Source: Gemmatimonadota bacterium (lineage in GTDB: Bacteria; ARS69). Taken from it: 64,000 nt of DNA. Every line of letters starts with the position of its first letter. Within the stretch, counting starts at the first letter, position 1. The position numbers were made by a program, and so were the translations under genes. Below are positions 1 through 64,000 of the stretch, piece by piece. Location: NCBI GenBank assembly GCA_030747075.1, contig JASLLL010000003.1, positions 62,001 through 126,000 on the forward strand, read 5' to 3'. The notes beneath the pieces were generated by a model, which did not search any database, was not told the DNA's origin, and saw nothing but the letters and a program-made list of their open reading frames with translations.

Positions 1-586
1 GGCGGTCCAGGTCCGCCGGGGTGTCGACATCGTACCAGGGGCCGTGGTCGATCAGCCCGATGCTCGACTCCTTCGCACGGCGCCGTGTCTCACGCGCGAC
101 CTCAGGCGTACTCCATGGGATGTCACGAAGCAGGTTCGGGATGAACTCGGGCAGCGCGAGGAGCGCATAGCCGCCGTCGTCGGTCGTAATCCAGGCGGCG
201 TTCCCGGCAGCGGCATCTTGAAGACACGCAAGAACAGCGCGGCGGGGGAGCGTCGGATGATCCGCTCCCATGACGGCGACGGGGCCGGGTTCGGTCTCGA
301 AAGAATCCTGAAACGCGTGGGCGAGCCTCTGGCCGAGATCGCCGGAACCCTGGTCCTTGACGGGAATGGTTGAGCGGGCCGGAACCGCCTGAGCATTACG
401 CGGCCAATGGCTGCCGGGGATTCGGAGATGCACAGCCACCCCGGGGAGGGAAGACAGTCGGACGATCAGATCGTCCAGAAACGCCGCAGACAGTTCGGCA
501 GCCTGCTCGGGGCTCAAGGGAGGGACGAGCCGGGTCTTCACCTTCCCGGCGACAGGGGGTTTTGCCACAATGGCTAGCGTTGACAT
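1..586 (-). CDS. DUF2064 (TIGR04282-type) transferase, 3' end cut by window edge
   Basis: The protein starts MSTLAIVAKPPVAGKVKTRL and reads through 195 codons to the edge of the window, so only the last residues are missing. Family marks are visible in order: the N-terminal AKPPVAGKVKTRL loop, QGSGDLGQRL, the metal/nucleotide motif GADHPTL, DDGGYALLAL, the WSTPEVARETRRR segment and the terminal WYDVDTPADLDR. This is the rSAM/selenodomain-associated transferase 1 family, a GT-A/MobA-like fold thought to move a sugar or nucleotidyl group; the substrate is unknown. An AGGTG ribosome site lies just before the ATG. It is transcribed away from the PEP-CTERM gene, with about 118 nt shared between the two starts. 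The family is sure; the biochemical role is not. Confidence 0.85.
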   Translation of the reverse strand, partial: MSTLAIVAKPPVAGKVKTRLVPPLSPEQAAELSAAFLDDLIVRLSSLPGVAVHLRIPGSHWPRNAQAVPARSTIPVKDQGSGDLGQRLAHAFQDSFETEPGPVAVMGADHPTLPRRAVLACLQDAAAGNAAWITTDDGGYALLALPEFIPNLLRDIPWSTPEVARETRRRAKESSIGLIDHGPWYDVDTPADLDR

Positions 587-601
587 AGTTCACCTGACAG
601 C

Positions 602-631
602 TTGACGCAGAAGATAGGAAAAGGTTATAGT
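602..631 (+). promoter_or_regulatory. Candidate sigma-70 promoter for the PEP-CTERM gene
   Basis: TTGACG (602-607) and TATAGT (626-631) are separated by 18 nt in an AT-richer pocket. Transcription would start near 638 and leave a leader of about 67 nt before the ATG at 705. A second TTGACA at 644-649 has no convincing -10 partner. Pattern match only. Confidence 0.5.
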
Positions 632-704
632 AAACATCGCTCGTTGACAAAGATCGAGAATCCCCCAAGACCCGGTACTGCATCACTGGAGGCTTGCTAA
701 CACT

Positions 705-1061
705 ATGAGCATCACGCTTGCGCGACTCCTTTTGTTGATGGTTCTTGCGGGGGCGATTTCCGTGGGGGCTGTGAGTTCTGTCCATGCGGAGGCTACTTCG
801 GGCGTCATGGCTGTGGGGGCCGGTTCAGAAGCTCCCGCCCCGCCTGCTGAAGTCCCCGGATTCCCCGCAGTGCTGTCCAAGTCCGACAACCAGGCTGATG
901 CCGGGGACAACATCGAAAGTCCCACCGGCTGGCTGGAGTTCGAAGACGACATGAATCATCCGAATGGGAACATGGTGGCCGTTCCGGAACCGGCGACGAT
1001 CGCTCTTTTAGGACTGGGGCTTGCCGGCCTTGGCGCAGCCCGAAGGCGTGCTCGGCGGTAG
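705..1061 (+). CDS. Small PEP-CTERM sorting-signal protein (exosortase substrate)
   Basis: This 118-residue secreted protein has a signal peptide (1-28, cleavage after VHA). Its mature part of about 65 residues is acidic and Pro/Ala-rich, without a known domain. The end is a textbook PEP-CTERM tail: VPEPAT at 93-98, a Gly/Leu-rich membrane segment (about 99-110), then AARRRARR. Exosortase is expected to process such tails after export and release or attach the protein at the surface, often as a glycoprotein linked to exopolysaccharide. The processing enzyme is encoded at 29089-29946. A GGAGG lies 12 nt before the ATG, which is rather far. It is the only PEP-CTERM protein I found here, and unusually small for the class. 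Confidence 0.85.
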   Translation: MSITLARLLLLMVLAGAISVGAVSSVHAEATSGVMAVGAGSEAPAPPAEVPGFPAVLSKSDNQADAGDNIESPTGWLEFEDDMNHPNGNMVAVPEPATIALLGLGLAGLGAARRRARR

Positions 1062-1082
1062 CTTCTGCCACAACTGGCAAGA

Positions 1083-1120
1083 AAGGGTCGGGGGCGTATT
1101 CGTGCCCGGCCCTTCTTTGT
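1083..1120. terminator. Bidirectional rho-independent terminator
   Basis: AAGGGTCGGG (1083-1092) pairs with CCCGGCCCTT (1105-1114) through one T-G wobble, with a 12-nt loop. The plus strand continues TCTTTGT; the minus strand also has a T-rich run after the stem. It sits between convergent genes ending at 1061 and 1142. Confidence 0.7.
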
Positions 1121-1141
1121 GCGCTCCCGACTGCCGTCGGG

Positions 1142-2899
1142 TCAGTCCTGGAACTGAAGCTGCGCGAGACGGGCGTAGAGACCTCCCGCCCGGGTGAGTT
1201 CCTCGTGAGTTCCTTCCTCTACGATCTGGCCCTTTCGGAAAACGAGAATCCGGTCGCAATGCTGAACCGTCTTGAGGCGGTGAGCCACGATCAGACATGT
1301 TCGCCCACGAAGCAAGCGGTCGAGACCGTCGCGGATCAGTGTCTCCGTTGCAGGATCCACCGAAGAGGTGGCCTCGTCGAGAATGAGCAGGTCGGGTTGT
1401 GCGTAGAGCGCTCGCGCGAATGACAGCAACTGTCGCTGCCCGGCGGACAGTCGATGCCCACGCTCCCCGAGAGGCTCGTTGAGTCGCTGCGGCAGGGCAT
1501 CGACTACAGACAGCGCGCGGGAAGTCTCAAGGGCCGTGCGAATGTCGTCATCACAGCCGGGGGAGGAGTCTCCCAGGCGGACATTCCATCCGACATCGGT
1601 CGAGAAGAGAAAGACATCCTGCGGGACGGTACCGGTGTGTCGCCGCAGACTCCGGGGATCGAAGTCCTTGAGATCCTGGTGGTCGATCAGGACTCGGCCG
1701 GAGTCCGGATTGAGAAGCCCGAGAACCAGCGAAATGACCGTGGACTTGCCGGATCCGGTGGGGCCGACCAGTGCCACTCTCTGGCCGGGGTCGACTTGAA
1801 AGGAGACATCCCGGAGGACGGGTTCTTCGTGTCGGTAGCGAAACGAGACACGATCAAACTCAATGCTCCCGGAGAAGGATGGAAGCGACGGTCGCTCCCG
1901 GTAATCCTCAAGAGCCGGGGTGTCCAGAACACGAAGAATGCGGTCTCCCGCTGCTCCGGCGGCCTGAAGGACATTGAACTTCTCGCTGAGGTCGCGAAGG
2001 GGCCCGAAGAAGCGCTGCACATACTGGAGAAACGCGACCAGTTCCCCAAAGGTCAGCGCGTCGTGCAGGATGCGATGACCTCCGGACATGAGTACGAGCG
2101 CAAGCGCGACGGCGAGCAGGAACTGGATGATCGGGAAGAACAGCGCGAACACCTGAAGCGTGTCGAGCCAAGCGGTCCGGCACCCGGCGTTCTGCACATC
2201 GAAGAGGCGGTCATTCTCGTGTTCGCGGGAGAACAGCTTCACCACCTCGCTCCCGGACAACGACTCGTGCATGACCGAGTGAATCCCGGCGATGCGCTCC
2301 CGGGTTGCGCGGAATCCGGCCCGGGCACGGCGTCGGAAGACAGTGCTGACAAAGATGACAGGTGGGAGCGCCAGGAAAGTGATGAACGCAAGGCCGGGAT
2401 CCATCACGAAGAGAATGATCGTGATGCCGGTGAGCGTGACGGCATCCGCGACAATCGACACAAGACCGGAGGAGAGGAGCTCGTTGAGTGCCTCCACATC
2501 ATTGGTCAGGCGCGTGACCAGTCCTCCCACGGGATGGCGGTCGAAGTAGCGGATGTCCATTCGTTGCAGGTGCGCGAAGAGACGCGAGCGCAGGTCGCGC
2601 ATGAGGCGCTGCCCGGTTTCCTGCATGAGCAGATTCTGAGCGTAACGCGCCGCAAAGGAGAGCAGGAGAACGCAGACAAAAAGCCCCACGATCTTCCCGA
2701 GGAGAGCCGTATCGTGAGCGGGGAGTGCCTTGTCGATGGCGAGTTTGGTGAGGTACGGCCCCGTCAGATCGAGCGCGCCGCTGGCAAACAGGAGGAGAAA
2801 GCTCCCCGCAAGTCCCGCCCGGCGAGGGGCAAGGAGGGGGAACAGTCGCTTGAGGAGCGCGGTGTCGCGAGATGCGCGGAAGGATCGGAGGACGCTCAT
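1142..2899 (-). CDS. ABC exporter half-transporter, subunit with catalytic glutamate (MsbA/YheH-like)
   Basis: This 585-residue type I ABC exporter half has an N-terminal six-helix membrane domain (about 20-320) and a C-terminal ATPase. Walker A is GPTGSGKST (379-387), the signature is LSAGQRQ, and Walker B ends LLILDEATSSVD with Asp508 and the catalytic Glu509 intact. The signature carries Ala where LSGGQ has Gly, as is common in one partner of asymmetric heterodimers. Its ATG overlaps the stop of the upstream ABC gene (ATGA), so the two are translated together. The substrate cannot be read from sequence; lipids, drugs or peptides are all possible. Confidence 0.9.
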   Translation of the reverse strand: MSVLRSFRASRDTALLKRLFPLLAPRRAGLAGSFLLLFASGALDLTGPYLTKLAIDKALPAHDTALLGKIVGLFVCVLLLSFAARYAQNLLMQETGQRLMRDLRSRLFAHLQRMDIRYFDRHPVGGLVTRLTNDVEALNELLSSGLVSIVADAVTLTGITIILFVMDPGLAFITFLALPPVIFVSTVFRRRARAGFRATRERIAGIHSVMHESLSGSEVVKLFSREHENDRLFDVQNAGCRTAWLDTLQVFALFFPIIQFLLAVALALVLMSGGHRILHDALTFGELVAFLQYVQRFFGPLRDLSEKFNVLQAAGAAGDRILRVLDTPALEDYRERPSLPSFSGSIEFDRVSFRYRHEEPVLRDVSFQVDPGQRVALVGPTGSGKSTVISLVLGLLNPDSGRVLIDHQDLKDFDPRSLRRHTGTVPQDVFLFSTDVGWNVRLGDSSPGCDDDIRTALETSRALSVVDALPQRLNEPLGERGHRLSAGQRQLLSFARALYAQPDLLILDEATSSVDPATETLIRDGLDRLLRGRTCLIVAHRLKTVQHCDRILVFRKGQIVEEGTHEELTRAGGLYARLAQLQFQD

Positions 2900-4623
2900 G
2901 AGGCATCCCCGGCATCTTCGCGGAGGCCCTCAGCCAGATTCTGTCGCTCCAGGTAGTGTGCGAAGTGCCCGCCCGCATCCGCCAGTATCCCAGGTGAGCC
3001 CTCCTCGACGATTCGGCCTTCTTTCAGAAAGACAATATGGTCCACCCGGCGGAGCGTGGAGGGTCGGTGCGAGGTCAAGAGGACGGTGCAGTCGCGAAGG
3101 CGGGAGTCAATCCTCTGGAGAATCAGCTCTTCGGTGGCTCCGTCCATATTCGAAAAGGGGTCGTCAAGCACGAGAAGCCGAGGGCAGCGCAGAAGCGCCC
3201 GGGCGAGTGTGGCTCGCTGGCGCTGGCCACCGGAGAGGGCCACCCCTCGTTCTCCGATCCGGGTGTCGAGCCCCCGGGAGAACCCCGAAATATCTTCGGC
3301 CAGCGAGACCTCGTGAAGGATGTCGTGCACGCTTTCGGGTGTGGCCTGCGGGTGTCCGACAAGGAGGTTCGCCAGGATGGTGTCGCTGAAGAGAAACGGA
3401 TCCTGCGGGACGAACGCCATTTCCCTGCGAAGCGAGGTCAGCGACCACTCCGGGAGGGGGGTCCCGTCGAGGAGGATTCTGCCGGAATCGGGAACACGCA
3501 GTCGCGCAAGAAGGGCGAGCAGCGTGGTCTTCCCGCATCCGGTCGGTCCGACGAGGGCCACCGTGGTGCCGGCGGGAATGTCAAAAGTGACTCCACGGAG
3601 AACCGGGCGCTCACCAAAGGAGAAGGTCACATTTTCGAAGCCAAGCGTGCCGGCGCCATCAGGGTGAGCTCCGCGCTCGAGGAGAGGTTCCTGTTCCTCC
3701 AGGAGGATGGCTTCGATTCTGTTCCATGCGGCCGCGCCTCGAAGGAAGAGATTGATCGTCCAGCCCAGCGCTGCCATCGGCCACATCAAGAGGAAGAGAT
3801 AGCCTGTGAAGGCGACAAAGTCTCCGAGGGAAAGGTGCCCCGACATGACGAGCAAACCGCCCCGCCAGAGGACAAGGGCCAGGGCCAGTCCGGTGAACAG
3901 CATCATGGCGGGCATGAAGACCCGCTGCACTCTTGCGAGGGAGAGATTCCGTCGGAGGTATTCGTTCGAAGCTTCCTCGAACAGTGCGATCTGGCCCTCC
4001 TCGCGAGCGTGGGCGCGGATGATGCGGATTCCGGAGAGGCTCTCGCGAACGCGTGTAGTCAGGTGGGCGAATCCTTCCTGGACGAGGGCGACCCGCGTAT
4101 GAACCGCACGAGTCACGAGAACGACCGCGATCGTCATCACCGGCAACGGAGCGATCGCCACCAGCGCGAGCTCCGGGGAGAGGCGCAGCATCAGCGTGAT
4201 ACAGAAGATCAGCGCGAGGGCGGTGCCCGAGGTGTACATGAGCCCCGGTCCGATGAACATCCGTACGGCGTTGAGATCGTTCGTGATGCGCGCCATCAGA
4301 TCTCCCACATCGAAGCGGGAGAGCGCCGGAACGGGCATGCGTTGCAGGTGTTCATGGAGACTGCGGCGTACATCGTATTCCACGAACCGTGAGGCGCGGA
4401 TGAGCAGGAGACGGGAGGCGTACCGGAAGACGCCGTCACAGCCTGCGGCGAGCACCAGCAGGATCGCGAAACGCCACAGCGGCGGGCCGTGAGGGCCGTC
4501 TTCGATGGCTTCGATCCCCAGTTTGAGGATCCAGGGGCCCAGCGCCGCGAATGCGTGGGTAAAGAGCAGTGCCAGGAGCCCCTTGGCGACATCGGCACGA
4601 TACGGGCGGAGCAGGCGAAGCAT
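2896..4623 (-). CDS. ABC exporter half-transporter, subunit with degenerate catalytic site (YheI-like)
   Basis: This 575-residue half-transporter has six N-terminal membrane helices, Walker A GPTGCGKTT (about 359), signature LSGGQRQ and Walker B LLVLDDPFSNMD. The residue after the Walker B Asp487 is Asp488 instead of the catalytic Glu. In heterodimeric exporters such as TM287/288 and BmrCD, this change marks the subunit that forms the non-hydrolysing site. It pairs naturally with the gene at 1142-2899, whose signature is the deviant one. No clear ribosome site precedes the ATG, so the start is less certain. The exporter faces away from the exopolysaccharide operon, so a role in that pathway is only possible. 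Confidence 0.9.
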   Translation of the reverse strand: MLRLLRPYRADVAKGLLALLFTHAFAALGPWILKLGIEAIEDGPHGPPLWRFAILLVLAAGCDGVFRYASRLLLIRASRFVEYDVRRSLHEHLQRMPVPALSRFDVGDLMARITNDLNAVRMFIGPGLMYTSGTALALIFCITLMLRLSPELALVAIAPLPVMTIAVVLVTRAVHTRVALVQEGFAHLTTRVRESLSGIRIIRAHAREEGQIALFEEASNEYLRRNLSLARVQRVFMPAMMLFTGLALALVLWRGGLLVMSGHLSLGDFVAFTGYLFLLMWPMAALGWTINLFLRGAAAWNRIEAILLEEQEPLLERGAHPDGAGTLGFENVTFSFGERPVLRGVTFDIPAGTTVALVGPTGCGKTTLLALLARLRVPDSGRILLDGTPLPEWSLTSLRREMAFVPQDPFLFSDTILANLLVGHPQATPESVHDILHEVSLAEDISGFSRGLDTRIGERGVALSGGQRQRATLARALLRCPRLLVLDDPFSNMDGATEELILQRIDSRLRDCTVLLTSHRPSTLRRVDHIVFLKEGRIVEEGSPGILADAGGHFAHYLERQNLAEGLREDAGDAS

Positions 4624-4671
4624 GGAGCGCAGCGAGCGGATGGGAAATCTCCCCCGTTGACAGGTTGGGAG

Positions 4672-4700
4672 AACCTAGCGCGGGGCGCGTGAAGGGGCAA
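4672..4700 (-). promoter_or_regulatory. Candidate sigma-70 promoter for the ABC exporter operon
   Basis: Read on the minus strand: TTGCCC (4700-4695), a 17-nt spacer and TAGGTT (4677-4672), about 49 nt before the ATG at 4623. Pattern match only. Confidence 0.4.
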
Positions 4701-4775
4701 CCGGCGGTTCAAGCGCCGGGGAAAAGAGGCCGATATCCGGTTCGGGTGCCTGTCTTCAGCAGATATTCGCTGTGG

Positions 4776-4804
4776 TTGTCGGGTATTGCGGTTGGGGGTA
4801 GAAT
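4776..4804 (+). promoter_or_regulatory. Candidate sigma-70 promoter of the exopolysaccharide operon
   Basis: TTGTCG (4776-4781), 17-nt spacer, TAGAAT (4799-4804). Transcription would begin near 4811, about 68 nt before the ATG at 4879. It is the only convincing promoter before the long coupled gene chain. Confidence 0.55.
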
Positions 4805-4878
4805 CTTCGCCGGAAGTGGTGCGGGATACTCAGCTCTGGCAGCCGGAGATGGGCAGCATGCTCGCGGGGGGAGTTCAC

Positions 4879-5865
4879 ATGAAGTTCCAGCTTCGAAGTG
4901 TCTGGCGAAAAGCCGGATACGCGGCCTTGGTCGTGTTGTGGGCGGTCTGTGCTCCGGCGGAGGAGTACCTGATTGACTCGGAAGATGTGCTGTCCATCCG
5001 CGTGTGGCACCGGGAGGACCTGGGCGGGGTCTTCACGGTAGATTCCGAAGGGAGCATTACCCTCCCCCTCGTCGGGCGGATTCGCGCAGGCGGGTTGTCG
5101 CCCGGCGCGTTGGCGGCCGACCTGACGCGCCGGTTCTCTCTGGTGGATCGCAATGTGAGTCAGATCTCGGTGGAAGTCAGTGAGTACAATTCCCGGCGGG
5201 TCTTCGTGTTGGGAGAGGTGGAAAGTCCGGGTCCCTACTCCGGCCCGAGCGTGCCCGGCGTGTGGGAAGCGATTCGCGAGGCGGGCGGCCCGGGGCCGGA
5301 CGCCGCTCTTTCGCGTGTCCGCTTCATCCCGCCACCCGGGGAAGGTGTCCCTCGCACGCTGAATCTGGAAGAGGTGCTGGACTCGGGGGACTTCGCCTCG
5401 CTCCCCACGCTTGCGCCCGGAGCGACGCTGCTGATCCCGCGAATGACTGAAGCGGTCGGACCGGAAGGAGACATCATCCATGTCTTCGGGCGTGTGGCCA
5501 GTCCGGGGACTTTCAGCATAGAGAAGGCCGGAAGCGTTCTGGAGGCGGTTCTTGCCGCTGGCGGGCCTCTCCCGGACGGCGATGTGGGGCGGGTGAAAGT
5601 GGTTCGGCCGGGGGCCTTCCGTGCGCGGGTTTTCACGCTGGACCTGTCGGACTACCTGTACCGGGGCGTGTTGTTTCCGGACCTGGACCTTCATCCGGGA
5701 GACACGGTCACCATCCCGCGCAAGCGAAGTTCCGCCTTGTGGGCGGGTGTCAGGGATGTAGCCGGGGTGGCCGGTGGAATGCTCAGTTCGCTCTTCTTCT
5801 TCACGAACCTGCGGGGAGACGGAGAATCCACTCAGACCCCCGACCAGTCCGCCCGGGCGGAGTGA
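4879..5865 (+). CDS. Polysaccharide export protein (Wza-like, Poly_export + SLBB)
   Basis: This 328-residue protein forms the outer-membrane/periplasmic exit of exopolysaccharide export. It has a signal peptide (about 1-27, ending AVCAPA). The polysaccharide export domain follows (YLIDSEDVLSIRVWHRE, then GSITLPLVGRIRAGG), and then two SLBB-type repeats (RRVFVLGEVESPGPY and IIHVFGRVASPGTF). The Cys in LWAVCAPA has Val before it and is a poor lipobox, so I read cleavage by signal peptidase I. I chose the ATG at 4879, which has GGGGGAG just upstream, over an ATG at 4786 in the same frame. It opens the operon and is followed at 16 nt by its Wzz-like partner, the usual order in exosortase-linked loci. 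Confidence 0.9.
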   Translation: MKFQLRSVWRKAGYAALVVLWAVCAPAEEYLIDSEDVLSIRVWHREDLGGVFTVDSEGSITLPLVGRIRAGGLSPGALAADLTRRFSLVDRNVSQISVEVSEYNSRRVFVLGEVESPGPYSGPSVPGVWEAIREAGGPGPDAALSRVRFIPPPGEGVPRTLNLEEVLDSGDFASLPTLAPGATLLIPRMTEAVGPEGDIIHVFGRVASPGTFSIEKAGSVLEAVLAAGGPLPDGDVGRVKVVRPGAFRARVFTLDLSDYLYRGVLFPDLDLHPGDTVTIPRKRSSALWAGVRDVAGVAGGMLSSLFFFTNLRGDGESTQTPDQSARAE

Positions 5866-5881
5866 AGTCCGGGAGGACGCC

Positions 5882-7492
5882 TTGATTTTTGAGAATCGAA
5901 GCAGCCTGGATCTTCGGGAGTTCCGCCGCGTCTTCTGGCGACGGAAGCTCGTGGTCTTCGTGCCCATGGTTGTCACCGTGGTCGTGGGGCTTGTCGGCGT
6001 CTTCTTCATGAAGCCGCAGTACTCGTCCATGGCGACGCTGGCGGCCAACTCTCCTGCGCCGCTGACGCGCACGGTCGCCACAGCGGCTGGGGAGCGGGGG
6101 CGCAATGACCGGGAGGGAATCCGCATCATCCGCAAGCGGATCCTTTCGTCGAGTTTCCTGGAGTCGGTCACGATGCGCATCGGGCTTCATGAAAACCCCC
6201 GCATCCGTGCGCGGGCCCAGCGGCAGGCCAGCGAGCACCCCGGACACGATCCAGAGGATCTGCTCATGCGCGAGTGTGTCGGGACGCTGACTCGGATGCT
6301 CGACATACGAAACGAGGGCGGTGACATCTACTATGTTCGCGCGGTGTCCAGTTCGCCCGATCTCTGCTTTCGCGTGGCACATACCGTCGCGGATCTCTAC
6401 ATCCAGTCCAATCGCGAATCGAAGCTGCGGCAGTCGGAGCAGGCCCACACATTCGCGCTCGAACAGATGACCATCTATGAGGCCAAGTTGGAGGAGAAGC
6501 GCCTTGAGCTGAGAGGCAACGAACAGCGGCGAGCCCTGAAGCCCCTGTCGTCGTCTCCGATCACTGCCGAGAATGTGAACCGCGTGAACGCGCTTCGCGT
6601 GGAGGCCGACACGAATGTGGAGTTCCTGAAGGCGCGTCTGGCAGACATGGAGTCCCAACTTGTGGGACGCGGACTCCAGGGCCTGGGAAGCACGATGGGT
6701 GAGGATGCTTCTCAGGCCCGGGCTCTGGCCACAACGATGCTGGAACTGGAAGGCCATCAGGCGCTGGTTCTCGTGGAATACACGGAAGAGGATCCGGCCG
6801 TCCTGTCCGGGAGAAACCAGATCGCGGTCAAGAGTCAGCAGGCGCTTGCGGAACTCGAGCGACTCTGTCTGGAGCGGCACCCCGCGCTTCTCGAGGAATC
6901 GCGTCGGTTGATTGTGGATGCGGAGTTCACTCGCTTTGGAGTGGCGGCGGCCGAGGAGCGCAGCCGGAAGTTCGGCGAGTTTCTGAAGTGGTACGCATCG
7001 GATCTGGCCAGCATCCCCGCCGAGGAATTGCGAGTCAATCGCCTGACCGAAGAGGTGGCCAGCGCGAATCGTCTCTATCAAACATGGCTTGAACAGGCGA
7101 CCACCATGCAGATCGCGAAAGCGGTCCAATCCGCGAAGGTGGGAAACCAGCTGGTCCTGATCGAACCGGCACAGATTCCACTGGCGCCTTTCGCTCCGGA
7201 GAAGAAGAAGATCATGGTTCTTGCGGCGATCATGGGCGTGATTCTCGGCCTGGCCGGGGCGGTGGCGATGGAGTATCTGGACATGACGCTCAAGTCCGTC
7301 GCTGAGATTGAGCTGGTGCTCTCCATGCCGGTGATCGGGGCGGTTCCGAGGATGCAATCCGCCATAAGAAGGGATCTCATGCTGAAGCGGCGGCGGCGGC
7401 TCCGGGTGATACTGCCTGTCGTCATCATCGGTGCCGTGGTGGTTCTCACTGTCGCCTACCTCTATCTGGTCCGTCTTCGGGCCGTCGGGTAA
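5882..7492 (+). CDS. Wzz/GumC-like polysaccharide chain-length determinant
   Basis: This inner-membrane co-polymerase of 536 residues has a membrane helix at about 22-40, a long periplasmic part rich in heptad-like Glu/Arg/Leu stretches (coiled coil), and a second helix near 440-463. The second helix is preceded by IPLAPFAPEKKK, the proline-rich segment typical of Wzz/GumC proteins. A third hydrophobic segment lies at the extreme C-terminus (about 508-533), which is uncommon. There is no fused kinase; the ATPase is the next gene, 3 nt downstream. The start is TTG at 5882, preceded by GGGAGG; no in-frame ATG fits. Confidence 0.85.
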   Translation: MIFENRSSLDLREFRRVFWRRKLVVFVPMVVTVVVGLVGVFFMKPQYSSMATLAANSPAPLTRTVATAAGERGRNDREGIRIIRKRILSSSFLESVTMRIGLHENPRIRARAQRQASEHPGHDPEDLLMRECVGTLTRMLDIRNEGGDIYYVRAVSSSPDLCFRVAHTVADLYIQSNRESKLRQSEQAHTFALEQMTIYEAKLEEKRLELRGNEQRRALKPLSSSPITAENVNRVNALRVEADTNVEFLKARLADMESQLVGRGLQGLGSTMGEDASQARALATTMLELEGHQALVLVEYTEEDPAVLSGRNQIAVKSQQALAELERLCLERHPALLEESRRLIVDAEFTRFGVAAAEERSRKFGEFLKWYASDLASIPAEELRVNRLTEEVASANRLYQTWLEQATTMQIAKAVQSAKVGNQLVLIEPAQIPLAPFAPEKKKIMVLAAIMGVILGLAGAVAMEYLDMTLKSVAEIELVLSMPVIGAVPRMQSAIRRDLMLKRRRRLRVILPVVIIGAVVVLTVAYLYLVRLRAVG

Positions 7493-7495
7493 GTC

Positions 7496-8275
7496 ATGCC
7501 GAGAGAAGATGTCCGACCGGATAGCATCTACGACACATTCGATCCGGAAGCGCCGGAGACGACCGAGTTTCGACGCATATTCACCCGGATCGCGCGCCAC
7601 GGCGAAGACGAGAAGCTCCGGTCCATTCTCTTTACCAGCGCGGAGAGAGGAGAGGGGAAGACGACCTGCGCCTCGCTGTTCGCGCTGGTGTCGTGCCTTC
7701 ACCAGGGGTTGCGTACTGTGCTCGTCGACGGGGACCTGCACAGGCCGCAGATCAGCGGCCTGTTCGAGACCCCGTCTTCGCCGGGAGTTCGGGAGATCCT
7801 GCTGCAGCGCAGTCCGATCGAGGCCTGCCTTCACGACACGCGCCACGATTCGCTGAAGGTGATCCCGGCCGGGGGCGGAGAGGTGCCCCCCTCGGAGGTT
7901 CTCGTTCCAGATCGTCTGGCCGCGATGTTCGGAAAGCTCCGGCTGCTGTTCGATCTGGTGGTTGTGGATGCTCCTCCGCTTCTCCCGGTGAGCGATCCTT
8001 CCGTGATTGCCCGAGAGGTAGATGGCGTGGCGCTGCTTGTACGCGCAGGCCGAACCCAGCGGGATGTCGCCGTTCGCGCACAGGGGATTCTACAGGCAGC
8101 GGGGGGGAACGGAATCGGTGTGATTGTAAACAATGTGGACGATGTCCTGCCGTACTACTACGGCCACGCCTACTACGGCTATTCGCGAACTGCGGGGGAA
8201 CGGCGTTCGGAGAAGCGGCGTCGAGGGCGCTCCCGCAAAGTGAAGGAAGAGCCCATGAAGGACCCGACGGCATGA
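7496..8275 (+). CDS. CapB/CpsD-like bacterial tyrosine kinase (exopolysaccharide regulation)
   Basis: This 259-residue cytoplasmic P-loop ATPase carries Walker A SAERGEGKTT (48-57), Walker A' VLVDGDLHRP (75-84) and Walker B LVVVDAPP (154-161), the set that defines BY-kinases. A Tyr cluster YYYGHAYYGY (220-229) is the likely autophosphorylation site. It is followed by a 30-residue Arg/Lys-rich tail, whereas most relatives end at the cluster. It is thought to act with the Wzz-like protein just upstream, cycling phosphorylation to control polymer length and export. It is the separate-subunit form typical of TIGR03018-like exosortase loci. Its stop overlaps the next ATG. Confidence 0.88.
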   Translation: MPREDVRPDSIYDTFDPEAPETTEFRRIFTRIARHGEDEKLRSILFTSAERGEGKTTCASLFALVSCLHQGLRTVLVDGDLHRPQISGLFETPSSPGVREILLQRSPIEACLHDTRHDSLKVIPAGGGEVPPSEVLVPDRLAAMFGKLRLLFDLVVVDAPPLLPVSDPSVIAREVDGVALLVRAGRTQRDVAVRAQGILQAAGGNGIGVIVNNVDDVLPYYYGHAYYGYSRTAGERRSEKRRRGRSRKVKEEPMKDPTA

Positions 8276-9225
8276 GACGCTCTCTCCTTGTCGGCGCAAG
8301 GGTGCTTCTTGCACTGGGGCTGTTGGCGTTCCTGACGACCCGCGTAAACGGGGGGGACGCACTCGCTCTGGCGAGGCAGACGGCGCCGTCGTGGATTGTC
8401 GCGGCCATTCTCATGCAGGTCGGGGCCAAGTCCTGCTGGGCGATCCGGTGGAGAATCCTGTTGGGCGCTGTGGGGATGACTCGCGGCCTGCTTGAGGTCT
8501 TCCGTCTGATCCTCGTGGCACTCTTCTTCAACATGTTCCTTCCGGGGTCCGTGGGAGGGGATGTCGTGCGCGGGATCGGGGTGTCCGATGCAGGCCGCTC
8601 ACGAGCCGCAGTGATCGCCTCTGTGGTGGGAGACCGAATGGTGGGCACCTTTGCGCTGGGTCTGGTGGCGCTCGCGGGTTCTCTGGCGGGGATGCTTCTT
8701 CTGCCGGGGGCGGCGCCGTGGGCCTTGTCAACGACCGTCGCCGGTTGCGTTCTCTTCGGGTTGGCTGTGGTGACGCGCCCTGCCCTTCTGCGGAGACTAT
8801 TGCGCCGACTGCGTGGAGAAGGCCTGCGCGCCCGGCTCCACCGCGTGGTGGAGGCGTCGTCCTTCCTTGCGGAACATCGCCCTGCCGTGACCCGGGCGCT
8901 GGTGTCATCGCTGGGGCTTGCGGGGTTCGCCGTCGTGTTTCACTGGGCGGTCGCGCGATCGCTGGGAGTGGATCTGCCCCTTTCGATCTTCTTCGTTCTG
9001 GTGCCCGCCGTGGAACTGGCCGCGGCAGTCCCGATCACTCCAAACGGTCTGGGGATTCGCGAAATGGGCTATGTCGTTCTCCTGGAACGCGCGGGGGTTG
9101 ATCCTACCGTGGGTGCCGTTTTCGCGGGTGTGTCGTTTGCGCTGAAGGCACTCCTCGCGCTGGTGGGAGGCGGGCTCTTCGCGTGGAAGGGGCTGTCGAC
9201 TGAGACAGCGGCGGTGCCGCGATGA
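8272..9225 (+). CDS. UPF0104/AglD-like flippase-domain membrane protein
   Basis: This 317-residue integral membrane protein belongs to the lysylphosphatidylglycerol-synthase transmembrane (UPF0104) family. Family marks are FFNMFLPGSVGGDVVRG near residue 85 and the late PNGLGIREMGY segment; about eight hydrophobic helices are visible. Members near glycosyltransferases are proposed to move or present lipid-linked sugars, but this is not proven for the family. Start (ATGA) and stop are coupled to the neighbours. A second member of the family is two genes downstream. Confidence 0.8.
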   Translation: MRRSLLVGARVLLALGLLAFLTTRVNGGDALALARQTAPSWIVAAILMQVGAKSCWAIRWRILLGAVGMTRGLLEVFRLILVALFFNMFLPGSVGGDVVRGIGVSDAGRSRAAVIASVVGDRMVGTFALGLVALAGSLAGMLLLPGAAPWALSTTVAGCVLFGLAVVTRPALLRRLLRRLRGEGLRARLHRVVEASSFLAEHRPAVTRALVSSLGLAGFAVVFHWAVARSLGVDLPLSIFFVLVPAVELAAAVPITPNGLGIREMGYVVLLERAGVDPTVGAVFAGVSFALKALLALVGGGLFAWKGLSTETAAVPR

Positions 9226-10205
9226 AGACAACTCCCGAGAAGCTCACGCTGTCCGTGGTCGTGCCGTTGTTTGACGAGGCGCAGAATGTCGTGCCACTCG
9301 TCGAAGCGATTGAGGCCGCGCTGGAACGGTCCGGACGCCGCGCAGAAATCCTCCTGATTGACGACGGCTCCACAGACGGAACTGCCGAGAAAGTGCGGGA
9401 AGCCGCGCGGGAGAACCCCCGCATTCGCGGTGTGGTGTTTCGGAGGAACTTCGGCCAGACGGCCGCCATGTCCGCAGGGTTCGATCGGGCACGCGGGGAT
9501 GTGGTCGTGGCAATCGATGGGGATCTCCAGAACGATCCGGAGGACATGGAGATGCTCGTCCGGGAGATCGAGGAGGGCGGATTCGACATCGCAAGCGGCT
9601 GGCGCAAGTCCCGAAAGGACGCACTGCTGTCGAGAAAAGTCCCGTCCTGGATTGCGAACTGGATGATTGGTCGCATCACGGGTGTCCGCCTGCACGACTA
9701 TGGCTGCTCGCTCAAGGCCTACCGGGCCGAAGTATTGCGGAATGTGCGTCTCTACGGCGAGATGCATCGGTTCATTCCAGCCCTGGCGAGCTGGAGTGGA
9801 GCGAGGATCACTGAGATCCCCGTGAGCCATCGTGCAAGGGAACGCGGCGCGTCGAAGTATGGGATATCGAGAACACTGCGTGTGGTGTTGGATCTGGTGA
9901 CCGTGAAGTTCCTGCTGGCGTTTTCCACCAGGCCCTTGCAGGTCTTCGGCGTCGGTGGGTTCTTCATGCTGACGGCAGGAAGCCTGATCTCGCTCTACCT
10001 GGGGTTTCTTCGGATCTTCCGGGGAGTACCGCTTGCTGACAGACCGCTGCTCCTGCTGGGTGTCCTCCTGATTCTGGCGGGGGTGCAGTTGGTGAGCATG
10101 GGCCTCCTCGCCGAGATCACGATTCGGACCTACCACGAGTCTCAGTCCAAGCCGACCTATGTCGTGCGGGAGACCCTGGGAAGTGACGAAGGGGATCTGT
10201 CGTGA
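9222..10205 (+). CDS. GT2 glycosyltransferase, polyprenyl-phosphate type (GtrB/DPM-like)
   Basis: In this 327-residue protein, the GT-A domain shows SVVVPLFDEAQNV, LLIDDGSTDGT, AIDGDLQNDPEDM (the DXD region) and HDYGCSLKAYR, plus RERGASKYG before the membrane part. Two C-terminal helices (about 244-266 and 278-301) anchor it. This layout is that of enzymes that make polyprenyl-phosphate sugars (GtrB, ArnC, dolichol-phosphate mannose synthase). The GT39-like enzyme at 11139 could use that product as donor, with one of the flanking UPF0104 proteins turning it across the membrane. Family clear, sugar unknown. Confidence 0.88.
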   Translation: MKTTPEKLTLSVVVPLFDEAQNVVPLVEAIEAALERSGRRAEILLIDDGSTDGTAEKVREAARENPRIRGVVFRRNFGQTAAMSAGFDRARGDVVVAIDGDLQNDPEDMEMLVREIEEGGFDIASGWRKSRKDALLSRKVPSWIANWMIGRITGVRLHDYGCSLKAYRAEVLRNVRLYGEMHRFIPALASWSGARITEIPVSHRARERGASKYGISRTLRVVLDLVTVKFLLAFSTRPLQVFGVGGFFMLTAGSLISLYLGFLRIFRGVPLADRPLLLLGVLLILAGVQLVSMGLLAEITIRTYHESQSKPTYVVRETLGSDEGDLS

Positions 10206-11146
10206 GACTGTCCCGCGGTCTGGTACGCGCACTGAAGGTGGGGGTCAGCCTTGGCCTTCTGGGTTGGATCGCGCATCGGTATGGTGGAGACGCCGCGTTC
10301 CGTTCGGCGATCACAAAGCTGGAACCGCGCACATGGCTCCTTTCTCTGGGGTGTCTGGCAGTCGGGCTGGGGACTTCCGCAGCGCGGTGGAAGGTGCTGC
10401 TGGAAGGCGCGGGTGTCAGCGTGCCGTACTCGCAGACCGTGCGTCTCTACTTCCAGGGTTACTTCTTCAACACCTTTCTCCCGACGACGGTGGGAGGCGA
10501 TGTCGCCAGAGGTCTCGGGATCGAAGCGAGGCATCCGGCAACCGTAGTGGCCGGTTCGATTCTCGTGGAGCGCATTCTGGGGTTCGCCTGCCTCCTGGTG
10601 ATCGGCCTGGCAGCCGCGCTCACGCATCCCGAACTGGCTCTGGCGCGTGGGATTCTCCTGGGCGCCAGTGCCGTCTTCGTGGTGGGACTCCTCCTTCTTC
10701 TGGCATTGCCGCTTCCCTCTGCGGGGGGGGATGGCGCCGGGTCGCGCTTGTGGGGCGGGATGAGGCGGACCGCTCTGGAGGTTCGCGCGTACGGGTTTCG
10801 CCCTGGTGCGCTGGTCACAGCGGGCGTCCTGTCGCTGGGCTGGCAGGCGCTGTTGATCGCGTCCAACGCCATTCTATCGGCGGGCCTGGGCGGGGTGGCA
10901 CCTGTGAAGAGCCTTGTGGCCCTGGTGCCGGTCGTGCAGGCGACCACCATGATCCCGGTCAGTTTCGGTGGGCTGGGGGTTCGGGAGACCGCCTACGAAG
11001 TGTTCTTCCGTGCTTCCGGCTTTGAGGCTTCCGGTGCCGTCGCGCTCAGTCTGTCATGGCTCGCGGTCTCCTTGACGCTGGCGATGATCGGGGGGGTACT
11101 CACGCTCTTTGTTCCGATAGCTCGCAAAGGAGGCCGGGATGACTGA
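10202..11146 (+). CDS. Second UPF0104/AglD-like flippase-domain membrane protein
   Basis: This 314-residue polytopic protein has the same fold as the one at 8272. It shows YFFNTFLPTTVGGDVARGLG near residue 90 and IPVSFGGLGVRETAY near 255. The two copies are clearly diverged and surround a GT2 gene, so they are not a fresh tandem duplication. The start is GTG at 10202, inside the previous stop (GTGA). The last 8 nt overlap the next gene. Confidence 0.8.
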   Translation: MRLSRGLVRALKVGVSLGLLGWIAHRYGGDAAFRSAITKLEPRTWLLSLGCLAVGLGTSAARWKVLLEGAGVSVPYSQTVRLYFQGYFFNTFLPTTVGGDVARGLGIEARHPATVVAGSILVERILGFACLLVIGLAAALTHPELALARGILLGASAVFVVGLLLLLALPLPSAGGDGAGSRLWGGMRRTALEVRAYGFRPGALVTAGVLSLGWQALLIASNAILSAGLGGVAPVKSLVALVPVVQATTMIPVSFGGLGVRETAYEVFFRASGFEASGAVALSLSWLAVSLTLAMIGGVLTLFVPIARKGGRDD

Positions 11147-12884
11147 GGAAGGAAACCGACTGAATGTGCGCGCGTTCCTGTTTCTTCTGACGACGCTGTG
11201 CGTCGGACTGGTCATGCGCCTGTGGGGAGATTCGTTCGGGCTTCCCCATATCTTCCATTCGGACGAAGCGTTCGAGGTCCATCGCGCTCTGCGCCTCGCA
11301 AAGGGAGGCTTCGACATCGAGCGCTGGGCCAAGGGCGGCCTCTACATGCTTCTTTGCGTGGAGTATGGGGTGTACTTCCTGGTGCAGCGTGTGCAGGGGG
11401 CGGTGAACAGCGTGGATGCCTTTGCCATGGAGTTCGCGAAGGATCCCACGGTGTTCTGGAAGATCGGGCGTGTCACGGTGGCCTTCCTCGGGACCTGGAC
11501 GATATGGAAGGTCTGGCGCCACGGACGCCGCCTCGCAGGGGTGGGTGCGGGTCTCTATGCCGCGTGGTTCCTCGCGTTCTCCTTCCGCCATGTCGTGGAA
11601 TCGCACACGGTCACGGTGGATGTCCCGATGGCTCTCTTCACATTCTGGGCGGTCGCGATGATCGTGGAGGAGGCCTGCGGCGTGCGGCGCCTTCGCGGCT
11701 GGGCCTTCGCGCTGGTGGCGGGGATTGCACTCCTCCACAAGGTGCCCGCCATCGTCTTGTTCGTGCCGTACTTCGTGAACTCCATGATAAGGGGTGGGGT
11801 GGCCAGGGGGGGGCGTGACGAAGAACGCGGCCTCTTCACGAAGGCCACCTGGCTGCCCTTCTTCGGAGCTTGCGGGTTGTATGTGGGGCTCAACCCGGGC
11901 GTGGTTCTCGGTTTCTCGGAAGCGCTGGGGTTCTTCGGCGGCACGAATTCCGGGGCGCCTGGAGATCCCGGAGACGCGTCGGAGATGGTGCGCGGCGTGA
12001 GTCTGTGGGGGTTCTACTTTCGCTCACTGCTGCACTCCCAGGGTCCGGTTGGACTCAGCCTTGCGCTGATGGGTGTGGTGTTTGGCCTTCGGAGAAGGGC
12101 AGGGGCCATGCTTTTGCACCTGTCGTTCCTGCTGCCGTTCTTCGTGCTGATCACGGCGACCTCCTCTCCTCACTTGTACTACGATCGCTACATCGTCCCC
12201 ATGCTTCCCGGGTTGTGTCTGCTGGCCGGGCTGGGACTGGATGGACTCCTTCGTGCGCTTCGCCTGGATCGCGCGGTGATGGCTCCCGTGGGGATGCTCG
12301 TCGCGCTGATGCTGGTGCTGGGACCTGCCGCGGAGAGCGTCCGCTTCAACCAGAAGATGACTCGAACGGACACCAGGACCCTTGCGGCGGAGTGGATGGA
12401 GGCGAATGTCGCGAACGGGACCACGGTTCTTCTGGAGGGCTTCCCGGAGGATCCTTCTCAACAGTCGATCCCCCTTCGTCCGGATGAGGACGGGATTCTC
12501 GAGATGGTCATGCGTCTGGAGCTGACCGATGCCGGAAAGGCGGAGCTCTGGCGTCTCCGTATGCACGCGTGGGAAACGCGAATCTGCTATGACCTTCTGG
12601 CTGTCCGGGACTTCGAGTTGTGGGACACGCTGGAGAAGTACCGTCTGCTCGGGGCTGAGTACGCGGTGATCCGGCGGGAGGCGTTCACGCCGGGCAACTG
12701 GCGACGGGGCCGATTCCGTGAAGAGATCGTGGCGAAGCGCCTGGCCTTCCGTGAAGAGATGTTGGCGGACCCGGAGTGCCGACTGGTCGCTGCATTTGAC
12801 CCCGCGGATGACGATTCGCCCGGCTACCACATCGAGATCTGGCGTCTCGGGGCATCGGCATCCACGGGCTCGGAGGCGGACTAG
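11139..12884 (+). CDS. GT39/ArnT-like membrane glycosyltransferase
   Basis: This 581-residue protein has an N-terminal helix, then a periplasmic loop with the acidic pair in FHSDEAFEV (Asp42-Glu43) that marks GT-C enzymes using polyprenyl-phosphate sugars. About ten membrane helices and a soluble C-terminal domain (about 400-580) follow. It probably transfers a sugar from the product of the GT2 at 9222 to the growing repeat unit or to a protein on the periplasmic side. GGAGG precedes the ATG. Acceptor unknown. Confidence 0.78.
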   Translation: MTEEGNRLNVRAFLFLLTTLCVGLVMRLWGDSFGLPHIFHSDEAFEVHRALRLAKGGFDIERWAKGGLYMLLCVEYGVYFLVQRVQGAVNSVDAFAMEFAKDPTVFWKIGRVTVAFLGTWTIWKVWRHGRRLAGVGAGLYAAWFLAFSFRHVVESHTVTVDVPMALFTFWAVAMIVEEACGVRRLRGWAFALVAGIALLHKVPAIVLFVPYFVNSMIRGGVARGGRDEERGLFTKATWLPFFGACGLYVGLNPGVVLGFSEALGFFGGTNSGAPGDPGDASEMVRGVSLWGFYFRSLLHSQGPVGLSLALMGVVFGLRRRAGAMLLHLSFLLPFFVLITATSSPHLYYDRYIVPMLPGLCLLAGLGLDGLLRALRLDRAVMAPVGMLVALMLVLGPAAESVRFNQKMTRTDTRTLAAEWMEANVANGTTVLLEGFPEDPSQQSIPLRPDEDGILEMVMRLELTDAGKAELWRLRMHAWETRICYDLLAVRDFELWDTLEKYRLLGAEYAVIRREAFTPGNWRRGRFREEIVAKRLAFREEMLADPECRLVAAFDPADDDSPGYHIEIWRLGASASTGSEAD

Positions 12885-12885
12885 C

Positions 12886-13866
12886 GTGGAGTCGCTTCCG
12901 GATCGCCCGGATGTCAGTGTGGTGATTGTGAACTGGCGCGTGCGGGATCTTCTGGATCGCTGTCTGGAAACGCTGCTGTCGCGCTCACCGGGCGTGGCGA
13001 TGGAAGTCATCGTTGTCGACAATGACTCCGGGGACGGAACGATGGAGATGCTTGCCGAGAAGTACCCGAGCGTCATCGGTATTCAGGCTGGCCGTAATCT
13101 GGGGTTTTCCGGCGGGAACAACCTCGGCTTCGCGCGGTGCTCAGGGCGGTTCGTGCTGCTGCTCAACCCGGACACGGAAGTCTCGGAGGGGGCGGTGCGC
13201 ATACTGCGGGATTCGCTGGACTCCTACCCGGGAACCGGAGCCGTGGGGCCGATGGTTCGTGTTCCTTCGGGGCAGATCCAACTCTCCTGTGCGCGGCGCT
13301 TTCCGACTCTCTGGAATCAGGTCCTGGAAGTCACGGGTCTCCCGCACAAGTTCCCCCATCATCCGATGACCGGTCAGTTTCGTATGGGATCGTGGGACCA
13401 CCTGGATGAACGCTTTGTGGAGGCGGTGTCGGGCTGTTGCATGATGGTGCGCCGCGAGATCATCGAAGCCGTGGGCGGGCTGGACGATTCTTTCTTCATG
13501 TACGGCGAGGACCTGGATCTTTGCTGGCGTGTCGGTCGTGAAGGCATGGGAATCCGATATGTCCCCTCGGCAAACATCCTCCATCTGTCCGAGAGTTCCA
13601 GTTCTCAGGTTGCGAGCCGGATGTTTGTGGAGACACTGGAATCCATGAACTACTTCTTCCGGAAAAACCGGGGAGTGACCGATGCGCTGATCTACCGGTG
13701 CCTGATGGGGAGTGCTGCGCTGTTCTGGCTGATTCTGGAGGGGATTCGCTCGTGCGTGGTGCGGGGTGGCAAGAGAGCTCTGCTGCGCGATGAAATCCTC
13801 CCGAGATACCGGGATATGCTGAAGTGGGCGTGTGGAGGATTCCAGCGCGCCGGAACTCCCCAGTGA
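12886..13866 (+). CDS. GT2 glycosyltransferase (rhamnosyltransferase/WbbL-like)
   Basis: This 326-residue GT-A enzyme opens with DVSVVIVNWRV, then EVIVVDNDSGDGT, NLGFSGGNNLGF, LLLNPDTEVSEGAV and VSGCCMMVRREIIEAVGGLDD with MYGEDLDLCWR. These marks place it with WbbL/RfbF-type enzymes; the sugar cannot be deduced. One C-terminal hydrophobic stretch could touch the membrane. The start is GTG at 12886 with GGAGG upstream, 1 nt after the previous stop. Confidence 0.88.
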   Translation: MESLPDRPDVSVVIVNWRVRDLLDRCLETLLSRSPGVAMEVIVVDNDSGDGTMEMLAEKYPSVIGIQAGRNLGFSGGNNLGFARCSGRFVLLLNPDTEVSEGAVRILRDSLDSYPGTGAVGPMVRVPSGQIQLSCARRFPTLWNQVLEVTGLPHKFPHHPMTGQFRMGSWDHLDERFVEAVSGCCMMVRREIIEAVGGLDDSFFMYGEDLDLCWRVGREGMGIRYVPSANILHLSESSSSQVASRMFVETLESMNYFFRKNRGVTDALIYRCLMGSAALFWLILEGIRSCVVRGGKRALLRDEILPRYRDMLKWACGGFQRAGTPQ

Positions 13867-13994
13867 CTCCGCCGGAATCCGCGCCGCCTTCCCACCGGGA
13901 GGGGGCTCCCAACCCGGATCGGTGCACAGAAGACCGACGCTTCGGTTCTGTGGACCCGGCTGGAAGCTGGCGACTTCACGAGATTCCACGCTTC

Positions 13995-15347
13995 ATGGCG
14001 AAGCGGGAATCCCTGGGGCTTGCGCTTCTTCTCGGACTCGCTCTCCTGGCCGGCTGGATTGTCGTCACATTCCCGATGCGCCTTGCCATGGCGCTTTTCG
14101 GCACGATGATCGTGGGTGTGGCTGTCATGGCCGCGCCGTTTCTCGGAGTGGTGGTCTACTTCATCCTGGCGTTTCTCCGACCGCAGGAAGTGTTCTGGGG
14201 ACTGGCAGATGCCCGCCTCACGGCACTGGTCTCCGGGGCGACGCTCGTCTCAGCCATGCTGCACTTCTCAGTAAGACCGGATCTGTCCTTCCTTCGCAAG
14301 CCACAGTGCCTGTTTGTTCTGGTTCAGTGGTTGTTCCTCTACCTGTCCACGCAGTACGGCGACTTCGGAGTGCCGGAGGCCAAGTGGATGGCCTACTACA
14401 ACAAGATGTTCATCATCTATTTCGTGGTTCTGGCGCTGGCCACCTCCGAGAAGAAGCTCGCCGTGCTGTCATGGGTCATCGCGATCTCGATCGGCTACTT
14501 GTGCCTCTGGGCCAACGACCGATACCTGTTCCACGGATGGAGACATGTCCACGGCCCCGGTCGTCCGGGCGCGACCTTCTACGACGAGAACGACTTCGCG
14601 ATGGTCATGGTCATGGCGGTGCCGTTCATCTGGTACTTCATGAGGTATGGCAAGAACCGTCTCGTGTCGCTGGGACTCCTGGGGCTTCTCCCCTTTGCGT
14701 GGCACGGGGTCTTCATCACATTCTCCCGGGGAGGGTTCCTGGGACTTTGCGGGGCGATGGCATGGATTGCTCTTCGCGAGAAGAGCCGGTGGCTTCGCCT
14801 GGGGATCCTCCTGGTGGGGGTCGCCTTCTTCGTGCGCCTGGCAGGGTCGGAGTATCGGGACAGGCTCGCGACCATCGGAGAGTATGAGGAGGATGCGTCC
14901 GCGACGGGCCGATTGGAGTCGTGGGGTGCCGGAATGGAGATGGCCGCATCCAACCCGCTTTTCGGAGTAGGCCTGCGAAGATACATGACAGCGTTTCCGT
15001 ACTATTCGAACTCGCACCCGAGGGTGGCGCACAACTCCTGGGTTCAGCTGGCCGCGGAGTGCGGATTCGTGGCGGTCGGCGCCTATAGCGCACTGATTGT
15101 CCTGACGGCGCTCTCTCTCTACAGGACGCGGAAGCGCATCCCCCTCTTGCAGGAGGAACAGCGGCGTACCGTCAGGACGCTGGAAGGAGCATTCTCCGGA
15201 AGCCTGATCGGTTACCTTGTGTGCGGCTTCTTCCTGTCGATGGAAGACTTCGAGTTCTTCTATCTGCTGGTGGCTCTCGTTCAGTCGCTGGACCGGGTGA
15301 CGGCGGCCCGCCTGAAGAAGCAACCTGTGGAGGCTCGGATCGCATGA
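13995..15347 (+). CDS. O-antigen ligase/polymerase-like membrane protein (exosortase-associated type)
   Basis: This polytopic protein of 450 residues has 10 or more helices. The early FLRPQEVFWGLADARLTALV segment resembles the N-terminal region (DUF5935-like) of the putative O-glycosylation ligases linked to exosortase loci. A Wzy/WaaL-type loop follows, with TFSRGGFLGL, then GRLESWGAGMEMAASNPLFG and AHNSWVQLAAECG. It would polymerise repeat units or ligate glycan to an acceptor. I place the start at the ATG at 13995 (MAKRESLG), directly before the first helix. A GTG at 13863, coupled to the previous stop, would add 44 residues of unlikely composition. Neither start has a good ribosome site. 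Confidence 0.78.
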   Translation: MAKRESLGLALLLGLALLAGWIVVTFPMRLAMALFGTMIVGVAVMAAPFLGVVVYFILAFLRPQEVFWGLADARLTALVSGATLVSAMLHFSVRPDLSFLRKPQCLFVLVQWLFLYLSTQYGDFGVPEAKWMAYYNKMFIIYFVVLALATSEKKLAVLSWVIAISIGYLCLWANDRYLFHGWRHVHGPGRPGATFYDENDFAMVMVMAVPFIWYFMRYGKNRLVSLGLLGLLPFAWHGVFITFSRGGFLGLCGAMAWIALREKSRWLRLGILLVGVAFFVRLAGSEYRDRLATIGEYEEDASATGRLESWGAGMEMAASNPLFGVGLRRYMTAFPYYSNSHPRVAHNSWVQLAAECGFVAVGAYSALIVLTALSLYRTRKRIPLLQEEQRRTVRTLEGAFSGSLIGYLVCGFFLSMEDFEFFYLLVALVQSLDRVTAARLKKQPVEARIA

Positions 15348-16474
15348 AGCCCCGGGTGGCCCATGTTCTTCATTCGATGAAGGTGGCCGGAGCAGAGGTC
15401 CTCGTTCACCGATTGATTTCGCGGTACTCGGACGAGTACGACTTTCATGTGTTTGTGCTGGACGACATCGGCGCCCTCGGAGAGGAACTGAAGGGAATGG
15501 GCATCCCCGTGACCCACCTGAAGCGGAGACCCGGCGTCGACATCGGTATGGTGCTTCGGTTGAGGAAATGCCTGACGAGCGCGCGCGTGGATCTTGTGCA
15601 TGCGCACCAGTACACGCCCTGGTTCTACGCAACGCTGGCGGGGGCGGCCCGGGTCAGGCGGCGGCCGCGAGTCTTGTTTACGGAGCACGGCAGGCACTAC
15701 CCGGATTCTCGCAGATGGAAGAGGATTCTGTTCAATCGGGTTCTGCTGCGCGCGACAGACATGGTGGTGGCGGTCAGCGGGTTTGTGGCACGGTGTCTGG
15801 AAGAGAATGAGGCACTGCCGTCTTCGCGGGTGCGCATTGTCTACAATGGAATCGACCCGGCCCGCTTTGGCGGAGCGCAGACGAAAGTCGAAGCCGTTCG
15901 TCAGTCGCAGGGACTGGATCCGGATGACCGGGTCGTGGGCCTGGCGGCCCGGATGGACACGGTCAAAGACCACCAGACTCTGCTTCGCGCGTTTGCAGTT
16001 CTTGCGGATCGTGTCCCGCAGGTTCGCCTGGTCCTGGCGGGGGAGGGTCCGCTTCGGCCGGAGCTGGAATGCCTCGCGCGGTCGCTGGGCGTGAAGGAGC
16101 GAGTCCGTTTCCTGGGTGTGCGGCGCGATATTCCAATGCTTATGGCCACCTGGGATGTCTTCGCTTTGAGTTCGCTGTCCGAGGGCACCAGTGTGACGCT
16201 GCTGGAGGCGATGGCATCAAGGCTGCCCGTCGTGGCCACAGATGTGGGGGGGAATCCGGAGATCGTGGAGGACGGAATGACGGGGCGTCTCGTCCCCAGA
16301 GGCGGAGTCCAGGAGATGGCCGAGGCGCTGGAAGCGGTGCTCCTCAACCCGGATCTGGCGAAGCGCTATGGCGCGGCGGGCCGGACACGCGTTCAAGAGC
16401 GATTCACCGAGGCGAGTATGATGAGCGCGTATCAGGGGATCTACCGCGACCTTCTGAAGGAGGGCGCGCAGTGA
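15344..16474 (+). CDS. GT4 family glycosyltransferase
   Basis: This 376-residue cytoplasmic GT-B enzyme has an N-terminal domain opening RVAHVLHSMKVAGAEVLVHRL (acceptor side), then VDLVHAHQYTPWFYA. The nucleotide-sugar domain carries VYNGIDPARF, the GLAARMDTVKDHQTLL loop, and SSLSEGTSVTLLEAMASRLPVVATDVGG with the EX7E-type glutamates. ATGA overlap couples it to the previous gene and a GTGA overlap to the next. It should add one sugar to the lipid-linked repeat unit. Confidence 0.9.
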   Translation: MKPRVAHVLHSMKVAGAEVLVHRLISRYSDEYDFHVFVLDDIGALGEELKGMGIPVTHLKRRPGVDIGMVLRLRKCLTSARVDLVHAHQYTPWFYATLAGAARVRRRPRVLFTEHGRHYPDSRRWKRILFNRVLLRATDMVVAVSGFVARCLEENEALPSSRVRIVYNGIDPARFGGAQTKVEAVRQSQGLDPDDRVVGLAARMDTVKDHQTLLRAFAVLADRVPQVRLVLAGEGPLRPELECLARSLGVKERVRFLGVRRDIPMLMATWDVFALSSLSEGTSVTLLEAMASRLPVVATDVGGNPEIVEDGMTGRLVPRGGVQEMAEALEAVLLNPDLAKRYGAAGRTRVQERFTEASMMSAYQGIYRDLLKEGAQ

Positions 16475-17631
16475 TTCGAGGCCGCGACTTTGTCGTCCTT
16501 GCGGATGACTGGGGGCGTCACCCTTCCAGTTGCCAGCACCTCTTCCAACGACTCGCCCCCGAGAACCGTGTGCTCTGGGTGAATACCATCGGCACGCGGG
16601 CTTCCAGTTTCTCCGCGTCGGACTTCGCCCGCGTTCGCGACAAGTTTCGTGGATGGATGGGGAGGGCGCCAGGGGAGGTTGCCGGGGAGATCGTGGAGGT
16701 GTGGAACCCGGTGATGACCCCTTTCGATCAGTGGCGCCCCTTTCGGTCGCTCAATGGGCATCTTCTCCGAAGGTCGGTCCGGAAAGCCATCGATGCGTAT
16801 GGGATGCGGAATCCGTTTCTGGTCACGACGATTCCGAATGCGTTCTCGCTCGTGGGAGAAGTGGGCGAGTGCGCCAGCGTGTACTACTGTGTGGATGAGT
16901 TCTCCGAGTGGCCGGGAGCGTCCCGCGGCGCCATGCGTGAGATGGAGGCGGAGCTTCTGAGGAAAGTGGATCTTGTCGTTGCGACCTCGCAGGAACTCTT
17001 CGACGCGAAGTCTCTCCTGCATTCGCGAGTTCGCCTCCTGCGCCATGGTGTCGACTGGCGAACCTTCGCGGAGGGGAACCGGGGAGAGTCCTCCCACCTG
17101 CAGGAGATCCCGCAACCCCGTGTGGGCTTGACCGGATTGGTGGACCTGCGGCTGGATGTGAGACTCGTGGGCGAGATCGCACGGGAGATGCCGGAGGTAG
17201 CGTTTGTGTTCGTCGGGCCACGGCAATTGCCACGCTGCGAGCTGGATGCCATCCCGAATGTGTACTTCCGCGATGCGGTGCCGTATGCGGAGGTTCCGGG
17301 CGTGCTGTCTGCGCTGGATGCCGCGTTTCTTCCGTATGTGGAATCGACTTTGACGGACTGCATCAACCCCTTGAAGCTGCGTGAGTTCCTGGCCGCTGGC
17401 CTGCCCGTGGTTGCCACGCCGCTCCCGGAGGTTGTGGTCCTCAGAGAGCATCTCTACCCGGCCGGAGGCCCGATGGCGTGGAAGGACGCGCTTCGGGCGG
17501 CTCTTTCGGAGGACCCGGTGAAACGCGCCGCTCGATCCTGTGCGATGAAGTCCGAAGGCTGGGAAGCGCGAACCGAGGAGTTTTCTCGCGCACTCGGAGA
17601 GGCGGAAGAAGTGGCGGGAGCCGGCCTGTGA
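16471..17631 (+). CDS. GT-B glycosyltransferase (TuaH-like group)
   Basis: This 386-residue protein has a GT-B outline but weaker motifs than its neighbours. It starts FVVLADDWGRHPSSCQHLFQRLA, has VYYCVDEFSEWPG and VVATSQELFDAK in the middle, and ends with LRHGVDW, FLPYVESTLTDCINPLKLREFLAAGLPVVATPLPEV. The DEFSEW and INPLKLREFLAAG signatures fit the group that includes teichuronic-acid TuaH and exosortase-locus transferases. The start is GTG at 16471, inside the previous stop. Confidence 0.82.
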   Translation: MIRGRDFVVLADDWGRHPSSCQHLFQRLAPENRVLWVNTIGTRASSFSASDFARVRDKFRGWMGRAPGEVAGEIVEVWNPVMTPFDQWRPFRSLNGHLLRRSVRKAIDAYGMRNPFLVTTIPNAFSLVGEVGECASVYYCVDEFSEWPGASRGAMREMEAELLRKVDLVVATSQELFDAKSLLHSRVRLLRHGVDWRTFAEGNRGESSHLQEIPQPRVGLTGLVDLRLDVRLVGEIAREMPEVAFVFVGPRQLPRCELDAIPNVYFRDAVPYAEVPGVLSALDAAFLPYVESTLTDCINPLKLREFLAAGLPVVATPLPEVVVLREHLYPAGGPMAWKDALRAALSEDPVKRAARSCAMKSEGWEARTEEFSRALGEAEEVAGAGL

Positions 17632-18818
17632 ATGTTCTCGTGATCAGTACGCTCTATCCGAATGCGGCCCAACCCGTTCACGCGCTGTTCGTGGAGCAGC
17701 GCGTGCGCGCCATGGCGGAGCGCTTCCCGGTTCGGGTGCTGTGCCCCATTCCGAGTTTCCCTCTTGTGTCGCGCATGGCTCGATACGCGCACCGTCGCGG
17801 AATCCCGCAGCATGCGGATTGGCGGGGAGTGTCGGTGGGGTATCCCCGATTCCTGTCGATCCCGCGTATCCTGAAGCCGTTGGATGGAGTGTTCCTCTTC
17901 GCGGCGTGCCTGGCGGCTGCGCTGCGAATGCGGCGCGACTTTCCGGTGGACCGGATTGACGCGCATCTGGCGTTCCCGGATGGCTGGGCGGCGGTGTGGC
18001 TGGGCCGTGTGTTGCGAGTGCCGGTGACCGTGACTCTGCGCGGGCACGACATCAACGACTTGCCCCGTTTCCCTTGTCGATGGTCACAGGTCCGGTGGAC
18101 GCTGAGAAACGCCGACGGAATCATGCCGGTGGCCGACGCGCTTCGGGTTGCGGCGCTGGAGGCGGGAGCGCCCGCTGCGCGAGTGAGAACGGTGGAAAAC
18201 GGCGTGGATGCGTCGCGGTTTTGCTTTGGTGAAGCCAGTGCTGCTCGCCGGGATCTCGGTTGGGATTCGGAAGCGCGGGTCATTCTATCTGTCGGGCATC
18301 TTGTGGCACGAAAGGGATTCTGCCAGTTGGTGAGGGCTTTGCCGAAGGTGCTGGAGAGTGTGCCCCGCGCCCGGCTTGTGATTGCGGGAGGCCCTGGGGA
18401 AGAGGGCGACATCACGGCCGAGCTTCATCGGACCATTGAGGAGTGTGGTGTGTCGGATCGGGTCACGCTGTTGGGCGCGGTCGCGCACGAGGACCTTCCC
18501 CCGTACTACCAGGCGAGCGATCTCTTCTGTCTGGCGAGTGAGAAGGAAGGGCGCGCGAATGTTCTGGTGGAGGCGCAGGCCTGCGGGACTCCGGTCGTGG
18601 CGACGGCGGTCTGGGGCACTCCGGATGTGGTGGGAGGGACGGAGAATGGGCTTCTGGTAGAATCCATAGACCGCTCTGGTCTGGCGGACGCGATCCGGAT
18701 CGCACTCTCGCGAGAATGGGATCGGAGAGCGATTGCATCGCGAGGCGGAAAGTGTTTGTGGGAAGATACGGCGCGACAGGTGGAAGAGGTTCTCATCCGA
18801 GTGGGAGAGAAATCGTGA
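17628..18818 (+). CDS. GT4 family glycosyltransferase
   Basis: This 396-residue GT-B enzyme opens VNVLVISTLYPNAAQPVHALFVEQR, a common start in exopolysaccharide GT4 proteins. It has VTLRGHDINDLPR and VENGVDASRF, the donor-binding SVGHLVARKGFCQLVRAL, and CLASEKEGRANVLVEAQACGTPVVAT. It starts with GTG at 17628 and is coupled on both sides by 4-nt overlaps. Predicted cytoplasmic; donor unknown. Confidence 0.9.
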   Translation: MNVLVISTLYPNAAQPVHALFVEQRVRAMAERFPVRVLCPIPSFPLVSRMARYAHRRGIPQHADWRGVSVGYPRFLSIPRILKPLDGVFLFAACLAAALRMRRDFPVDRIDAHLAFPDGWAAVWLGRVLRVPVTVTLRGHDINDLPRFPCRWSQVRWTLRNADGIMPVADALRVAALEAGAPAARVRTVENGVDASRFCFGEASAARRDLGWDSEARVILSVGHLVARKGFCQLVRALPKVLESVPRARLVIAGGPGEEGDITAELHRTIEECGVSDRVTLLGAVAHEDLPPYYQASDLFCLASEKEGRANVLVEAQACGTPVVATAVWGTPDVVGGTENGLLVESIDRSGLADAIRIALSREWDRRAIASRGGKCLWEDTARQVEEVLIRVGEKS

Positions 18819-19420
18819 GAGAGGCTCTCAAGGCGATGGCCCGGGGAGTGTGCCGGGTGAGCATAATCCCGCGGTACTTGATCTACCGCATGGAGTGCAT
18901 TCTGGTCGACCCGGATCGGGCATTCCACGGCGTCAGTCAGGAAATGTCGCTGGTGCCGGGCGTAGTGGGGGAGTACCTGCGCCGGGAGTTTCTGCGTCTT
19001 TCGATTGACCGATGTTCGTCCGATTGCTGCATAGGGTTCGGGACGGTGCTGTCGAAGCGGGGCGCGCGCATCGGGAGACGGGTCTATGTCGGCACCCGCT
19101 GCAATCTGGGTCTGGTGGAGCTGGGTGACGATGCGCTGTTGGCGTCAGGAGTGGAGGTGATGTCGGGCGGGCGGCAACATACCTTCGAGGATGAGGAGAT
19201 CCCGGTTCGAGAGCAGGGAGGCCGATTCGAACGAGTCTGTGTCGGGCGGGACTCCTGGATTGGAAGCGGAGCGCTGGTCATGGCTGACATTGGTGACAAG
19301 TGCGTGATCGGAGCGGGAAGTGTCGTCAGGGACCCGGTGCCCGACGGGGGCATTGCGGTGGGTTCCCCCGCGCGGATTGTGGGGCGAAGGGGAGAGCGGA
19401 CGGAGTCGGAGGGAGCATGA
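18815..19420 (+). CDS. Hexapeptide-repeat acyltransferase (LbetaH, WcaF-like)
   Basis: This 201-residue protein carries left-handed beta-helix repeats from about 75 to 190 (IGFGTVLSKRGARIGRRVYVG, LGDDALLASGVEVMSGG, VCVGRDSWIGSGALVMADIGDKCVIGAGSVV). The end AVGSPARIVGRR is typical of maltose/WcaF-type O-acetyltransferases. It probably acetylates a sugar of the exopolysaccharide. The N-terminal 70 residues do not follow the repeat. GTG start coupled to the previous gene. Confidence 0.85.
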   Translation: MREALKAMARGVCRVSIIPRYLIYRMECILVDPDRAFHGVSQEMSLVPGVVGEYLRREFLRLSIDRCSSDCCIGFGTVLSKRGARIGRRVYVGTRCNLGLVELGDDALLASGVEVMSGGRQHTFEDEEIPVREQGGRFERVCVGRDSWIGSGALVMADIGDKCVIGAGSVVRDPVPDGGIAVGSPARIVGRRGERTESEGA

Positions 19421-20475
19421 CGGGAGAATCCCCCGCGCCCGTGAAATGGACTCGTCTGGCCAAGGGCGATGAGTCCCGCTGGGATGACTTCGCAGGTCGC
19501 GTGCCGGGGGCGACGCTCTATCATCGAGCGGGCTGGGCATCCGTGATTCAAGAGGCCTTTGGCCAGGAACCCATCTACCTGATCGCGGAGTCCAAGGGGC
19601 GAATCGAAGGGGTGCTCCCACTCTTCGCGTTCTCTCACTTCGTCTTCGGCAAGTACCTCGTGTCGATGCCCTTCCTGAATCGCGGGGGAATCCTGGCTGA
19701 AACGGACCGCGCCCGCCACGCACTCCTGGAGGGAGCGAAGACGCTGCTGCGGGAGACGGGTTCGGCCTACTGTGAGCTTCGGCATACGGAAGCAGAGGCC
19801 ATCGGAGGCCTTCCCGCCCGAACCGCCAAGGTGTCGATGGCTTTGACGCTGGACGCGGACCCCGAGCTCCTCTGGAAGCGAGTCGGGCCGAAAGTGCGGA
19901 ACCTGGTGCGCAAGGCGGAGCGGGCAGGACTGGAAGTTCGCGAAGGGCAGGGGGAGGAGGATCTGGCCACATTCCAGGAACTCTTCGCAGTCAACATGAG
20001 GGATCTGGGCACGCCGGTTTACTCCCCGGGCTTCTTCCGGGCGGTGCTGGGTGCTTTCGGCGACCACTGCCGACTGACGCTGGTGGAGCGGGATGGGGTG
20101 GCCGCCGCAGGGGGACTGTGCCTCCAGTACAATGGGTTTACGGAGATCCACTGGGCCGCGTCACGCCGCGAGTTCCGTCGCGATTCCCCCAATATGCTGC
20201 TCTACTGGGATGCCATCCGGGACGCCTGCGAGACGGGGCTGCGCACATTCTGTTTCGGGCGGTCCACCGAGGGATCGGGCCCGTACCGCTTCAAGCGCCA
20301 GTGGGGCGCGGAGCCCGTTCCGCTCCGGTGGGAGTACCTCCTTTCGGCCGGAGGGGGGCTTCCGGAGCTGAATCCGGACAATCCGCGCTTCCGGCTTGCC
20401 GTTCGCATCTGGCAGCGCCTGCCGCTGTCTGTCACCCGCATTCTGGGGCCTCCGATCGTGCGTCACCTCCCCTGA
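19417..20475 (+). CDS. FemAB-like protein, PEP-CTERM-system type (TIGR03019-like)
   Basis: This 352-residue protein has a double GNAT fold of the FemAB type. It shows TLYHRAGWASVIQEAFGQEPIYLIAE, FLNRGGIL, VGPKVRNLVRKAERAGLEV, then the second GNAT half GDHCRLTLVERDGVAAAGGL and NMLLYWDAIRDACETGLRTFCFGRSTEGSGPYRFKRQWGAEP. The FGRST-GPYRFKRQWG block is characteristic of the family seen only beside exosortase loci. FemAB enzymes use aminoacyl-tRNA to build peptide bridges; the role in this setting is unknown, possibly modifying the polymer or the anchored protein. It ends the first coupled gene run. Confidence 0.85.
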   Translation: MTGESPAPVKWTRLAKGDESRWDDFAGRVPGATLYHRAGWASVIQEAFGQEPIYLIAESKGRIEGVLPLFAFSHFVFGKYLVSMPFLNRGGILAETDRARHALLEGAKTLLRETGSAYCELRHTEAEAIGGLPARTAKVSMALTLDADPELLWKRVGPKVRNLVRKAERAGLEVREGQGEEDLATFQELFAVNMRDLGTPVYSPGFFRAVLGAFGDHCRLTLVERDGVAAAGGLCLQYNGFTEIHWAASRREFRRDSPNMLLYWDAIRDACETGLRTFCFGRSTEGSGPYRFKRQWGAEPVPLRWEYLLSAGGGLPELNPDNPRFRLAVRIWQRLPLSVTRILGPPIVRHLP

Positions 20476-20671
20476 GATCCGTCTCCCGCGGGCGGTCCGG
20501 GCAGCCCCAGGGACGCGTCGCGCGGCCGACGAAGTGCCCCCGGCTGCCAGACATATTCCTTGTCACCATGTTGGCGCGATTCTATCCTACCTCCGTTGTC
20601 GGGTGTGCGGATGGCGCGGCAGGGCGAGGGGGTGGCAACCCGGCACGGGAGTGCCCACGCAAGGTAGTGGC

Positions 20672-20718
20672 TTCCGGCGGGAGCTGGAACTGTGCTTCCG
20701 CGGGAGCTGGAACTGTGC
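20672..20718 (+). repeat. Tandem direct repeat, candidate enhancer site
   Basis: Two adjoining copies (20672-20695 and 20696-20718) share CGGGAGCTGGAACTGTGC and differ by one G. They lie about 140-190 nt before the sigma-54-type promoter at 20859, the usual distance for enhancer sites of sigma-54 activators. Function is inferred from position only. Confidence 0.6.
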
Positions 20719-20858
20719 AAGGCGTGAGCAACAGCACTCCCGATGTGGTCAGCATGCGGACAGCGGCTGACTCCCCCACGGCCTGAAAATCTGGCGATCG
20801 GCTGTCGGACTTGTGGTTCTTCAATGAGTTGGAGGTCTATGCGGCTTTGCACGCCAAC

Positions 20859-20873
20859 CGGCACTTTCCTTGC
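20859..20873 (+). promoter_or_regulatory. Sigma-54-type (-24/-12) promoter
   Basis: CGGCACTTTCCTTGC keeps GG and GC exactly 10 nt apart, with GGCAC and TTGC blocks matching the RpoN consensus except C for the first T. Transcription would start near 20885, 81 nt before the TTG start of the large secreted protein. The activator gene at 25559 lies just downstream of that target. Confidence 0.6.
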
Positions 20874-20965
20874 GTAGGGAGAGTTCGGCCGGACCGGGTC
20901 TGCGAGCCTCACTCGCGACGGATGGTCCCGAAGGTATGTGGCAGGTGGTTTGTGGAGGCCCCCCA

Positions 20966-23900
20966 TTGATTCGTCGAACTGAGCTCTGGATGGCGGCCGT
21001 CGGGACGGCGGTTTGTCTTGTGAGTGGAGGAATCGCGCGGGACGCTTCCGCTCTGGATGTTCCGCTGCGAATCCGTGAGACCGCAGGCGTCCCGCGTTCC
21101 GCGGAGATCGTCACTTCGGGTGTTCCCATTCCCCGGGGTGAGCTTCTCGACGAACAGCAAGCCGCCATGGGTGGGGTCGACGCGCAGTTCCGGTCGCTGG
21201 CCGAGTGGTCAGACGGGTCCGTGAAGTGGCTGCAGGTGTCGTTCCCGGCCACGGTTTCCGCCTATGGAACCGCGATCTATCAGCTCACCTCTGGAGCCGG
21301 CGATGCGCCGTCCGGCGTGCTCAGTGCGGTGGATGACGGTCAGACGGTGACCGTGAACACGGGCCCCCTCCGCTTCACTCTGAAACGCAACGGATTCAAC
21401 CTCTTCGACGAAGCCTGGATCGACCTCAATCAGGACGGCTCGTTTGCGGAGTCGGAGCGGCTGGTCTCTCCGGGGAGTTCGACCGGTTCCCGGGTCGTGG
21501 GCACCGATGGAGAGAACTACACATCCGCGAACGGGGTTCCCGCGACTCTTGAGGTGGAGGAAGCGGGGCCGCTGCGTGTGGTCATTCGATTTGAGGGCGT
21601 GCACTCGGGAACCGCAGGGGATCATCTGGACTACTCCGGCCGCATATACGCGTACCGGGGTCGAGAAGAGGTGCATGTTCGCTTTGCGGAGATCAATCGC
21701 ACCCCGACCGATACCTACAGCAACGGCGGGCAGCCGAAGTGTCGCTGGCTGGCTGGCGAAGGCCCGGTCGGAGGCTCGTCAGGGAGTCTTCAGATGGAGG
21801 ACCTCTCGCTCGTCACGCGGTTGAGCCTTTCGGGGAGCCCGAGCTTCGCGCTTCAGGGCGACCCCGCCGGAGGGATCGCATCGGGAGATCTCCTGTCGGA
21901 CGCATGGCTGTATCAGGATTCCAGCGGGGGCCAGTATTGGCAGGTGAGCGGCGGAACCACCTTCTCGGGCTACGAAATCCGACACGGGCAGACGCTTCTG
22001 GAAAGCGGATCCCGGGCGCAGGGCTTCGCCGACATCCATGACGGAACGCGCGGGCTGTCGGTCGCCATCCGTCACTTCTGGGAGAACTTCCCGGACAAGA
22101 TCATGGTCTCTCCGGACGGCACGGTCACGGTGGGTCTCTTCCCGGGTGATTTCTCGCTTCCGTTTGAACATCGTCCCGGGGAACGAAAGTCGCATTGGGT
22201 TCAGTACCACTTCCACGCCGGGGACGAAGTGGCCGGTGGCGTCGCCGCCTCCGCGCTTGCATTTCAGGAACCGCTCCGCGCGATGGCTCCTGCGTCCTGG
22301 TATTGCGACAGTCAGGCGCTCGACGATCTGGAACCTTACGACCCGGTTGCGTTCCCGGAGTACGAAGCGCACAACGGGTACGGGGCGGACGGCTACCTTT
22401 CGATTCGCGAGCAGTCTGACTTCTACGGCTGGCAGGACTTCGGAGATGTCTGGAGCGACTTTGAAGGAGGCGGGGCTCCGCCGAACACGAACAACGCGGC
22501 CAACAACCTGGAGTACGACTCCGGGTTCGCGTTCATTCAGCAGGCGCTTCGCACCACGGGCTTGAACGATGACCTGTCGGACAAGTGGTGGAAACTCGCG
22601 GCGGAGGGGAATGAGCATACCGCCGATGTGGACATTTACCATGTGCACACCGGTCCGCTTCCGTGGATGTGGGGAGGGATGTGGAATCACACCGGTCACG
22701 GCAAGAGCGGCTTTGATGATCCGCACCGAGGGGACAATCCCAACGCGGCGCACTCATGGAATCGGGGGATGCTCGCCTGGTACTACCTGACGGGGGATCG
22801 CGATGTCCTGGAGGGCGCGCTGGAAGTGGGAGAGAACATTACCTGGCGTGTGGAGAATGGGCCGGGGATGCCGGGTGCAAGCGGGACCGAGGATGAAGAG
22901 CGCGGCCCGGGACACGCGCTCCAGATCCTGACGGACATGTATCTCCTCACCTGGGATTCACGATACTACCAGGCGGCACACAAGTTGATCGCCGAGAGCC
23001 ACGCGGATACCAAGGAGTTTGTGCAGAGCCCGGGGTCGGGCACCTGGCGGTGCAAACCATGGATGATTGCGATTCTCATGCGCAACCTCGGTCGCTTTGT
23101 TGAGGCAATGGCCATCGAGCAGGGAACGGTGGAGCAGGAGGCCATCGATTCGCTCCTTGGGTATGCGGAGTTCATGGAGGCGCGCGCCTGGGTGGACAGG
23201 GATGCGGGAAGTCCCGGATTCTTTCACTATCAGGTGGAGGGGGACGGGACGAATATTCCCGGTGGCAACAATGTGAATATGTGGACGCTGAGGGCTTCGG
23301 ATGCGTTCACCTTCGCGGGTCGGCATGAGCCGGACCCTGTCGTGGCTCAACGGTATCGCGACATTGCCCGCGTGGGCTTCGAAGATGCTTCCGCGTACCC
23401 CTGGTGCTTCACCTGCCCGACTCATGAGTTCCTTCAGGCCAAGGTGCATCAGGTCGTGGCGGGCTCGGGACAGGAGTATATGCGGCAGGCTTCCTCGCAG
23501 GGGCCGTCGGATACCATTCCCCCGGGCGCAATCACGGACCTTGCGGCAGTGAGCGGACCGGGTGAGGGAGAGATCTCCCTGGCGTGGACTGCCACCGGCG
23601 ACGACGGGGTGGAAGGCCAGGCCATCAGCTATCTCGTGCGGCGCTCCGCGGGGCCGCTCCTCACGGCCGAAGACTGGTCGGACGCCACACCGGTTCCCGG
23701 GGCCCCCATTCCGGGGCAGGCCGGATCTGCGGAGAGCATGATCCTGACGGGTCTGGGAGGGGGAGAGGTCTGGCATGTGGGAATCCGCGCGGTGGATGAT
23801 GCGCTTCAGGTCGGGGATCTATCCAACTCGCCTTCCGCCCCGGCGGGAGCCGACATGACTGCGCCGACCATCAGCGACCTGTCCGCTCAGGAAGAAGTCC

Positions 23901-25339
23901 CCGGCACGCTGATCTTCCGTTGGAGCACGGATGAACCCGCGACCTCGGCGATCGAATGGGACCCGGCGTGGCCGGGGTCCGGAGATCTGGCCAATGTTGT
24001 GAGCGATGGTCTTCTGACGACTTTCCATGAACTTCAGGTTTCGGGGCTCAACGCCGGGACGACGGTTCACTACCGGAGCACTTCGGCCGACGCCTCCGGC
24101 AATGCGGACACCACGGATGTCTCGCAGATTACGGTGGCGGCGACGGATGCTGTACCCCCAGCCATCAGCGGGCTGGGTGCATCGGTAGACGGTACGGGCG
24201 AGAATCTCGTCGTGGTGTGGAATACGGACGAACCGGCTGACGGGCGCGTGGAGTATGGCGCGGATTCGTCCTGTACTTCCTCCACGGTGCTGGACCCTTC
24301 GTTGACGCTGGCGCACGCCGCAGTCGTCGCGGGCGTGGCTCCCGGGGAGACCGTCTACTTCCGCGTGTTGTCCGCGGATGGTTCGGGGAATGTCTCGGTC
24401 TCTGCGGTCCAGGCTTTCACAATCACCCAGGATGAGGAGCCACCCCAGATCAGCACGCCCGAGTACACCTTCACGCTGAGTCAGGCTCGGATGGACTTTC
24501 TCACGACGGAACCCTCCTGGGGGGAGATCCGTTGGGGAGTGGGCTCTCCCGCCGGGAACACACTTCCGCTCGGTTCCGCCGTAGCGCCGTCGCTCTCCCA
24601 CTCGGTGATTCTGGGGGGGCTGATGGACGGCTTGACCTACCTCTTCGAGATTGAGCTTTCGGACTTGTCCGGGAACATCTCTCTTCTCGGCGGGAGCTTT
24701 GCGTTGCCGGGCGGACCGGGCGTGGACACCACCCCACCGGGCATTCCTCTGGGACTTGAGATCACCGCCTTCACGGAAGAGGACGGAGTGGCGCTTCGAT
24801 GGGCGCCGAACTCCGAGGCGGACCTGTTCGGGTATCATGTGTATCGCCGGGTCCACCAGCCCGGCTCCAATCAGGGTTGGTCCATTCTCAATGCCGAAGT
24901 GACCGGGGACACCGCCTGGGGAGATGAGGGTCTGGTGGCCGGCACCTCCTATGAGTATGCGATCACGGCGCGGGATTCCGGGAGCAACGAGAGTGGAAGA
25001 AGCCCGGGAGTGGTGTTCGATCCCGGGGATTGGCTGGACCTCCGGACGCTGGGGCAGAGTCGCCCGAATCCATTCACGCCCCAGGCAGGCACCTCGATCA
25101 CCTTCCAGGTTCCCGCCGGCGCGGGGCCTGATCCGCAGCGCACCGTCCTTGCGGTATTCGACCTGAACGGAAGACGCGTCCGCACCCTCTTCGCTGAAGA
25201 CGCGGCCGCGGGTGATGAGAATACGGTCCGGTGGGATGGATGCGACGGCGAAGGGAATGCACTGGCCTCTGGCGTCTACTTCTCCCGGCTTCGCATCGGC
25301 CAGGACATCCACTCAAGGAAGATGGTCCTCCTGCGCTGA
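20966..25339 (+). CDS. Very large secreted YetA/PcRGLX-like protein with FN3-like repeats and FlgD-like C-terminus
   Basis: 1457 residues. A signal peptide (about 1-26, ending DASA) is followed by a RIFT-barrel/YetA-like region: ETAGVPRSAEIVTSGVPIPRG and SLAEWSDGSVKWLQVSF. A long alpha/alpha-type domain has WMWGGMWNHTGHGKSGFDDPHRGDN and HSWNRGMLAWYYLTGDRDVLEGA (to about 860). Five FN3-like domains follow, each opening near DTIPP, DMTAP, DAVPP, DEEPP or DTTPP. The end is a FlgD-like domain (SRPNPFTP, VFDLNGRRVRTLF, SGVYFSRL, KMVLLR). The YetA family includes exo-rhamnogalacturonan lyases, so polysaccharide cleavage or binding outside the cell is likely; the exact substrate is unknown. I chose TTG at 20966 because GGAGG lies 7 nt upstream and the signal peptide begins there; an ATG at 20936 is the alternative. 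Confidence 0.8.
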   Translation: MIRRTELWMAAVGTAVCLVSGGIARDASALDVPLRIRETAGVPRSAEIVTSGVPIPRGELLDEQQAAMGGVDAQFRSLAEWSDGSVKWLQVSFPATVSAYGTAIYQLTSGAGDAPSGVLSAVDDGQTVTVNTGPLRFTLKRNGFNLFDEAWIDLNQDGSFAESERLVSPGSSTGSRVVGTDGENYTSANGVPATLEVEEAGPLRVVIRFEGVHSGTAGDHLDYSGRIYAYRGREEVHVRFAEINRTPTDTYSNGGQPKCRWLAGEGPVGGSSGSLQMEDLSLVTRLSLSGSPSFALQGDPAGGIASGDLLSDAWLYQDSSGGQYWQVSGGTTFSGYEIRHGQTLLESGSRAQGFADIHDGTRGLSVAIRHFWENFPDKIMVSPDGTVTVGLFPGDFSLPFEHRPGERKSHWVQYHFHAGDEVAGGVAASALAFQEPLRAMAPASWYCDSQALDDLEPYDPVAFPEYEAHNGYGADGYLSIREQSDFYGWQDFGDVWSDFEGGGAPPNTNNAANNLEYDSGFAFIQQALRTTGLNDDLSDKWWKLAAEGNEHTADVDIYHVHTGPLPWMWGGMWNHTGHGKSGFDDPHRGDNPNAAHSWNRGMLAWYYLTGDRDVLEGALEVGENITWRVENGPGMPGASGTEDEERGPGHALQILTDMYLLTWDSRYYQAAHKLIAESHADTKEFVQSPGSGTWRCKPWMIAILMRNLGRFVEAMAIEQGTVEQEAIDSLLGYAEFMEARAWVDRDAGSPGFFHYQVEGDGTNIPGGNNVNMWTLRASDAFTFAGRHEPDPVVAQRYRDIARVGFEDASAYPWCFTCPTHEFLQAKVHQVVAGSGQEYMRQASSQGPSDTIPPGAITDLAAVSGPGEGEISLAWTATGDDGVEGQAISYLVRRSAGPLLTAEDWSDATPVPGAPIPGQAGSAESMILTGLGGGEVWHVGIRAVDDALQVGDLSNSPSAPAGADMTAPTISDLSAQEEVPGTLIFRWSTDEPATSAIEWDPAWPGSGDLANVVSDGLLTTFHELQVSGLNAGTTVHYRSTSADASGNADTTDVSQITVAATDAVPPAISGLGASVDGTGENLVVVWNTDEPADGRVEYGADSSCTSSTVLDPSLTLAHAAVVAGVAPGETVYFRVLSADGSGNVSVSAVQAFTITQDEEPPQISTPEYTFTLSQARMDFLTTEPSWGEIRWGVGSPAGNTLPLGSAVAPSLSHSVILGGLMDGLTYLFEIELSDLSGNISLLGGSFALPGGPGVDTTPPGIPLGLEITAFTEEDGVALRWAPNSEADLFGYHVYRRVHQPGSNQGWSILNAEVTGDTAWGDEGLVAGTSYEYAITARDSGSNESGRSPGVVFDPGDWLDLRTLGQSRPNPFTPQAGTSITFQVPAGAGPDPQRTVLAVFDLNGRRVRTLFAEDAAAGDENTVRWDGCDGEGNALASGVYFSRLRIGQDIHSRKMVLLR

Positions 25340-25489
25340 CCGGGAAGCCCCCGTCCTTTCACGAGGCGGTACCCCGTCCTCGGCACCCTCTTCGCAATGG
25401 CTTCGTGCAGATTGCACGCCCCGCCGCTTCGCTGCTGGCTGACCTTGAACGACTCTTGCGGTCGCTGCACATCTGTGGCGCGTCGGAAA

Positions 25490-25504
25490 TGGCATGGTTC
25501 GTGC
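25490..25504 (+). promoter_or_regulatory. Weak sigma-54-like promoter before the sigma-54 activator
   Basis: TGGCATGGTTCGTGC keeps GG and GC 10 nt apart and a good TGGCA block, but the -12 block is GTGC instead of TTGC. It is 55 nt before the ATG at 25559 and would suggest autoregulation. Confidence 0.3.
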
Positions 25505-25558
25505 GATGCGGGAGGTGTCTGGAAGCGCAACCACGCATCGACACCGGAGAGGATGGGG

Positions 25559-26980
25559 ATGAAGCGAATCCTGTATGTGGAATCGGACGCGAAGTCACGC
25601 GCCCGAACGGTAGAAGCACTGCGCACGCTGCAGTGTGAAGTCACTTCCCTCAGCACGACGGGTGAGGCGGTCCACGCGTTGGAGAACGACCCGCCGTCGC
25701 TGGTCATGGCGGTGCGGAACGAGGCGAGCGAGGACGACCTCCGCCTGATTGAGCATGCGCATCGCCTGCGAAGCGGCGTACCCGTTCTGGTGCTGGCGAG
25801 AAGGGGAAGCACCCGCGGGGCCATCGCGTTCATGGATGCCGGAGCGTACGACTATGTCGCAAAGCCGGACAGCGATAACGCGATTCGTGAGATGGCCGAG
25901 AACATACTTCGAAGCGCGGGGGCCTTGGCAGTGCCCGACGCAGGGCTCCTCCCCGAAGCGGGAGACGACGGACCAGGGGCGATCGTAGGGCGCAGCGCGG
26001 AGATGATCGAGATATTCAAGATGATCGGCAGGATCGCGAAGTCCGACGCGGCCGTCCTCCTGCAAGGGGAGAGCGGAACCGGGAAGGAACTCGCTGCGCG
26101 GACGATCCATGAGAACAGCCGCCGCCAGGGGAGACCCTTTGTAGCGATCAACTGTGCAGCCATTCCGGAGACCCTTCTGGAAAGCGAACTGTTCGGGCAT
26201 GAGAAGGGGGCTTTCACCGGTGCGGTGGGCATGCGTCGCGGGAAGTTCGAACAGTGCGACGGCGGGACCATCTTCCTGGACGAGATCGGCGACATGAGCC
26301 TGGCGACTCAGGCGAAGATCCTCCGCGTGCTGCAGGAGAAGACCTTCGAGAGAGTCGGTGGCGAGGAGAGCCTGACCACCGATGCCCGCGTGGTCACGGC
26401 GACGAACAAGAGCCTTGTGAAGGAGATGCGGAAGAACGAGTTCCGGGTTGATCTCTTCTATCGGCTGAAAGTGGTCTCGTTGTTCCTGCCGCCACTCAGA
26501 CAGAGGCATGGAGACATTCGCATTCTAGCGGAGCACTTCCTTCGCAAGTACGCGGAAACCGGCCGACAGCCGATGCGAGGGATTACTCGCGCAGCCCTGG
26601 AGATGCTCCAGGGAAGTCCGTGGGAAGGGAATGTCCGCGAACTCGAGAATGCCATACAGAGCGCGGTTGTGCTAAACAGGACAGGAGTACTGGACAGAGA
26701 GGACTTCCCGTTTCTCCGGCAGGCGGTGGGTGGCGAATCCATCGACTCGAATCCGTTGGAGAGTCTTCAGCGGGAGGTGGCTCGCGCGTCGCGTGCACTC
26801 TTGCGCACAGAGCGTGCAACCGAGGGGCAGGGAGTCTACCGAGCATGCATGGATCTTGTAGAACAGACTCTCGTGACGGAAGCACTTCGTCACTGCGACG
26901 GGAACCAGGTGCGTGCGGCGCGAGTCCTCGGAATCAGTCGCAACACCCTGCGGAGTCGGATGCACTTCACGCGGGGATGA
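25559..26980 (+). CDS. Sigma-54 activator with degenerate receiver (PEP-CTERM PrsR-like)
   Basis: 473 residues: receiver-like domain (1-120), AAA+ sigma-54 domain (about 145-375) and Fis-type helix-turn-helix at the end (EALRHCDGNQVRAARVLGIS). The AAA+ part is intact: GESGTGKE, GAFTGA in HEKGAFTGAVG, and GGTIFLDEIGDM. The receiver is not: the phosphorylation Asp position is Val52, the acidic pair is reduced to Glu8 and Asp10, and the Thr/Ser position is Ala80; only Lys102 remains. It resembles TIGR02915, the regulator found with exosortases, but cannot be phosphorylated in the normal way. No PrsK-like kinase lies nearby. The ATG at 25559 has GAGAGG 6 nt upstream. A sigma-54-type promoter drives the large gene just upstream, a likely target. 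Confidence 0.85.
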   Translation: MKRILYVESDAKSRARTVEALRTLQCEVTSLSTTGEAVHALENDPPSLVMAVRNEASEDDLRLIEHAHRLRSGVPVLVLARRGSTRGAIAFMDAGAYDYVAKPDSDNAIREMAENILRSAGALAVPDAGLLPEAGDDGPGAIVGRSAEMIEIFKMIGRIAKSDAAVLLQGESGTGKELAARTIHENSRRQGRPFVAINCAAIPETLLESELFGHEKGAFTGAVGMRRGKFEQCDGGTIFLDEIGDMSLATQAKILRVLQEKTFERVGGEESLTTDARVVTATNKSLVKEMRKNEFRVDLFYRLKVVSLFLPPLRQRHGDIRILAEHFLRKYAETGRQPMRGITRAALEMLQGSPWEGNVRELENAIQSAVVLNRTGVLDREDFPFLRQAVGGESIDSNPLESLQREVARASRALLRTERATEGQGVYRACMDLVEQTLVTEALRHCDGNQVRAARVLGISRNTLRSRMHFTRG

Positions 26981-27020
26981 GGGGGAGCGGTGGAGCCTCA
27001 TCGGAGTCGGAGATCGCCTC

Positions 27021-28235
27021 GTGAAGATACTCTTTGTTTCACACAGGCCTCCCGGGCCTCCCGACAAGGGCGACAAGATCCGATCGCATCACCTGCTGAA
27101 GAGGCTTGCCGCGCGCCATCGCGTGGAGGTGGCTTGCCTGTACGACGAGGACTCCGAACTGGAGACGATGCGCGAGTCGTGCTCCTGGGCGGCGGAACTG
27201 ACGGCCCGGCGGCGGCCACGGGCTGAGGGGATCGTCCGAGGCTTGATGGCGGCGGCTTCAGGACGATCGCTGACCTCAGGCTACTTTCATTCAACAGAGC
27301 TTTCCCGTTCGGTGGACCGGATTCTTCAAGAACGCACGCCCGATGTTGCCCTGGCGTACTGTTCCGGGATGGCCGGGTATCTCAAGGCGTTCGACGGCGC
27401 ACGCGTGCTCGACCTGGTGGATGTCGATTCCGAGAAGTGGCGGCAGTACGCGTGTCGAGCGCGAGGAGGGAAACGGCTGGTCTATGCTCTGGAAGCCCGG
27501 CTCCTGCGCGCGGATGAGCAACGCCTGGTGGGCGAGTTTGATCGGAGCATTGTGGTCTCGGATGCGGAACGCGACCTGCTTGCCGGGTTCTGTGAAGAGA
27601 GCCGCATCGATGTGGTTCCGATGGGAGTGGATCTCGCCAGGCTTCAACGCGGCTGCGCCCGACCGGGGACGGCGGACCTTGTGTTTGTGGGGGCGCTCGA
27701 CTATCTCCCCAACTCGGAGGGGATCACCGCGTTTGCGCGCGAGGTCTTTCCTGCGGTACGCCGCCGGTTCCCAACGGCGCGCCTGCGCATCGTGGGACGG
27801 CGTCCAGGAGCGGGAGTCCGGGCCTTGAGCGGTCTCCCCGGTGTTGAGGTTGCGCCGGATGTTCCGGATGTCCGCAACTGGCTCTGGGGGGCGGCCATCG
27901 CGGTGGTGCCGCTTCGGATCGCGCAGGGAGTGCAGAACAAGGTGCTGGAGGCAATGGCTGCCGGAGTGCCGGTCGTGGCTTCGCACACAGCCACTCGCGG
28001 GATCGATGCGGTGGACGCCGAACACCTTCACATTGCGGAGGACTCCGCCGGGATGGTGGCAAAGATCACGCATCTACTGGAGAATCCCATCGAGGCGGAT
28101 GCGATGGCGAAGCGCGCGCTGGAGTTCGTTCGCGCGCACCACGATTGGGACACCGCCGCGCTGGCTTACGAGCGGGTCCTTCAGAGCGCACTGGAGCAAC
28201 GAGGGCCGTCGAAGAGAGAAGGTGGCGCTTGCTGA
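27021..28235 (+). CDS. GT-B glycosyltransferase, exosortase-associated (TIGR03087-like)
   Basis: This 404-residue GT1/4-like enzyme has the N-terminal motif ILFVSHRPPGPPDKGDKIRSHHLLKRLA, a hallmark of the sugar transferase family tied to PEP-CTERM/EpsH loci. It also has LDLVDVDSEKWRQYA, VGALDYLPNSEGITAFAREVFP and PLRIAQGVQNKVLEAMAAGVPVVAS. The start is GTG at 27021 with GGAG upstream. It overlaps the deacetylase gene by 7 nt. Predicted to add a sugar to the lipid-linked glycan in the cytoplasm. Confidence 0.88.
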   Translation: MKILFVSHRPPGPPDKGDKIRSHHLLKRLAARHRVEVACLYDEDSELETMRESCSWAAELTARRRPRAEGIVRGLMAAASGRSLTSGYFHSTELSRSVDRILQERTPDVALAYCSGMAGYLKAFDGARVLDLVDVDSEKWRQYACRARGGKRLVYALEARLLRADEQRLVGEFDRSIVVSDAERDLLAGFCEESRIDVVPMGVDLARLQRGCARPGTADLVFVGALDYLPNSEGITAFAREVFPAVRRRFPTARLRIVGRRPGAGVRALSGLPGVEVAPDVPDVRNWLWGAAIAVVPLRIAQGVQNKVLEAMAAGVPVVASHTATRGIDAVDAEHLHIAEDSAGMVAKITHLLENPIEADAMAKRALEFVRAHHDWDTAALAYERVLQSALEQRGPSKREGGAC

Positions 28236-29092
28236 ACGCCATGACCGTGGATGTGGAGGAGTGGTTCCAGGTGTCGAACTTCGACGCGCTGGTGGATCGG
28301 TCGGCCTGGGACTCGTATCCGTCACGAGTCGTGGACTCCACGCGGACCTTGCTGTCACTGCTTGAGATGCGAGACACGCGGGCTACCTTCTTCGTGTTGG
28401 GTTGGGTGGCGGAGCGTCAGCCGGACCTTGTGGCGGAGATTGCCGATGCCGGGCATGAGGTGGCCAGCCACGGTTACGGGCACGAGTTGGTGTACCGCCT
28501 CTCGCCGGAGGCCTTTGCGGAAGATCTGACCCGCTCGCTGGATGCCCTGATGCGCTGTGGGGTCGCCAGCGTGGAAGGATACCGCGCGCCGAGTTTCAGC
28601 ATGGATGCGCGAACCCGCTGGGCCTGGGATGTTCTGGCCGAGCGGGGGATCAAGTTCGATTCGAGTATCTACCCGGTGCGTCACCCGCGCTACGGGACGC
28701 CTGAGTTTTCGCGGTTCCCGGTCACTCTTCGCACGCCGGAAAGACAGACGGTGCGGGAGTTTCCGCTGACCACGCTCCGAGTGCTCGGCAACAATGTCGG
28801 AGCGAGCGGCGGCGGCTACCTTCGCGTGTTCCCCCCTGCGATCATCCGCACTGCCATCACGCAAGCGAATCGTGCGGGACATCCGGCGGTGGTGTATGTG
28901 CATCCATGGGAACTGGATCCTGCGCAGCCTCGTCTACCCGTGCGGGGCCTGGGAAGAGTGACGCACTACACGAACCTCGCCGCGACCTATGATCGACTGG
29001 ACGATCTCCTTGCGCGCTTCCGGTTCGGTACGATGACCGACGCGCTCAGGGAAGCCGCTGGGGTGGAGGCTCCAGTCGTTGAGGTGCCATGA
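28229..29092 (+). CDS. Polysaccharide deacetylase, exosortase-associated (TIGR03006-like)
   Basis: This 287-residue NodB-fold enzyme starts NAMTVDVEEWFQV (catalytic Asp), then DTRATFFVLGWVAERQP, HEVASHGYGHELVYRL (metal His pair), GYRAPSFSMD and the DUF3473-like tail VVYVHPWELDPAQPRL. It is expected to remove N-acetyl groups from the exopolysaccharide. No signal peptide is visible, as in other members of this subfamily. I use TTG at 28229 because AAGGTGG lies close before it; the ATG at 28241 is possible. Confidence 0.88.
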   Translation: MLNAMTVDVEEWFQVSNFDALVDRSAWDSYPSRVVDSTRTLLSLLEMRDTRATFFVLGWVAERQPDLVAEIADAGHEVASHGYGHELVYRLSPEAFAEDLTRSLDALMRCGVASVEGYRAPSFSMDARTRWAWDVLAERGIKFDSSIYPVRHPRYGTPEFSRFPVTLRTPERQTVREFPLTTLRVLGNNVGASGGGYLRVFPPAIIRTAITQANRAGHPAVVYVHPWELDPAQPRLPVRGLGRVTHYTNLAATYDRLDDLLARFRFGTMTDALREAAGVEAPVVEVP

Positions 29093-29946
29093 TGACGGAT
29101 CGGGTCCGGGTCGGAGTCCTTCTTCTCTCCCTTGTGGGACTCTATGGCACGCTGATTCCCGACCTGGTGGGTGACTGGATGCGGTCGGGGGATTATTCGC
29201 ACGGGTTCCTCATTCCTGTTGTCAGCGTGTGGCTTCTCTGGGATCGACGGGAGAAGGTCTCCGCCATCCCCTCGCGTCCGTTCTTCCCGGGGGCGCTTGT
29301 TGTGGCCGGGGCCGTCATGCAGATGCTGATCGGTGTCGCGAGCGCGGAACTCTTCCTGCAGAGAAGTTCGCTGGTCCTGTTCCTGATCGGTTGGACGCTG
29401 TTGGTCTGGGGCGTGCCTCGCCTTCGTGCATTGTGGTTCCCGTTCGCGTATCTGCTCTTCATGATCCCTCTGCCTGCGGTGGTCTGGTACGCCATGGCAT
29501 TCCCGCTGCAGTTGCTGGCATCGCAGATCACGGCGACGGCCTTGACGATGGCGGGCATGGAAGCCGTGCGCCTTGGGAATGTCATTCAGCTGCCGGGCTG
29601 CACGCTGGAGGTTGCCGACGCCTGCAGCGGGTTGCGGTCGCTGGTCGCGCTCTCCGCTCTGGCGGCGTTGCTGGCGGAGGGAAGTCTTGTGCCTGGACGA
29701 GGACCGGGGCGCCCTGTGGGGCGCATGATGATGTTCCTCGCGGCAGTTCCGGTGTCCATCGTGGCGAATGTGTTGCGTGTGGGTTTCTCTGCGGGAGTGG
29801 CGGCGGCATGGCGCACCGATGTGGTCAGCGGAGGCCTTCATGAGCTGTTGGGTTTGCTTCTTTTCGTGCTCGCCGGGGGAATGCTCCTGGCACTTCGGGA
29901 GGGACTCGCTTGGGTCGAAGAGACTCCGCGACGCTGGTCGCAATAG
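29089..29946 (+). CDS. Exosortase (EpsH-type transpeptidase-like protease)
   Basis: This 285-residue integral membrane protein has about eight helices. The three catalytic residues are present and in order: Cys179 in ADACSGLRSL, Arg230 in SIVANVLRV and His251 in SGGLHELLG. Exosortases cut PEP-CTERM tails on the outer face of the inner membrane, in the manner of sortases. Its likely substrate is the protein at 705-1061. The subtype (XrtA, B, D or other) is not clear from motifs alone. ATGA couples it to the deacetylase, and it overlaps the EpsI gene by 37 nt. Confidence 0.93.
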   Translation: MMTDRVRVGVLLLSLVGLYGTLIPDLVGDWMRSGDYSHGFLIPVVSVWLLWDRREKVSAIPSRPFFPGALVVAGAVMQMLIGVASAELFLQRSSLVLFLIGWTLLVWGVPRLRALWFPFAYLLFMIPLPAVVWYAMAFPLQLLASQITATALTMAGMEAVRLGNVIQLPGCTLEVADACSGLRSLVALSALAALLAEGSLVPGRGPGRPVGRMMMFLAAVPVSIVANVLRVGFSAGVAAAWRTDVVSGGLHELLGLLLFVLAGGMLLALREGLAWVEETPRRWSQ

Positions 29947-30563
29947 TACTGACGCTGGCAGGGCTGTTCGGCGCGATGCGCCTTCGTGCCAGCTCTCCAG
30001 TCCCGTCGGGAGGGGTGGATCTGGAGGCGATTTCGCGTGGAGTGGGCTCGTTCGTCTCCAGAGACCTGGACATTCCAGAGGACATTCTGAACACGCTTCG
30101 CTCGGACGAGGTTCTCTTCCGCGAGTACCGATCTTCCGAGGGCGGAGAGCCTGTCTGGCTCTTTGTGGACTACCACGCAAGCCAGAAGGTGGGGTCGCAA
30201 ATACACTCGCCCCGGCACTGCTATCCGGGTTCGGGCTGGACGATCCTGACGACGAGCGTGGAGGCGTTTGAGCAGGGGGAACGCGCGCGCCTTGTGCTGT
30301 TGCGGGACAAGCGTGAGATGGTGACGCAGTACTGGTACGAGACACGGTGGGGCCGATGCGGAAGGGAGACGGACCTGAAGCTCGCGCTGCTGCGGTCCGC
30401 ACTGGCGGGTCGATCCACGGATGCGGCTCTCGTCCGTCTCTCTACCAGGGTGGGGGATGGAGAGGCCTCGGAGGATGCGTGGGATCGACTGTCGGTCCTG
30501 TCCGGAATGTTGGATGAGTCGCTTGCGGTCTCGCTGCCTTTTGAGGAGAGGCAAGGCGGGTGA
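29910..30563 (+). CDS. EpsI-family protein, exosortase partner
   Basis: This 217-residue protein has one N-terminal membrane helix (about 7-24) and a periplasmic EpsI domain with VWLFVDYHASQKVGSQIHSPRHCYPGSGW. EpsI is found as a separate protein or as the C-terminal part of exosortases; it is needed for exopolysaccharide production in several systems, by an unknown mechanism. The TTG start at 29910 has GGGAGGG upstream. The long overlap with the exosortase gene supports a tight functional pair. Confidence 0.85.
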   Translation: MGRRDSATLVAIVLTLAGLFGAMRLRASSPVPSGGVDLEAISRGVGSFVSRDLDIPEDILNTLRSDEVLFREYRSSEGGEPVWLFVDYHASQKVGSQIHSPRHCYPGSGWTILTTSVEAFEQGERARLVLLRDKREMVTQYWYETRWGRCGRETDLKLALLRSALAGRSTDAALVRLSTRVGDGEASEDAWDRLSVLSGMLDESLAVSLPFEERQGG

Positions 30564-32914
30564 GAGCTCACCCGGAGGGCCCGCCGCCCGGAAGCGTGTT
30601 TGTATCGTGCTGGCTGGCGGCACTGGCGGCAGCGAGGAGGCCGCTTGTCTTCCTTCCGTTTGTGCCGCAAGTGGTCGTGCAGGGCCTGACTCTACTCCTG
30701 CTGTCCCAGTTCTATCGAGGGCCACTGCCGGACCTGGTCGGGGGGTTGTTCTTCTCTCTGGGTGGCGAGCGCGCGCTTCACTATCCCAACGCCTACGATA
30801 CGCTTCCCCGTGTATTTCACCGGGCGGACCTGTTCATCAACCTGGCGCTGGGAGTCCCCTGCCGGGGTGCTTTGATAGTTCTCCTTCCCTGGGCGTTCCG
30901 CGCTCGGTCGGGAGAAGGCGCGCCACGCATGAGTGCGGTGCTTGGTCGGCTGGGGCCGTTGTGGTGCGTGGGCTTTCTGCCTTGGGCGGTGGCGGTGTTC
31001 GGTGTGGTGATGATGGATCGACTGACCACCGGCGTGTTCTACGGAAGCCCGCGGGTGCTGGCTGCCACGGAACTGGCATTGCAAGCGCTGGTCATCCTCG
31101 CGGAGGTCCTGTTCGCCTATGCAGCCGCCGGTGTGCTTCTGGGCCGACTCACCCCGCTGGCCGCGCTGAAGCGAAGCGCTGCAATGGCCTCGCGCAGCTT
31201 CTGGACGACACTGGGCTTTGTCAGCATTCCACTGGTGGCCGTGCTGGCCTTGCTCACAGCCGCGAAGCGAGCCGTGGAAGTGGGCGCTGCGCCGGCTCCG
31301 GAGGCGAGCGTCTGGCTGTCCGCGCTGTCGATCCTCTTCGGGGTGATGGCCTCCGTGTGCGTCACGGCGGTCACTACACGCCGTTACCTGCACGAATGGG
31401 GGCTTGAGCCTTCGGAGAGGAAGCCGGGGCGAGGCAGCCTGTCAGGATGCGGTCTGGCACTTCTCGCGTTGTGGACGGCGCTTCCAGGGTGCTCCGGCGA
31501 GACCGCCCCCGAGTTCGAGCGGCGCTTTCTCGCGGAGCGTGAAGAGTGGCGGGCAAGAAAGGCGGAGGCCGAGCCTCGGGCAGTTTCCTCCGGGCCGGTG
31601 GAGGCGGCAGCGAGAGCTCGACAACTCCATGCGGAGATTGAGCAGAAGTTCGGTGTGGAAGCGCGACCATCCGGAGAGGACCTGGCCAATCCGGACCGGA
31701 GGACACGCCTCCTTGTCGCGGGCCGGGCCGGACTTCGAAGCGCGCACCTGGGCCTTCGTGCCGGTGAAGTTGCGGAAGCTGCCGAGATGTTTGCGAGGGT
31801 GGGAGAGATCTACGGCTTTGCGGAAGACCTGGAGTATCAGGCATGGATGGGAGAAGGGATCGCCTGGGAACTGCTTGGTGATGTGAGGAGGGCGCTCCTG
31901 ACCTATGCGAGGGTTCTCGACAAGTACCCTGCCGTTCGTGCCGGTGTCGAGGGTGCGCCTTCGCAGGTCAATGTCGATCTGTTGAACCTGGCCGTGCATC
32001 GCGCAGACTTGGCGAAGCACACTCCCGCACTGGAAGGAGTGGACCGGATCATCGTGCAGGAACGAGCCAGGCTGCGTGGTCTCCTTTTTGGCCGGGAGGG
32101 CACGCGCGCCGGACGGGAGGTTCGGTGGAGGCTGGCGGAGGTGCATCTGGTGTGTGGAGACTGGGAAGACGGAGCGAGCGCACTGGAGGATCTTGCCACG
32201 GAGGCCGGGGAAGGAGCGGATCGCGCTCAGCTGCTTCTGGAGGCAGGAGAGGCCTGGCTGCGAAGCTCCGACGGACTTTCCGGGGCGGAGCGGAACGCCC
32301 TCGCTGCTCAGATGGCGGGGGCCGGGACGGAACAGGGGGCGGAGGCCAGGCTGCTTCTCGGGCGGGTTCTCCTGGCCAAAGGAAACGCGGCGGGGGCGTT
32401 GAGTGTACTGGAGGATCTGCTGGCCCTGGGAGCTCGGCTGCGGGCTGGAAGGGAAGCCGAGGCGCGCTATCTTCGTGGGCAGTGTCTTGTCGCTCTCGGG
32501 CGCTGGGAGGAGGCCGTCCCCATCCTGGAGTATGTGGCGAAAGCGAACCCGCGCTCGCCGTATGGCATCCTTGCCCGCAGCCGTTCGCTGAAGATGCGCG
32601 GGACTCTGACGGACCGGAGGGGAGCGCGGCGCGTCGCTGCCGAGACCGTGGAACTGGCCGCTTTGCTGCCGGTGCGCTCCGCCCAAAAAGCCGGAGCTGT
32701 GGGGTGGGGGCCCAGGGATTCGTATCGGCAGGAACAAGCACTCTGGCGTGAGGTGTCCCGGTCGCTCATCGGGATTGCGAACGACTGGCCCGGCGAGCCA
32801 TTTGCAAAACTCGCGATGGAACGCGGTGTGCGCGTCGCTCGGGACCTTGCCCGGGATGAAGACCTGGCGCGAGAGATCCTCCAGACACAAGAGGCGATGG
32901 GGGAAACCCCTTGA
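30560..32914 (+). CDS. Membrane protein fused to a lipoprotein-like TPR protein
   Basis: 784 residues. Residues 1-280 form a membrane domain with about six helices and no family I recognise. Residues 290-312 look exactly like a lipoprotein signal (Leu-rich stretch ending ALPGC, Cys311). Residues 340-784 are helical repeats of TPR type (GRAGLRSAHLGLRAGEVAEAAEMFARVG, AEARYLRGQCLVALGRWEEAVPILEYVAKANPRSPYG). No start codon exists in frame before the Cys, so it is translated as one chain; the segment then acts as a last helix that places the TPR part in the periplasm, unless it is cut. TPR lipoproteins (PrsT) are common in exosortase loci, and this may be its equivalent. GTG start coupled to epsI. 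Confidence 0.7.
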   Translation: MRAHPEGPPPGSVFVSCWLAALAAARRPLVFLPFVPQVVVQGLTLLLLSQFYRGPLPDLVGGLFFSLGGERALHYPNAYDTLPRVFHRADLFINLALGVPCRGALIVLLPWAFRARSGEGAPRMSAVLGRLGPLWCVGFLPWAVAVFGVVMMDRLTTGVFYGSPRVLAATELALQALVILAEVLFAYAAAGVLLGRLTPLAALKRSAAMASRSFWTTLGFVSIPLVAVLALLTAAKRAVEVGAAPAPEASVWLSALSILFGVMASVCVTAVTTRRYLHEWGLEPSERKPGRGSLSGCGLALLALWTALPGCSGETAPEFERRFLAEREEWRARKAEAEPRAVSSGPVEAAARARQLHAEIEQKFGVEARPSGEDLANPDRRTRLLVAGRAGLRSAHLGLRAGEVAEAAEMFARVGEIYGFAEDLEYQAWMGEGIAWELLGDVRRALLTYARVLDKYPAVRAGVEGAPSQVNVDLLNLAVHRADLAKHTPALEGVDRIIVQERARLRGLLFGREGTRAGREVRWRLAEVHLVCGDWEDGASALEDLATEAGEGADRAQLLLEAGEAWLRSSDGLSGAERNALAAQMAGAGTEQGAEARLLLGRVLLAKGNAAGALSVLEDLLALGARLRAGREAEARYLRGQCLVALGRWEEAVPILEYVAKANPRSPYGILARSRSLKMRGTLTDRRGARRVAAETVELAALLPVRSAQKAGAVGWGPRDSYRQEQALWREVSRSLIGIANDWPGEPFAKLAMERGVRVARDLARDEDLAREILQTQEAMGETP

Positions 32915-32981
32915 CACTGTGTGGGGGCGCTCTGAGAGTTGCGCCCTCTGGAACGAGCGCTCTTGGAAGGGGAAGATCGGG

Positions 32982-34094
32982 ATGTCACGCGTCGTCTGTG
33001 CACTACTCATATTGCCGGGCTTGCTCGCGGCGTCCGTGGGGACCAGTGGCGCTGCGCTGGAGTTTCGCACCGATCATGAGAGGGCGTACTTCACTCTGGA
33101 CGGGCCGCAATCCGTTGCGGGACTTTCTCCACTGCGCGTCCCCGGGCCGCTGGAGGGGGATTTCCGCCTGCATGCCACCGGCTCCGGGTTGGCCCCGCAG
33201 ACAGGAGTGCTGTCGGTGGAACTCGGAACCGGTGGCCCGCGGATTGTTGGATTCGGCAGAGAGTCGCTTCGCGAGTGTGCGTTTCGCGGGGCGGTGTTTC
33301 CCGGGCTTGTCCAGCACGGCAGGGGAGAAAGAGGCCGAGCCGCATTTCTCGCTTCCGGTGCGACGGCGGGACTTGCCGCAGCCCTGTGGATTCACCTGGA
33401 CATTGTGAAGGGTGAGGACCGCGCCGCGGACTTGCGGAGCAGGGGCCGACTCTTGTCGGCCGCGGATCCCGATGGCGCCGAGGCGCTCTTCCTGCAGGCA
33501 TCCAGAAAATCGCGCGATGTGAATCATCTGAGGGATCGTCGCATCCTCGCGCTGGTGTCCACCGCCACGGTGTGGGGTGTGGGATTCACGGACGCAACAC
33601 TCTTCCGACGGCCGTTTCGGGTGACTCGGTCGCGTGCGGATGGCCTGGTTCTCCGCGCCGAGAAAGCCGGACGCGCGGGCACGCTGGCTCGCTCTCTTCT
33701 CTTTCCGGGTCTGGGGCATGACTTCGCAGGCCGAGGTCGCCGCGGTCTTGCCGCCACGATGGGTGCGGTCGGGGCCGGAGGCTATCTGCTCGCAAGCATG
33801 GACTCAAAGAATCGTGCGACCCAACAGCGTGTCTGGTTGGAGAAGAGGATTGAGGAATCTACGAATGGCCATTTGCTGTCGGGAGATCTTGCCGAAGCCC
33901 GATTCGAGGAGTCGAAGAAGGCGACGGAGAGGAATCGAGCGGCATGGCTGTTGGCGGGCTGGTGGGCATTGTCAGCACTCGACTCCATCTGGTCCCCGGA
34001 ACTCGGGGCTCCCGCGGGGGGGCATTCGAACATGTCCGGAGCTTTTTCGGTCGATCCTGTGCTGGCCGAGGTGAGCTGGAAAGTGGGATTCTGA
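32982..34094 (+). CDS. Secreted/membrane protein with DUF5683-like segment, function unknown
   Basis: 370 residues with a signal peptide (about 1-24, ending GTSGA). The first 100 residues look like a beta-rich PEGA-like domain (AYFTLDGPQSVAGLSPLRVPGPLEG). Residues about 105-140 and 190-350 contain hydrophobic segments, and RSLLFPGLGHDFAGRGRRGL resembles the DUF5683 start motif. It follows the TPR fusion by 67 nt and may work with it at the cell envelope. The start ATG at 32982 has GGAAGGGGAAG upstream. Confidence 0.65.
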   Translation: MSRVVCALLILPGLLAASVGTSGAALEFRTDHERAYFTLDGPQSVAGLSPLRVPGPLEGDFRLHATGSGLAPQTGVLSVELGTGGPRIVGFGRESLRECAFRGAVFPGLVQHGRGERGRAAFLASGATAGLAAALWIHLDIVKGEDRAADLRSRGRLLSAADPDGAEALFLQASRKSRDVNHLRDRRILALVSTATVWGVGFTDATLFRRPFRVTRSRADGLVLRAEKAGRAGTLARSLLFPGLGHDFAGRGRRGLAATMGAVGAGGYLLASMDSKNRATQQRVWLEKRIEESTNGHLLSGDLAEARFEESKKATERNRAAWLLAGWWALSALDSIWSPELGAPAGGHSNMSGAFSVDPVLAEVSWKVGF

Positions 34095-34116
34095 CCCGTT
34101 CCCCAGCGGGCTGTGG

Positions 34117-34132
34117 CAGATTGTGATCTGCA
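34117..34132. repeat. Perfect inverted repeat upstream of the sugar transferase promoter
   Basis: GCAGAT (34117-34122) and ATCTGC (34127-34132) flank 4 nt. There is no T run, so it is a poor terminator. It lies 52 nt before the -35 box at 34184 and could be an operator. Confidence 0.35.
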
Positions 34133-34183
34133 GAGCCGGTACTTGGGCTCTTTTGGCATAATGCAACAGAATCTGCGCCGTGG

Positions 34184-34213
34184 TTGACAGGCACCCTGAC
34201 ACCCTCATATACT
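34184..34213 (+). promoter_or_regulatory. Strong sigma-70 promoter for the sugar transferase operon
   Basis: TTGACA (34184-34189), 18-nt spacer, TATACT (34208-34213): near consensus, in an AT-rich dip. The leader to the ATG at 34341 would be about 121 nt. It gives the initiating enzyme independent expression from the main operon. Confidence 0.65.
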
Positions 34214-34340
34214 GTTCATTCGTTCGACCCCCCTGATTTACACCGTGTCATTCAGCATGGCGGCGAGTTTTCCCGGATGCCGTCGAGAGAAAGTCGGTTC
34301 CACCCGGGTCCCCCTGGAACCGGCAGGAGAGGACACAGAT

Positions 34341-35117
34341 ATGCTGAGGGGAAATGCCGCATCCAATGTGGACGCATATGTGGCTCGCAGGCCAATGCCG
34401 GGGAAGAGACTCAGAACCGTTGACGCACCCATGCCGCTCGTCTTGGGAGCGGGTCGCAGGATCTTCGACATCGTGGGATCGCTCACGCTACTCCTTGTTC
34501 TTCTGCCGCTCTTGGCTGGCATCGCCGTGGCAGTCAAACTGACTTCGCGGGGCCCGGTCTTCTATCTGCAGACCCGCGTCGGGATGAACCGGCGCACGAG
34601 CAGGGATCAACGCCGCGCTCCATCGAGTGTTTCGACTCCCGAGCGTCGGCGCGGAGATCGCCGAGTCATCGCAAGTGCGGGGAAGCTCTTCCGTATCTGC
34701 AAGTTCCGCAGCATGGTGGACGGGGCTGAGAATGCGGTGGGAGCCACTTGGGCCGTACCGGATGATCCCCGCATTACTCCAGTCGGGAGGATTCTACGCA
34801 AGACCCGACTCGACGAACTTCCGCAGCTTGTGAATGTCCTGCGTGGAGAGATGTCATTCATTGGTCCGCGCCCGGAACGCCCTTTCTTCGTGGAGAAGTT
34901 CTGCCTCTCAATGCCGACCTACACGGGGCGCTTGGTGACGCCTCCGGGGATCACCGGGCTGGCTCAGGTGGAGCACAAGTACGACACCAGCTATGAGGAT
35001 GTTCGTCTGAAGCTGGAATACGATCTCCGGTATCTTCAGAACCGAAGCGTCAGAATGGACCTTCTCATCTTTCTCAAGACGATCAAGGTCATGCTGAGCG
35101 GAAGCGGAGCCCATTAG
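34341..35117 (+). CDS. Initiating undecaprenyl-phosphate sugar-1-phosphate transferase (WbaP/WcaJ catalytic domain type)
   Basis: 258 residues. One N-terminal helix (RRIFDIVGSLTLLLVLLPLLAGIAVAVKL) precedes the catalytic domain: RGPVFYLQTRVGMN, FRICKFRSMVDGAE, DDPRITPVGRILRKTRLDELPQLVNVLRGEMSFIGPRPERP and PPGITGLAQV. It transfers sugar-1-phosphate to undecaprenyl phosphate and starts repeat-unit assembly on the inner membrane. An Arg-rich insert of about 30 residues splits the usual VGxxGKxFxxxKFRSM stretch. GGAGAGG lies 8 nt before the chosen ATG; an in-frame ATG at 34245 is less likely. Confidence 0.9.
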   Translation: MLRGNAASNVDAYVARRPMPGKRLRTVDAPMPLVLGAGRRIFDIVGSLTLLLVLLPLLAGIAVAVKLTSRGPVFYLQTRVGMNRRTSRDQRRAPSSVSTPERRRGDRRVIASAGKLFRICKFRSMVDGAENAVGATWAVPDDPRITPVGRILRKTRLDELPQLVNVLRGEMSFIGPRPERPFFVEKFCLSMPTYTGRLVTPPGITGLAQVEHKYDTSYEDVRLKLEYDLRYLQNRSVRMDLLIFLKTIKVMLSGSGAH

Positions 35118-35267
35118 GAATACAGTAGTTGGGCCGGTCGCTTGCGGTGCGCTCCCTTGACTCCCCCGCGGGTGAGTGCTAGCTTGCACGCGCTTCTGAT
35201 ACGGTTGAGTCCGGCTGCAAGGGTTGGGAGTCTGCCGGTGGTTTCGGCCCGAGCGGAGGGCGACGCT

Positions 35268-35681
35268 GTGAAGCACCTGGACCGGACCTGTGGCACGACT
35301 CGCCCGGACCCGCTTCCTGTGGAAGGTGCTGCGCGGGCCCAGCGCACCTCCCCTGCGGTCTCTCCTGAACAAACCTCCTCCCCAGCCCGAATCCTCTGGG
35401 AGCGCGTACCCGAGATCGTCCTGCTGTGGGTGCTGGCGGGTTTCCTGGTATGGGCGGCCATCCGTTTCGCGGGAATGCTGGAGCGGACCGGGACCCCTCG
35501 GAGGGAGGGGGCGCTGCTCTTTGCGGCCTTCGCGGCAGCGGGCGCCTTCGCTCTCCGGAGGGCGGTCACTCGGGGGCGTAGACTCCGAATACGGCCGGAG
35601 GCACTGGCAAAGGGGCAAGGAGACCCTCCAATAGCTCGGGATCAGGCTCGACGAGGGCCGCTGAAAGGAGTACAAGGATAG
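35268..35681 (+). CDS. Small protein with two membrane helices, unknown
   Basis: 137 residues. The N-terminal 50 residues are polar and Pro-rich; two helices follow (IVLLWVLAGFLVWAAIRFAG and GALLFAAFAAAGAFALRRAV) and then an Arg-rich tail. I recognise no family. The GTG start at 35268 has GGAGGG upstream. It sits between the sugar transferase and the dehydrogenase in the same direction. The reading frame could be spurious, but the two clean helices favour a real gene. Confidence 0.45.
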   Translation: MKHLDRTCGTTRPDPLPVEGAARAQRTSPAVSPEQTSSPARILWERVPEIVLLWVLAGFLVWAAIRFAGMLERTGTPRREGALLFAAFAAAGAFALRRAVTRGRRLRIRPEALAKGQGDPPIARDQARRGPLKGVQG

Positions 35682-35793
35682 TTACGGGTGCTTACACTAG
35701 GCTGGGGTACGACAGGATGCGGCACCTCTTGGGTCGCTTCGGGACTTCCGCATTGTGCGAAGGAGCTGCGGAAGATGGGGAAGGGGAGGGCGG

Positions 35794-37092
35794 ATGATGC
35801 TGCTTCGGAAGCTGGAGAGCCGATCGGCCACGATCGGAGTGGTCGGCCTGGGCTATGTCGGGCTTCCTCTCGCGATGGAGTTCGCGAAGGCCGGGTACCG
35901 TGTCCTTGGGATTGATGTCGACGCGCGGAAGGTGCAGAACCTGCGGGACGGTGAGTCCTATATTCTGGATGTGGACAATGCGGATGTGACGCGTTTCGTC
36001 CAATCGGGAGAGTTCTCCGCCTCGCGGGATCATTCACTGCTCGCGGACGCTGATGTCATCGTGATCTGCGTCCCCACTCCGCTTCAGGCGAAGACCAAGG
36101 ATCCCGATCTCACTTTCATTCTGGATGCGGTGTCGCAGATTCGGGCTTGTCTCCGAGAAGGCCAGCTGATCATCCTGGAGAGCACCACCTTCCCGGGAAC
36201 GACCACCGAGGTGATCCTCCCCATCCTTCAGGACGGAGAGCTTCGCGTGGGGAAGGACTTCTTCCTGGCGTTCTCTCCGGAGCGAGTGGACCCGGGGAAC
36301 GAGACCTTCCATACCGGCAACATCCCCAAGGTCGTGGGGGGGTGCACCCAAGAGTGTACTCGGCACGCGGTGGCGCTCTACGAGAATTGCCTGGAACGCG
36401 TCGTGCCCGTGAGTTCACCGGATGTCGGGGAAATGGTGAAGCTGCTGGAGAACACCTTTCGCACCGTCAACATCGGCCTGGTGAACGAGTTCGCGCTCCT
36501 CTGCGGGAAGCTCGGGATCGATGTCTGGGAAGTGATTGAGGCGGCATCCACGAAGCCGTTCGGGTTCATGCCGTTTTACCCCGGCCCCGGGTTGGGAGGT
36601 CACTGCCTTCCGGTGGATCCTCTCTACCTGTCCTGGAAGGCTCATGTGAACGGATTCCACCCCAAACTCATTGATACTGCCGTCCGCGTGAATCAGGAGA
36701 TGCCTCAGCACATCGTGGCCCGGGTGGAAGCCTCCCTCCCGGATTCAAGCGAGGGCCTGAAGGGGACGAAAATACTGGTGATAGGGGTGGCCTACAAGCG
36801 GGACACAGACGATGTCCGGGAATCCCCGGCACTGGAGATTATTCGCCTCCTGGAGGAACAGGGGGCTTGTGTCGACTATACCGATCCCCATGTGGCCACT
36901 CTCCGACCAAACGGGACGCAGATGTCGTCCCGAACGCTGTCCCCGGAGGTTCTCGAAGAGGCGGATTGCGTGTTGATCGTGACGGACCACACCCGTGTGG
37001 ACTATGCCATGATCGCGTGCCACGCATCGGTGGTTGTGGATACCCGCAACGCTCTCAAGGACCATGTGGGAGAGCACATCCACCGCCTCTGA
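35794..37092 (+). CDS. UDP-N-acetyl sugar 6-dehydrogenase (WbpA/WecC-like)
   Basis: 432 residues. N-terminal NAD-binding domain with GVVGLGYVGLPLAMEFAKAGY, then SPERVDPGN, the middle domain and the catalytic Cys271 in GPGLGGHCLPVDPLYLSWKA, followed by the UDP-binding C-terminal domain (LVIGVAYKRDTDDVRESPALEI). The GGHCLPVDPLYL version is closest to UDP-GlcNAc/UDP-GalNAc dehydrogenases; it oxidises C6 twice with NAD to give a UDP-uronic acid. Together with the next gene it supplies an acidic sugar for the polymer. GGGGAGGG precedes the ATG. Confidence 0.88.
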   Translation: MMLLRKLESRSATIGVVGLGYVGLPLAMEFAKAGYRVLGIDVDARKVQNLRDGESYILDVDNADVTRFVQSGEFSASRDHSLLADADVIVICVPTPLQAKTKDPDLTFILDAVSQIRACLREGQLIILESTTFPGTTTEVILPILQDGELRVGKDFFLAFSPERVDPGNETFHTGNIPKVVGGCTQECTRHAVALYENCLERVVPVSSPDVGEMVKLLENTFRTVNIGLVNEFALLCGKLGIDVWEVIEAASTKPFGFMPFYPGPGLGGHCLPVDPLYLSWKAHVNGFHPKLIDTAVRVNQEMPQHIVARVEASLPDSSEGLKGTKILVIGVAYKRDTDDVRESPALEIIRLLEEQGACVDYTDPHVATLRPNGTQMSSRTLSPEVLEEADCVLIVTDHTRVDYAMIACHASVVVDTRNALKDHVGEHIHRL

Positions 37093-37110
37093 CAAGGAGC
37101 GGAAGCCGCT

Positions 37111-38073
37111 GTGGCCAGCTTTCTCGTGACAGGCGGTGCCGGGTTCATCGGTTCCCATCTCGTGGATGCGCTCGTGAGTTCCGGCGGTCAGGTGCGCGTG
37201 CTGGACAATCTGTCCACCGGTTCACTGGACAATCTCGGTGAGGCACTGGACCGCATTGAGTTCATTCAGGGAGACATCACCGACCCGCCCACGGTGTCGC
37301 GCGCGGTGGAAGGCGTGGATCATGTCTTTCACGAAGCGGCACTCGTCAGTGTGCCTCTATCGATGGAAAACCCGGAAGCGAACCACCGCATCAATGTGAA
37401 CGGGACCTTCGCCCTGCTTCAGGCAAGCAGGGCGGCCGGCGTGAAGCGCTTTGTCTTCGCGGGTTCCTGCGCCGCTTATGGCGGGAACCCCGCGGAGGTC
37501 GCGAGGGAAACGGACACTCCGGAACCCGGTTCGCCCTACGCGCTCGCCAAACTGGCGGGCGAAGGGTACTGCCGTCTCTTCGATCGAATGGGTTGGCTGG
37601 AGACGGTGGTTCTACGCTACTTCAATGTGTTCGGCCCCCGGCAGGATCCGGAGTCTCCCTATTCGGCAGTGGTCCCTCTCTTTGCGACGCGCCTTCTCGG
37701 CGGTCAGCCTCCGGTGATCCATGGTGATGGCGGCCAGACGCGGGACTTCGTCTATGTGAAGGATGTGATCCAGGCGAACCTGCTCGCCATGACTTCGACC
37801 GATGCGCACGGAGGGGTCTTCAATGTCGGAACAGGGGAGAGTCGCTCTGTGAAGGAACTGGCGAACTGCCTCTCCGCGCTCGTGCCGGAGGGGCCTGGAC
37901 CGGTTCATGAGGGCGCGCGCGCCGGGGACATTCGGGATTCCCGCGCGGGAGTGGAAGCCGCGCGCCGGACGCTCGGGTTTGAGGCGGCCGTCCCCTTCGA
38001 CGAGGGCCTCGCCAGAACGGTGGAGTGGTATCGAAGGCAGGAGAGCCTGCAGGACTCCGGAGGGTCGTCATGA
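37111..38073 (+). CDS. NAD-dependent UDP-sugar 4-epimerase (WbpP/GalE-like)
   Basis: 320-residue extended SDR: GGAGFIGSHLVDAL (NAD), HEAALVSVPLSMENP, FAGSCAAYGG, the catalytic Tyr143 and Lys147 in SPYALAK, YFNVFGPRQDP and the late DFVYVKDV. The VPLSMENP and FNVFGPRQDP forms are usual for UDP-GlcNAc(A) C4 epimerases. Starts with GTG at 37111, 18 nt after the dehydrogenase, so the two are probably cotranscribed and act in sequence. Confidence 0.87.
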   Translation: MASFLVTGGAGFIGSHLVDALVSSGGQVRVLDNLSTGSLDNLGEALDRIEFIQGDITDPPTVSRAVEGVDHVFHEAALVSVPLSMENPEANHRINVNGTFALLQASRAAGVKRFVFAGSCAAYGGNPAEVARETDTPEPGSPYALAKLAGEGYCRLFDRMGWLETVVLRYFNVFGPRQDPESPYSAVVPLFATRLLGGQPPVIHGDGGQTRDFVYVKDVIQANLLAMTSTDAHGGVFNVGTGESRSVKELANCLSALVPEGPGPVHEGARAGDIRDSRAGVEAARRTLGFEAAVPFDEGLARTVEWYRRQESLQDSGGSS

Positions 38074-39488
38074 GCGGGGCTCTCCCACGGGTTCTCATTG
38101 TGGACGACGACGCCATGTTCCGAAAGATCCTCCTCGCGGACCTCAGCGAACGCGGGTTTCGCGTGGAGGAGTTGGACGGATCGGGTGCCGTGGCGACGGA
38201 AGTCGTCAACCGCGCGCCGGAGGTTCTCCTGCTGGACCTCAACCTTCCTGACACCAATGGGATCGAGGTACTGGAGAGCCTTCGCGCAGCCGCAGCGGAC
38301 TGCCGGACCATCATGGTCACCGGGACCGAGGACATTGCACAGGCGGTGCGCGCCATCCGAGCCGGCGCCTTCGATTATGTCACAAAGCCGGTCAATCTGG
38401 ACGCACTGGCTGTGTCCATCGAGCGGGCTGCGGAGGCCGGGCGCGTCTCTCGTGAGCGGGATCTTTATCGGCAGCACTACGACCGCCGCTTCGACTATGT
38501 GGAAAGTCGCAACCCGGAGATGAAGCGCATTCATGAACTGGCTCGCAGAGTGGCGGGCAGCGAGACAACCGCGGTGCTCATTGACGGAGAGAGCGGGACG
38601 GGGAAAGAACTCATTGCGAATCGGATTCATCAGGCTTCGGCGCGCTCGGAGATGCCGTTTCTCGAGGTGAACTGCGCGAGCCTGCCGGAACAACTGCTGG
38701 AGAGCGAACTGTTCGGTCACGAGAAGGGTTCGTTCACCGATGCCAGTTCGCGGAAGCGCGGCCTTCTGGAACTGGCGGACGGAGGGACGCTGTTCCTGGA
38801 CGAAGTGGGGGAGATGGCCCCGCCCATTCAGGTGAAGCTGCTGCGCGTTCTGGAACGGATGACCTTTCGAAGGGTGGGAGGCACCCGCGATATTCGTGTC
38901 TCTGTGCGGGTCATCTCGGCAACCAATCGAGAGCTGGACGAAGAAGTGAAGCGCGGGCAGTTCCGTGAAGACCTCTACTTTCGTCTGAAGGTCGTCCCGG
39001 TCACGCTGCCGCCGCTTCGAGAGCGACCGGAGGACATTCCCGTTCTGGCGAGGCACTTCCTGAGGCGGTTTGCCGTCTCATTCAGCCAGGAGATGTCGGA
39101 CATCGCTCCGGAGGCAATGCGCGCACTCCTGGGTTACCCCTGGCCGGGCAATATTCGCGAGCTCCGCAATGTGATGGAGCGCGCGGTTCTTCTGCATGAC
39201 GGGACGATTCTCACCGCTCCGATGCTGATGCTCCCCGGGACGAGCAGCCACTCCCCCGGTGGGGTGGGCGAGTTCCTCGGGGCGCTTCGGGGGATTGCTG
39301 ACGACGGTCTTCCGGCCGATGGTGTGGACTTCGAAGAGGTGTCGGGCTCGGTAGAGCGATTCCTCCTCCTTGCGGCCCTCGAAACCACGGGGTGGAACCA
39401 GACCGGTGCAGCGAGGAAGCTCCGCCTGAACCGGGACAAGCTCCGAACCCGAATGAAGAACCACGGGCTCACACCTCCGGCAGCCTAG
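38070..39488 (+). CDS. NtrC-like response regulator with GSFTDA variant
   Basis: 472 residues: receiver (Asp12-14 acidic cluster, phospho-Asp56 in EVLLLDLNLPD, Lys in YVTKP), AAA+ domain (DGESGTGKE, GGTLFLDEVGEM) and Fis-like helix-turn-helix (TTGWNQTGAARKLRLNRDKLRTRM). The loop that contacts sigma-54 reads GSFTDA, not GAFTGA, so it may act without sigma-54 or in an altered way. Coupled by ATGA to the epimerase, it ends the polysaccharide block; no sensor kinase is adjacent. Confidence 0.88.
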   Translation: MSGALPRVLIVDDDAMFRKILLADLSERGFRVEELDGSGAVATEVVNRAPEVLLLDLNLPDTNGIEVLESLRAAAADCRTIMVTGTEDIAQAVRAIRAGAFDYVTKPVNLDALAVSIERAAEAGRVSRERDLYRQHYDRRFDYVESRNPEMKRIHELARRVAGSETTAVLIDGESGTGKELIANRIHQASARSEMPFLEVNCASLPEQLLESELFGHEKGSFTDASSRKRGLLELADGGTLFLDEVGEMAPPIQVKLLRVLERMTFRRVGGTRDIRVSVRVISATNRELDEEVKRGQFREDLYFRLKVVPVTLPPLRERPEDIPVLARHFLRRFAVSFSQEMSDIAPEAMRALLGYPWPGNIRELRNVMERAVLLHDGTILTAPMLMLPGTSSHSPGGVGEFLGALRGIADDGLPADGVDFEEVSGSVERFLLLAALETTGWNQTGAARKLRLNRDKLRTRMKNHGLTPPAA

Positions 39489-39595
39489 CGGTACGCCTCA
39501 CGACGCTCTCCTGCGGCCGGAGGGCACAGCAGACAACCGGAGGCGGTGAGTTTGGCCTTTCGCCGGGCGCGCACCTCCCGTAGATTCCCGGCACT

Positions 39596-40120
39596 ATGAA
39601 CAAGCGTCTCTGCGGCATTCTGGCCATGCTGTCCCTTGTGGGACTGACCGGACTTCTCTCGGGATGTCCGTACGGGTTCTCCTCGTCTCTGTTGCCGGGG
39701 CATATCCGAACGGTCGCGATCCCGCTTCCTGAGAACCGTACCGATCGTGGAGATCTCAGTTCGGTTCTGGCGGACTCCCTTGTCGAAGCGTTCATCGACA
39801 ACCCGGTACTGAAGGTGGCTGACGAGAAGGATGCGGACTCGCTGCTCGAAGCCGTCCTTCTGGAATACCATCGCGCCCCGTTCACCTATGACGCTTCCGA
39901 GAATGTGCTGGAGTACCGAGTCGAGGTCATTGCGGAAGTCCGGTTTGTGGATGTGCGAAAGAACAAAGTGCTCTGGGAGGAGAAGAGAATGCGGCAGTGG
40001 GCCACCTACAATCATGCGGAGGTCGGTGGGCAGCCGGCTGAGGAAGAGGATGTCGGGATAGCCCGTGTGGTCGTCCGACTGAGAGACGACATACTGACGC
40101 GTACGGTGGAGGGGTGGTAG
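39596..40120 (+). CDS. lptE: LptE-like LPS-assembly lipoprotein
   Basis: 174 residues. Lipoprotein signal ending GLLSGC (Cys24), then the LptE-family core: HIRTVAIPLPENRTDRGDLSSVLADSLVEAFIDNP and the repeated VEVIAEVRFVDVRKNKVLWEEK pattern. LptE plugs LptD in the outer membrane for lipopolysaccharide insertion. The gene is 5 nt before leuS, a placement common in many diderms. No ribosome site precedes the ATG, and a TAGATT box ends 9 nt before it, which hints at a leaderless message. Confidence 0.8.
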   Translation: MNKRLCGILAMLSLVGLTGLLSGCPYGFSSSLLPGHIRTVAIPLPENRTDRGDLSSVLADSLVEAFIDNPVLKVADEKDADSLLEAVLLEYHRAPFTYDASENVLEYRVEVIAEVRFVDVRKNKVLWEEKRMRQWATYNHAEVGGQPAEEEDVGIARVVVRLRDDILTRTVEGW

Positions 40121-40125
40121 CGAGT

Positions 40126-42744
40126 ATGAGTGAAGGTCAGACCGGGGGAGAGGGCGCCGGACGAGCGACCCCCTGGGAGGATGGAGAGCGGTATCCCTTC
40201 GCGCAGGTGGAAGCCGGGTGGCAGGAGCGCTGGCTCCGCGAGGAGACCTTCGCCACCGACATCGAAGAAGACGGGCGGCCCAAGTTCTATGCGCTGGTGA
40301 TGTTCCCGTACCCGTCCGGCGCGGGGCTTCATGTGGGGCACCCGGAGAGCTATGTGGCGGCAGACATCCTTGCGCGGTACCACCGAATGACCGGACATCG
40401 GGTACTGCATCCGATGGGGTGGGACGCATTCGGGCTTCCCGCAGAACAGTATGCGATCCAGACCGGAACGCATCCGAGTGTGACCACGCGCCGGAACATC
40501 GACAACTTCCGTCGGCAGATTCAGAGCCTCGGGCTGTCGTATGACTGGAACCGGGAAGTCAACACGACGGATCCGGATTACTACCGGTGGACCCAGTGGA
40601 TCTTCCTGCGCATGTACCGCTCCTGGTACGACCAGAACGAAGGGCGTGCGCGCCCGATCGAGGAACTCCCGGTGCCGGAGGACATTCGCGCGTGCGGCAA
40701 AGCGAAGGTTGCGGAGTTTGTGGACGCCCACCGACTCGCATACCGAGCCGAAGTTCCGGTGAACTGGTGTCCCGAGCTGGGGACGGTTCTTGCGAACGAA
40801 GAGATCATTGACGGACTGAGTGAACGCGGAGGCCATCCGGTAGAGCGTCGGCCTCTGCTTCAGTGGATGCTCCGGATTACCGCTTATGCGGACCGGTTGA
40901 TTGAGGATCTGGACAGTGTGGACTGGCCGGAACCGGTCAAGGCCATGCAGCGCAACTGGATCGGGAAGTCCATCGGTGCCGAGATCGATTTCGTCCCGTC
41001 GGGGGCTTCCTCTTCCATCGCGCGCCCGTTCCCCCGCGACCCGGACCCCGGGGTGATTCGCGTGTACACCACTCGGCCGGATACGCTGTTTGGCGTGACC
41101 TTCATGGTGCTGGCGCCTGAGCACCCGCTGGTCGATGCATTTGCGACACCGGATCAACGCGCCGCCGTAGACGCGTATCGAGAGGAAGCCCGGAGCACGA
41201 GCGAGATCGAACGCACGAATCCAACACGCGAAAAGACAGGCGTGCCGACAGGGGGGTTCGTCATCAATCCCGCCTCCGGGGAGCCGGTACCGGTGTGGAT
41301 CGCGGACTATGTGCTCATGGGGTACGGGACCGGCGCGATCATGGCGGTCCCCGGGCATGATCTGCGGGATCATGAGTTCGCGCGGATGCATGGGCTCCCG
41401 ATCGCTCCGATCCTTGCAGTAGGGGAGGAGGCGGTCGCTCCGGGAGAGGAACCGCCGACCGCGCGTTTCGTGCGCTCGGAGAACGAGGCAGTCAGCCTGA
41501 ACGGACTGGATCCGGAAGGCGGGAAAGCGGCCATTCTGGGCTGGCTCGCTGCTTCCGGACACGGGCGCGAGGCCGCCAATACTCGTTTGAGGGACTGGCT
41601 CTTCAGCAGGCAACGCTACTGGGGCGAGCCGTTCCCGATGGTGACGGCACCGGATGGGCAAGTACGGGATCTGCCGGACTCGGCGCTTCCTGTGGTGCTG
41701 CCGGATCTGGCGGACTTCGAGCCCACCGGAACTCCGGACCCCATGCTGGCCAAGGCCACCGACTGGGTTGAGATCACGGACCCCGACACGGGGGAGTGCC
41801 TCCTCCGGGAAACCAACACCATGCCGCAGTGGGCGGGTTCCTGTTGGTACTACCTGCGCTACATCGACCCCGGGAATCAGGAAGAACTCGTCAGCCCGGA
41901 TCTTGAGCGGTCCTGGATGCCGGTCGATGTCTATCTCGGCGGTGCGGAACATGCCGTGCTTCATCTTCTGTACGCGCGATTCTGGCACAAGGTCCTCTTC
42001 GACCTGGGCTGCGTCTCCACGCCCGAGCCGTTTCAGAAGCTCCTGAATCAGGGGATGATTCTGGGTGAGGACGGAGAGAAGATGTCGAAGTCGCGGGGGA
42101 ATGTCATCAATCCCGACGAGATGATCGAAGCCCGGGGGGCGGATGCTTTCCGTGTGTACGAGATGTTCATGGGGCCGCTTCAGGTGGACAAGCCCTGGTC
42201 GACCAAGGGCCTTCGTGGCGCGTCGAGGTTCCTGGACCGCTGCTGGCGTGCGGCCCAGTTCCCACCGCCGGAAGACAAGCAGGATCCGCATGAACTCGTC
42301 CGGCATCGGACCATTCGGAAGGTGACCGAGGACACGGTTCGCGTGCGCTTCAACACGGCCATATCGACGCTGATGGAATATGTCAACTGCCTGACCGCGA
42401 AGGAGTCCGCCACCCGGGAGGATCTACGCGTCCTGACGCTCCTGCTGGCGCCCTACGCGCCCCATCTCGCGGAAGAGATGTGGGAGCGCCTGGAGTTCGG
42501 ATCGGGCGTGTCCCGCGAGCCCTGGCCGAGTTTCGACGACGCTCTGGCCACTCCAGAGCTGGTTACCATCGTTGTGCAAGTGAACGGGAAGGTCCGCGGC
42601 CGCATCGAGGCGGAGGGCGACACTCCGAAGGACGAGTTGATCGCACTTGCCAGAGCGGACGATGCGGTAGCCCGCCATCTGGGCGAAGAAACGCCCCGCA
42701 AGGTGATCGTGGTTCCCGGGAGACTGGTGAACTTCGTTCTCTGA
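40126..42744 (+). CDS. leuS: Leucyl-tRNA synthetase
   Basis: 872 residues, normal for bacterial LeuRS. Class I signatures are present: PYPSGAGLHVGH (HVGH at 69-72) and KMSKS (652-656) in GEKMSKSRGN. The editing domain is seen between (TTRPDTLFGVTFMVLAPEHPLV, and VPGHDLRDHEFA), and LPVVLPDLADFEPTG and the C-terminal VVQVNGKVRGRIE end follow the usual order. It charges tRNA-Leu. I prefer the ATG at 40126 over a GTG at 40114 because GGAGGGG is better spaced. Confidence 0.97.
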   Translation: MSEGQTGGEGAGRATPWEDGERYPFAQVEAGWQERWLREETFATDIEEDGRPKFYALVMFPYPSGAGLHVGHPESYVAADILARYHRMTGHRVLHPMGWDAFGLPAEQYAIQTGTHPSVTTRRNIDNFRRQIQSLGLSYDWNREVNTTDPDYYRWTQWIFLRMYRSWYDQNEGRARPIEELPVPEDIRACGKAKVAEFVDAHRLAYRAEVPVNWCPELGTVLANEEIIDGLSERGGHPVERRPLLQWMLRITAYADRLIEDLDSVDWPEPVKAMQRNWIGKSIGAEIDFVPSGASSSIARPFPRDPDPGVIRVYTTRPDTLFGVTFMVLAPEHPLVDAFATPDQRAAVDAYREEARSTSEIERTNPTREKTGVPTGGFVINPASGEPVPVWIADYVLMGYGTGAIMAVPGHDLRDHEFARMHGLPIAPILAVGEEAVAPGEEPPTARFVRSENEAVSLNGLDPEGGKAAILGWLAASGHGREAANTRLRDWLFSRQRYWGEPFPMVTAPDGQVRDLPDSALPVVLPDLADFEPTGTPDPMLAKATDWVEITDPDTGECLLRETNTMPQWAGSCWYYLRYIDPGNQEELVSPDLERSWMPVDVYLGGAEHAVLHLLYARFWHKVLFDLGCVSTPEPFQKLLNQGMILGEDGEKMSKSRGNVINPDEMIEARGADAFRVYEMFMGPLQVDKPWSTKGLRGASRFLDRCWRAAQFPPPEDKQDPHELVRHRTIRKVTEDTVRVRFNTAISTLMEYVNCLTAKESATREDLRVLTLLLAPYAPHLAEEMWERLEFGSGVSREPWPSFDDALATPELVTIVVQVNGKVRGRIEAEGDTPKDELIALARADDAVARHLGEETPRKVIVVPGRLVNFVL

Positions 42745-43399
42745 GGCGGACACGCCAGCCCACCCCAGAAGGTCTCAGCCGGTGAAGGCCGACCCACCCG
42801 GCGTCTGCACGCTGCGGGGCAGCCAGCACCAAGGCCCAGCAACTTCCATGCTCCCAACAATATAGAACGCACGGCTGCGAAGAAGGGGCGTACGGCGCTC
42901 GCCGGGGATACCTTGTGGATAGTGTTGTAAGTGCTGGAACGGCACGCGGTTGCGTCGCGGAGCTGCAGTATGGGTGCGCGACATAATCCCTCTTTCCGGA
43001 CACTCCAACCCGCTAGTTGTGTTGCAGTGATTGTTGTTGGGGTTCACGCGCCGGCTCGCACGCCCGACATCGAGCGTGCGCCTCGCCCTTCCCCCATTCG
43101 GCTGCGGATGCTGGCATGGCTCCAGAGCTTGCGCCTCCCGAGAGGCGGGCGTCCGGGCGGGATGGCTGCAGAAAGGCCGCGGGTGCCGGGCGCTGAAAGG
43201 AACCCGGTGTGGTGAGAAACAGCACTCCGGAGGCCGAAGATGCGCAAAAGGCCTCCGGGCAGCGTCCCTCCAGGGCGAAGATCAGGCGGGCCCGTCGTCT
43301 GCCCCGGCGGTGTAACTACGCCTGCAGTCACCAGTTACCCAGTATTGACAGGGGCCCGGTGCCTGCGAGGGAAAAACAACAATCTTCGGAACACAACCC
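42745..43399. other. Non-coding gap rich in inverted repeats
   Basis: 655 nt between convergent genes with no credible reading frame. Perfect hairpins are seen at 43132-43147 (CGCCTC/GAGGCG) and 43227-43258, and GTAACT (43312-43317) pairs with AGTTAC (43333-43338). I could not match the region to RNase P, tmRNA, 6S, SRP RNA or a riboswitch class. It may hold an unknown structured RNA or only terminators. Confidence 0.5.
43227..43258. repeat. Perfect 9-bp hairpin in the non-coding gap
   Basis: CCGGAGGCC (43227-43235) and GGCCTCCGG (43250-43258) enclose a 14-nt loop GAAGATGCGCAAAA. There is no T run on either side. Confidence 0.6.
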
Positions 43400-44080
43400 T
43401 CAGGCTGAGGAGGCGAGCTCCGCAAGCGAATACTCGACCACAGGTGCCTCCGGGCAGTTCGGGTAGGCCTCCAGGAGGCCCTTCAGTAGCTCCGTGGCCC
43501 TCTGTCCGTCCCCAAGGCTCCGGGCGATTCGCGCGGCTCCCAGGCAGCCGTCTATGCGCGTGGCAGGGCTTTTGCCGTCCGCCCAGACCCGCAAGTACTG
43601 CTCCATGGCCGCCGCCATATCTCCCAGTTCCTCCAGCGACGCGGCCAGTCCGAGATGCGCCCCGTCGATCAGGAGGTCGTCGAGAAAGGGATCCGCTGCA
43701 AAATCGCGGAAGCCGTCCGCCGCCTCCGCGAACCGGCCCGCCTCGAACAGAGCGGTCGCACGCAGATAGGTGGACTCGCGAGCGGCTTCGGTTCCGGGGT
43801 GGTCCTGCACAACTGCCTGCAGGCTCTCCACTCCCTCTTCGAGCCTTCCGAACGCGAGTTCCATGCGAGCGGTGGAAAGCGCCGACTGGGCCACCGGGTT
43901 CAGCGACGCGGCTCCCGTGGCCTCGCGCCCCACGCGCACGCCAATGGACACAATGGCAATCACCCCGACCAGCGCAAGCACGGCAACAATGGGTCGCTCC
44001 TGCGCTTTGGCCCAAGCGGTCATGACAGCATCGACGAAGTGGTCTTCCTTCAACTGCTTGCGAGTGAGCTTGTCGGACAT
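43400..44080 (-). CDS. YfgM/CpoB-type membrane TPR protein
   Basis: 226 residues. A charged N-terminus is followed by one membrane helix (about 31-48, VAVLALVGVIAIVSIGVRVG) and TPR-like repeats in the periplasm (ARMELAFGRLEEGVESLQAVVQDHPGTEAARESTYLRATALFEAGRFAEAADGFR in two helix pairs, and more to the end). The layout matches PF09976 (YfgM, ancillary SecYEG subunit and stress chaperone). GAGGA precedes the ATG. It stands alone with its own promoter. Confidence 0.7.
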   Translation of the reverse strand: MSDKLTRKQLKEDHFVDAVMTAWAKAQERPIVAVLALVGVIAIVSIGVRVGREATGAASLNPVAQSALSTARMELAFGRLEEGVESLQAVVQDHPGTEAARESTYLRATALFEAGRFAEAADGFRDFAADPFLDDLLIDGAHLGLAASLEELGDMAAAMEQYLRVWADGKSPATRIDGCLGAARIARSLGDGQRATELLKGLLEAYPNCPEAPVVEYSLAELASSA

Positions 44081-44130
44081 GGGTTCCTCATATTGATTCG
44101 CGTCAAAGATCTGTGCAAAGCGGCGAAAAG

Positions 44131-44158
44131 AGTATCACCGGGAGGCCGCTTGAGGCAA
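44131..44158 (-). promoter_or_regulatory. Candidate sigma-70 promoter for the YfgM-like gene
   Basis: On the minus strand: TTGCCT (44158-44153), 16-nt spacer, GATACT (44136-44131) with a TG-like extension. It is 51 nt before the ATG at 44080. Confidence 0.45.
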
Positions 44159-44171
44159 GTCTCCGGCGGAG

Positions 44172-46463
44172 CTATCTGACGAGCGCGAACTTGCCGGAAG
44201 CCTGATCGGTAATGGTCCCCGATGAGTCGAGCGCCCGGATGGTGTAGACATAGATGCCGCTTTCCATCTCGCCGTGCCAGCGAAACGCAGAGCCCTCCAC
44301 ATTGTTGGGACCCGCCTGATTCCCGTTTCCGGTGAACAGGTCGCCCGCTGTAAACCGCCCTACCGGCTCCCCGGCCAGGCTGTGTACGACAATGCGAACT
44401 TCTGCATCAAGCGTCAGATCATAGCGAAAGCGGAGCTCGTCCCGCCCGGAGAATGCCGGGTTCGGATAAACATGGAACGACAGCAGTCGCGGCCCGGTCC
44501 CCTCCTGTGCACGGAGGAAATACTCGGTCGAGTGAGAGTTGTTGAGCAGGGAGATCTCCGAAGAGGCATAACCCGCATCCAGTCCCTCCAATTGAGCATA
44601 GAAGGTGTGCACCCCTTCATCCCCCGGGAGGGTCTGCCAGTCAAAGGTCATCGGCACGGCTCCGCCCGCCGGGAAGAAGCCGAGGTGCTCGACATCCCCC
44701 AGGAGCATCCCCCCCGCTTGCGGATCACCCTCGAAAAACGAAACCCGGACAGACAGCGTATCCGTGTCCGTTCCCTGATACGAAAGTGTCGACGCTCCGA
44801 AGTTGTGGACACGCGCGGTGATGGGGACCGTATCTCCAGCCTCAAAGTACTCGACTCCCGCGGGGAGCATGACCTCCACCTCCCCCGCCGGGATGGCCAA
44901 GTCTGGTTGGTCGTAGTGAAGAGCCATTCGCGCAAGGCCGGAAACCAGAAGCTGGGCGGAAAGCTTCAGCTGGAGTTCTGAGTTGGGCCGACCGCTGGCA
45001 GGGAAAGTGTTCTCCCAGGTGTCCATGAATGTGTGGTACTGCGGATAGGGGATCTCCATGTCCTCGGTCAGGAGGATGGCGTCCATACCCGCGCTCCAGA
45101 AGCTCGCGTGGTCGCTTCGTGCGAAGAAAGCCACATTCTTGGTGGCCTGAAGCTCGGGAACAAACTGCTGGGCTGTATCGATGATGTAATCGGCCAGCCA
45201 TTCGGAGCCCTCATTGGCGACGACATCGAGACGATTCGTCAGCGCATTGAAACCGACCATGTCCATGTTGAGGACCGCATGCACGGGAGTCCCCTCGGCA
45301 GCCAGTGAGTCCGCGAAGGCTGCCGAGCCCAGGAGCCCCAGTTCCTCTCCCTGAAACGCGACAAAGAGAAGGTCAAAGTCGAACGCCACATTGCCGGCAG
45401 CCAGAATGCGCGCGCACTCCAGAAGACAGCTGATCCCGGATGCGTTGTCATCGGCGCCGGGCGCCGCGTCGTAGCGCCAGTTCCACGAGCAATGGGGGTT
45501 GGCGAGGATGGCGTCGGCTCCTGCATCGCAGTCGCATCCAGGCACCGGGACGGTGCGGGCCGTTTCGCACAGCTCCACAGCGTCACTCCGGAGTCCAATC
45601 GCATCGTAGTGAGCGGTGACCAGTACGGCTCCTGCGTTCGGGGTTGCCGACGGCCAGGTTCCGATGACATTGGAGACGGTCAGCGTGGTGTTGTCCGCTG
45701 TGATCTCAAAGCGATGCGTCGTGACGGAGCCGCTTCCGAGGCTGTTCTCAAGCTCCTGCCCGATGTAGAGCCGCGCGATGTTCTCCGTGCCGGGTTCCGC
45801 CCAGTAACGCGACGAAGGCGCCCCGCTCTCCAGTTCCGCGAGTTCCCGCACATGGGCTTCCAGCCGAACCGGTTCCACGCTGTTGCGGAGCGTCTCCACC
45901 TGCGCACCCGTGCGAAGGTCTGCGGAGGCGTCTACGCTCAGCGCCCGATTCACCGTGGCGGCCCAGGCGGTGTTCGGACCGGGCCGGGAGACGGGAACGG
46001 GCTGCCGGCCGCGATTCAGGATTCGGAACCCGTGCGAACTGCGCCCCGCCAGACGAGCCGGGTCTTCACGGGTGATCTGGACGGCACCTCCGGAGGGGGT
46101 CACCGCGACAGCACGACCCGTTCGAAGCCGGGGGTGCCCTGGCGTCTCCGCATGGGCATAGACGACGCGCTCGCCGGGGCCGACGCTCGCCAGGAAGTTG
46201 GGGCGTGAGCCACTGGGGAGACTGCCGGCCTCCAGCCCGGGGGGAAGTGCAAGAAGCAGCCACCACGCGTCTTCCACCGCCTCACGGTGCAGGACACGCC
46301 ACGCGCCGGGAGCTCTCCCGAACGCCGCGATGGTCTCCTCTGCGACGCGATCAGCCGAGTAGAGATCAAATGCCTCAGGAAGGGGTTCCCCGTGTGCGCC
46401 CGGTACGAAGGACACGAGATGGAGTGCGAGAAGCCCCCCCGCCGCGAACCGAGTCGATCTCAT
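44172..46463 (-). CDS. Secreted M28-family zinc peptidase with FlgD-like C-terminus
   Basis: 763 residues. Signal peptide (1-25), a propeptide-like part to about 225, then the M28 domain with all expected metal and catalytic residues: His285 in TAHYD, Asp338 in GADDNASG, Glu373-Glu374 in GEELGLLGS, Asp401 in NMDMVG and His477 in YHTFMD. An Ig-like region (about 520-665) follows, and the end (YPNPAFSG, WHGEMESGIYVYTIRA) is a FlgD-like C-terminal domain. M28 enzymes are aminopeptidases or carboxypeptidases. A Cys-rich loop CDCDAGADAILANPHC interrupts the catalytic domain and may bind calcium. I use the ATG at 46463, preceded by GAGGGG. Confidence 0.88.
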   Translation of the reverse strand: MRSTRFAAGGLLALHLVSFVPGAHGEPLPEAFDLYSADRVAEETIAAFGRAPGAWRVLHREAVEDAWWLLLALPPGLEAGSLPSGSRPNFLASVGPGERVVYAHAETPGHPRLRTGRAVAVTPSGGAVQITREDPARLAGRSSHGFRILNRGRQPVPVSRPGPNTAWAATVNRALSVDASADLRTGAQVETLRNSVEPVRLEAHVRELAELESGAPSSRYWAEPGTENIARLYIGQELENSLGSGSVTTHRFEITADNTTLTVSNVIGTWPSATPNAGAVLVTAHYDAIGLRSDAVELCETARTVPVPGCDCDAGADAILANPHCSWNWRYDAAPGADDNASGISCLLECARILAAGNVAFDFDLLFVAFQGEELGLLGSAAFADSLAAEGTPVHAVLNMDMVGFNALTNRLDVVANEGSEWLADYIIDTAQQFVPELQATKNVAFFARSDHASFWSAGMDAILLTEDMEIPYPQYHTFMDTWENTFPASGRPNSELQLKLSAQLLVSGLARMALHYDQPDLAIPAGEVEVMLPAGVEYFEAGDTVPITARVHNFGASTLSYQGTDTDTLSVRVSFFEGDPQAGGMLLGDVEHLGFFPAGGAVPMTFDWQTLPGDEGVHTFYAQLEGLDAGYASSEISLLNNSHSTEYFLRAQEGTGPRLLSFHVYPNPAFSGRDELRFRYDLTLDAEVRIVVHSLAGEPVGRFTAGDLFTGNGNQAGPNNVEGSAFRWHGEMESGIYVYTIRALDSSGTITDQASGKFALVR

Positions 46464-46518
46464 GGTGAACCCCTCAAAACGGTGCAGCCGGGGGGATTCC
46501 CGGGTCGCCCGTCTGGAG

Positions 46519-46547
46519 ACGCTAGCCTGTGCCGAATCGTCGGTCAA
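46519..46547 (-). promoter_or_regulatory. Candidate sigma-70 promoter for the M28 peptidase
   Basis: On the minus strand: TTGACC (46547-46542), 17-nt spacer, TAGCGT (46524-46519), 56 nt before the start codon. Confidence 0.45.
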
Positions 46548-46570
46548 GAAGGCGCTGATCATTGCCCACA

Positions 46571-46602
46571 GGAAAGGGGGTCCGTCTCACGACAGACCCC
46601 CC
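46571..46602 (-). terminator. Rho-independent terminator of the FN3 lipoprotein gene
   Basis: A 7-bp stem (GGGGGTC 46576-46582 with GACCCCC 46595-46601), 12-nt loop, followed on the minus strand by TTTCC. It lies 25 nt after the stop at 46627. Confidence 0.6.
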
Positions 46603-46626
46603 ATGCATGCAGACCCCGCACGGAAC

Positions 46627-47070
46627 TCAGCCGGTGGGGTTGGTCGGGATCTTTCCGCCGCCCTCGGACGGGGTGAAGTAGATCGCCTTGTTCGAGTAGC
46701 TGCTGCGATTCCCGGAAGCGTCCTCCGAAGCGGCCCGATAGTCCACTCGTGAGTGAACCTGATCAAAGTACGAGGCGTCCTGCAGGAGGCTGGAAGACAC
46801 GGCTTCCCAGGTCGTGCCGTGGTCCAGGCTTCTCTGGAGCTCATAGCCGGCGAGGTCCGCCTCGCTGTTCGGCGCCCAGTTGACCCAGAGCGTGTCGTCA
46901 ATCTCGGAGACCGCAAGATTCGACGGCACAGCCGGAGGAGTCAGATCGACCGGCGGATCGTCGTCACCCGGAGGCAGCGTGGAGACGGTGTTGTCGTCGC
47001 CGCCACAGCCGATGAGCGCAAAGCAGAGCAAGCAGGAAAGCGTGAGGGAAATCAGCGTCGGGATCTTCAT
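46627..47070 (-). CDS. FN3-domain lipoprotein
   Basis: 147 residues. Lipoprotein signal ending FALIGC, then an acidic linker (GDDDPPVDLTPPAVP) and one fibronectin type III domain (NLAVSEIDDTLWVNWAPNSEADLAGYELQRS to about 130). It is a small surface or periplasmic binding module of unknown partner. Its FN3 domain is very close to the last FN3 domain of the giant secreted protein, which has WAPNSEADLFGYHVYRR. Start at 47070; the ATG at 47091 would add seven acidic residues before the signal. Confidence 0.75.
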   Translation of the reverse strand: MKIPTLISLTLSCLLCFALIGCGGDDNTVSTLPPGDDDPPVDLTPPAVPSNLAVSEIDDTLWVNWAPNSEADLAGYELQRSLDHGTTWEAVSSSLLQDASYFDQVHSRVDYRAASEDASGNRSSYSNKAIYFTPSEGGGKIPTNPTG

Positions 47071-47325
47071 GGTTTCTTCGTCCTCCGTCATAGGTGTCGA
47101 CTCTCCACAGAGAGGCGGGATCGAGTCCGCTCCGGTCCCTCGCAATTCCGGGGCCACTTCCGGAGGGCCTGCTTCCGTGAGAATCGGCAAGGAGTGCGCG
47201 GAGTTTTAGCGATAGATCAGCAGTCTCGCGGCAGGCTGTTCCAGATCTGCACGGTCCGGATTGCAGAGTGCAACTTTCGCACACTGGCCCCGGGCGCTGC
47301 CGGGGGGTGCTGAACAGCGACAGCG

Positions 47326-48312
47326 CTATCGGAGGACGCGTACGAGGGCCACTTCAGCCTCGGGGAGGGCCGGGCAGTGAACGAAGTAGACTCCACAGGC
47401 TGCCGGATTCCCCAGGGAAGTCCGTCCATTCCAGAGGAATGTGGTCTCCTCCCCCCTCGCCGTCGGCAGAAGCCTGACAACCCGCCGCCCCACCACATCG
47501 ACAACATCCGCATGGACAGCCTGTTCCGTGGAGGCGGCAAACACAATGCGGACTTCCCCTCCCCTTCCTGCGCGGAACGGATTCGGCGAGACCAGCGAGA
47601 CGGTGCTCTCGTCGGGAGCCACCCTTTGGTTCAGAAGCCGGTCGAACCAGGGCACCAGTCCGGCCACTTCCGTCGGAAGAGGAATGTCGGCGTTCTCGAT
47701 CCCGGGTGAGGAGAGCGCCTCGGGAGGCCCCAGCAGGAAGCGATAGTCCTCGGCGAAGATCTCATGCGGTCGATCCCGGTGGGATGCGGCATGGTGATAT
47801 CGACCGGAGTGCAGCTGGCGAAGGTCCAGGTACTCCTCCCACAGCGTGCTGCCATCCGGGGCAAGTGCGTGCTGCACTATGTGCCCGAGTTCGTGTGCGA
47901 TCGTGGCCGCAAGATGCTCGGGATGCACCTTCCGGAGTCCGGGAGAGAGAAAGACGATGTTCCCTTCACAGCTGGACCGGAGAGTGCCGCGACGCGGATA
48001 CGGGAGAACCACGATGCGTGCGTCGAGGGAGGCTACGCCCGCAGGCGCGGAGGCAATCGCCTCGCGAACCAGCCCGATCTCGAACGGATGAAACGAGCCG
48101 TCCCCCAGAGTGGAGAGTTCGCTGTCCAGAGGATCGGTAACAAGCGGCCAGGAGCGGCCATTCATCACCAGGCACAAGGTCCCGTCGATGAGGGTCGTGT
48201 GTTTGCTCAGGACCTCCTGTGCGTCGATGAGCCGGAGAGAGGCACTTGCGGGGGGAACGGCCCACAGAACGGCGAGCGTAAGCAGGCTCGCGAGGTTGCA
48301 TCTCCTCATCAT
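47326..48312 (-). CDS. Secreted HExxH metallopeptidase with FlgD-like C-terminus
   Basis: 328 residues. Signal peptide (1-25), catalytic domain with His140-Glu141-Leu-Gly-His144 (IAHELGHIVQH), and a downstream RPHEIFAEDYRFLL whose Glu184 or Glu188 could be the third zinc ligand (gluzincin-like). The C-terminal 90 residues are FlgD-like (VSPNPFRAGRGGEVRIVF, GRRVVRLL, CGVYFVHC). I cannot name the peptidase family. GGAGG lies 9 nt before the ATG. Expression should depend on cyclic-di-GMP through the riboswitch at 48346-48440. Confidence 0.78.
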   Translation of the reverse strand: MMRRCNLASLLTLAVLWAVPPASASLRLIDAQEVLSKHTTLIDGTLCLVMNGRSWPLVTDPLDSELSTLGDGSFHPFEIGLVREAIASAPAGVASLDARIVVLPYPRRGTLRSSCEGNIVFLSPGLRKVHPEHLAATIAHELGHIVQHALAPDGSTLWEEYLDLRQLHSGRYHHAASHRDRPHEIFAEDYRFLLGPPEALSSPGIENADIPLPTEVAGLVPWFDRLLNQRVAPDESTVSLVSPNPFRAGRGGEVRIVFAASTEQAVHADVVDVVGRRVVRLLPTARGEETTFLWNGRTSLGNPAACGVYFVHCPALPEAEVALVRVLR

Positions 48313-48345
48313 GCTTGTCCGCCTCCGTCACGCTGTGAACGGCAG

Positions 48346-48440
48346 GCGAAACTTCGGCGGCCCGGCGTTTCCCGAACTCAGTGTGTTCGGGTTCCGTGGC
48401 TTTGCGCGTCCTCGTGCGGACTTGCCCTTGTCGGTCTCGC
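48346..48440 (-). promoter_or_regulatory. Cyclic-di-GMP-I (GEMM) riboswitch aptamer
   Basis: A 95-nt minus-strand element. P1 is GCGAGAC (48440-48434) with GUUUCGC (48352-48346), 7 bp with one G-U. Inside are ACAAGGGCAA, the P2 hairpin GUCC-GCACGA-GGAC, the conserved GCGCAAAGCCACGG, a P3 arm (CCCGAA with UUCGGG) and the closing GCCGGGCCGCCGAAG. These match the GEMM consensus in order and spacing. The ATG of the metallopeptidase is 34 nt downstream. A segment that overlaps P1 (48347-48339) can pair with the ribosome site, so control is probably at translation. Confidence 0.85.
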
Positions 48441-48547
48441 GGACCCGTGGTGAGTCCACCGTCTGCTACCGCAAGGCTCGTGCCGGGTTGAGTGCAGGGG
48501 GTCTCTTCGCACAGCGTGGTCAAACGCAAGAATCACTCAAGGCTGCA

Positions 48548-48583
48548 TAGAGAATGGCCCGCCGCAGAGGGATGCGACGGGCC
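48548..48583 (-). terminator. Rho-independent terminator of the REC-kinase gene
   Basis: GGCCCGTCGCA (minus strand, 48583-48573) pairs with TGCGGCGGGCC (48566-48556) through one wobble, 6-nt loop, followed by ATTCTCTA. It separates the kinase gene from the riboswitch transcript. Confidence 0.7.
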
Positions 48584-48639
48584 GTGTGTCGGCGTCCGGG
48601 GGGAATCTCCCCGGAACGGCGTGGGATTCCTCTCAGTCG

Positions 48640-49842
48640 TCAGTGTTCCGATGGGCCGGGGAGTGTGATGCGAACCGAGGCACCGCCAAGTTCGGGCTGA
48701 ATGAAGCGCACGCTGCCTCCGTGGGCTTCTGCCAGACACCGCGTCACCGAGAGTCCCAGCCCGGCGCCGGGGAACGCTCGCGTGGAGGACATGTCGCCCT
48801 GCGTGAAACGATCGAACGCTTCTGCAAGGTCGGGAGCGTCGACGCCGATGCCGTTGTCGTGAATGTCGATGTGTACTCGGGAAGCGTCCACCGACGCACG
48901 AAGGAGAATCTCCTGAGACGCGGGATCGCGCGTGAACTTGCGGGCATTGTCCACGAGGTTCGCGATACACAGTCCCAAGCGCGTCCGGTCCACGAGCACT
49001 CTCGCATCCGATGCGCATTCGGGCACTTCGAGCCGTACGAGTTCGCGGAGATCTCCTGCGGGACCGTTTCGGACCCAGGCGCGCAGGAACTCCCCCAGGG
49101 CCACGGGTTCCAGTATGGGCGTCAGCGCTCCGCTGTTGGCCTCCACCAGAATCAACAGATTCGAAATCAACGCATCCAGTCGACTCACATTGTCCCGAAG
49201 GCCATCCATCGCGTCTCCTGCCCGGGAAGGATGCTCCGGCTGAGACTCCAGCATCGACAGAAAGCCCTGGAGCGCGGTGAGTGGCGTACGAAACTCATGG
49301 GAAACGGTCGCGAGCAGGTCATCCTTGATGCGTTCCACTTCGCGAAGTCGCTGGTTGACCCGCGTGAGTTCGCTGTTCTCGCGGCGAAGGCGAGAGCGTT
49401 CCAGGCAGTTCCCGACGACGCGCGCCACTTCGTCCAGCGTGAACGGCTTGAGGAGATAGTCGAACGCGCCGAGGCGCAGCGCGCGAATGGTGGTCTCCAC
49501 CGTGGCGTGCCCGGTGATGACGATTACCGAAGCCTCCGGACAGGCCTTCTGCGACCACTCCAACAGCGACATTCCATCGACATGGGGCATTCGCAGATCG
49601 ACCAGCATGAGATCGAAGCTCGCGCGGCCGAGAAGTTCCATCGCTTCTCTTCCGTCGCAGGCGGCCTCGACTTCGTAGTCTCCCATGGACAGGAATTCTC
49701 GCAGCGTTTCGCGGATGTTCTCGTCGTCGTCCACCACGAGGATCTTCTCCCTCGTGGTGGTCACTGCGCTCGTGCGCTCTCCCGGCGGTCCTGCCATCGT
49801 GTCGGGGAGCAGGCACTCGGCGGGCTTTCTGAAGTCGGACAT
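48640..49842 (-). CDS. Receiver-histidine kinase protein (REC-HisKA-HATPase)
   Basis: 400 residues, no membrane segment. Receiver domain first (acidic cluster 38-40, phospho-Asp82 in LMLVDLRMP, Lys in YLLKP), a short coiled coil (150-175), HisKA with His182 in VSHEFRTPL, and HATPase with NLVDNARKF, DIHDNGIGV and GAGLGLSV. With the receiver at the N-terminus, it can be both target of another kinase and donor to a further regulator, as in phosphorelays. It follows fliA by 55 nt and ends with a clear terminator. Confidence 0.9.
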   Translation of the reverse strand: MSDFRKPAECLLPDTMAGPPGERTSAVTTTREKILVVDDDENIRETLREFLSMGDYEVEAACDGREAMELLGRASFDLMLVDLRMPHVDGMSLLEWSQKACPEASVIVITGHATVETTIRALRLGAFDYLLKPFTLDEVARVVGNCLERSRLRRENSELTRVNQRLREVERIKDDLLATVSHEFRTPLTALQGFLSMLESQPEHPSRAGDAMDGLRDNVSRLDALISNLLILVEANSGALTPILEPVALGEFLRAWVRNGPAGDLRELVRLEVPECASDARVLVDRTRLGLCIANLVDNARKFTRDPASQEILLRASVDASRVHIDIHDNGIGVDAPDLAEAFDRFTQGDMSSTRAFPGAGLGLSVTRCLAEAHGGSVRFIQPELGGASVRITLPGPSEH

Positions 49843-49897
49843 GAACCCTCTTCCTCTCCGCCCTGATCAGGCGTTCCGTTGCGTGAGCCCGATTTCC

Positions 49898-50770
49898 TCA
49901 AGCCGACAGAAGGCTGGTGATGTCAGGGAGCACGGCGCGGGCGCCATCGTTCTCCGCATCGGAGAACTCCTGTGGGATGCCCGTACCCATGAGGCCGGAC
50001 ACCAGTGTCGAAGTCTCGCCGCGAAGCTTCCCGCGAAGGCGCTGAACCGCCTTGGTGTGGATCTGAGATATGCGCGACTCCGAGACACCCAGGAGCGACC
50101 CGATTTCCTTCAGCGTCAAACGCTCGTAGTAGTACAGCGCAATGACCAGCCGCTCCCGCGAAGGGAGACGACCGATCGCGCGATTGATGCTGATCTTGAG
50201 GTCCTCGATGTCCATGTGCTGCGCGGGACTGAGACCGGCGCGATCTTCCAGCGCATCCACCAGACGCGTCTGCCCGTCGCCGTCCTTGCTGGAGACAAAC
50301 TCGTCCAGCGAGATGAGGCTTGTGGAGCGGACCTCGTCCATCAGCTTGTGCAGGGCTCGCGTCGAGATCTGCATCCGGTCGGCCACTTCACCGGTGGTTG
50401 CGGAACGCCCGAGAGAAGCCTCCAGTTCCGTGTAGACGCCCTCCAGTTTGCGGGCCTTCTGACGCGTGGAGCGAGGGATCCAGTCGAGAGCGCGGAGTTC
50501 GTCCAGGATGGCTCCGCGGATTCTGGTCACGGCGTAGGTCTCAAACCGCGTCTTCCGATCGAGGTCGTACTTGTCGATGGCGTCCATGAGTCCGAGCACG
50601 CCGGAGCTGATCAGGTCTTCGGTCTGCACCGACGGCGGGAGCCCGATGGCCATGCGTCCCGCGACATACTTCACCAGGGGGACATATCGCAGCACGAGCT
50701 TCTCTCGCAGTTCCGGGGATCGCTTCTTGCGGTAGTCCTTCCAGATCTGGTCTGCGGGGCGGCTCTTCAT
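49898..50770 (-). CDS. fliA: Sigma-28-type RNA polymerase sigma factor (FliA/WhiG)
   Basis: 290 residues with regions 2, 3 and 4. Region 2: RYVPLVKYVAGRMAIGLPPSVQTEDLISSGVLGLMDAIDKYD with RFETYAVTRIRGAILDELRALDWIPRSTRQ. Region 3: GRSATTGEVADRMQIS. Region 4: LPSRERLVIALYYYERLTLKEIGSLLGVSESRISQIHTKAVQRL. This is the FliA/WhiG family, usually for late flagellar and chemotaxis genes. The C-terminus extends about 40 residues beyond region 4. ATGA overlap with the upstream gene. Confidence 0.93.
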   Translation of the reverse strand: MKSRPADQIWKDYRKKRSPELREKLVLRYVPLVKYVAGRMAIGLPPSVQTEDLISSGVLGLMDAIDKYDLDRKTRFETYAVTRIRGAILDELRALDWIPRSTRQKARKLEGVYTELEASLGRSATTGEVADRMQISTRALHKLMDEVRSTSLISLDEFVSSKDGDGQTRLVDALEDRAGLSPAQHMDIEDLKISINRAIGRLPSRERLVIALYYYERLTLKEIGSLLGVSESRISQIHTKAVQRLRGKLRGETSTLVSGLMGTGIPQEFSDAENDGARAVLPDITSLLSA

Positions 50771-51186
50771 GAGACAATGTCCTCCGTCGTTTCAGTTCTT
50801 TTCCAATCCAGCGAACACGCCAGGAGGTCCCGACACGCAGCCTCAAGCGCGAGAATGCGCTCCACGGTCACGGAGACGGCCTCCAGAATCTGCATCAGTT
50901 CCCCACCCGAAGCGGCGGGAAGGTCTCGTCGTGCGGATACCCACCAGGCCCGGTCCGTTGCGAGGCCCTCATCCACGCTCCGGATCTCATCGAGAAGTTC
51001 CCGCTTTGCCTGGAGGATCTCGCTCACCCGCTGAATACCATTGCGACTTCGCAGCAGGTCGTGTTCCTCGTCGGCCAGCGTCTCCAGCTGGAGGTACCGG
51101 TTGAGCTGTGCGCGGTAGCCTCCCCGCAAGAGCTCAATCCGTTGTTCCGGGGAGTTCCCCTTCCGCGTGAGTCCCGTCGCCTTCAT
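50767..51186 (-). CDS. Coiled-coil protein, possibly FlgN-like export chaperone
   Basis: 139 residues, almost all helical, Leu/Glu/Arg-rich (YLQLETLADEEHDLLRSR, VSEILQAKRELLDEIRSVDEG). No membrane segment. The size, the LQAKRELLDEI pattern and coupling to fliA fit FlgN/FliT-type flagellar chaperones, but no motif proves it. Start at 51186 with GGGGGGAGAG upstream. Confidence 0.5.
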   Translation of the reverse strand: MKATGLTRKGNSPEQRIELLRGGYRAQLNRYLQLETLADEEHDLLRSRNGIQRVSEILQAKRELLDEIRSVDEGLATDRAWWVSARRDLPAASGGELMQILEAVSVTVERILALEAACRDLLACSLDWKRTETTEDIVS

Positions 51187-51239
51187 TGGCTCTCCCCCCG
51201 GTGAGTTCAAGGTCCCGGTCTCCCGGGCTTACGGGGTGG

Positions 51240-51269
51240 GATATAGCAAGGAGGAGGCCAGACTTGCAA
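51240..51269 (-). promoter_or_regulatory. Candidate sigma-70 promoter for the coiled-coil/fliA/kinase operon
   Basis: On the minus strand: TTGCAA (51269-51264), 18-nt spacer, TATATC (51245-51240), 54 nt before the ATG. Further upstream, GGGCCGTTCTTTTGCC has GG and GC 10 nt apart and could be a weak sigma-54 site. Confidence 0.45.
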
Positions 51270-51421
51270 AAAACGCCAGAAGTGGCAAAAGAACGGCCCT
51301 CGTGCGGATTGAGCGCGGGATGTAGGGGGCGGGGGCTACAAACTGCCCGGAATCTGGCCAGTTTGAGTGCAGACAGGCGGTCAGCTATTGATCAGCATGG
51401 TCAGGGTTCAGGCGGAGGGAA

Positions 51422-52813
51422 TCAGCCGCCGGAAGCGGCGGAGTCGGCGGCTTCCATCTTCTTCAGCTTCTCCCGAAGGGTTTGTCGAGAGATGCCCAGG
51501 AGCTTGGCTGCGCGGGACTTGTTTCCCTCGCACCATTCCAGCGTGAGGGCAATGTGTTCCAACTCCATGACGCGCAACGGTCGGGGTGAGAACTTCGGGG
51601 GTTGGGCCGGTGTGGACGAACTCGACGCGGTGCTCTCCTCGTCCAGATCCAGCGGAAGGTGACTCGCGAGAATCAGATCTGTCGATTGCAGGAGTATGGC
51701 GCGTTCGATCACATTCTTCAGTTCCCGCACATTGCCCGGCCACGCATAGGCCTCCAGAAGCGCGCGGGCTTGCGGTGTGAAGCCGCGCACCGAGCGTTTC
51801 AGTTCTCGATTGAACTGCTGGACGAAGTAGCTGGCCAGCACGAGCACATCCTCCGCCCTTTCGCGAAGTGGAGGGACCTGGACGAGGACCACATTCAACC
51901 GGAAGTAGAGATCGTCACGAAAGCGACCGTCCTGAGCTTCGCGCTTGAGATCTCGATTGGTGGCGGCCACGATGCGAACATCCACCTCGATGTCCCTTGT
52001 TCCGCCGACCTTTCGGAAACTCTTGGTCTCCAGCACGCGAAGCAGACGCGCCTGCAAACCCAGCGGCATCTCCCCAATCTCATCGAGAAACAGCGTTCCG
52101 CCGTCGGCGATTTCCAGAAGTCCCCGCTTGCTCTCCCGTGCATCGGTGAACGCTCCCTTTTCATATCCGAAGAGTTCACTCTCCAGAAGAGTCTCCGGGA
52201 GTCCCGCGCAGTTGATGGTGAGGAACGGCTTGCGCTCCTCGGGGAACGACAGGAAGTGCACCGCCTTGGCAACGAGTTCCTTCCCTGTGCCACTCTCCCC
52301 TTGAATGAGAACCGTAGATGTGGGGCTGTTCGCCACTTTCGCGATGATGTCCGCGACCTGATTCATCGAGCGTGAGTTCCCCAGAATGAAACGATCCGAA
52401 TCCCGATTCCCGACACGAATCTGCCGCACGGTCTGGGCTTTTCGGGAAATGTCGATGTTGACCATGGCCTGTTCGACCAGTTCGAGCACTTTGCGAAGCT
52501 CGAAAGGTTTGTTCAGGAAATAGTACGCACCCGTCTCCAGGGCGTTGGGCGCGGCGGTGTCGGCATCGTAGGCGGACATCATGATGACGATGGTCTCCGC
52601 ATGGTGGTGCCTGATTTCGCGGAGGATGTCCATGCCGTTACGCCCCGGGAGACGCACATCGAGAAACACCAGATCCCGAGAGTGCTGCGCCAGCGCAGCC
52701 AGACCGGCTTCGCCGCTTTCCACGCCCTCCACGGAGTGACCGTGCTCCTCCAGAGCCAGGCGCAGGGAAGTCCGGAGATTGCGTTCGTCATCTACGATCA
52801 GGATGTCGGCCAC
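51422..52813 (-). CDS. NtrC-like response regulator with GAFTDA variant
   Basis: 463 residues: receiver (Asp8-Asp9, phospho-Asp52 in LVFLDVRLPG, Lys in FLNKP), AAA+ domain (QGESGTGKE, YEKGAFTDARE, GGTLFLDEIGEM) and Fis-type helix-turn-helix (EWCEGNKSRAAKLLGISRQTLREKL). The sigma-54 contact loop is GAFTDA in place of GAFTGA. It overlaps the upstream histidine kinase by 16 nt and is surely its partner. Confidence 0.92.
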   Translation of the reverse strand: MADILIVDDERNLRTSLRLALEEHGHSVEGVESGEAGLAALAQHSRDLVFLDVRLPGRNGMDILREIRHHHAETIVIMMSAYDADTAAPNALETGAYYFLNKPFELRKVLELVEQAMVNIDISRKAQTVRQIRVGNRDSDRFILGNSRSMNQVADIIAKVANSPTSTVLIQGESGTGKELVAKAVHFLSFPEERKPFLTINCAGLPETLLESELFGYEKGAFTDARESKRGLLEIADGGTLFLDEIGEMPLGLQARLLRVLETKSFRKVGGTRDIEVDVRIVAATNRDLKREAQDGRFRDDLYFRLNVVLVQVPPLRERAEDVLVLASYFVQQFNRELKRSVRGFTPQARALLEAYAWPGNVRELKNVIERAILLQSTDLILASHLPLDLDEESTASSSSTPAQPPKFSPRPLRVMELEHIALTLEWCEGNKSRAAKLLGISRQTLREKLKKMEAADSAASGG

Positions 52814-54798
52814 GGTTCACCTCCACTCGGGCGAGGATGGTCCTCCGCCGGGATGAGAGGCAGCAGCGCCGTGGCTCGGCTCGCGCCCTCGGGAGAAGTT
52901 TCCATCCGCAGCGTGCCCCCATGTCTTCGCAGAATGTGCTGGCAGACAGGGAGCCCGAGTCCGGTGCCCCCCGACTTCGTTGAGAAGAACGGATCGAAGA
53001 CTCTCTCTCGAATCGTCAGCGGGACTCCGGGGCCGTCATCTTCGACCACCACACGGACTGCCGGAAGATCTTCGGTGGAATCATCGAAGATCAGCAGGCG
53101 AACCTCCCCCCCCTCCGGCGAAGCCTCTACTCCGTTCAGCGTCAGGTTCAGCACAACTTGCAGGATCTGGTCGCGATCCGCAAGAGGACAGGGCACCTCC
53201 GGGGACGCCTTCACGGAGACCGTCACTCCCCGCTTCGCGGCACGGCCTCCCACCAGATGGGCGGCCCGGTGGAGAATCGAGGAGAGGTCCACCGGTTCAA
53301 GATCGGGTTCCGGGGGCTCAGCGAACATCAGAAGACTCCCCACAATGCGATCCAGCCGGTCCGTCTCCTCCACGATGATGCTGGCCAGTTCCGCATCCTT
53401 CCCGGAGTGCGCCAGACGGGAGAGGAGCACCTCCGCCGAAGTGCGTATTCCCGCAAGCGGGTTTCGGATTTCATGGGCCACGGCGGCCGAAAGGCGCCCC
53501 AGAGCGGCCAGGCGATCGGCGCGCCGAACCTCCTCCTCGGCTTCCACTCGACAGGAGAGGTCGGTGACCAGCGCGAGAACACCCCGTTTGCCGTCGTCTT
53601 CGGGCAGGGCGGAAGTGCGAACGGAGACCGGGACCGGTCGATGACCCGCCCGCGTGAGGTAGGTCTCCACCTCCGCGGAAGGTCCCGGGTCCGCTTCTGC
53701 GCGGGGTGGGCGGAGAAGCGGGATGAAGTGCAGGTTGTCGACAAAGACCTCTTCCAGCGAGCGCCCCACCGGATCGTCGGAAGGGACCCCGAGAATCCGG
53801 CAAAGCGTGGGGTTGGCCAGGACTACCCGGTCCCTGGCGTCGATCTTCAGCAGGCCGCCTCGCAGCGTGGACAGGATTCGATTGTTCTGCTGCTGCGAGG
53901 AACGGAGAGCCTCTCGGGAGGCTTGCGAACGGACTCCATCGGAGACGAGCGCGAGGAGTTTCCGGGTGAACGGCGCTTCTCCTTCAAGAAGAGGGTCCCG
54001 GCCGCTGTCGAACAGAAGGAGAAGACCCGTGACTATCGGATCCTCTCGCAGCAACTTCCAACAGGTCGGGCCGTCGGGCGAAGGGGGAGGCTGATGCGCT
54101 GAGGAAGCATCCAGAGAGACGGGGGCCAGATCCGCGGCCAGCGCCTCCGGGATCTGCCAGGCACCCGACACCTCGTAGGAGTCCCCCCCCCACCGACACA
54201 CGGCCGCCGCCCGGGCACCGAGCGCACGCCCGACGACCTCGGCGAGCAGTGGCCAGAATGTGGCAATCGGTCCCGGGGCAGCCAGGAAGCGCGCGACATC
54301 CTGAAGGCGGGTCGCCTCGGTCAGTTCCCGGGAGAGTGCCCGGTTCTCCGAGCGGAGATCTTCCGACTGCTCCACGACAATCCGGGCGAAGCGGCGTCGT
54401 TCTGCAATGACGCGATCATTGGACTGCTCAAGTTCTCGAACGAACTCGTCCGCCTGGGCGAGATGGCGTCGGCGCTCGAGAATGTCCGTCATGACGGCAA
54501 GAACCTCGGTCCCGTCACTTCCCCAGAGAATGGCGCCGCGCGTCGAGGGACCCGACGCGGCAAACACCACGATCGATTCGCCAGCGTGGGCTTGTGAGGG
54601 ACGAAAGGCCATCCACTGGTCGAGGCCGGGCGATTCCTCGTCAATCAGAAGGACGCCCGCGTAAGGCATGGGGACTTGCTTCAGTGTGCGGTAGACATGG
54701 AGCTGTGCGCGATCTGCGAGAAGGGGAGTCCAGTTGGCGGCGGATCTGCGGAGGTCGGCATGGGGGGTGACGACAGCAACCTGATCACGATCGGTCAT
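52798..54798 (-). CDS. Cytoplasmic sensor histidine kinase (NtrB-like, with PAS)
   Basis: 666 residues without membrane helices. The N-terminus (1-110) is a degenerate receiver-like fold (VAVVTPHADLRRSA, GVLLIDEESPG). A coiled coil follows (115-165), a GAF-like domain (about 170-310), PAS (about 320-420, ILSTLRGGLLKIDARDRVVLANP), then HisKA with His442 in VAHEIRNPL and HATPase (VVLNLTLNGVEA, EDDGPGVP, GTGLGLPV). It should sense an internal signal and phosphorylate the regulator at 51422. Coupled by ATGA to the PilZ gene upstream. Confidence 0.9.
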   Translation of the reverse strand: MTDRDQVAVVTPHADLRRSAANWTPLLADRAQLHVYRTLKQVPMPYAGVLLIDEESPGLDQWMAFRPSQAHAGESIVVFAASGPSTRGAILWGSDGTEVLAVMTDILERRRHLAQADEFVRELEQSNDRVIAERRRFARIVVEQSEDLRSENRALSRELTEATRLQDVARFLAAPGPIATFWPLLAEVVGRALGARAAAVCRWGGDSYEVSGAWQIPEALAADLAPVSLDASSAHQPPPSPDGPTCWKLLREDPIVTGLLLLFDSGRDPLLEGEAPFTRKLLALVSDGVRSQASREALRSSQQQNNRILSTLRGGLLKIDARDRVVLANPTLCRILGVPSDDPVGRSLEEVFVDNLHFIPLLRPPRAEADPGPSAEVETYLTRAGHRPVPVSVRTSALPEDDGKRGVLALVTDLSCRVEAEEEVRRADRLAALGRLSAAVAHEIRNPLAGIRTSAEVLLSRLAHSGKDAELASIIVEETDRLDRIVGSLLMFAEPPEPDLEPVDLSSILHRAAHLVGGRAAKRGVTVSVKASPEVPCPLADRDQILQVVLNLTLNGVEASPEGGEVRLLIFDDSTEDLPAVRVVVEDDGPGVPLTIRERVFDPFFSTKSGGTGLGLPVCQHILRRHGGTLRMETSPEGASRATALLPLIPAEDHPRPSGGEPWPTS

Positions 54799-55505
54799 TC
54801 TCCCTCCGCTTCCCCCTCGGGCTCATCTTGTCGGAGCACTCGCTGGAGAAGATACACGGTGTGCGCAATCCGGTCGTGCGTAGTCTGGTCGAGTCTGGTG
54901 AACTCCGTCGCGAGGAACCAGCCTCCATGAGGCCCCCTGGCGGAGCGGCCGGAGTCCCGGAGAACCTCGGTGCGCAGCGTCAGTGGGGGGCGATCGTCGG
55001 GGAGGGCCAGCGTCAAGTCCAGCAGCGCGCCCTCCGGGTAGAGTTCTGGAGACTCCAGCAGCACGCCGCCAAGGCTCAGATTGACGGTCGTCGCTTCGCA
55101 GGGAGGCCCGGGGACGGGGCTTGACGGGAGCGGTGCATGAGGTTCCACATGGACCGCAATGCCCGCCGCCATGCGATGGTACTCGCGACGCTGAACCGCC
55201 TGCACCCGCCCCTTTGGGGGGGAGACGAGAATCATCGGAATCGGCCCCGGGTACCGCTCTTCAATCCGTGCGGGATAGTCGTAGTGTTCACCCTCATGCG
55301 TGAAGTGAACACGAAGCGGATGTCCGACCGGAATCGGAAGAACACTGGCCCGGAATGACGGGGCGTAGGCTCGAAAACCCCCTTCCACGCATTTCAGTAC
55401 TTTGGTGACATAGTGCCCTTCGAAGGGACCGGTCTCGATGAGGAGCGCAATCCGCTGCAGCGCCTTTGGCACAGGCCCGCTGTCGTCAGGTTGCGCATGG
55501 GTCAT
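54795..55505 (-). CDS. YcgR-like PilZ protein (cyclic-di-GMP effector)
   Basis: 236 residues. The N-terminal 110 residues resemble the YcgR-N/FlgZ split-barrel (FEGHYVTKVLKCVEGGFRAYAPSF). PilZ starts at QRREYHRM (RxxxR) and has TVNLSLGGVLLE (NxSxxG), the two cyclic-di-GMP contact motifs. YcgR-type proteins brake flagellar motors; here the gene lies between an MCP-like gene and a kinase, so it may feed cyclic-di-GMP into that signalling set. Confidence 0.85.
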   Translation of the reverse strand: MTHAQPDDSGPVPKALQRIALLIETGPFEGHYVTKVLKCVEGGFRAYAPSFRASVLPIPVGHPLRVHFTHEGEHYDYPARIEERYPGPIPMILVSPPKGRVQAVQRREYHRMAAGIAVHVEPHAPLPSSPVPGPPCEATTVNLSLGGVLLESPELYPEGALLDLTLALPDDRPPLTLRTEVLRDSGRSARGPHGGWFLATEFTRLDQTTHDRIAHTVYLLQRVLRQDEPEGEAEGE

Positions 55506-56251
55506 GCTGTCGCTCCTCCCCCGCGGCCCGGTGCGCGATCCAGCTCCGCAATCAGTTCCCGTCGTTCCTGATTCTCCGCCTTGCGGCCGGCGCGAAGCGC
55601 GCGAAGACTGTCGTCCAGTTCGCGGACACTGCCACGGAGCGTCTCGAGAGCCTCTCCGGAGCGGATGATGTCCCGTGCGGCATGGGCTACCTCATCGCGC
55701 AGGTTCTCGGCCAGAATCTCCGTCTCCCGGGACGAACTGGCGGCACGCTCAGACAGATTGCGCATTTCCTCCGCGACGACGCCAAACCCCCGGCCCTCGT
55801 CCCCGGCCTGCGCGGCGATGATGGAAGCATTGATCGCAAGGAGATGGGTCTGGTCGGTGATGTCGTGGATCACCTTGAGGATCTCGCTGATTTCTGTGGA
55901 CCGACTCCGCAGAGTTCGCGTGGCTTCCACGGTGGCGTGCAGGCGGTCCGCCAGTTCGTGTGTCTGCTCATCCACGCTGGAAGCGCCAGCGGTCGTTTCG
56001 GGCACTTCCGGCGGGTCCTCCGAGAGTGTTCGCGAGAGCCGTTGCCCAACGACCTCCCAGCGCTGGAGAGCTCGGAGCTTTCCGATTCCCGCAACTGCGG
56101 CCACGCACCCCCCCCCGAGAAGCCCGGTCAGGTACAGCTTCCACGCGGAGGGTGAGTCGTGAAGCCATGCGGCGGTGGAGACCATCGCCACAAGAAGAAG
56201 CGCCGCCGCGACGAAGCGGACTCGGTACAAGAACACGGAAAGGCGCTTCAC
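55502..56251 (-). CDS. MCP-like signalling protein without a sensor domain
   Basis: 249 residues. Two membrane helices near the start (about 10-29 and 39-57) are joined by a loop of only about ten residues, so no periplasmic sensor exists. The rest is a short methyl-accepting coiled coil with the CheA/CheW-binding hairpin: DQTHLLAINASIIAAQAGDEG followed by RGFGVVAEEMRNLSERAASSS. No MCP methylation consensus is evident. It should form a receptor-like unit with the CheW and CheA encoded next to it. Confidence 0.82.
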   Translation of the reverse strand: MKRLSVFLYRVRFVAAALLLVAMVSTAAWLHDSPSAWKLYLTGLLGGGCVAAVAGIGKLRALQRWEVVGQRLSRTLSEDPPEVPETTAGASSVDEQTHELADRLHATVEATRTLRSRSTEISEILKVIHDITDQTHLLAINASIIAAQAGDEGRGFGVVAEEMRNLSERAASSSRETEILAENLRDEVAHAARDIIRSGEALETLRGSVRELDDSLRALRAGRKAENQERRELIAELDRAPGRGGGATA

Positions 56252-56637
56252 CAGTTGTCTCCTTCCGGGTGGATAACCGGGTCATCAGTCAGCAACTGAG
56301 AGAGCCTGGCGACATCCAGTGGAGCAAGCGCCAGACTCCGGATCTGTCGTTCACTCACCATCTCGCCGACTCGATCCACAGGAATCGCAAACGGAGCTTC
56401 GCGCTGCAGCACGACGGCCCTGTTCGTACATTCGGATGGAAATCCCTCCTGCTTGAGAACGGCCGAAGGGTCGATCACTGGCACGGTCCGCCCACGCCAC
56501 GCGGCGACGCCCATCAACGCCTGGGGGGTATGCGGCAAATGGGAGATACACGGCCGGTTCAGGACTTCGACGACATCGGCGACGGACAGCGCGATCTGCT
56601 GCCCCCCTTGTTCGATCAAGAGGTAGCGTTCGGCCAT
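56248..56637 (-). CDS. cheW: CheW-like coupling protein
   Basis: 129 residues, one CheW domain: RYLLIEQGGQQIALSVADVVEVLNRP, MGVAAWRGRTVPVIDPSAVL and VLQREAPFAIPVDRVGEMV. It links the MCP-like protein to CheA. The start at 56637 (MAERYLL) overlaps the CheA stop region by 22 nt. Confidence 0.82.
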   Translation of the reverse strand: MAERYLLIEQGGQQIALSVADVVEVLNRPCISHLPHTPQALMGVAAWRGRTVPVIDPSAVLKQEGFPSECTNRAVVLQREAPFAIPVDRVGEMVSERQIRSLALAPLDVARLSQLLTDDPVIHPEGDNW

Positions 56638-58313
56638 GGGTTCCCCTCCCCGGAGGCCACGCGGCCCGGTTCCAGAAGCAACCACTCAGCCGGTTCCAGG
56701 ACAGGGGCCAGCGTGCCGTCGTCCAGCTCGACGGTTCCCCGGCATCCCGGCACATTTCGAAGTGGCGCACGAAACGGACGAACGAGAAACTCCTGCTGAT
56801 GAAGAACGGCGTCCACGAGGAAGACCAGGCCACGCCGCCCGATCTGAACGAATACGGCGCTTCCCCGGTCCGAGCCTCGACACACGGGGAGGCCCCCGAA
56901 CCGCGCACCCAGATCGACGACGGGCACCCAGTTCTCTTCAACGCGCGCCTCTTCCCCGCTCCCCCATACGCGAAGGGTCATATCCGACAGGCGGTGCAGT
57001 TGTCGGACGGCCGGGAGAGGCACGACGACAGGGGCGCCCCCCGCTTCGGCAAGAAGCCCTGGTGCGATGGCCCAACGCACCGGCACGCGAAACGAGAAGC
57101 GGGTCCCCCACGCACCCGTCAAGACCTGCACCACACCACCGGCCCGAGCCACGCCCGCCCGGACCGCATCCAATCCCACCCCTCGCCCGGAGAGAAGGCC
57201 GGCGTGCTGAGCCGTGGTGAATCCCGGCTGGAAGATGGCTTCGAGAAGAGCCTCTTCTGTTGGCGAGGAGTCTTGCGTGAAGCCTCCACGAGCAGCCGCC
57301 CGCTGTCGCACGAGGTCGAGGTCGACGCCCCGCCCGTCATCGGCCACCTCGATCGTGACTTCCGACGGCCCGGAGGATGCGCGCACCGTGACCCTCCCCT
57401 CGGGGGGCTTCCCGTTGCGGATGCGTTCGTCGGGCGACTCGATTCCGTGCGTGAGGGCATTTCTCACCAGGTGGCTGAGCGGGTCCTCGAGGAGCGCTGA
57501 CAGCGCGCGATCCAGCGGGGTGTTGGCCCCCTCCACGACCAGGCGCGCTGCCGGGAGGCCTTCTCGCCCTCCTCGCTCCATCACACGCTCCAGATGCTGT
57601 GTGGCGAGCGACCACGGAACGGTTCGCAGGCGCAGCAGGCGCCGTCCGAGTCGCCTCAACTCGCGGTCGAGGTGGAAGGACGCGGGGAGCGTCGCACCTG
57701 TCCGGGGTCTGTCGCCGGGACTCCCGGACCTCTCTGTGGAAAGACGCCTCCGGGCGTCCACAAGCGCGGTGAAGCTCTCAAGGAGATCATCCATCCGGGC
57801 AACGGGGACGCGCACGCTGGCGCTTCCGTCTGTCCCGTCGGTGCGGGTTGTCTCCGGGCCGGGCGGATCCTCGGGTGGCGAGGCTTCCTGGGTGGCGCCG
57901 GGAGCGTCCTGCCCGGGGGGAAGCATGGCCTCGACTTCCTCCACCACCTTGAGAAAGTCCGCCGGGTCGGATGCCTCCTCGGGCGACGAGCGCGCGGCTC
58001 CCAGAAGATCGTGCAGCATGTCATGCGACCGGGTCAGAAGCTCGCGGACGCGCTCGTCCAGATCCAGACGGCCATCTCGGAGGCCTTCCAGCAGGTCTTC
58101 CATGGCGTGAGAGACGCGCGACATATCGTTCAGGCCGAACATCCCGCACACGCCTTTGAGCGAGTGCGCCGTGCGGAACGCCCGGTCCAGAGACTCACGC
58201 CCCCGGCGCGTCGCGAGGCCGGATGGCAACGCCTTCAGATCGTCCTGAAGCAACTGGAGGGTGGCTCCCGTGTCGGTCAGAAACTCGTTCTTCAGGTGTT
58301 CCATATGGCCCAT
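56616..58313 (-). CDS. cheA: CheA-type chemosensory histidine kinase
   Basis: 565 residues. HPt domain (1-115) with phospho-acceptor His50 in RTAHSLKGVCGMFG, an acidic Pro-rich linker (about 125-175) with no visible P2 domain, the dimerisation and HATPase domains (HLVRNALTHGIESPDERIRNG, VADDGRGVD, SGRGVGLDAV) and a CheW-like C-terminal domain (ALLAEAGGAPVVVPLPAVRQ). No CheY, CheB or CheR gene is present in this block, so the output is unknown. The ATG at 58313 is preceded by GGAGGGAGGGG. Confidence 0.9.
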   Translation of the reverse strand: MGHMEHLKNEFLTDTGATLQLLQDDLKALPSGLATRRGRESLDRAFRTAHSLKGVCGMFGLNDMSRVSHAMEDLLEGLRDGRLDLDERVRELLTRSHDMLHDLLGAARSSPEEASDPADFLKVVEEVEAMLPPGQDAPGATQEASPPEDPPGPETTRTDGTDGSASVRVPVARMDDLLESFTALVDARRRLSTERSGSPGDRPRTGATLPASFHLDRELRRLGRRLLRLRTVPWSLATQHLERVMERGGREGLPAARLVVEGANTPLDRALSALLEDPLSHLVRNALTHGIESPDERIRNGKPPEGRVTVRASSGPSEVTIEVADDGRGVDLDLVRQRAAARGGFTQDSSPTEEALLEAIFQPGFTTAQHAGLLSGRGVGLDAVRAGVARAGGVVQVLTGAWGTRFSFRVPVRWAIAPGLLAEAGGAPVVVPLPAVRQLHRLSDMTLRVWGSGEEARVEENWVPVVDLGARFGGLPVCRGSDRGSAVFVQIGRRGLVFLVDAVLHQQEFLVRPFRAPLRNVPGCRGTVELDDGTLAPVLEPAEWLLLEPGRVASGEGNPWPNATS

Positions 58314-58366
58314 GACCGACCCCTCCCTCCTCGGTTGGATCGGCAGATTGGGCCTTCGAGGTAACC

Positions 58367-58395
58367 AGTATTGCTGCCGGAACACGGCATGTCAT
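58367..58395 (-). promoter_or_regulatory. Candidate sigma-70 promoter for the cheA operon
   Basis: On the minus strand: ATGACA (58395-58390), 17-nt spacer, AATACT (58372-58367). The spacer contains a perfect TGCCG/CGGCA inverted repeat (58375-58389), a possible operator. It is 54 nt before the ATG. Confidence 0.4.
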
Positions 58396-58495
58396 GCGGC
58401 GGGAGGCGTGCGGGGGGGGGACGGCAAACGCGTCCGAACCCGGCGGACTCAACGGCCGCGGGAGTACGATGGAGAATGGGCCCGCGCCGGTCCGA

Positions 58496-58876
58496 TCAGG
58501 AGGCGGGCGGCGGCGTGTGGCTCAGGACATACCGATTGATGAGATCCCGGGAGGAGTCGCTCAGTTCCAGGAACGCGCAGGCCACTTCGTAGCGCTCCAC
58601 ATCCCCGGAAGGAGCGTCGGGAAGGGTTCGAACCACAATGGCCTCGACTTCGATGAGTGACGCTTCTTCCGATTCCGTCGGGCCGGGGATCATGAGTGCA
58701 ATGGAGAGCTTGGTCAGCGGTTCGATGAAATGCGGGATCTCCACATAGACACCCCCGGTGGAGATGTTGATCGTGGAGATGGAGACCGTGTCGCCGGAAA
58801 TGGCTCCACCCTCGACCCGTACATCCAACCGGGCGGGGACTCTCTTTGCTGTTCTGCGTTCCGCGGGCGAACTCAT
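58496..58876 (-). CDS. Single-domain PilZ protein
   Basis: 126 residues: ERRTAKRVPARLDVRVEGG gives the RxxxR motif at the start and TINISTGGVYVEI gives NxSxxG, so cyclic-di-GMP binding is likely. It ends YEVACAFLELSDSSRDLINRYVL, a usual PilZ close. The start is the ATG at 58876 with AGAGGGG upstream; a longer in-frame opening to 58999 would overlap the small gene before it and is unlikely. Confidence 0.85.
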   Translation of the reverse strand: MSSPAERRTAKRVPARLDVRVEGGAISGDTVSISTINISTGGVYVEIPHFIEPLTKLSIALMIPGPTESEEASLIEVEAIVVRTLPDAPSGDVERYEVACAFLELSDSSRDLINRYVLSHTPPPAS

Positions 58877-58898
58877 GAACCCCTCTTGGCTGAAGGAC

Positions 58899-58988
58899 CT
58901 ACTTCTTCTTGTGTCGATCCTTGCGCAATCGCTTCTTCCTCTTGTGAGTGGCGATCTTCGTGCGCTTTCGCTTCTTTCCGCTGGGCAT
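58899..58988 (-). CDS. 29-residue basic AURKAIP1/COX24-like protein (candidate ribosomal peptide)
   Basis: The peptide starts MPSGKKRKRTKIATHKRKK, ends LRKDRHKKK and has 17 Lys/Arg residues. This is the invariant pattern of the tiny AURKAIP1/COX24-domain proteins seen in Bacteroidota, Chlorobi and relatives, which resemble the end of mitochondrial ribosomal protein mS38. They are believed to sit in the small ribosomal subunit; that role is known for mS38 and inferred here. GAGGA and AGAGGA lie just before the ATG. It lies between hupB-like and PilZ genes. Confidence 0.85.
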   Translation of the reverse strand: MPSGKKRKRTKIATHKRKKRLRKDRHKKK

Positions 58989-59023
58989 TCCTCTGTCACT
59001 CCTCAAACAGTTCTGTGGTTGCG

Positions 59024-59386
59024 CTACTCCGACGGATGTCCCGGTGCAGGGACTCCCTCCGGGATTTCGGCCCTCGCGCTCGACACGCTGTCGGCTTCCA
59101 GGACCGGATCCGCCTCTTCGATCATCCGCCGAAGTTCCTTGGATACCTTGAAGTAGGGAACGAGTTTGGGCGGAACCTCCACGGTGGTACCGGTTCGGGG
59201 ATTCCGGGCGATCCGGGCCCCACGGGACTTGACCTTGAAACTGCCAAATCCGCGGATTTCGATGTGGCTCCCTCCGGAAAGTGCCGCTCCGACCGCATCC
59301 AGAAAGCGATCCACCACTACGGCCACATCTCTCTTCGTAAGGCCGGTAGCAGCCGTGACACGGTCGACAAGATCCGCCTTCGTCAT
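59024..59386 (-). CDS. HU/IHF-family DNA-binding protein with C-terminal tail
   Basis: 120 residues. Residues 1-92 form a normal HU/IHF subunit (MTKADLVDRVTAATGLTKRDV, IEIRGFGSFKVKSRGARIARNPRTGTTVEVPPKLVPYFKVSKEL), with the DNA-bending proline in RNPRTG. The last 28 residues are an acidic, Pro-rich tail not found in typical members. It has its own promoter and probably drives the small basic protein and PilZ gene as well. Confidence 0.9.
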   Translation of the reverse strand: MTKADLVDRVTAATGLTKRDVAVVVDRFLDAVGAALSGGSHIEIRGFGSFKVKSRGARIARNPRTGTTVEVPPKLVPYFKVSKELRRMIEEADPVLEADSVSSARAEIPEGVPAPGHPSE

Positions 59387-59467
59387 CCGGGGAACCTCCT
59401 GCCTGCTCGCATCCCTCCGGCGACCCCGGCCAGGATGCGGGAAGACGATAATCTGAAAACGGGGCGT

Positions 59468-59497
59468 ACCCTACCAGAGTGCCGGAACAGGTGTCAA
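59468..59497 (-). promoter_or_regulatory. Candidate sigma-70 promoter for the HU/IHF gene
   Basis: On the minus strand: TTGACA (59497-59492), 18-nt spacer, TAGGGT (59473-59468), about 82 nt before the ATG. Confidence 0.5.
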
Positions 59498-59508
59498 AGG
59501 ATTCTGTT

Positions 59509-60333
59509 TCAACCCTTTAGGTTGCGTGGGGGAAAACCAAAACTGCCCTCATGGACCGCGACAGCCGGCCCGGTGAGGACGAGTTCTCCACCTGGCGCGG
59601 CCGGAAGCTGCACAATCAGCGCTTCTCCCCCGCTTACGATCAGCGTGACTTCCTCTCCGACCCATCCACGCCGCCGCGCGAGCATGGCCACGACGCACGA
59701 CCCGCTCCCGCAGGTGGTCTCGGCCTCGACTCCCCGCTCGTAGGTGCGGATCTCCAGCGTGTCACGGGCGATCTTCCGGGCGAAGCTGATGTTGGTGCCC
59801 TCAGGCGCAAATGCGGGCGCGCCCCGGAGCTGGGGTCCCCAGAGCAAGAGAGGCACCTCGACGACCGGCCGGTCCATCCAGAGCACGGCATGGGGAACGC
59901 CAATGTCTCCCCAGTCCACGCGGCAGGCGTGCCCGTCCAGCTGGACGGGGATGTCCGTTCGAAGTTCCCGGATCCCCGGCACGGTGACCGCCGCCACTCC
60001 CGCTTCCACCGTGCGCGCCGTGTGCAACCCCGACCCCGTACGGAACCGAAACGGCCCCGGTCCCAGTCCCACGGATTCCGCGAAATACGGGATGCAGCGG
60101 GCTCCGTTTCCACAGAGGCGGTACTCGGTTCCGTCCGGGTTGAAGAAGCGGACGCGGAAGTCGACCTCCGGATCCTGCTCGAGCAGAATCAGTCCGTCCG
60201 CTCCGATCCCGTCATGGCGCGCGCACGCGGACCGGGCAGCCTCGGACTCGCGGCCCGCCAGTGCCTGATTGCGGTGATCCACCAGAATCATGTCGTTCCC
60301 CGCGGCGACCATCTTGGTGAAGCGGATAGTCAT
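59509..60333 (-). CDS. dapF: Diaminopimelate epimerase
   Basis: 274 residues, the normal length. The two catalytic cysteines are present: Cys74 in RLCGNGARC and Cys207 in TTCGSGSC. It converts LL- to meso-diaminopimelate for lysine and peptidoglycan. Supporting motifs are FTKMVAAGNDMILVDHR, FFNPDGTE and AEGTN-like PEGTNISF. ATGA overlap with the lipoprotein gene upstream. Confidence 0.95.
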   Translation of the reverse strand: MTIRFTKMVAAGNDMILVDHRNQALAGRESEAARSACARHDGIGADGLILLEQDPEVDFRVRFFNPDGTEYRLCGNGARCIPYFAESVGLGPGPFRFRTGSGLHTARTVEAGVAAVTVPGIRELRTDIPVQLDGHACRVDWGDIGVPHAVLWMDRPVVEVPLLLWGPQLRGAPAFAPEGTNISFARKIARDTLEIRTYERGVEAETTCGSGSCVVAMLARRRGWVGEEVTLIVSGGEALIVQLPAAPGGELVLTGPAVAVHEGSFGFPPRNLKG

Positions 60334-61658
60334 TCCCCCTCTTCCTCGCTTTCATCGGGTGGCGAGGGGGGCAGAGGAGATTCCGCAGGGGCTTCGGTCG
60401 GTTCGAGCGGGTTCCCGGCAGGCGACTCTCCCGGCGCATCGGTGCCCAGCGTCTCCTGCTCTTCGTCGGATTCACGAGCGACCCGGGGGCCGTCTCCCTC
60501 TTCCCAGAGAGCATCTTCCGGAGCCTGCGTCGCAAAGTGAAACACGAACCCCTTCGCCCGACTCGCGAAGCGAAGGGAGGCGGACTTATCCGCGATCTCA
60601 CCGCGCTCCGTGTCGCTTCGGAGCGTGTCTCCGTCGGAATCGACAAAGGCCTCGACGCGATACTCATGTCCGGTGGGAGCTTCCACGGAGAATGACCCGC
60701 CGTTCGGGAACACACCCACCACGCTCGGTTCCACGAGAAGGGAATCGGCCTCCGGCGCAGGCGGCAGGAGGCGAACCACGGCCACTTCGCCTGAGTCCAC
60801 GGAGACCTTTCCGGCCACCGTACCCAGCGAATCGAGCGACCCCACGAGGAAGTCGTCCAATGCGCGCGCGCTCTCCCCTTCGGCGAAGAGAAGCGCCATT
60901 TCCGCCCAGCTCTCACGAGAATCGGGTCGACCATTCCCGTCTCGATCCAGCGTCGCGACGATCCGGTACGCAACGCCTGGGTTGAGTCCGGTGAGTCGGA
61001 ACTCCTCCCCGGCGGTGGCCAGAGTCACCGCGACCGGGAATGTCGTCAGAGGATCCGGCGGTACCGGACCTGTGCTGTCTGCGGGGGAATCGTCGGATTC
61101 GTTTGCATCGTCCTCCACTGTGCGGACAGCAAGCCGATCCGGTGGAGGGAAGGCCGCGAGCGTGAGTTGACTGTCGGCGGAATCCTCCCGGCCAACCCAT
61201 ACGACTCCGGTGACCGAAGCCGAGTCGGCGGTCTCCTGGCAGGTGAACCGGGAGACGAAGGGCGTTCCCATGCGATTGCCGCGCGTGTCGCGTGCGGTGC
61301 CCGCAAGCACGACGACGGTAGGCCGGTCCGATCGCCAGCCCTTCAGTGGCAACAGCACGAGTGAAGTGTCCGTCCACGCGGACTCTTCGAACTCCACCGG
61401 CGGGTAGATGGTCAGGGCATTCAGGACGCTTCGGTGGTTCGTGCGTTCAGAAAAGTTCAACACCAGCGGAGACTCCATGTCCACGGAGGACGAGTCCGGC
61501 GCGGGAATCATCGAAGACACGGCAGGCGGGTCTCGATCCGCCGGACCTCCGGAGGGCGGAGCCACCTTCGCGCACCCGAGGAGGGCCACAGCCAGGGTCA
61601 GCGCGAGAGCACCGGTCCTCCAGGCTGAAGCGCAAACGACATCGATGCGTGTCATCAT
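60330..61658 (-). CDS. SbsA-Ig-like lipoprotein
   Basis: 442 residues. Lipoprotein signal ending VALLGC (Cys29), then the family start AKVAPPSGGPADRDPPAV and an Ig-like (Big_5) domain to about residue 140. Beta-rich repeats follow, with LDRDGNGRPDSRESW and VDSDGDTLRSD, which look like calcium-binding loops. The last 60 residues are a Pro/Glu-rich low-complexity tail. It is widespread in the Bacteroidota/Chlorobi relatives, without known function. Coupled to hslU and dapF by 4-nt overlaps. Confidence 0.8.
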   Translation of the reverse strand: MMTRIDVVCASAWRTGALALTLAVALLGCAKVAPPSGGPADRDPPAVSSMIPAPDSSSVDMESPLVLNFSERTNHRSVLNALTIYPPVEFEESAWTDTSLVLLPLKGWRSDRPTVVVLAGTARDTRGNRMGTPFVSRFTCQETADSASVTGVVWVGREDSADSQLTLAAFPPPDRLAVRTVEDDANESDDSPADSTGPVPPDPLTTFPVAVTLATAGEEFRLTGLNPGVAYRIVATLDRDGNGRPDSRESWAEMALLFAEGESARALDDFLVGSLDSLGTVAGKVSVDSGEVAVVRLLPPAPEADSLLVEPSVVGVFPNGGSFSVEAPTGHEYRVEAFVDSDGDTLRSDTERGEIADKSASLRFASRAKGFVFHFATQAPEDALWEEGDGPRVARESDEEQETLGTDAPGESPAGNPLEPTEAPAESPLPPSPPDESEEEGE

Positions 61659-63055
61659 AGGATGTACTTGCGCACGTTCTCATCTTCCACGGCCTCCGCG
61701 AGACGGTGGCGGACCATCTCCACATCCACCCGAATGCCCTTCCCCGAGAAGCGGTCGGGGATTTCGAAGAGGAACGACTCCAGGAGCGTTGCGAGAACCG
61801 TCTGCAGCCTGCGGGCGCCGATGTTCTCCGACGACTCGTTGACCCGGCAGGCCAGATGCGCAATCTCGCGGATGGCTTCGTCGGTGAAGTCCAGCTCCAC
61901 TCCTTCCGTCTCAAGAAGAGAATGATACTGCTTCACCAACGCGCTCTCCGGTTCCACGAGAATGCGCACGAAGTCCTCTGCGTTCAGTGAAGTCAGCTCC
62001 ACACGGATGGGAAAGCGCCCCTGGAGTTCGGGAATCAGGTCGGCCGGGCTGGTTCCGTGAAACGCCCCGGCGGCGATGAACAGCACATGGTCCGTGCGCA
62101 CGACGCCGTGCTTGGTCCGGACAGTGCTTCCCTCGACGATCGGGAGGAGATCGCGCTGGACTCCGGAGCGAGAGACATCCGGCCCCTCTTTCCCCTGTCC
62201 ACCGACGATCTTGTCGATCTCGTCAATGAAGACAATGCCGGAGGACTCGGCGCGCTCCCGAGCCTCGGTCACGATTCGCTCCTGATCCAGGAGGCCGTCC
62301 AGTTCCTCCTCCTGAAGAAGTCGGCGAGCTTCCGCTACCGTCACCTTCCGCCGACGGGGTGCGCGGCTCCCCCCCATCATCTCCTGGAGGTCGATCCCGA
62401 TCTGCTCCACTCCCTGCTGCGTGAAGAGATCCATCGTGCCGGGGCGTCCAGAGGCGACCTCAATCTCGACTTCGCGATCGTCAAGATCCCCTTCACGGAG
62501 GCGAACACGCAGCTTGTCTCGTGCCGCCTCTCGCCGGGACGCTTCCGCGGAGTGCGCCGCCCCATCCGGGGCCTCCGCTCCCGTCGAGGGCGCGTGGGGT
62601 GGAGGAGGCGGATAGAGAATGTCCAGGAGCTTCTCGGTGGCAAGATCCAGTGCGCGGGACTCATGAACGGCCCGGGCCTCCGTGCGCACCAGATCGATGG
62701 AGAGTTCCATCAGGTCTCGAATCATGGATTCCACATCACGCCCGACATAGCCGACTTCCGTGAACTTGGAAGCCTCCACCTTCACGAAAGGCGCGGCAGC
62801 CAGTCTCGCCAGCCGCCGCGCGATCTCCGTCTTCCCCACACCCGTGGGTCCGATCAGGATGATGTTTGACGGCATGATCTCCGCACGCATGGGCTCTTCG
62901 ACCTGCTGACGCCGCCATCGATTCCGCAGCGCAATGGCGACCGCGCGTTTGGCGGCCGCCTGCCCGACGATGAAACGATCCAGTTCCGCGACCGTTTCCG
63001 CGGGTGTGAGGGCGGGGGGACTCAGGGAAGGCGCGATCCCGGGCGGTTCGGTCAC
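61655..63055 (-). CDS. hslU: HslU ATPase of the HslUV protease
   Basis: 466 residues: GQAAAKRAVAIALRNRWRR, Walker A GPTGVGKTEIARRLA, the pore loop EVGYVGRDVESMIRDL, an I-domain (about 140-260), Walker B VFIDEIDKI and sensor regions (ELQGRFPIRVEL, and NIGARRLQTV). The C-terminus ENVRKYIL keeps the tail that activates HslV. It unfolds substrates for HslV. The start is GTG at 63055, inside the hslV stop. Confidence 0.95.
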   Translation of the reverse strand: MTEPPGIAPSLSPPALTPAETVAELDRFIVGQAAAKRAVAIALRNRWRRQQVEEPMRAEIMPSNIILIGPTGVGKTEIARRLARLAAAPFVKVEASKFTEVGYVGRDVESMIRDLMELSIDLVRTEARAVHESRALDLATEKLLDILYPPPPPHAPSTGAEAPDGAAHSAEASRREAARDKLRVRLREGDLDDREVEIEVASGRPGTMDLFTQQGVEQIGIDLQEMMGGSRAPRRRKVTVAEARRLLQEEELDGLLDQERIVTEARERAESSGIVFIDEIDKIVGGQGKEGPDVSRSGVQRDLLPIVEGSTVRTKHGVVRTDHVLFIAAGAFHGTSPADLIPELQGRFPIRVELTSLNAEDFVRILVEPESALVKQYHSLLETEGVELDFTDEAIREIAHLACRVNESSENIGARRLQTVLATLLESFLFEIPDRFSGKGIRVDVEMVRHRLAEAVEDENVRKYIL

Positions 63056-63591
63056 AGTTCCACCACCTCGATCTGATCGTTTGTGTAGATACAGATTCCC
63101 GCCGCAATGTGGAGCGAATCGCGGGCGATATCGGCCGCGTCGGTCTTTCCCGCGTCGCAATAGGCTCGTGCGGCGGCCAGCGCATAGGAACCACCGGAAC
63201 CAACCGCCACCAGCCCGTCATCCGGCTCGATCACATCTCCACTGCCGGAGAGAATCAGTGAGTGCTCCCGGTCCATGACCGCCAGAAGTGCCTCCAGCTT
63301 TCGGAGTATGCGATCGCTGCGCCACTCCTGCGCAAGTTCTACCGCGGCGCGGTGCACGCGCCCATTGAACTCGGAGAGACGCTTCTCGAACTTGGAGAAG
63401 AGGGCGAAGGCATCCGCAGCGCTTCCAGAAAAACCGCACAGGACATCCCAGTCCTCCAGGCGTCGGACCTTGACGGCGCCACGCTTGACGACAGTATGTC
63501 CGAGAGTCACCTGACCATCTCCGGCCAGCGCCACTCCGCTCTTGGTTCGGACGCCGAGTATCGTCGTGCCGTGATACGCCTCGGTCATCAT
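63052..63591 (-). CDS. hslV: HslV protease subunit
   Basis: 179 residues, normal size. The catalytic Thr follows a short propeptide (EAYHG-TTILGVR), with the conserved GDGQVTLGHTVVK, GFSGSAADAFALFSKFE and GSGGSYALAAA. It forms the proteolytic chamber of HslUV (ClpQY). Coupled to hslU downstream and to the recombinase gene upstream, the order xerC-hslV-hslU that is common in bacteria. Confidence 0.96.
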   Translation of the reverse strand: MMTEAYHGTTILGVRTKSGVALAGDGQVTLGHTVVKRGAVKVRRLEDWDVLCGFSGSAADAFALFSKFEKRLSEFNGRVHRAAVELAQEWRSDRILRKLEALLAVMDREHSLILSGSGDVIEPDDGLVAVGSGGSYALAAARAYCDAGKTDAADIARDSLHIAAGICIYTNDQIEVVEL

Positions 63592-64000
63592 GCTTCCTCC
63601 TCATCCGGTTCTCCGGCGCGCGGGTGAGCGCCGTCGTACGCCTCCTGAAGGCGGCGGCGAGTCACATGGGTATAGACCGCCGTCGTCGAGAGCCGAGCGT
63701 GTCCCAGTAGTTCCTGCACCGTGCGCAGATCCGCACCGTGGTCGAGAAGGTGCGTGGCAAAGCTGTGCCGCAGTGCGTGCGGAGAAGCGGTGCCACGCTC
63801 TCCGCGCGAAGGAACATACCGGCGAACGATGCGGTGCAGCGATCTCACTGTCAACCGCCCACCCTTCCCATTGGTAAACACAGCGCGCGTCGCATGCTGA
63901 CTGAGTCCGGTTCGGATGCCGCGTGTCCGGAGCCAGACGATCAAGGCGTCCAGCGAAGCTGCGGTCAACGGAACGATCCGCTCCACATCGCCTTTGCCGG
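63588..64000 (-). CDS. XerC/XerD tyrosine recombinase, C-terminal part
   Basis: The last 137 codons of a tyrosine recombinase; the N-terminal part lies outside the window. Catalytic motifs visible: HALRHSFATHLLDHGADL (HxxR), QELLGHARLSTTAVYTHV (His and the nucleophile Tyr). The frame continues to the edge with GKGDVERIVPL, so the protein is cut by the window only. The setting before hslVU fits a XerC-type dimer resolvase. A 20-residue acidic tail ends it. Confidence 0.85.
   Translation of the reverse strand, partial: GKGDVERIVPLTAASLDALIVWLRTRGIRTGLSQHATRAVFTNGKGGRLTVRSLHRIVRRYVPSRGERGTASPHALRHSFATHLLDHGADLRTVQELLGHARLSTTAVYTHVTRRRLQEAYDGAHPRAGEPDEEEA

Follow-up and report, generated by a model that had tools for sequence, protein, structure and literature searches.

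A conserved candidate sigma-54 promoter upstream of a giant secreted protein gene, and a putative autoregulated activator of an exosortase operon, in a Gemmatimonadota bacterium

In the 64,000 nucleotides of a Gemmatimonadota genome analysed here (the window), a -24/-12 element at 20859–20874 on the forward strand precedes the gene of a giant secreted protein, and the next gene encodes an NtrC-type activator (25559–26980, forward strand). The explanation that we find best for these elements jointly, and that we hold to be likely, is that the promoter works, that the tandem repeat upstream of it (20670–20718) is probably an upstream activator site, and that the 25559 protein is chiefly an autoregulator, with the giant gene maybe as a second target. 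A sigma-54 promoter would thus drive a secreted protein with PcRGLX domains and a FlgD-like tail from a TTG start at 20966, and the repeat would be bound by one of the 17 activators of the genome. The 25559 protein, as a dimer, would bind a TTGCA-N3-TGCAA-like palindrome ending 67–84 nt upstream of its own -24/-12 element, and would activate its own gene together with the glycosyltransferase-deacetylase-exosortase operon downstream.

The giant gene (20966–25339, forward strand; protein scanned from 20990) codes for PcRGLX (YetA-like) domains 1 and 2, a fibronectin-type domain and a FlgD-like C-terminal domain (PF19501, PF21345, PF00041 and PF13860), with both PcRGLX models matched above their cut-offs (PF19501 at 29.0 bits, PF21345 at 54.3 bits). 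Its TTG start was placed by eye, because GGAGG lies just upstream and the frame then resembles a signal peptide by eye. The protein was not among the matches of the PEP-CTERM model TIGR02595, and near its C-terminus a FlgD_ig domain stands in place of a C-terminal PEP-CTERM segment. Upstream, a FemAB-family XrtA/PEP-CTERM-associated protein is encoded at 19417–20475 on the forward strand (TIGR03019, 353.5 bits, cut-off 260.35); this gene overlaps its own upstream neighbour by 4 nt and is followed by a 490-nt spacer before the giant gene.

Five genomes of one family, each belonging to a different genus, were compared: that of the window (G000) and four relatives (G001 to G004). The giant gene stands at this place in only two of them, the window's genome and G001, whose contig matches JAGQIB010000125.1 (“Gemmatimonadetes bacterium isolate HKST-UBA01”) without a difference in the 16,277 bases that were compared. 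The G001 ortholog is full length (53% identity over 12–1448 of 1449) and lies between the same neighbours, the FemAB gene and the activator gene. In G003 another gene, close behind FemAB, occupies this position, and G002 encodes, some 6 kb before its activator, a secreted protein related in the C-terminal half only. The latter gene has a possible -24/-12 element, GGGCATGTTTTTTGCA (L086:6499, 10/12, where chance would give about 0.018 such sites in 400 nt), and the 320 nt upstream of it contain neither the activator-box core GCANNNTGC nor a close match to the repeat piece, both of which are described below. A paralogue of the giant gene on contig C37 of the window's genome begins right after another gene, and scanning of its upstream DNA gave no -24/-12 site of at least 9/12 near its start.

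A near-consensus sigma-54 promoter before the giant gene was the starting point of the original prediction, and such an element is indeed present. CGGCACTTTCCTTGCG carries GG and GC at -24/-12 spacing, and at 20860–20873 it contains the core GGCAC-N5-TTGC (GG-N10-GC with GGCAC and TTGC) with 9 of 9 bases matched. The extended sigma-54 consensus is TGGCACG-N4-TTGCW, from which the element differs by 3 mismatches. Since the window contains 80 sites with at most 3 mismatches to this consensus versus 85 expected, “near consensus” on its own carries little weight. Exact cores number 2 in the window versus 0.53 expected, and 29 genome-wide versus 32 for the reversed control pattern. By count, the giant-gene promoter motif by itself is no better than chance.

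These counts, equal to chance, are what would be seen if the match were a coincidence and the giant gene used another promoter, and a sigma-70-like pair at 20560–20588 (9/12, versus 0.0 in shuffles) could provide one. We consider such a coincidence very improbable, as the case for the -24/-12 promoter is made by place and conservation and not by motif count. The sigma-70-like pair lies about 380 nt before the giant-gene start with a terminator-like site (20790–20809) in between, and 0 counterparts of it were found before the G001 ortholog. Moreover, the cores of this genome are enriched at promoter positions according to our simple codon-based gene caller, on which this comparison rests: 12 of the 29 are intergenic versus a background of 13.5% (p=2e-4), and 8 of the 29 are both intergenic and no more than 200 nt from a sense start, versus 2.8% (p=1e-6). 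With the giant-gene site excluded, 11 of 28 cores are intergenic and 7 of 28 are intergenic with a same-strand start within 200 nt.

The strongest argument against coincidence is that the element is conserved, in the corresponding position, in a second genus. The promoter footprint CCGGCACyTTCCTTGCGTA is kept in 18 of 19 bases in G001 (1/1 full-length ortholog at this place), where the spacer reads CCGGCACCTTCCTTGCGTA against CCGGCACTTTCCTTGCGTA in the window, and the distance from promoter to start is similar (93 nt in the window and ~115 nt in G001). It is also the best ungapped match between the two spacers, scoring 16, whereas the runner-up scores 10 on the same strand and 12 on the opposite one; a score of 16 was reached by 6 of 3000 dinucleotide shuffles, of which it was not demanded that they hit the site that had been named beforehand, as the real match does. 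The opposite-strand match (CTCGCGACGGAT, 12/12, score 12) was examined as a signal and set aside as within chance, with 253 of 3000 same-strand shuffles reaching 12. MAFFT alignment of the two spacers missed the common promoter because the spacer lengths differ, and it was ungapped matching that found it. For calibration, we made the comparison for two further pairs of orthologs that have promoters of this kind: in one pair the promoter came out as the top shared segment, with a score of 12 that the highest shuffle also reached, and in the second pair it did not. RpoN is encoded once in the genome. Judged from this pattern of conservation, the predicted -24/-12 promoter of the giant gene is, with good confidence, a real one.

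Sites of the giant-gene type with at most 2 mismatches occur 26 times in the five genomes versus 14 for the reversed control; 17 are inside genes, 7 stand before a called gene (2 of these being the giant-gene promoters) and 2 are neither, and among the 26 we recognised no common regulon. The only other exact core of the window (48471–48484, reverse strand) is some 150 nt upstream of a gene at 47326–48312 on the same strand, whose product is likely secreted with a C-terminal end that is FlgD-like by eye, so that both window cores precede genes of that kind. Separately, a -24/-12 element CGGCACAGGSCTTGC is common to G000 and G002 (L025 and L103, both reverse-complemented) before a MglA-like GTPase gene, named by eye, and the best shared segment of these two loci scored 12, the maximum of 100 shuffles. 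In G004, TGGCACTTCCCTTGCGT at L112:1501 precedes a fliP-like gene (by eye), and an identical 17-mer in the window's genome (C4:4291, reverse strand) precedes a different gene.

Two copies of 23–24 nt had been placed 140–190 nt upstream of the promoter, and this description held: a head-to-tail repeat with units of 24 nt and 23 nt occupies 20670–20718 on the forward strand, 142–190 nt upstream of the promoter GG, making its copies candidate upstream activator sites. Within it are 19-nt perfect copies at 20677–20695 and 20700–20718, with a start spacing of 23. The repeat is not spread over unrelated places, no further copies being present in the 2.67-Mb genome at up to 2 mismatches; at 3 mismatches there are three matches, each lone, and the reversed pattern gives 2. 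The end of copy 2, GGAACTGTGCAA (20709–20720, forward strand), is identical in 11 of 12 bases to GGAACTGTTCAA before the G001 ortholog, and this piece, GGAACTGTKCAA, lies at -257 from the start in the window and at -260 in G001. As evidence this shared 12-nt piece is weak, the chance of such a match being p 0.089 anywhere and 0.01 within 30 nt of the expected place. In the five genomes, the piece followed by a -24/-12-like site 115–145 nt on was found three times (reversed control 0); two of these are the giant-gene promoters, and the third (G002:C22:56458), with no called gene after it, was taken as chance.

Because the repeat piece is shared at the same distance, the tandem repeat is plausible as an activator site for the giant gene. 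Could it instead be a chance duplication without a role, the promoter being controlled via some other upstream site? The copies stand head to tail and differ by one inserted base, which fits a recent duplication, and no duplication was found in the G001 spacer, where the best match is 12/19. Nonetheless, the position of the repeat is one where activator sites would be expected, and both spacers contain the end of its second copy at one distance from the start; we regard a duplication without function as less probable than an activator site. The sigma-54 activator domain has 19 matches in the genome, 17 of them near full length, and the predicted activator of the repeat would be one of these.

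NtrC-family activators consist of a receiver, an AAA+ domain and a Fis-type HTH, and act from a palindromic site with TGCA-type half sites located upstream of the -24/-12 promoter. The 25559 protein shows the same layout (receiver, AAA+ domain with GAFTGA, Fis-type HTH; PF00158 at 234.1 bits and PF02954 at 45 bits), yet it lacks the phospho-acceptor Asp and its palindrome is shorter. The receiver domain scores just over the cut-off (PF00072, 32.9 versus 30.2 bits), and the position of the phospho-acceptor Asp is occupied in the five orthologs by V (window), E (G001), G (G004), G (G002) and R (G003), so that this feature of a two-component response regulator is missing; the other two activators of the window (genes at 38025 and 51422) retain the Asp. 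All four relatives have an ortholog, one each at E below 1e-100 and 58–61% identical, and the HTH is strongly conserved across the five. The statement that this is the only GAFTGA-intact activator of the window is literally true, the others having GSFTDA (38025 gene) and GAFTDA (51422 gene), although GAFTDA is counted among the variants that would keep activity (PMC4641369). In the titles and abstract openings of the open-licence papers listed by our searches, no mention of this activator or its box was found.

Upstream of the activator gene lies the palindrome GTGCAGATTGCAC (25405–25417), the predicted box of the activator at its own promoter. Its conserved sequence GCANNNTGC, the core of a TTGCA-N3-TGCAA-like (GCA-N3-TGC) palindrome, is present exactly once in the 230-nt upstream region of each of the 5 orthologs, at -141 to -162, compared to a background of 0.28 per kb. 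A perfect palindrome falls in the interval in 3 of the 5 genomes (shuffle null: mean 0.14, maximum 3 in 2000), the motif and the interval having been chosen after the alignment was seen; the G001 palindrome is imperfect. Downstream of the box, a degenerate -24/-12 element TGGCATGGTTCGTGCG (25490–25505, forward strand, 9/12) lies 69 nt before the ATG of the window's activator, and the activator promoters of the four relatives read TGGCACGGAANCTGC(A/T). The -24/-12 element is 63–70 nt before the start in 5/5 genomes, and the end of the box is 72, 67, 84, 74 and 74 nt from the promoter in G000 to G004. When the palindrome and the promoter were combined in one pattern, TGCANNNTGCN{64,94}TGGCAN7TGC, 3 matches were obtained in the five whole genomes, all 3 upstream of activator orthologs, versus 2 for the reversed control, so that it is the places and not the count that constitute evidence; the other two genomes were missed because their palindromes are variants of it. 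The activator-type promoter with at most 1 mismatch gave 19 matches versus 20 for the reversed pattern, and the 7 exact ones comprise the 4 activator promoters of the relatives and 3 sites elsewhere in the window's genome.

About 40 nt after the activator gene begins a gene for a PEP-CTERM/XrtA-system glycosyltransferase (27021–28235, forward strand, with a GTG start that we infer; TIGR03087, 363.9 bits, cut-off 316.65, scanned from 27018). It is followed on the same strand by genes for an XrtA-system polysaccharide deacetylase (28241–29092, with a putative ATG start; TIGR03006, 332.4 bits, cut-off 276.2, scanned from 28145) and an exosortase (29089–29946; PF09721 at 202.2 bits and TIGR02602 at 178.4 bits, both over cut-off). 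The exosortase matches these general models, and on the XrtA-specific model TIGR03109 it reaches 172 bits against a cut-off of 208. With the three genes standing behind the activator, the activator promoter would serve an exosortase operon. The classical arrangement of an activator site and a sigma-54 promoter points to autoregulation, and the 25559 activator looks autoregulated on these grounds. The evidence thus favours a regulon made up of the activator and the exosortase operon, to which the giant gene may belong as an extra target.

Sites of another type, TTGGCACGGATTCTGC, recur in the window's genome on contigs C29, C41 (twice) and, as a variant, C48, and their flanking bases are also alike. 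Of the loci compared (L125:1501, L130:1501, L136:561 and, reverse-complemented, L138:1501, all in G000), two of four have a called gene behind the site. Both of these genes are secreted-looking by eye, and the sites may represent a second sigma-54 regulon.

The original prediction went further and proposed a local regulon of the activator and the YetA-like protein, in which the neighbouring activator would act on the giant gene by binding to the tandem repeat. Parts of this proposal stood, as the promoter is kept, a piece of the repeat is shared, RpoN is single, and the giant gene and the activator are adjacent in both genomes having the giant gene here. In addition, the best activator-box match in the window spacer, TGGAACTGTGCAA, falls inside repeat copy 2 with 10.0 bits (p 0.037 versus single-base shuffles). 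What did not stand is a shared site, nor is the duplication itself present in G001. The five boxes score 14.9–18.6 bits on a weight matrix built from those same boxes, the best score in the G001 spacer is within chance (5.4 bits, p 0.49), and GCANNNTGC is missing from both giant-gene spacers. Furthermore, the activator is found in 5/5 genomes, in 3 of which no full-length giant gene lies beside it, and sixteen other activators are available in the genome. As the palindrome is absent from both giant-gene spacers, control by the 25559 protein would be possible but would proceed without a shared site; with adjacency in favour and the missing box against, we consider direct control of the giant gene by its neighbour, and thus a two-gene regulon, rather unlikely. 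Our preferred reading remains that the 25559 protein acts chiefly on its own promoter.

A relation to PEP-CTERM genes was also considered. In Proteobacteria, most of the PEP-CTERM genes surveyed (99 of 167) have an activator motif with TTTACA at its end, followed by a spacer and a -24/-12 element (PMC1569441). The spacer of this PEP-CTERM box averages 62.8 nt with a range of 32–92 and motif 1 is sometimes repeated, and the phylogenetic profile of the box is matched by those of the activator PrsR, the kinase PrsK and PrsT (PMC1569441). Among the species examined in this 2006 founding survey, the sigma-54 PEP-CTERM box was reported only in Proteobacteria (PMC1569441). In our set, TIGR02595 gave 12 PEP-CTERM matches; 7 were examined, 5 below the curated cut-off were left out, and the L145 locus gave no PEP-CTERM ORF. 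Upstream of the five small PEP-CTERM genes (705–1061 in the window, one each in G001 and G003, and two in G002), a -24/-12 element of at least 9/12 was found in 0/5. The larger PEP-CTERM gene of G004 (1/1) has one, TGGTACGACGCTTGCA, about 55 nt before the inferred start as counted by hand on the translation. For the clear PEP-CTERM gene of the window itself, the link to -24/-12 elements before PEP-CTERM genes, which had been put forward as a check, thus did not hold. Upstream of this gene (705–1061, forward strand), a sigma-70-like TTGACG/TATAGT pair can be discerned by eye, and similar small PEP-CTERM genes exist in 3 of the 4 relatives.

That the local activator belongs to a PrsK/PrsR PEP-CTERM regulon is, in our judgement, most improbable. 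An exosortase/EPS setting with a sigma-54 promoter would suit such a membership, as would the spacing of activator site and promoter, which is comparable (PMC1569441). Nevertheless, on the PrsR model TIGR02915 the 25559 protein reaches 361.7 bits where the cut-off is 502.6, and it ranks below the window's 51422 activator; it is also devoid of the phospho-acceptor Asp. TTTACA was found in 0/7 promoter regions in both orientations; this hexamer is the only part of motif 1 that was scanned, the full 17-nt motif being shown in a figure (PMC1569441). The small PEP-CTERM genes without -24/-12 elements likewise speak against it. A scan of six nearby genes (19417, 18815, 27018, 28145, 29089 and 30560) detected no kinase family, and a gene that is histidine kinase-like by eye lies 26 kb away, adjoining the 51422 activator. 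It is worth mentioning that this second activator (51422–52813, reverse strand), which has an intact receiver Asp and reaches 399.8 bits on the PrsR model, below cut-off but the higher of the two, overlaps the kinase-like gene (52798–54798, reverse strand), and together they are the more PrsR/PrsK-like pair of the window.

The arrangement at the 25559 gene resembles the PrsR-PrsK regulon (PMC1569441) in having an activator motif, a spacer (here 67–84 nt) and a -24/-12 element, a Fis-type activator and an exosortase/EPS context. It differs in its likely targets, namely the activator-exosortase operon and a giant, non-PEP-CTERM secreted protein, in that the activator has a pseudo-receiver and is not PrsR by score, and in that the box is TTGCA-N3-TGCAA-like and without TTTACA. 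A further parallel is pepA of Aquincola tertiaricarbonis, an RpoN-dependent gene with a mapped -24/-12 promoter, TGGCAC / CTGCTT (PMC9850573). There too a -24/-12 element precedes the gene of an exopolysaccharide-linked secreted protein, although pepA encodes a PEP-CTERM protein, belongs to a proteobacterium and had its promoter mapped experimentally (PMC9850573). In our reading the locus varies a known theme, sigma-54 control of exosortase/exopolysaccharide loci, its activator having a pseudo-receiver and scoring too low for PrsR.

Perhaps, and we suggest this only tentatively, the exosortase/EPS operon of this so far little-sampled lineage possesses a dedicated sigma-54 switch of its own, formed by an orphan activator with a pseudo-receiver that amplifies itself by way of a palindrome conserved in the five genera; beside it, some members would have gained a giant surface protein, not of PEP-CTERM type, as a second sigma-54 target. 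Control would then be exerted on the sorting machine and on another class of exoprotein, unlike in Proteobacteria, where it is exerted on the sorted PEP-CTERM proteins. For an activator without the usual phosphorylation residue, a predicted binding site is now concrete. It has been proposed that sigma-54 centrally controls the cell exterior (PMC3162934), and a separate solution that differs in its activator, its DNA box and its targets would agree with this proposal.

Follow-up and report, generated by a model that had tools for sequence, protein, structure and literature searches.

Does the 64,000-nucleotide stretch of DNA analysed here (the window) carry a cyclic-di-GMP riboswitch in front of a secreted metallopeptidase gene, and how far does this arrangement resemble the one known from Clostridioides difficile, in which a class-I switch of the OFF type governs zmp1/PPEP-1, a peptidase that releases adhesins (PMC6366702)? 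A sequence-only reading of the window had proposed both the riboswitch and the parallel, and had suggested that surface proteins are cut when cyclic-di-GMP changes.

An orthologous aptamer in four genera

The class-I cyclic-di-GMP (GEMM-I) aptamer lies at 48440-48346 on the minus strand, a strand that the sequence-only reading had not given. Its end stands 33 nt from the ATG of the peptidase gene (48312), so the closeness claimed earlier holds while the length (34 nt) needs correction. The parts of the aptamer are as follows.

48346..48440, minus strand: whole class-I aptamer (scores of the leave-one-out covariance model, RF01051 and RF03167)
48434..48440, minus strand: P1 5' strand GCGAGAC, 7/7 pairs with 48352-48346
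48346..48352, minus strand: P1 3' strand GUUUCGC, shared with the 5' arm of the hairpin that blocks the Shine-Dalgarno
48426, minus strand: G, equivalent of the ligand-contact base G20 of Vc2 (structural alignment; role from PMC4744006)
48403, minus strand: A, equivalent of Vc2 A47 (structural alignment)
48357, minus strand: C, equivalent of Vc2 C92 (structural alignment)
C48406 and G48366, minus strand: interhelical C44-G83 pair (structural alignment)
48408..48421, minus strand: P2 stem-loop G-UCC GCACGA GGA-C, without GNRA tetraloop
48359..48400, minus strand: P3 with the extension hairpin CCCGAAC/GUUCGGG (48391-48385 / 48377-48371)

The P1, P2 and P3 helices of class I are thus all present in the window copy, and the elements described before from the letters (the 7-bp P1, the GGGCAA core, GCGCAAAGCC, P2, P3 and the GCCGGGC..GCCGAAG end) all stand where they had been placed. 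Plus-strand open frames that run across the aptamer (e.g. 47764-48453) are mechanical and were not taken as genes.

No family matched the window aptamer at gathering threshold in the Rfam scan. The best sub-threshold family was RF03167 (c-di-GMP-I-GGC; cut-off 59 bits) with 25.7 bits, corresponding to E-values of 6e-4 for the 491 bp searched and 0.082 for the whole window. RF01051, the model with which the sequence-only reading had proposed to check the element, gave 25.0 bits (cut-off 35 bits; E = 0.0107 in the 2.67-Mb genome), the window copy being its sole match at E <= 10 in that genome. Taken alone, this score is suggestive, not decisive, a hint rather than proof, and whether a covariance model recognizes the element at all receives an ambiguous answer from the Rfam model by itself.

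The identification becomes decisive because related genomes carry orthologous aptamers. Five genomes of the window's phylum, all from one family, were examined, and three of them besides that of the window contain a single RF01051 match above the 35-bit cut-off (39.1 bits in G001, 35.9 in G002 and 39.7 in G004), each directly before the orthologous peptidase gene, whose product shares 42-44% identity with that of the window. The linkage of aptamer and peptidase therefore spans four genera, the window's and three further; in the fifth genome (G003, 82% complete) neither the aptamer nor a full-length peptidase was found. A covariance model built from 17 outgroup aptamers and the three orthologous ones, the window copy being excluded, retrieves the latter with 48.2 bits and, on a rough calibration, E = 5.6e-15 in the window, so the aptamer signal is well beyond chance. 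P2 and P3-extension arms differ in sequence among the four genomes, and pairing with the own partner nearly always beats cross-genome pairing; the P1 of the orthologues likewise keeps its pairing despite altered sequence. Conversely, no aptamer lies upstream of the peptidase gene at some 30 more distant loci, which come from Eisenbacteria, Krumholzibacteriota, Latescibacterota and further genomes, and the linkage is thus lineage-specific: the aptamer was gained in, or retained only by, the window's lineage.

The tetraloop on P2, usual in class I, lies outside the ligand binding site. In the structural alignment a GNRA tetraloop is found in 0/4 members of the lineage vs 18/18 outgroup aptamers, and the consensus sequences of RF01051 and RF03167 both have GAAA at this loop. 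The two usual class-I types carry GNRA or GYRA tetraloops (PMC11218506). To judge from the aligned sequences, the tetraloop-receptor contact seems to have been lost or replaced in this lineage, and ligand affinity may be low as a result. A natural class-I aptamer devoid of the contact would offer a tool for gauging how much that contact matters.

Ligand, expression platform and polarity

The bases that contact the ligand in Vc2 are G20, A47 and C92 (PMC4744006), and their equivalents, together with the C44-G83 pair, are intact in all four lineage genomes. Two variant identities were considered and excluded: c-di-GMP-I-GGC, as the RF03167 model has G at position 47 where the window copy has A48403, and c-AMP-GMP (GEMM-Ib), as such types have A at position 20 (G20A) where the window copy has G48426 and the three orthologues also have G. 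The genome encodes two GGDEF proteins, one of which, a GGEEF protein with an RxxD motif, carries the Asp found in canonical cyclic-di-GMP cyclases, c-AMP-GMP cyclases having Ser at that site (PMC6456294). There are three HD-GYP-family matches in the genome, and both of the two inspected have an HHE...GGGYP-type motif; no EAL phosphodiesterase was found there, HD-GYP being found instead. The window also encodes two PilZ proteins, one of them YcgR-like (54795-55505 and 58496-58999, minus strand), as well as CheA and a FliA-like sigma factor. Both PilZ-domain proteins sit in a chemotaxis/flagellar cluster near the riboswitch.

Class-I matches were also seen in 9/47 Eisenbacteria genomes. Among the readable ones of these aptamers (L090-L100), all except L066 have A at position 20 (AGAGCAAAC), L095 being unreadable at the expected place, and several with A20 also have A48G. 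Many of the A20 aptamers precede genes for secreted FN3-like or type IX cargo. It is tempting to speculate from these sequences that they may represent c-AMP-GMP signalling beyond its known range.

Could the window element be something other than a working cyclic-di-GMP sensor? A chance resemblance within GC-rich DNA finds some room in the modest genome-wide E-value of the Rfam model alone, but it is already refuted by the orthologues, with their identical placement in four genera, and by the leave-one-out score; its probability is negligible. That the aptamer is decayed, its fold persisting but the ligand no longer bound, is very unlikely: the sub-threshold Rfam score of the window copy, the missing tetraloop and an A49.C90 mismatch point that way, and C. 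difficile provides a precedent, since of 16 class-I/II switches predicted in this species 11 are functional and 5 non-regulating (PMC6366702), but all contact bases and helices have been retained in four genera despite diverged flanks and helix sequences. We give only marginally more credit, and still very little, to the sensing of another dinucleotide, be it c-AMP-GMP or whatever the GGC variant binds. This would fit the slightly higher score of RF03167 than of RF01051 on the window copy and the c-AMP-GMP signature of the Eisenbacteria aptamers; against it stand (i), the presence of G20, A47 and C92 in 4/4 lineage members (ii), a main cyclase of the GGEEF type with the canonical Asp (PMC6456294) and (iii), cut-offs that 0/4 members reach for RF03167 and 3/4 for RF01051. 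By sequence and predicted fold, the element belongs to the class-I cyclic-di-GMP riboswitches, within which it represents a divergent lineage that lacks the tetraloop and is kept before a secreted M34-like peptidase gene. Its function as a switch is predicted and very likely, and we are confident, short of certainty, that it controls this peptidase at the level of the leader.

How it would do so depends on the region between the aptamer and the gene.

48318..48350, minus strand: expression platform, a hairpin blocking the Shine-Dalgarno GGAGG (48326-48322), its 5' arm overlapping P1
48556..48583, minus strand: terminator-like hairpin in the interval from the upstream histidine-kinase gene to the riboswitch, at chance level and with a weak T tail

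A platform based on a transcription terminator was rejected, as the terminator scan found none between the aptamer and the gene and the only terminator-like hairpin is the one listed upstream. A scan for sigma-70 promoters found none, the sigma-70 pattern being uninformative for this phylum. When the window RNA is folded, the hairpin that pairs with the Shine-Dalgarno has a 5' arm starting within the P1 3' strand, and when P1 takes this strand the platform loses 8.1 kcal/mol in the window, 7.3 in G001, 4.4 in G004 and 0 in G002. Shuffled platforms reach these values in fractions of 0.024, 0.023, 0.19 and 1.0, respectively (combined p ~0.02). Competition between P1 and the blocking hairpin is thus seen in 3/4 genomes and fails in G002 (ddG 0). 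Constrained folding of a longer RNA gave changes in Shine-Dalgarno access that were inconsistent among the genomes (with no clear trend in G002 and G004), and in the window copy the Shine-Dalgarno is partly paired even when P1 forms.

Because the P1 3' strand overlaps the blocking arm in three genomes, the folding models lead us to lean, with some reserve, towards a translational ON switch. Cyclic-di-GMP produced by the GGDEF proteins and removed by the HD-GYP proteins of the genome would bind the aptamer, which is of the G20/A47/C92 type; binding would close P1, whose 3' strand would then be withheld from the blocking hairpin, and the freed Shine-Dalgarno would raise translation of the peptidase. 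The opposite polarity, in which the ligand lowers peptidase synthesis as for zmp1, whether through pairings missed by simple folding or through Rho-dependent termination, appears rather unlikely. An OFF switch would agree with the class-I switches of C. difficile, which are all OFF including that of zmp1/PPEP-1, with the logic of that species in which low cyclic-di-GMP means surface release (PMC6366702) and with the inconclusive constrained folding in G002 and G004, but the overlap seen in three genomes argues for ON and the leader has no detected terminator.

The peptidase and its neighbours

The gene behind the riboswitch and the two that follow it comprise these features.

47326..48312, minus strand: secreted M34-like HExxH peptidase with a FlgD-like / type IX C-terminal domain
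47881..47895, minus strand: HELGH zinc motif (H140-H144); H, E, G and H invariant in 31 homologues
47761..47763, minus strand: E184 of EIFAED, candidate third zinc ligand, invariant in 31 homologues
47329..47598, minus strand: C-terminal FlgD-like / T9SS-type putative sorting domain (PF13860; PorZ, PorU and FlgD structures)
46627..47070, minus strand: FN3-like lipoprotein gene (lipobox-like IGCGGDD, later TPPAVP), FN3-like by reading, no Pfam match
44172..46466, minus strand: M28 peptidase gene (PF04389, 118 bits)

The product is, as proposed before, a predicted secreted HExxH peptidase, with a signal peptide assigned by reading. H140, E141, H144 and E184 are invariant among the 31 homologues, and E184 is a candidate zinc ligand from its spacing: 44 residues separate it from H140, the same spacing as between H153 and E197 in PPEP-3 (PMC12828418). 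No Pfam or NCBIfam family lies above cut-off on the catalytic domain. This domain was modelled alone from the 31 homologues (pLDDT 94.8), a fold search with the full protein being swamped by the Ig-like C-terminal domain, and its top Foldseek matches in the PDB are mostly M34 peptidases (lethal factor, PPEP-1, -2, -3; E 0.02-1, TM ~0.4). A sequence profile picks lethal factor independently but weakly (E = 0.064). The catalytic Tyr of PPEP, 7 residues before the zinc Glu (Tyr190 and Glu197 in PPEP-3), is absent (Ser177 in the window copy, non-Tyr in the orthologues), and His178, 6 residues before E184, is invariant. On the modelled fold, we assign the protein, putatively, to an M34-like family of distant kinship and do not count it among the PPEPs. 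Such M34-like peptidases (L031-L065) are widespread in Eisenbacteria, Krumholzibacteriota and Latescibacterota with the invariant signature HExGH...H...P.EI.AED; none of the copies scanned has a Pfam family over cut-off, and the C-terminal domain appears degenerate in many Eisenbacteria copies.

In the window's lineage the C-terminal domain matches FlgD_ig, PorZ and PorU; PF13860 (FlgD-like) is above cut-off in two orthologues and TIGR04183 is below cut-off. The genome encodes SprA of the type IX translocon (551 bits summed) and, when searched for the peptidase's FlgD-like C-terminal domain, gives > 100 matches, and for these two reasons type IX export of the peptidase is predicted as likely. 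Together, the two features also mark a large type IX secretome in a small phylum. The peptidase would cross the inner membrane via its signal peptide, its C-terminal domain would probably direct it outwards by the type IX route and, at the cell surface, it would trim or release surface proteins. This last step, the release of surface proteins, we put forward tentatively, at somewhat less than even odds.

In each of the four genomes, the peptidase gene with the riboswitch is followed by the lipoprotein and M28 genes. At the remaining peptidase loci examined, the pair did not turn up within flanks of up to 5 kb, on contigs that were sometimes short. The three genes thus form a conserved cassette seen in this lineage only. 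Because Pro-Pro follows the lipidated Cys in all four lipoproteins (TPPAVP, APPATP, TPPNVP and TPPAAP), the neighbour is a candidate substrate of the peptidase, as a lead only. FN3 domains, too, often begin with Pro-Pro. FliM/FliN-like genes (by reading) lie upstream of the riboswitch in G002 and G004, and the earlier description of a diderm with a polysaccharide locus agrees with matches to UDP-glucose dehydrogenase and glycosyltransferases nearby.

Comparison with known systems

The aptamer shares with Vc2 and RF01051 the P1/P2/P3 architecture, G20, A47, C92, the C44-G83 pair and the leader position, but its four lineage members have no GNRA tetraloop on P2 and the window copy falls below the RF01051 cut-off. 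The base of its P3 and its 3' end (CGCCGGGC-GCCGAAG) closely resemble those of RF03167; it differs from this family by A instead of G at 47, by the absence of the GAAA tetraloop and by scores below 59 bits in 4/4 members. The peptidase resembles M34 and PPEP-1, -2 and -3, its main fold neighbours, by HExxH and a Glu that follows at a distance of 44 residues, the PPEP-3 spacing, but it lacks the PPEP Tyr, has the invariant His178 and carries an added FlgD-like C-terminal domain.

The parallel with C. difficile, in essence, stands: in both cases a class-I aptamer precedes the gene of a secreted zinc peptidase (zmp1/PPEP-1 is CD2830), and PPEP-1 is among the M34 peptidases nearest in fold to the catalytic domain, although the similarity of the folds is weak. 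The two systems differ in that the present one belongs to a diderm with type IX export, has no terminator that we could find, is predicted to be ON rather than OFF and uses an aptamer that other lineages with the peptidase lack; no sequence similarity to PPEP-1 was detected. Because other phyla have the peptidase but no aptamer before it, and because the aptamer is restricted to one lineage and no similarity to PPEP-1 is detected in sequence, the arrangement looks like the product of independent recruitment, not of a shared system. In its most complete form, the scenario would run as follows: in a phylum with type IX secretion, a class-I lineage without the tetraloop came to control a secreted M34-like peptidase, in an event separate from that in C. 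difficile and with the sign of control reversed, so that the peptidase is ON when cyclic-di-GMP is high; the substrate would be the adjacent lipoprotein, cut at TPPAVP in a Pro-Pro stalk that joins the lipid anchor to the FN3-like domain. All of this together is improbable, though worth stating. If true, it would provide a concrete candidate substrate in an uncultured, little-known bacterial phylum, and the shedding of surface proteins would be suggested as a recurrent coupling of cyclic-di-GMP to attachment: in two unrelated lineages, the RNA itself would sense cyclic-di-GMP and directly control a surface protease, the two proteases having similar folds.
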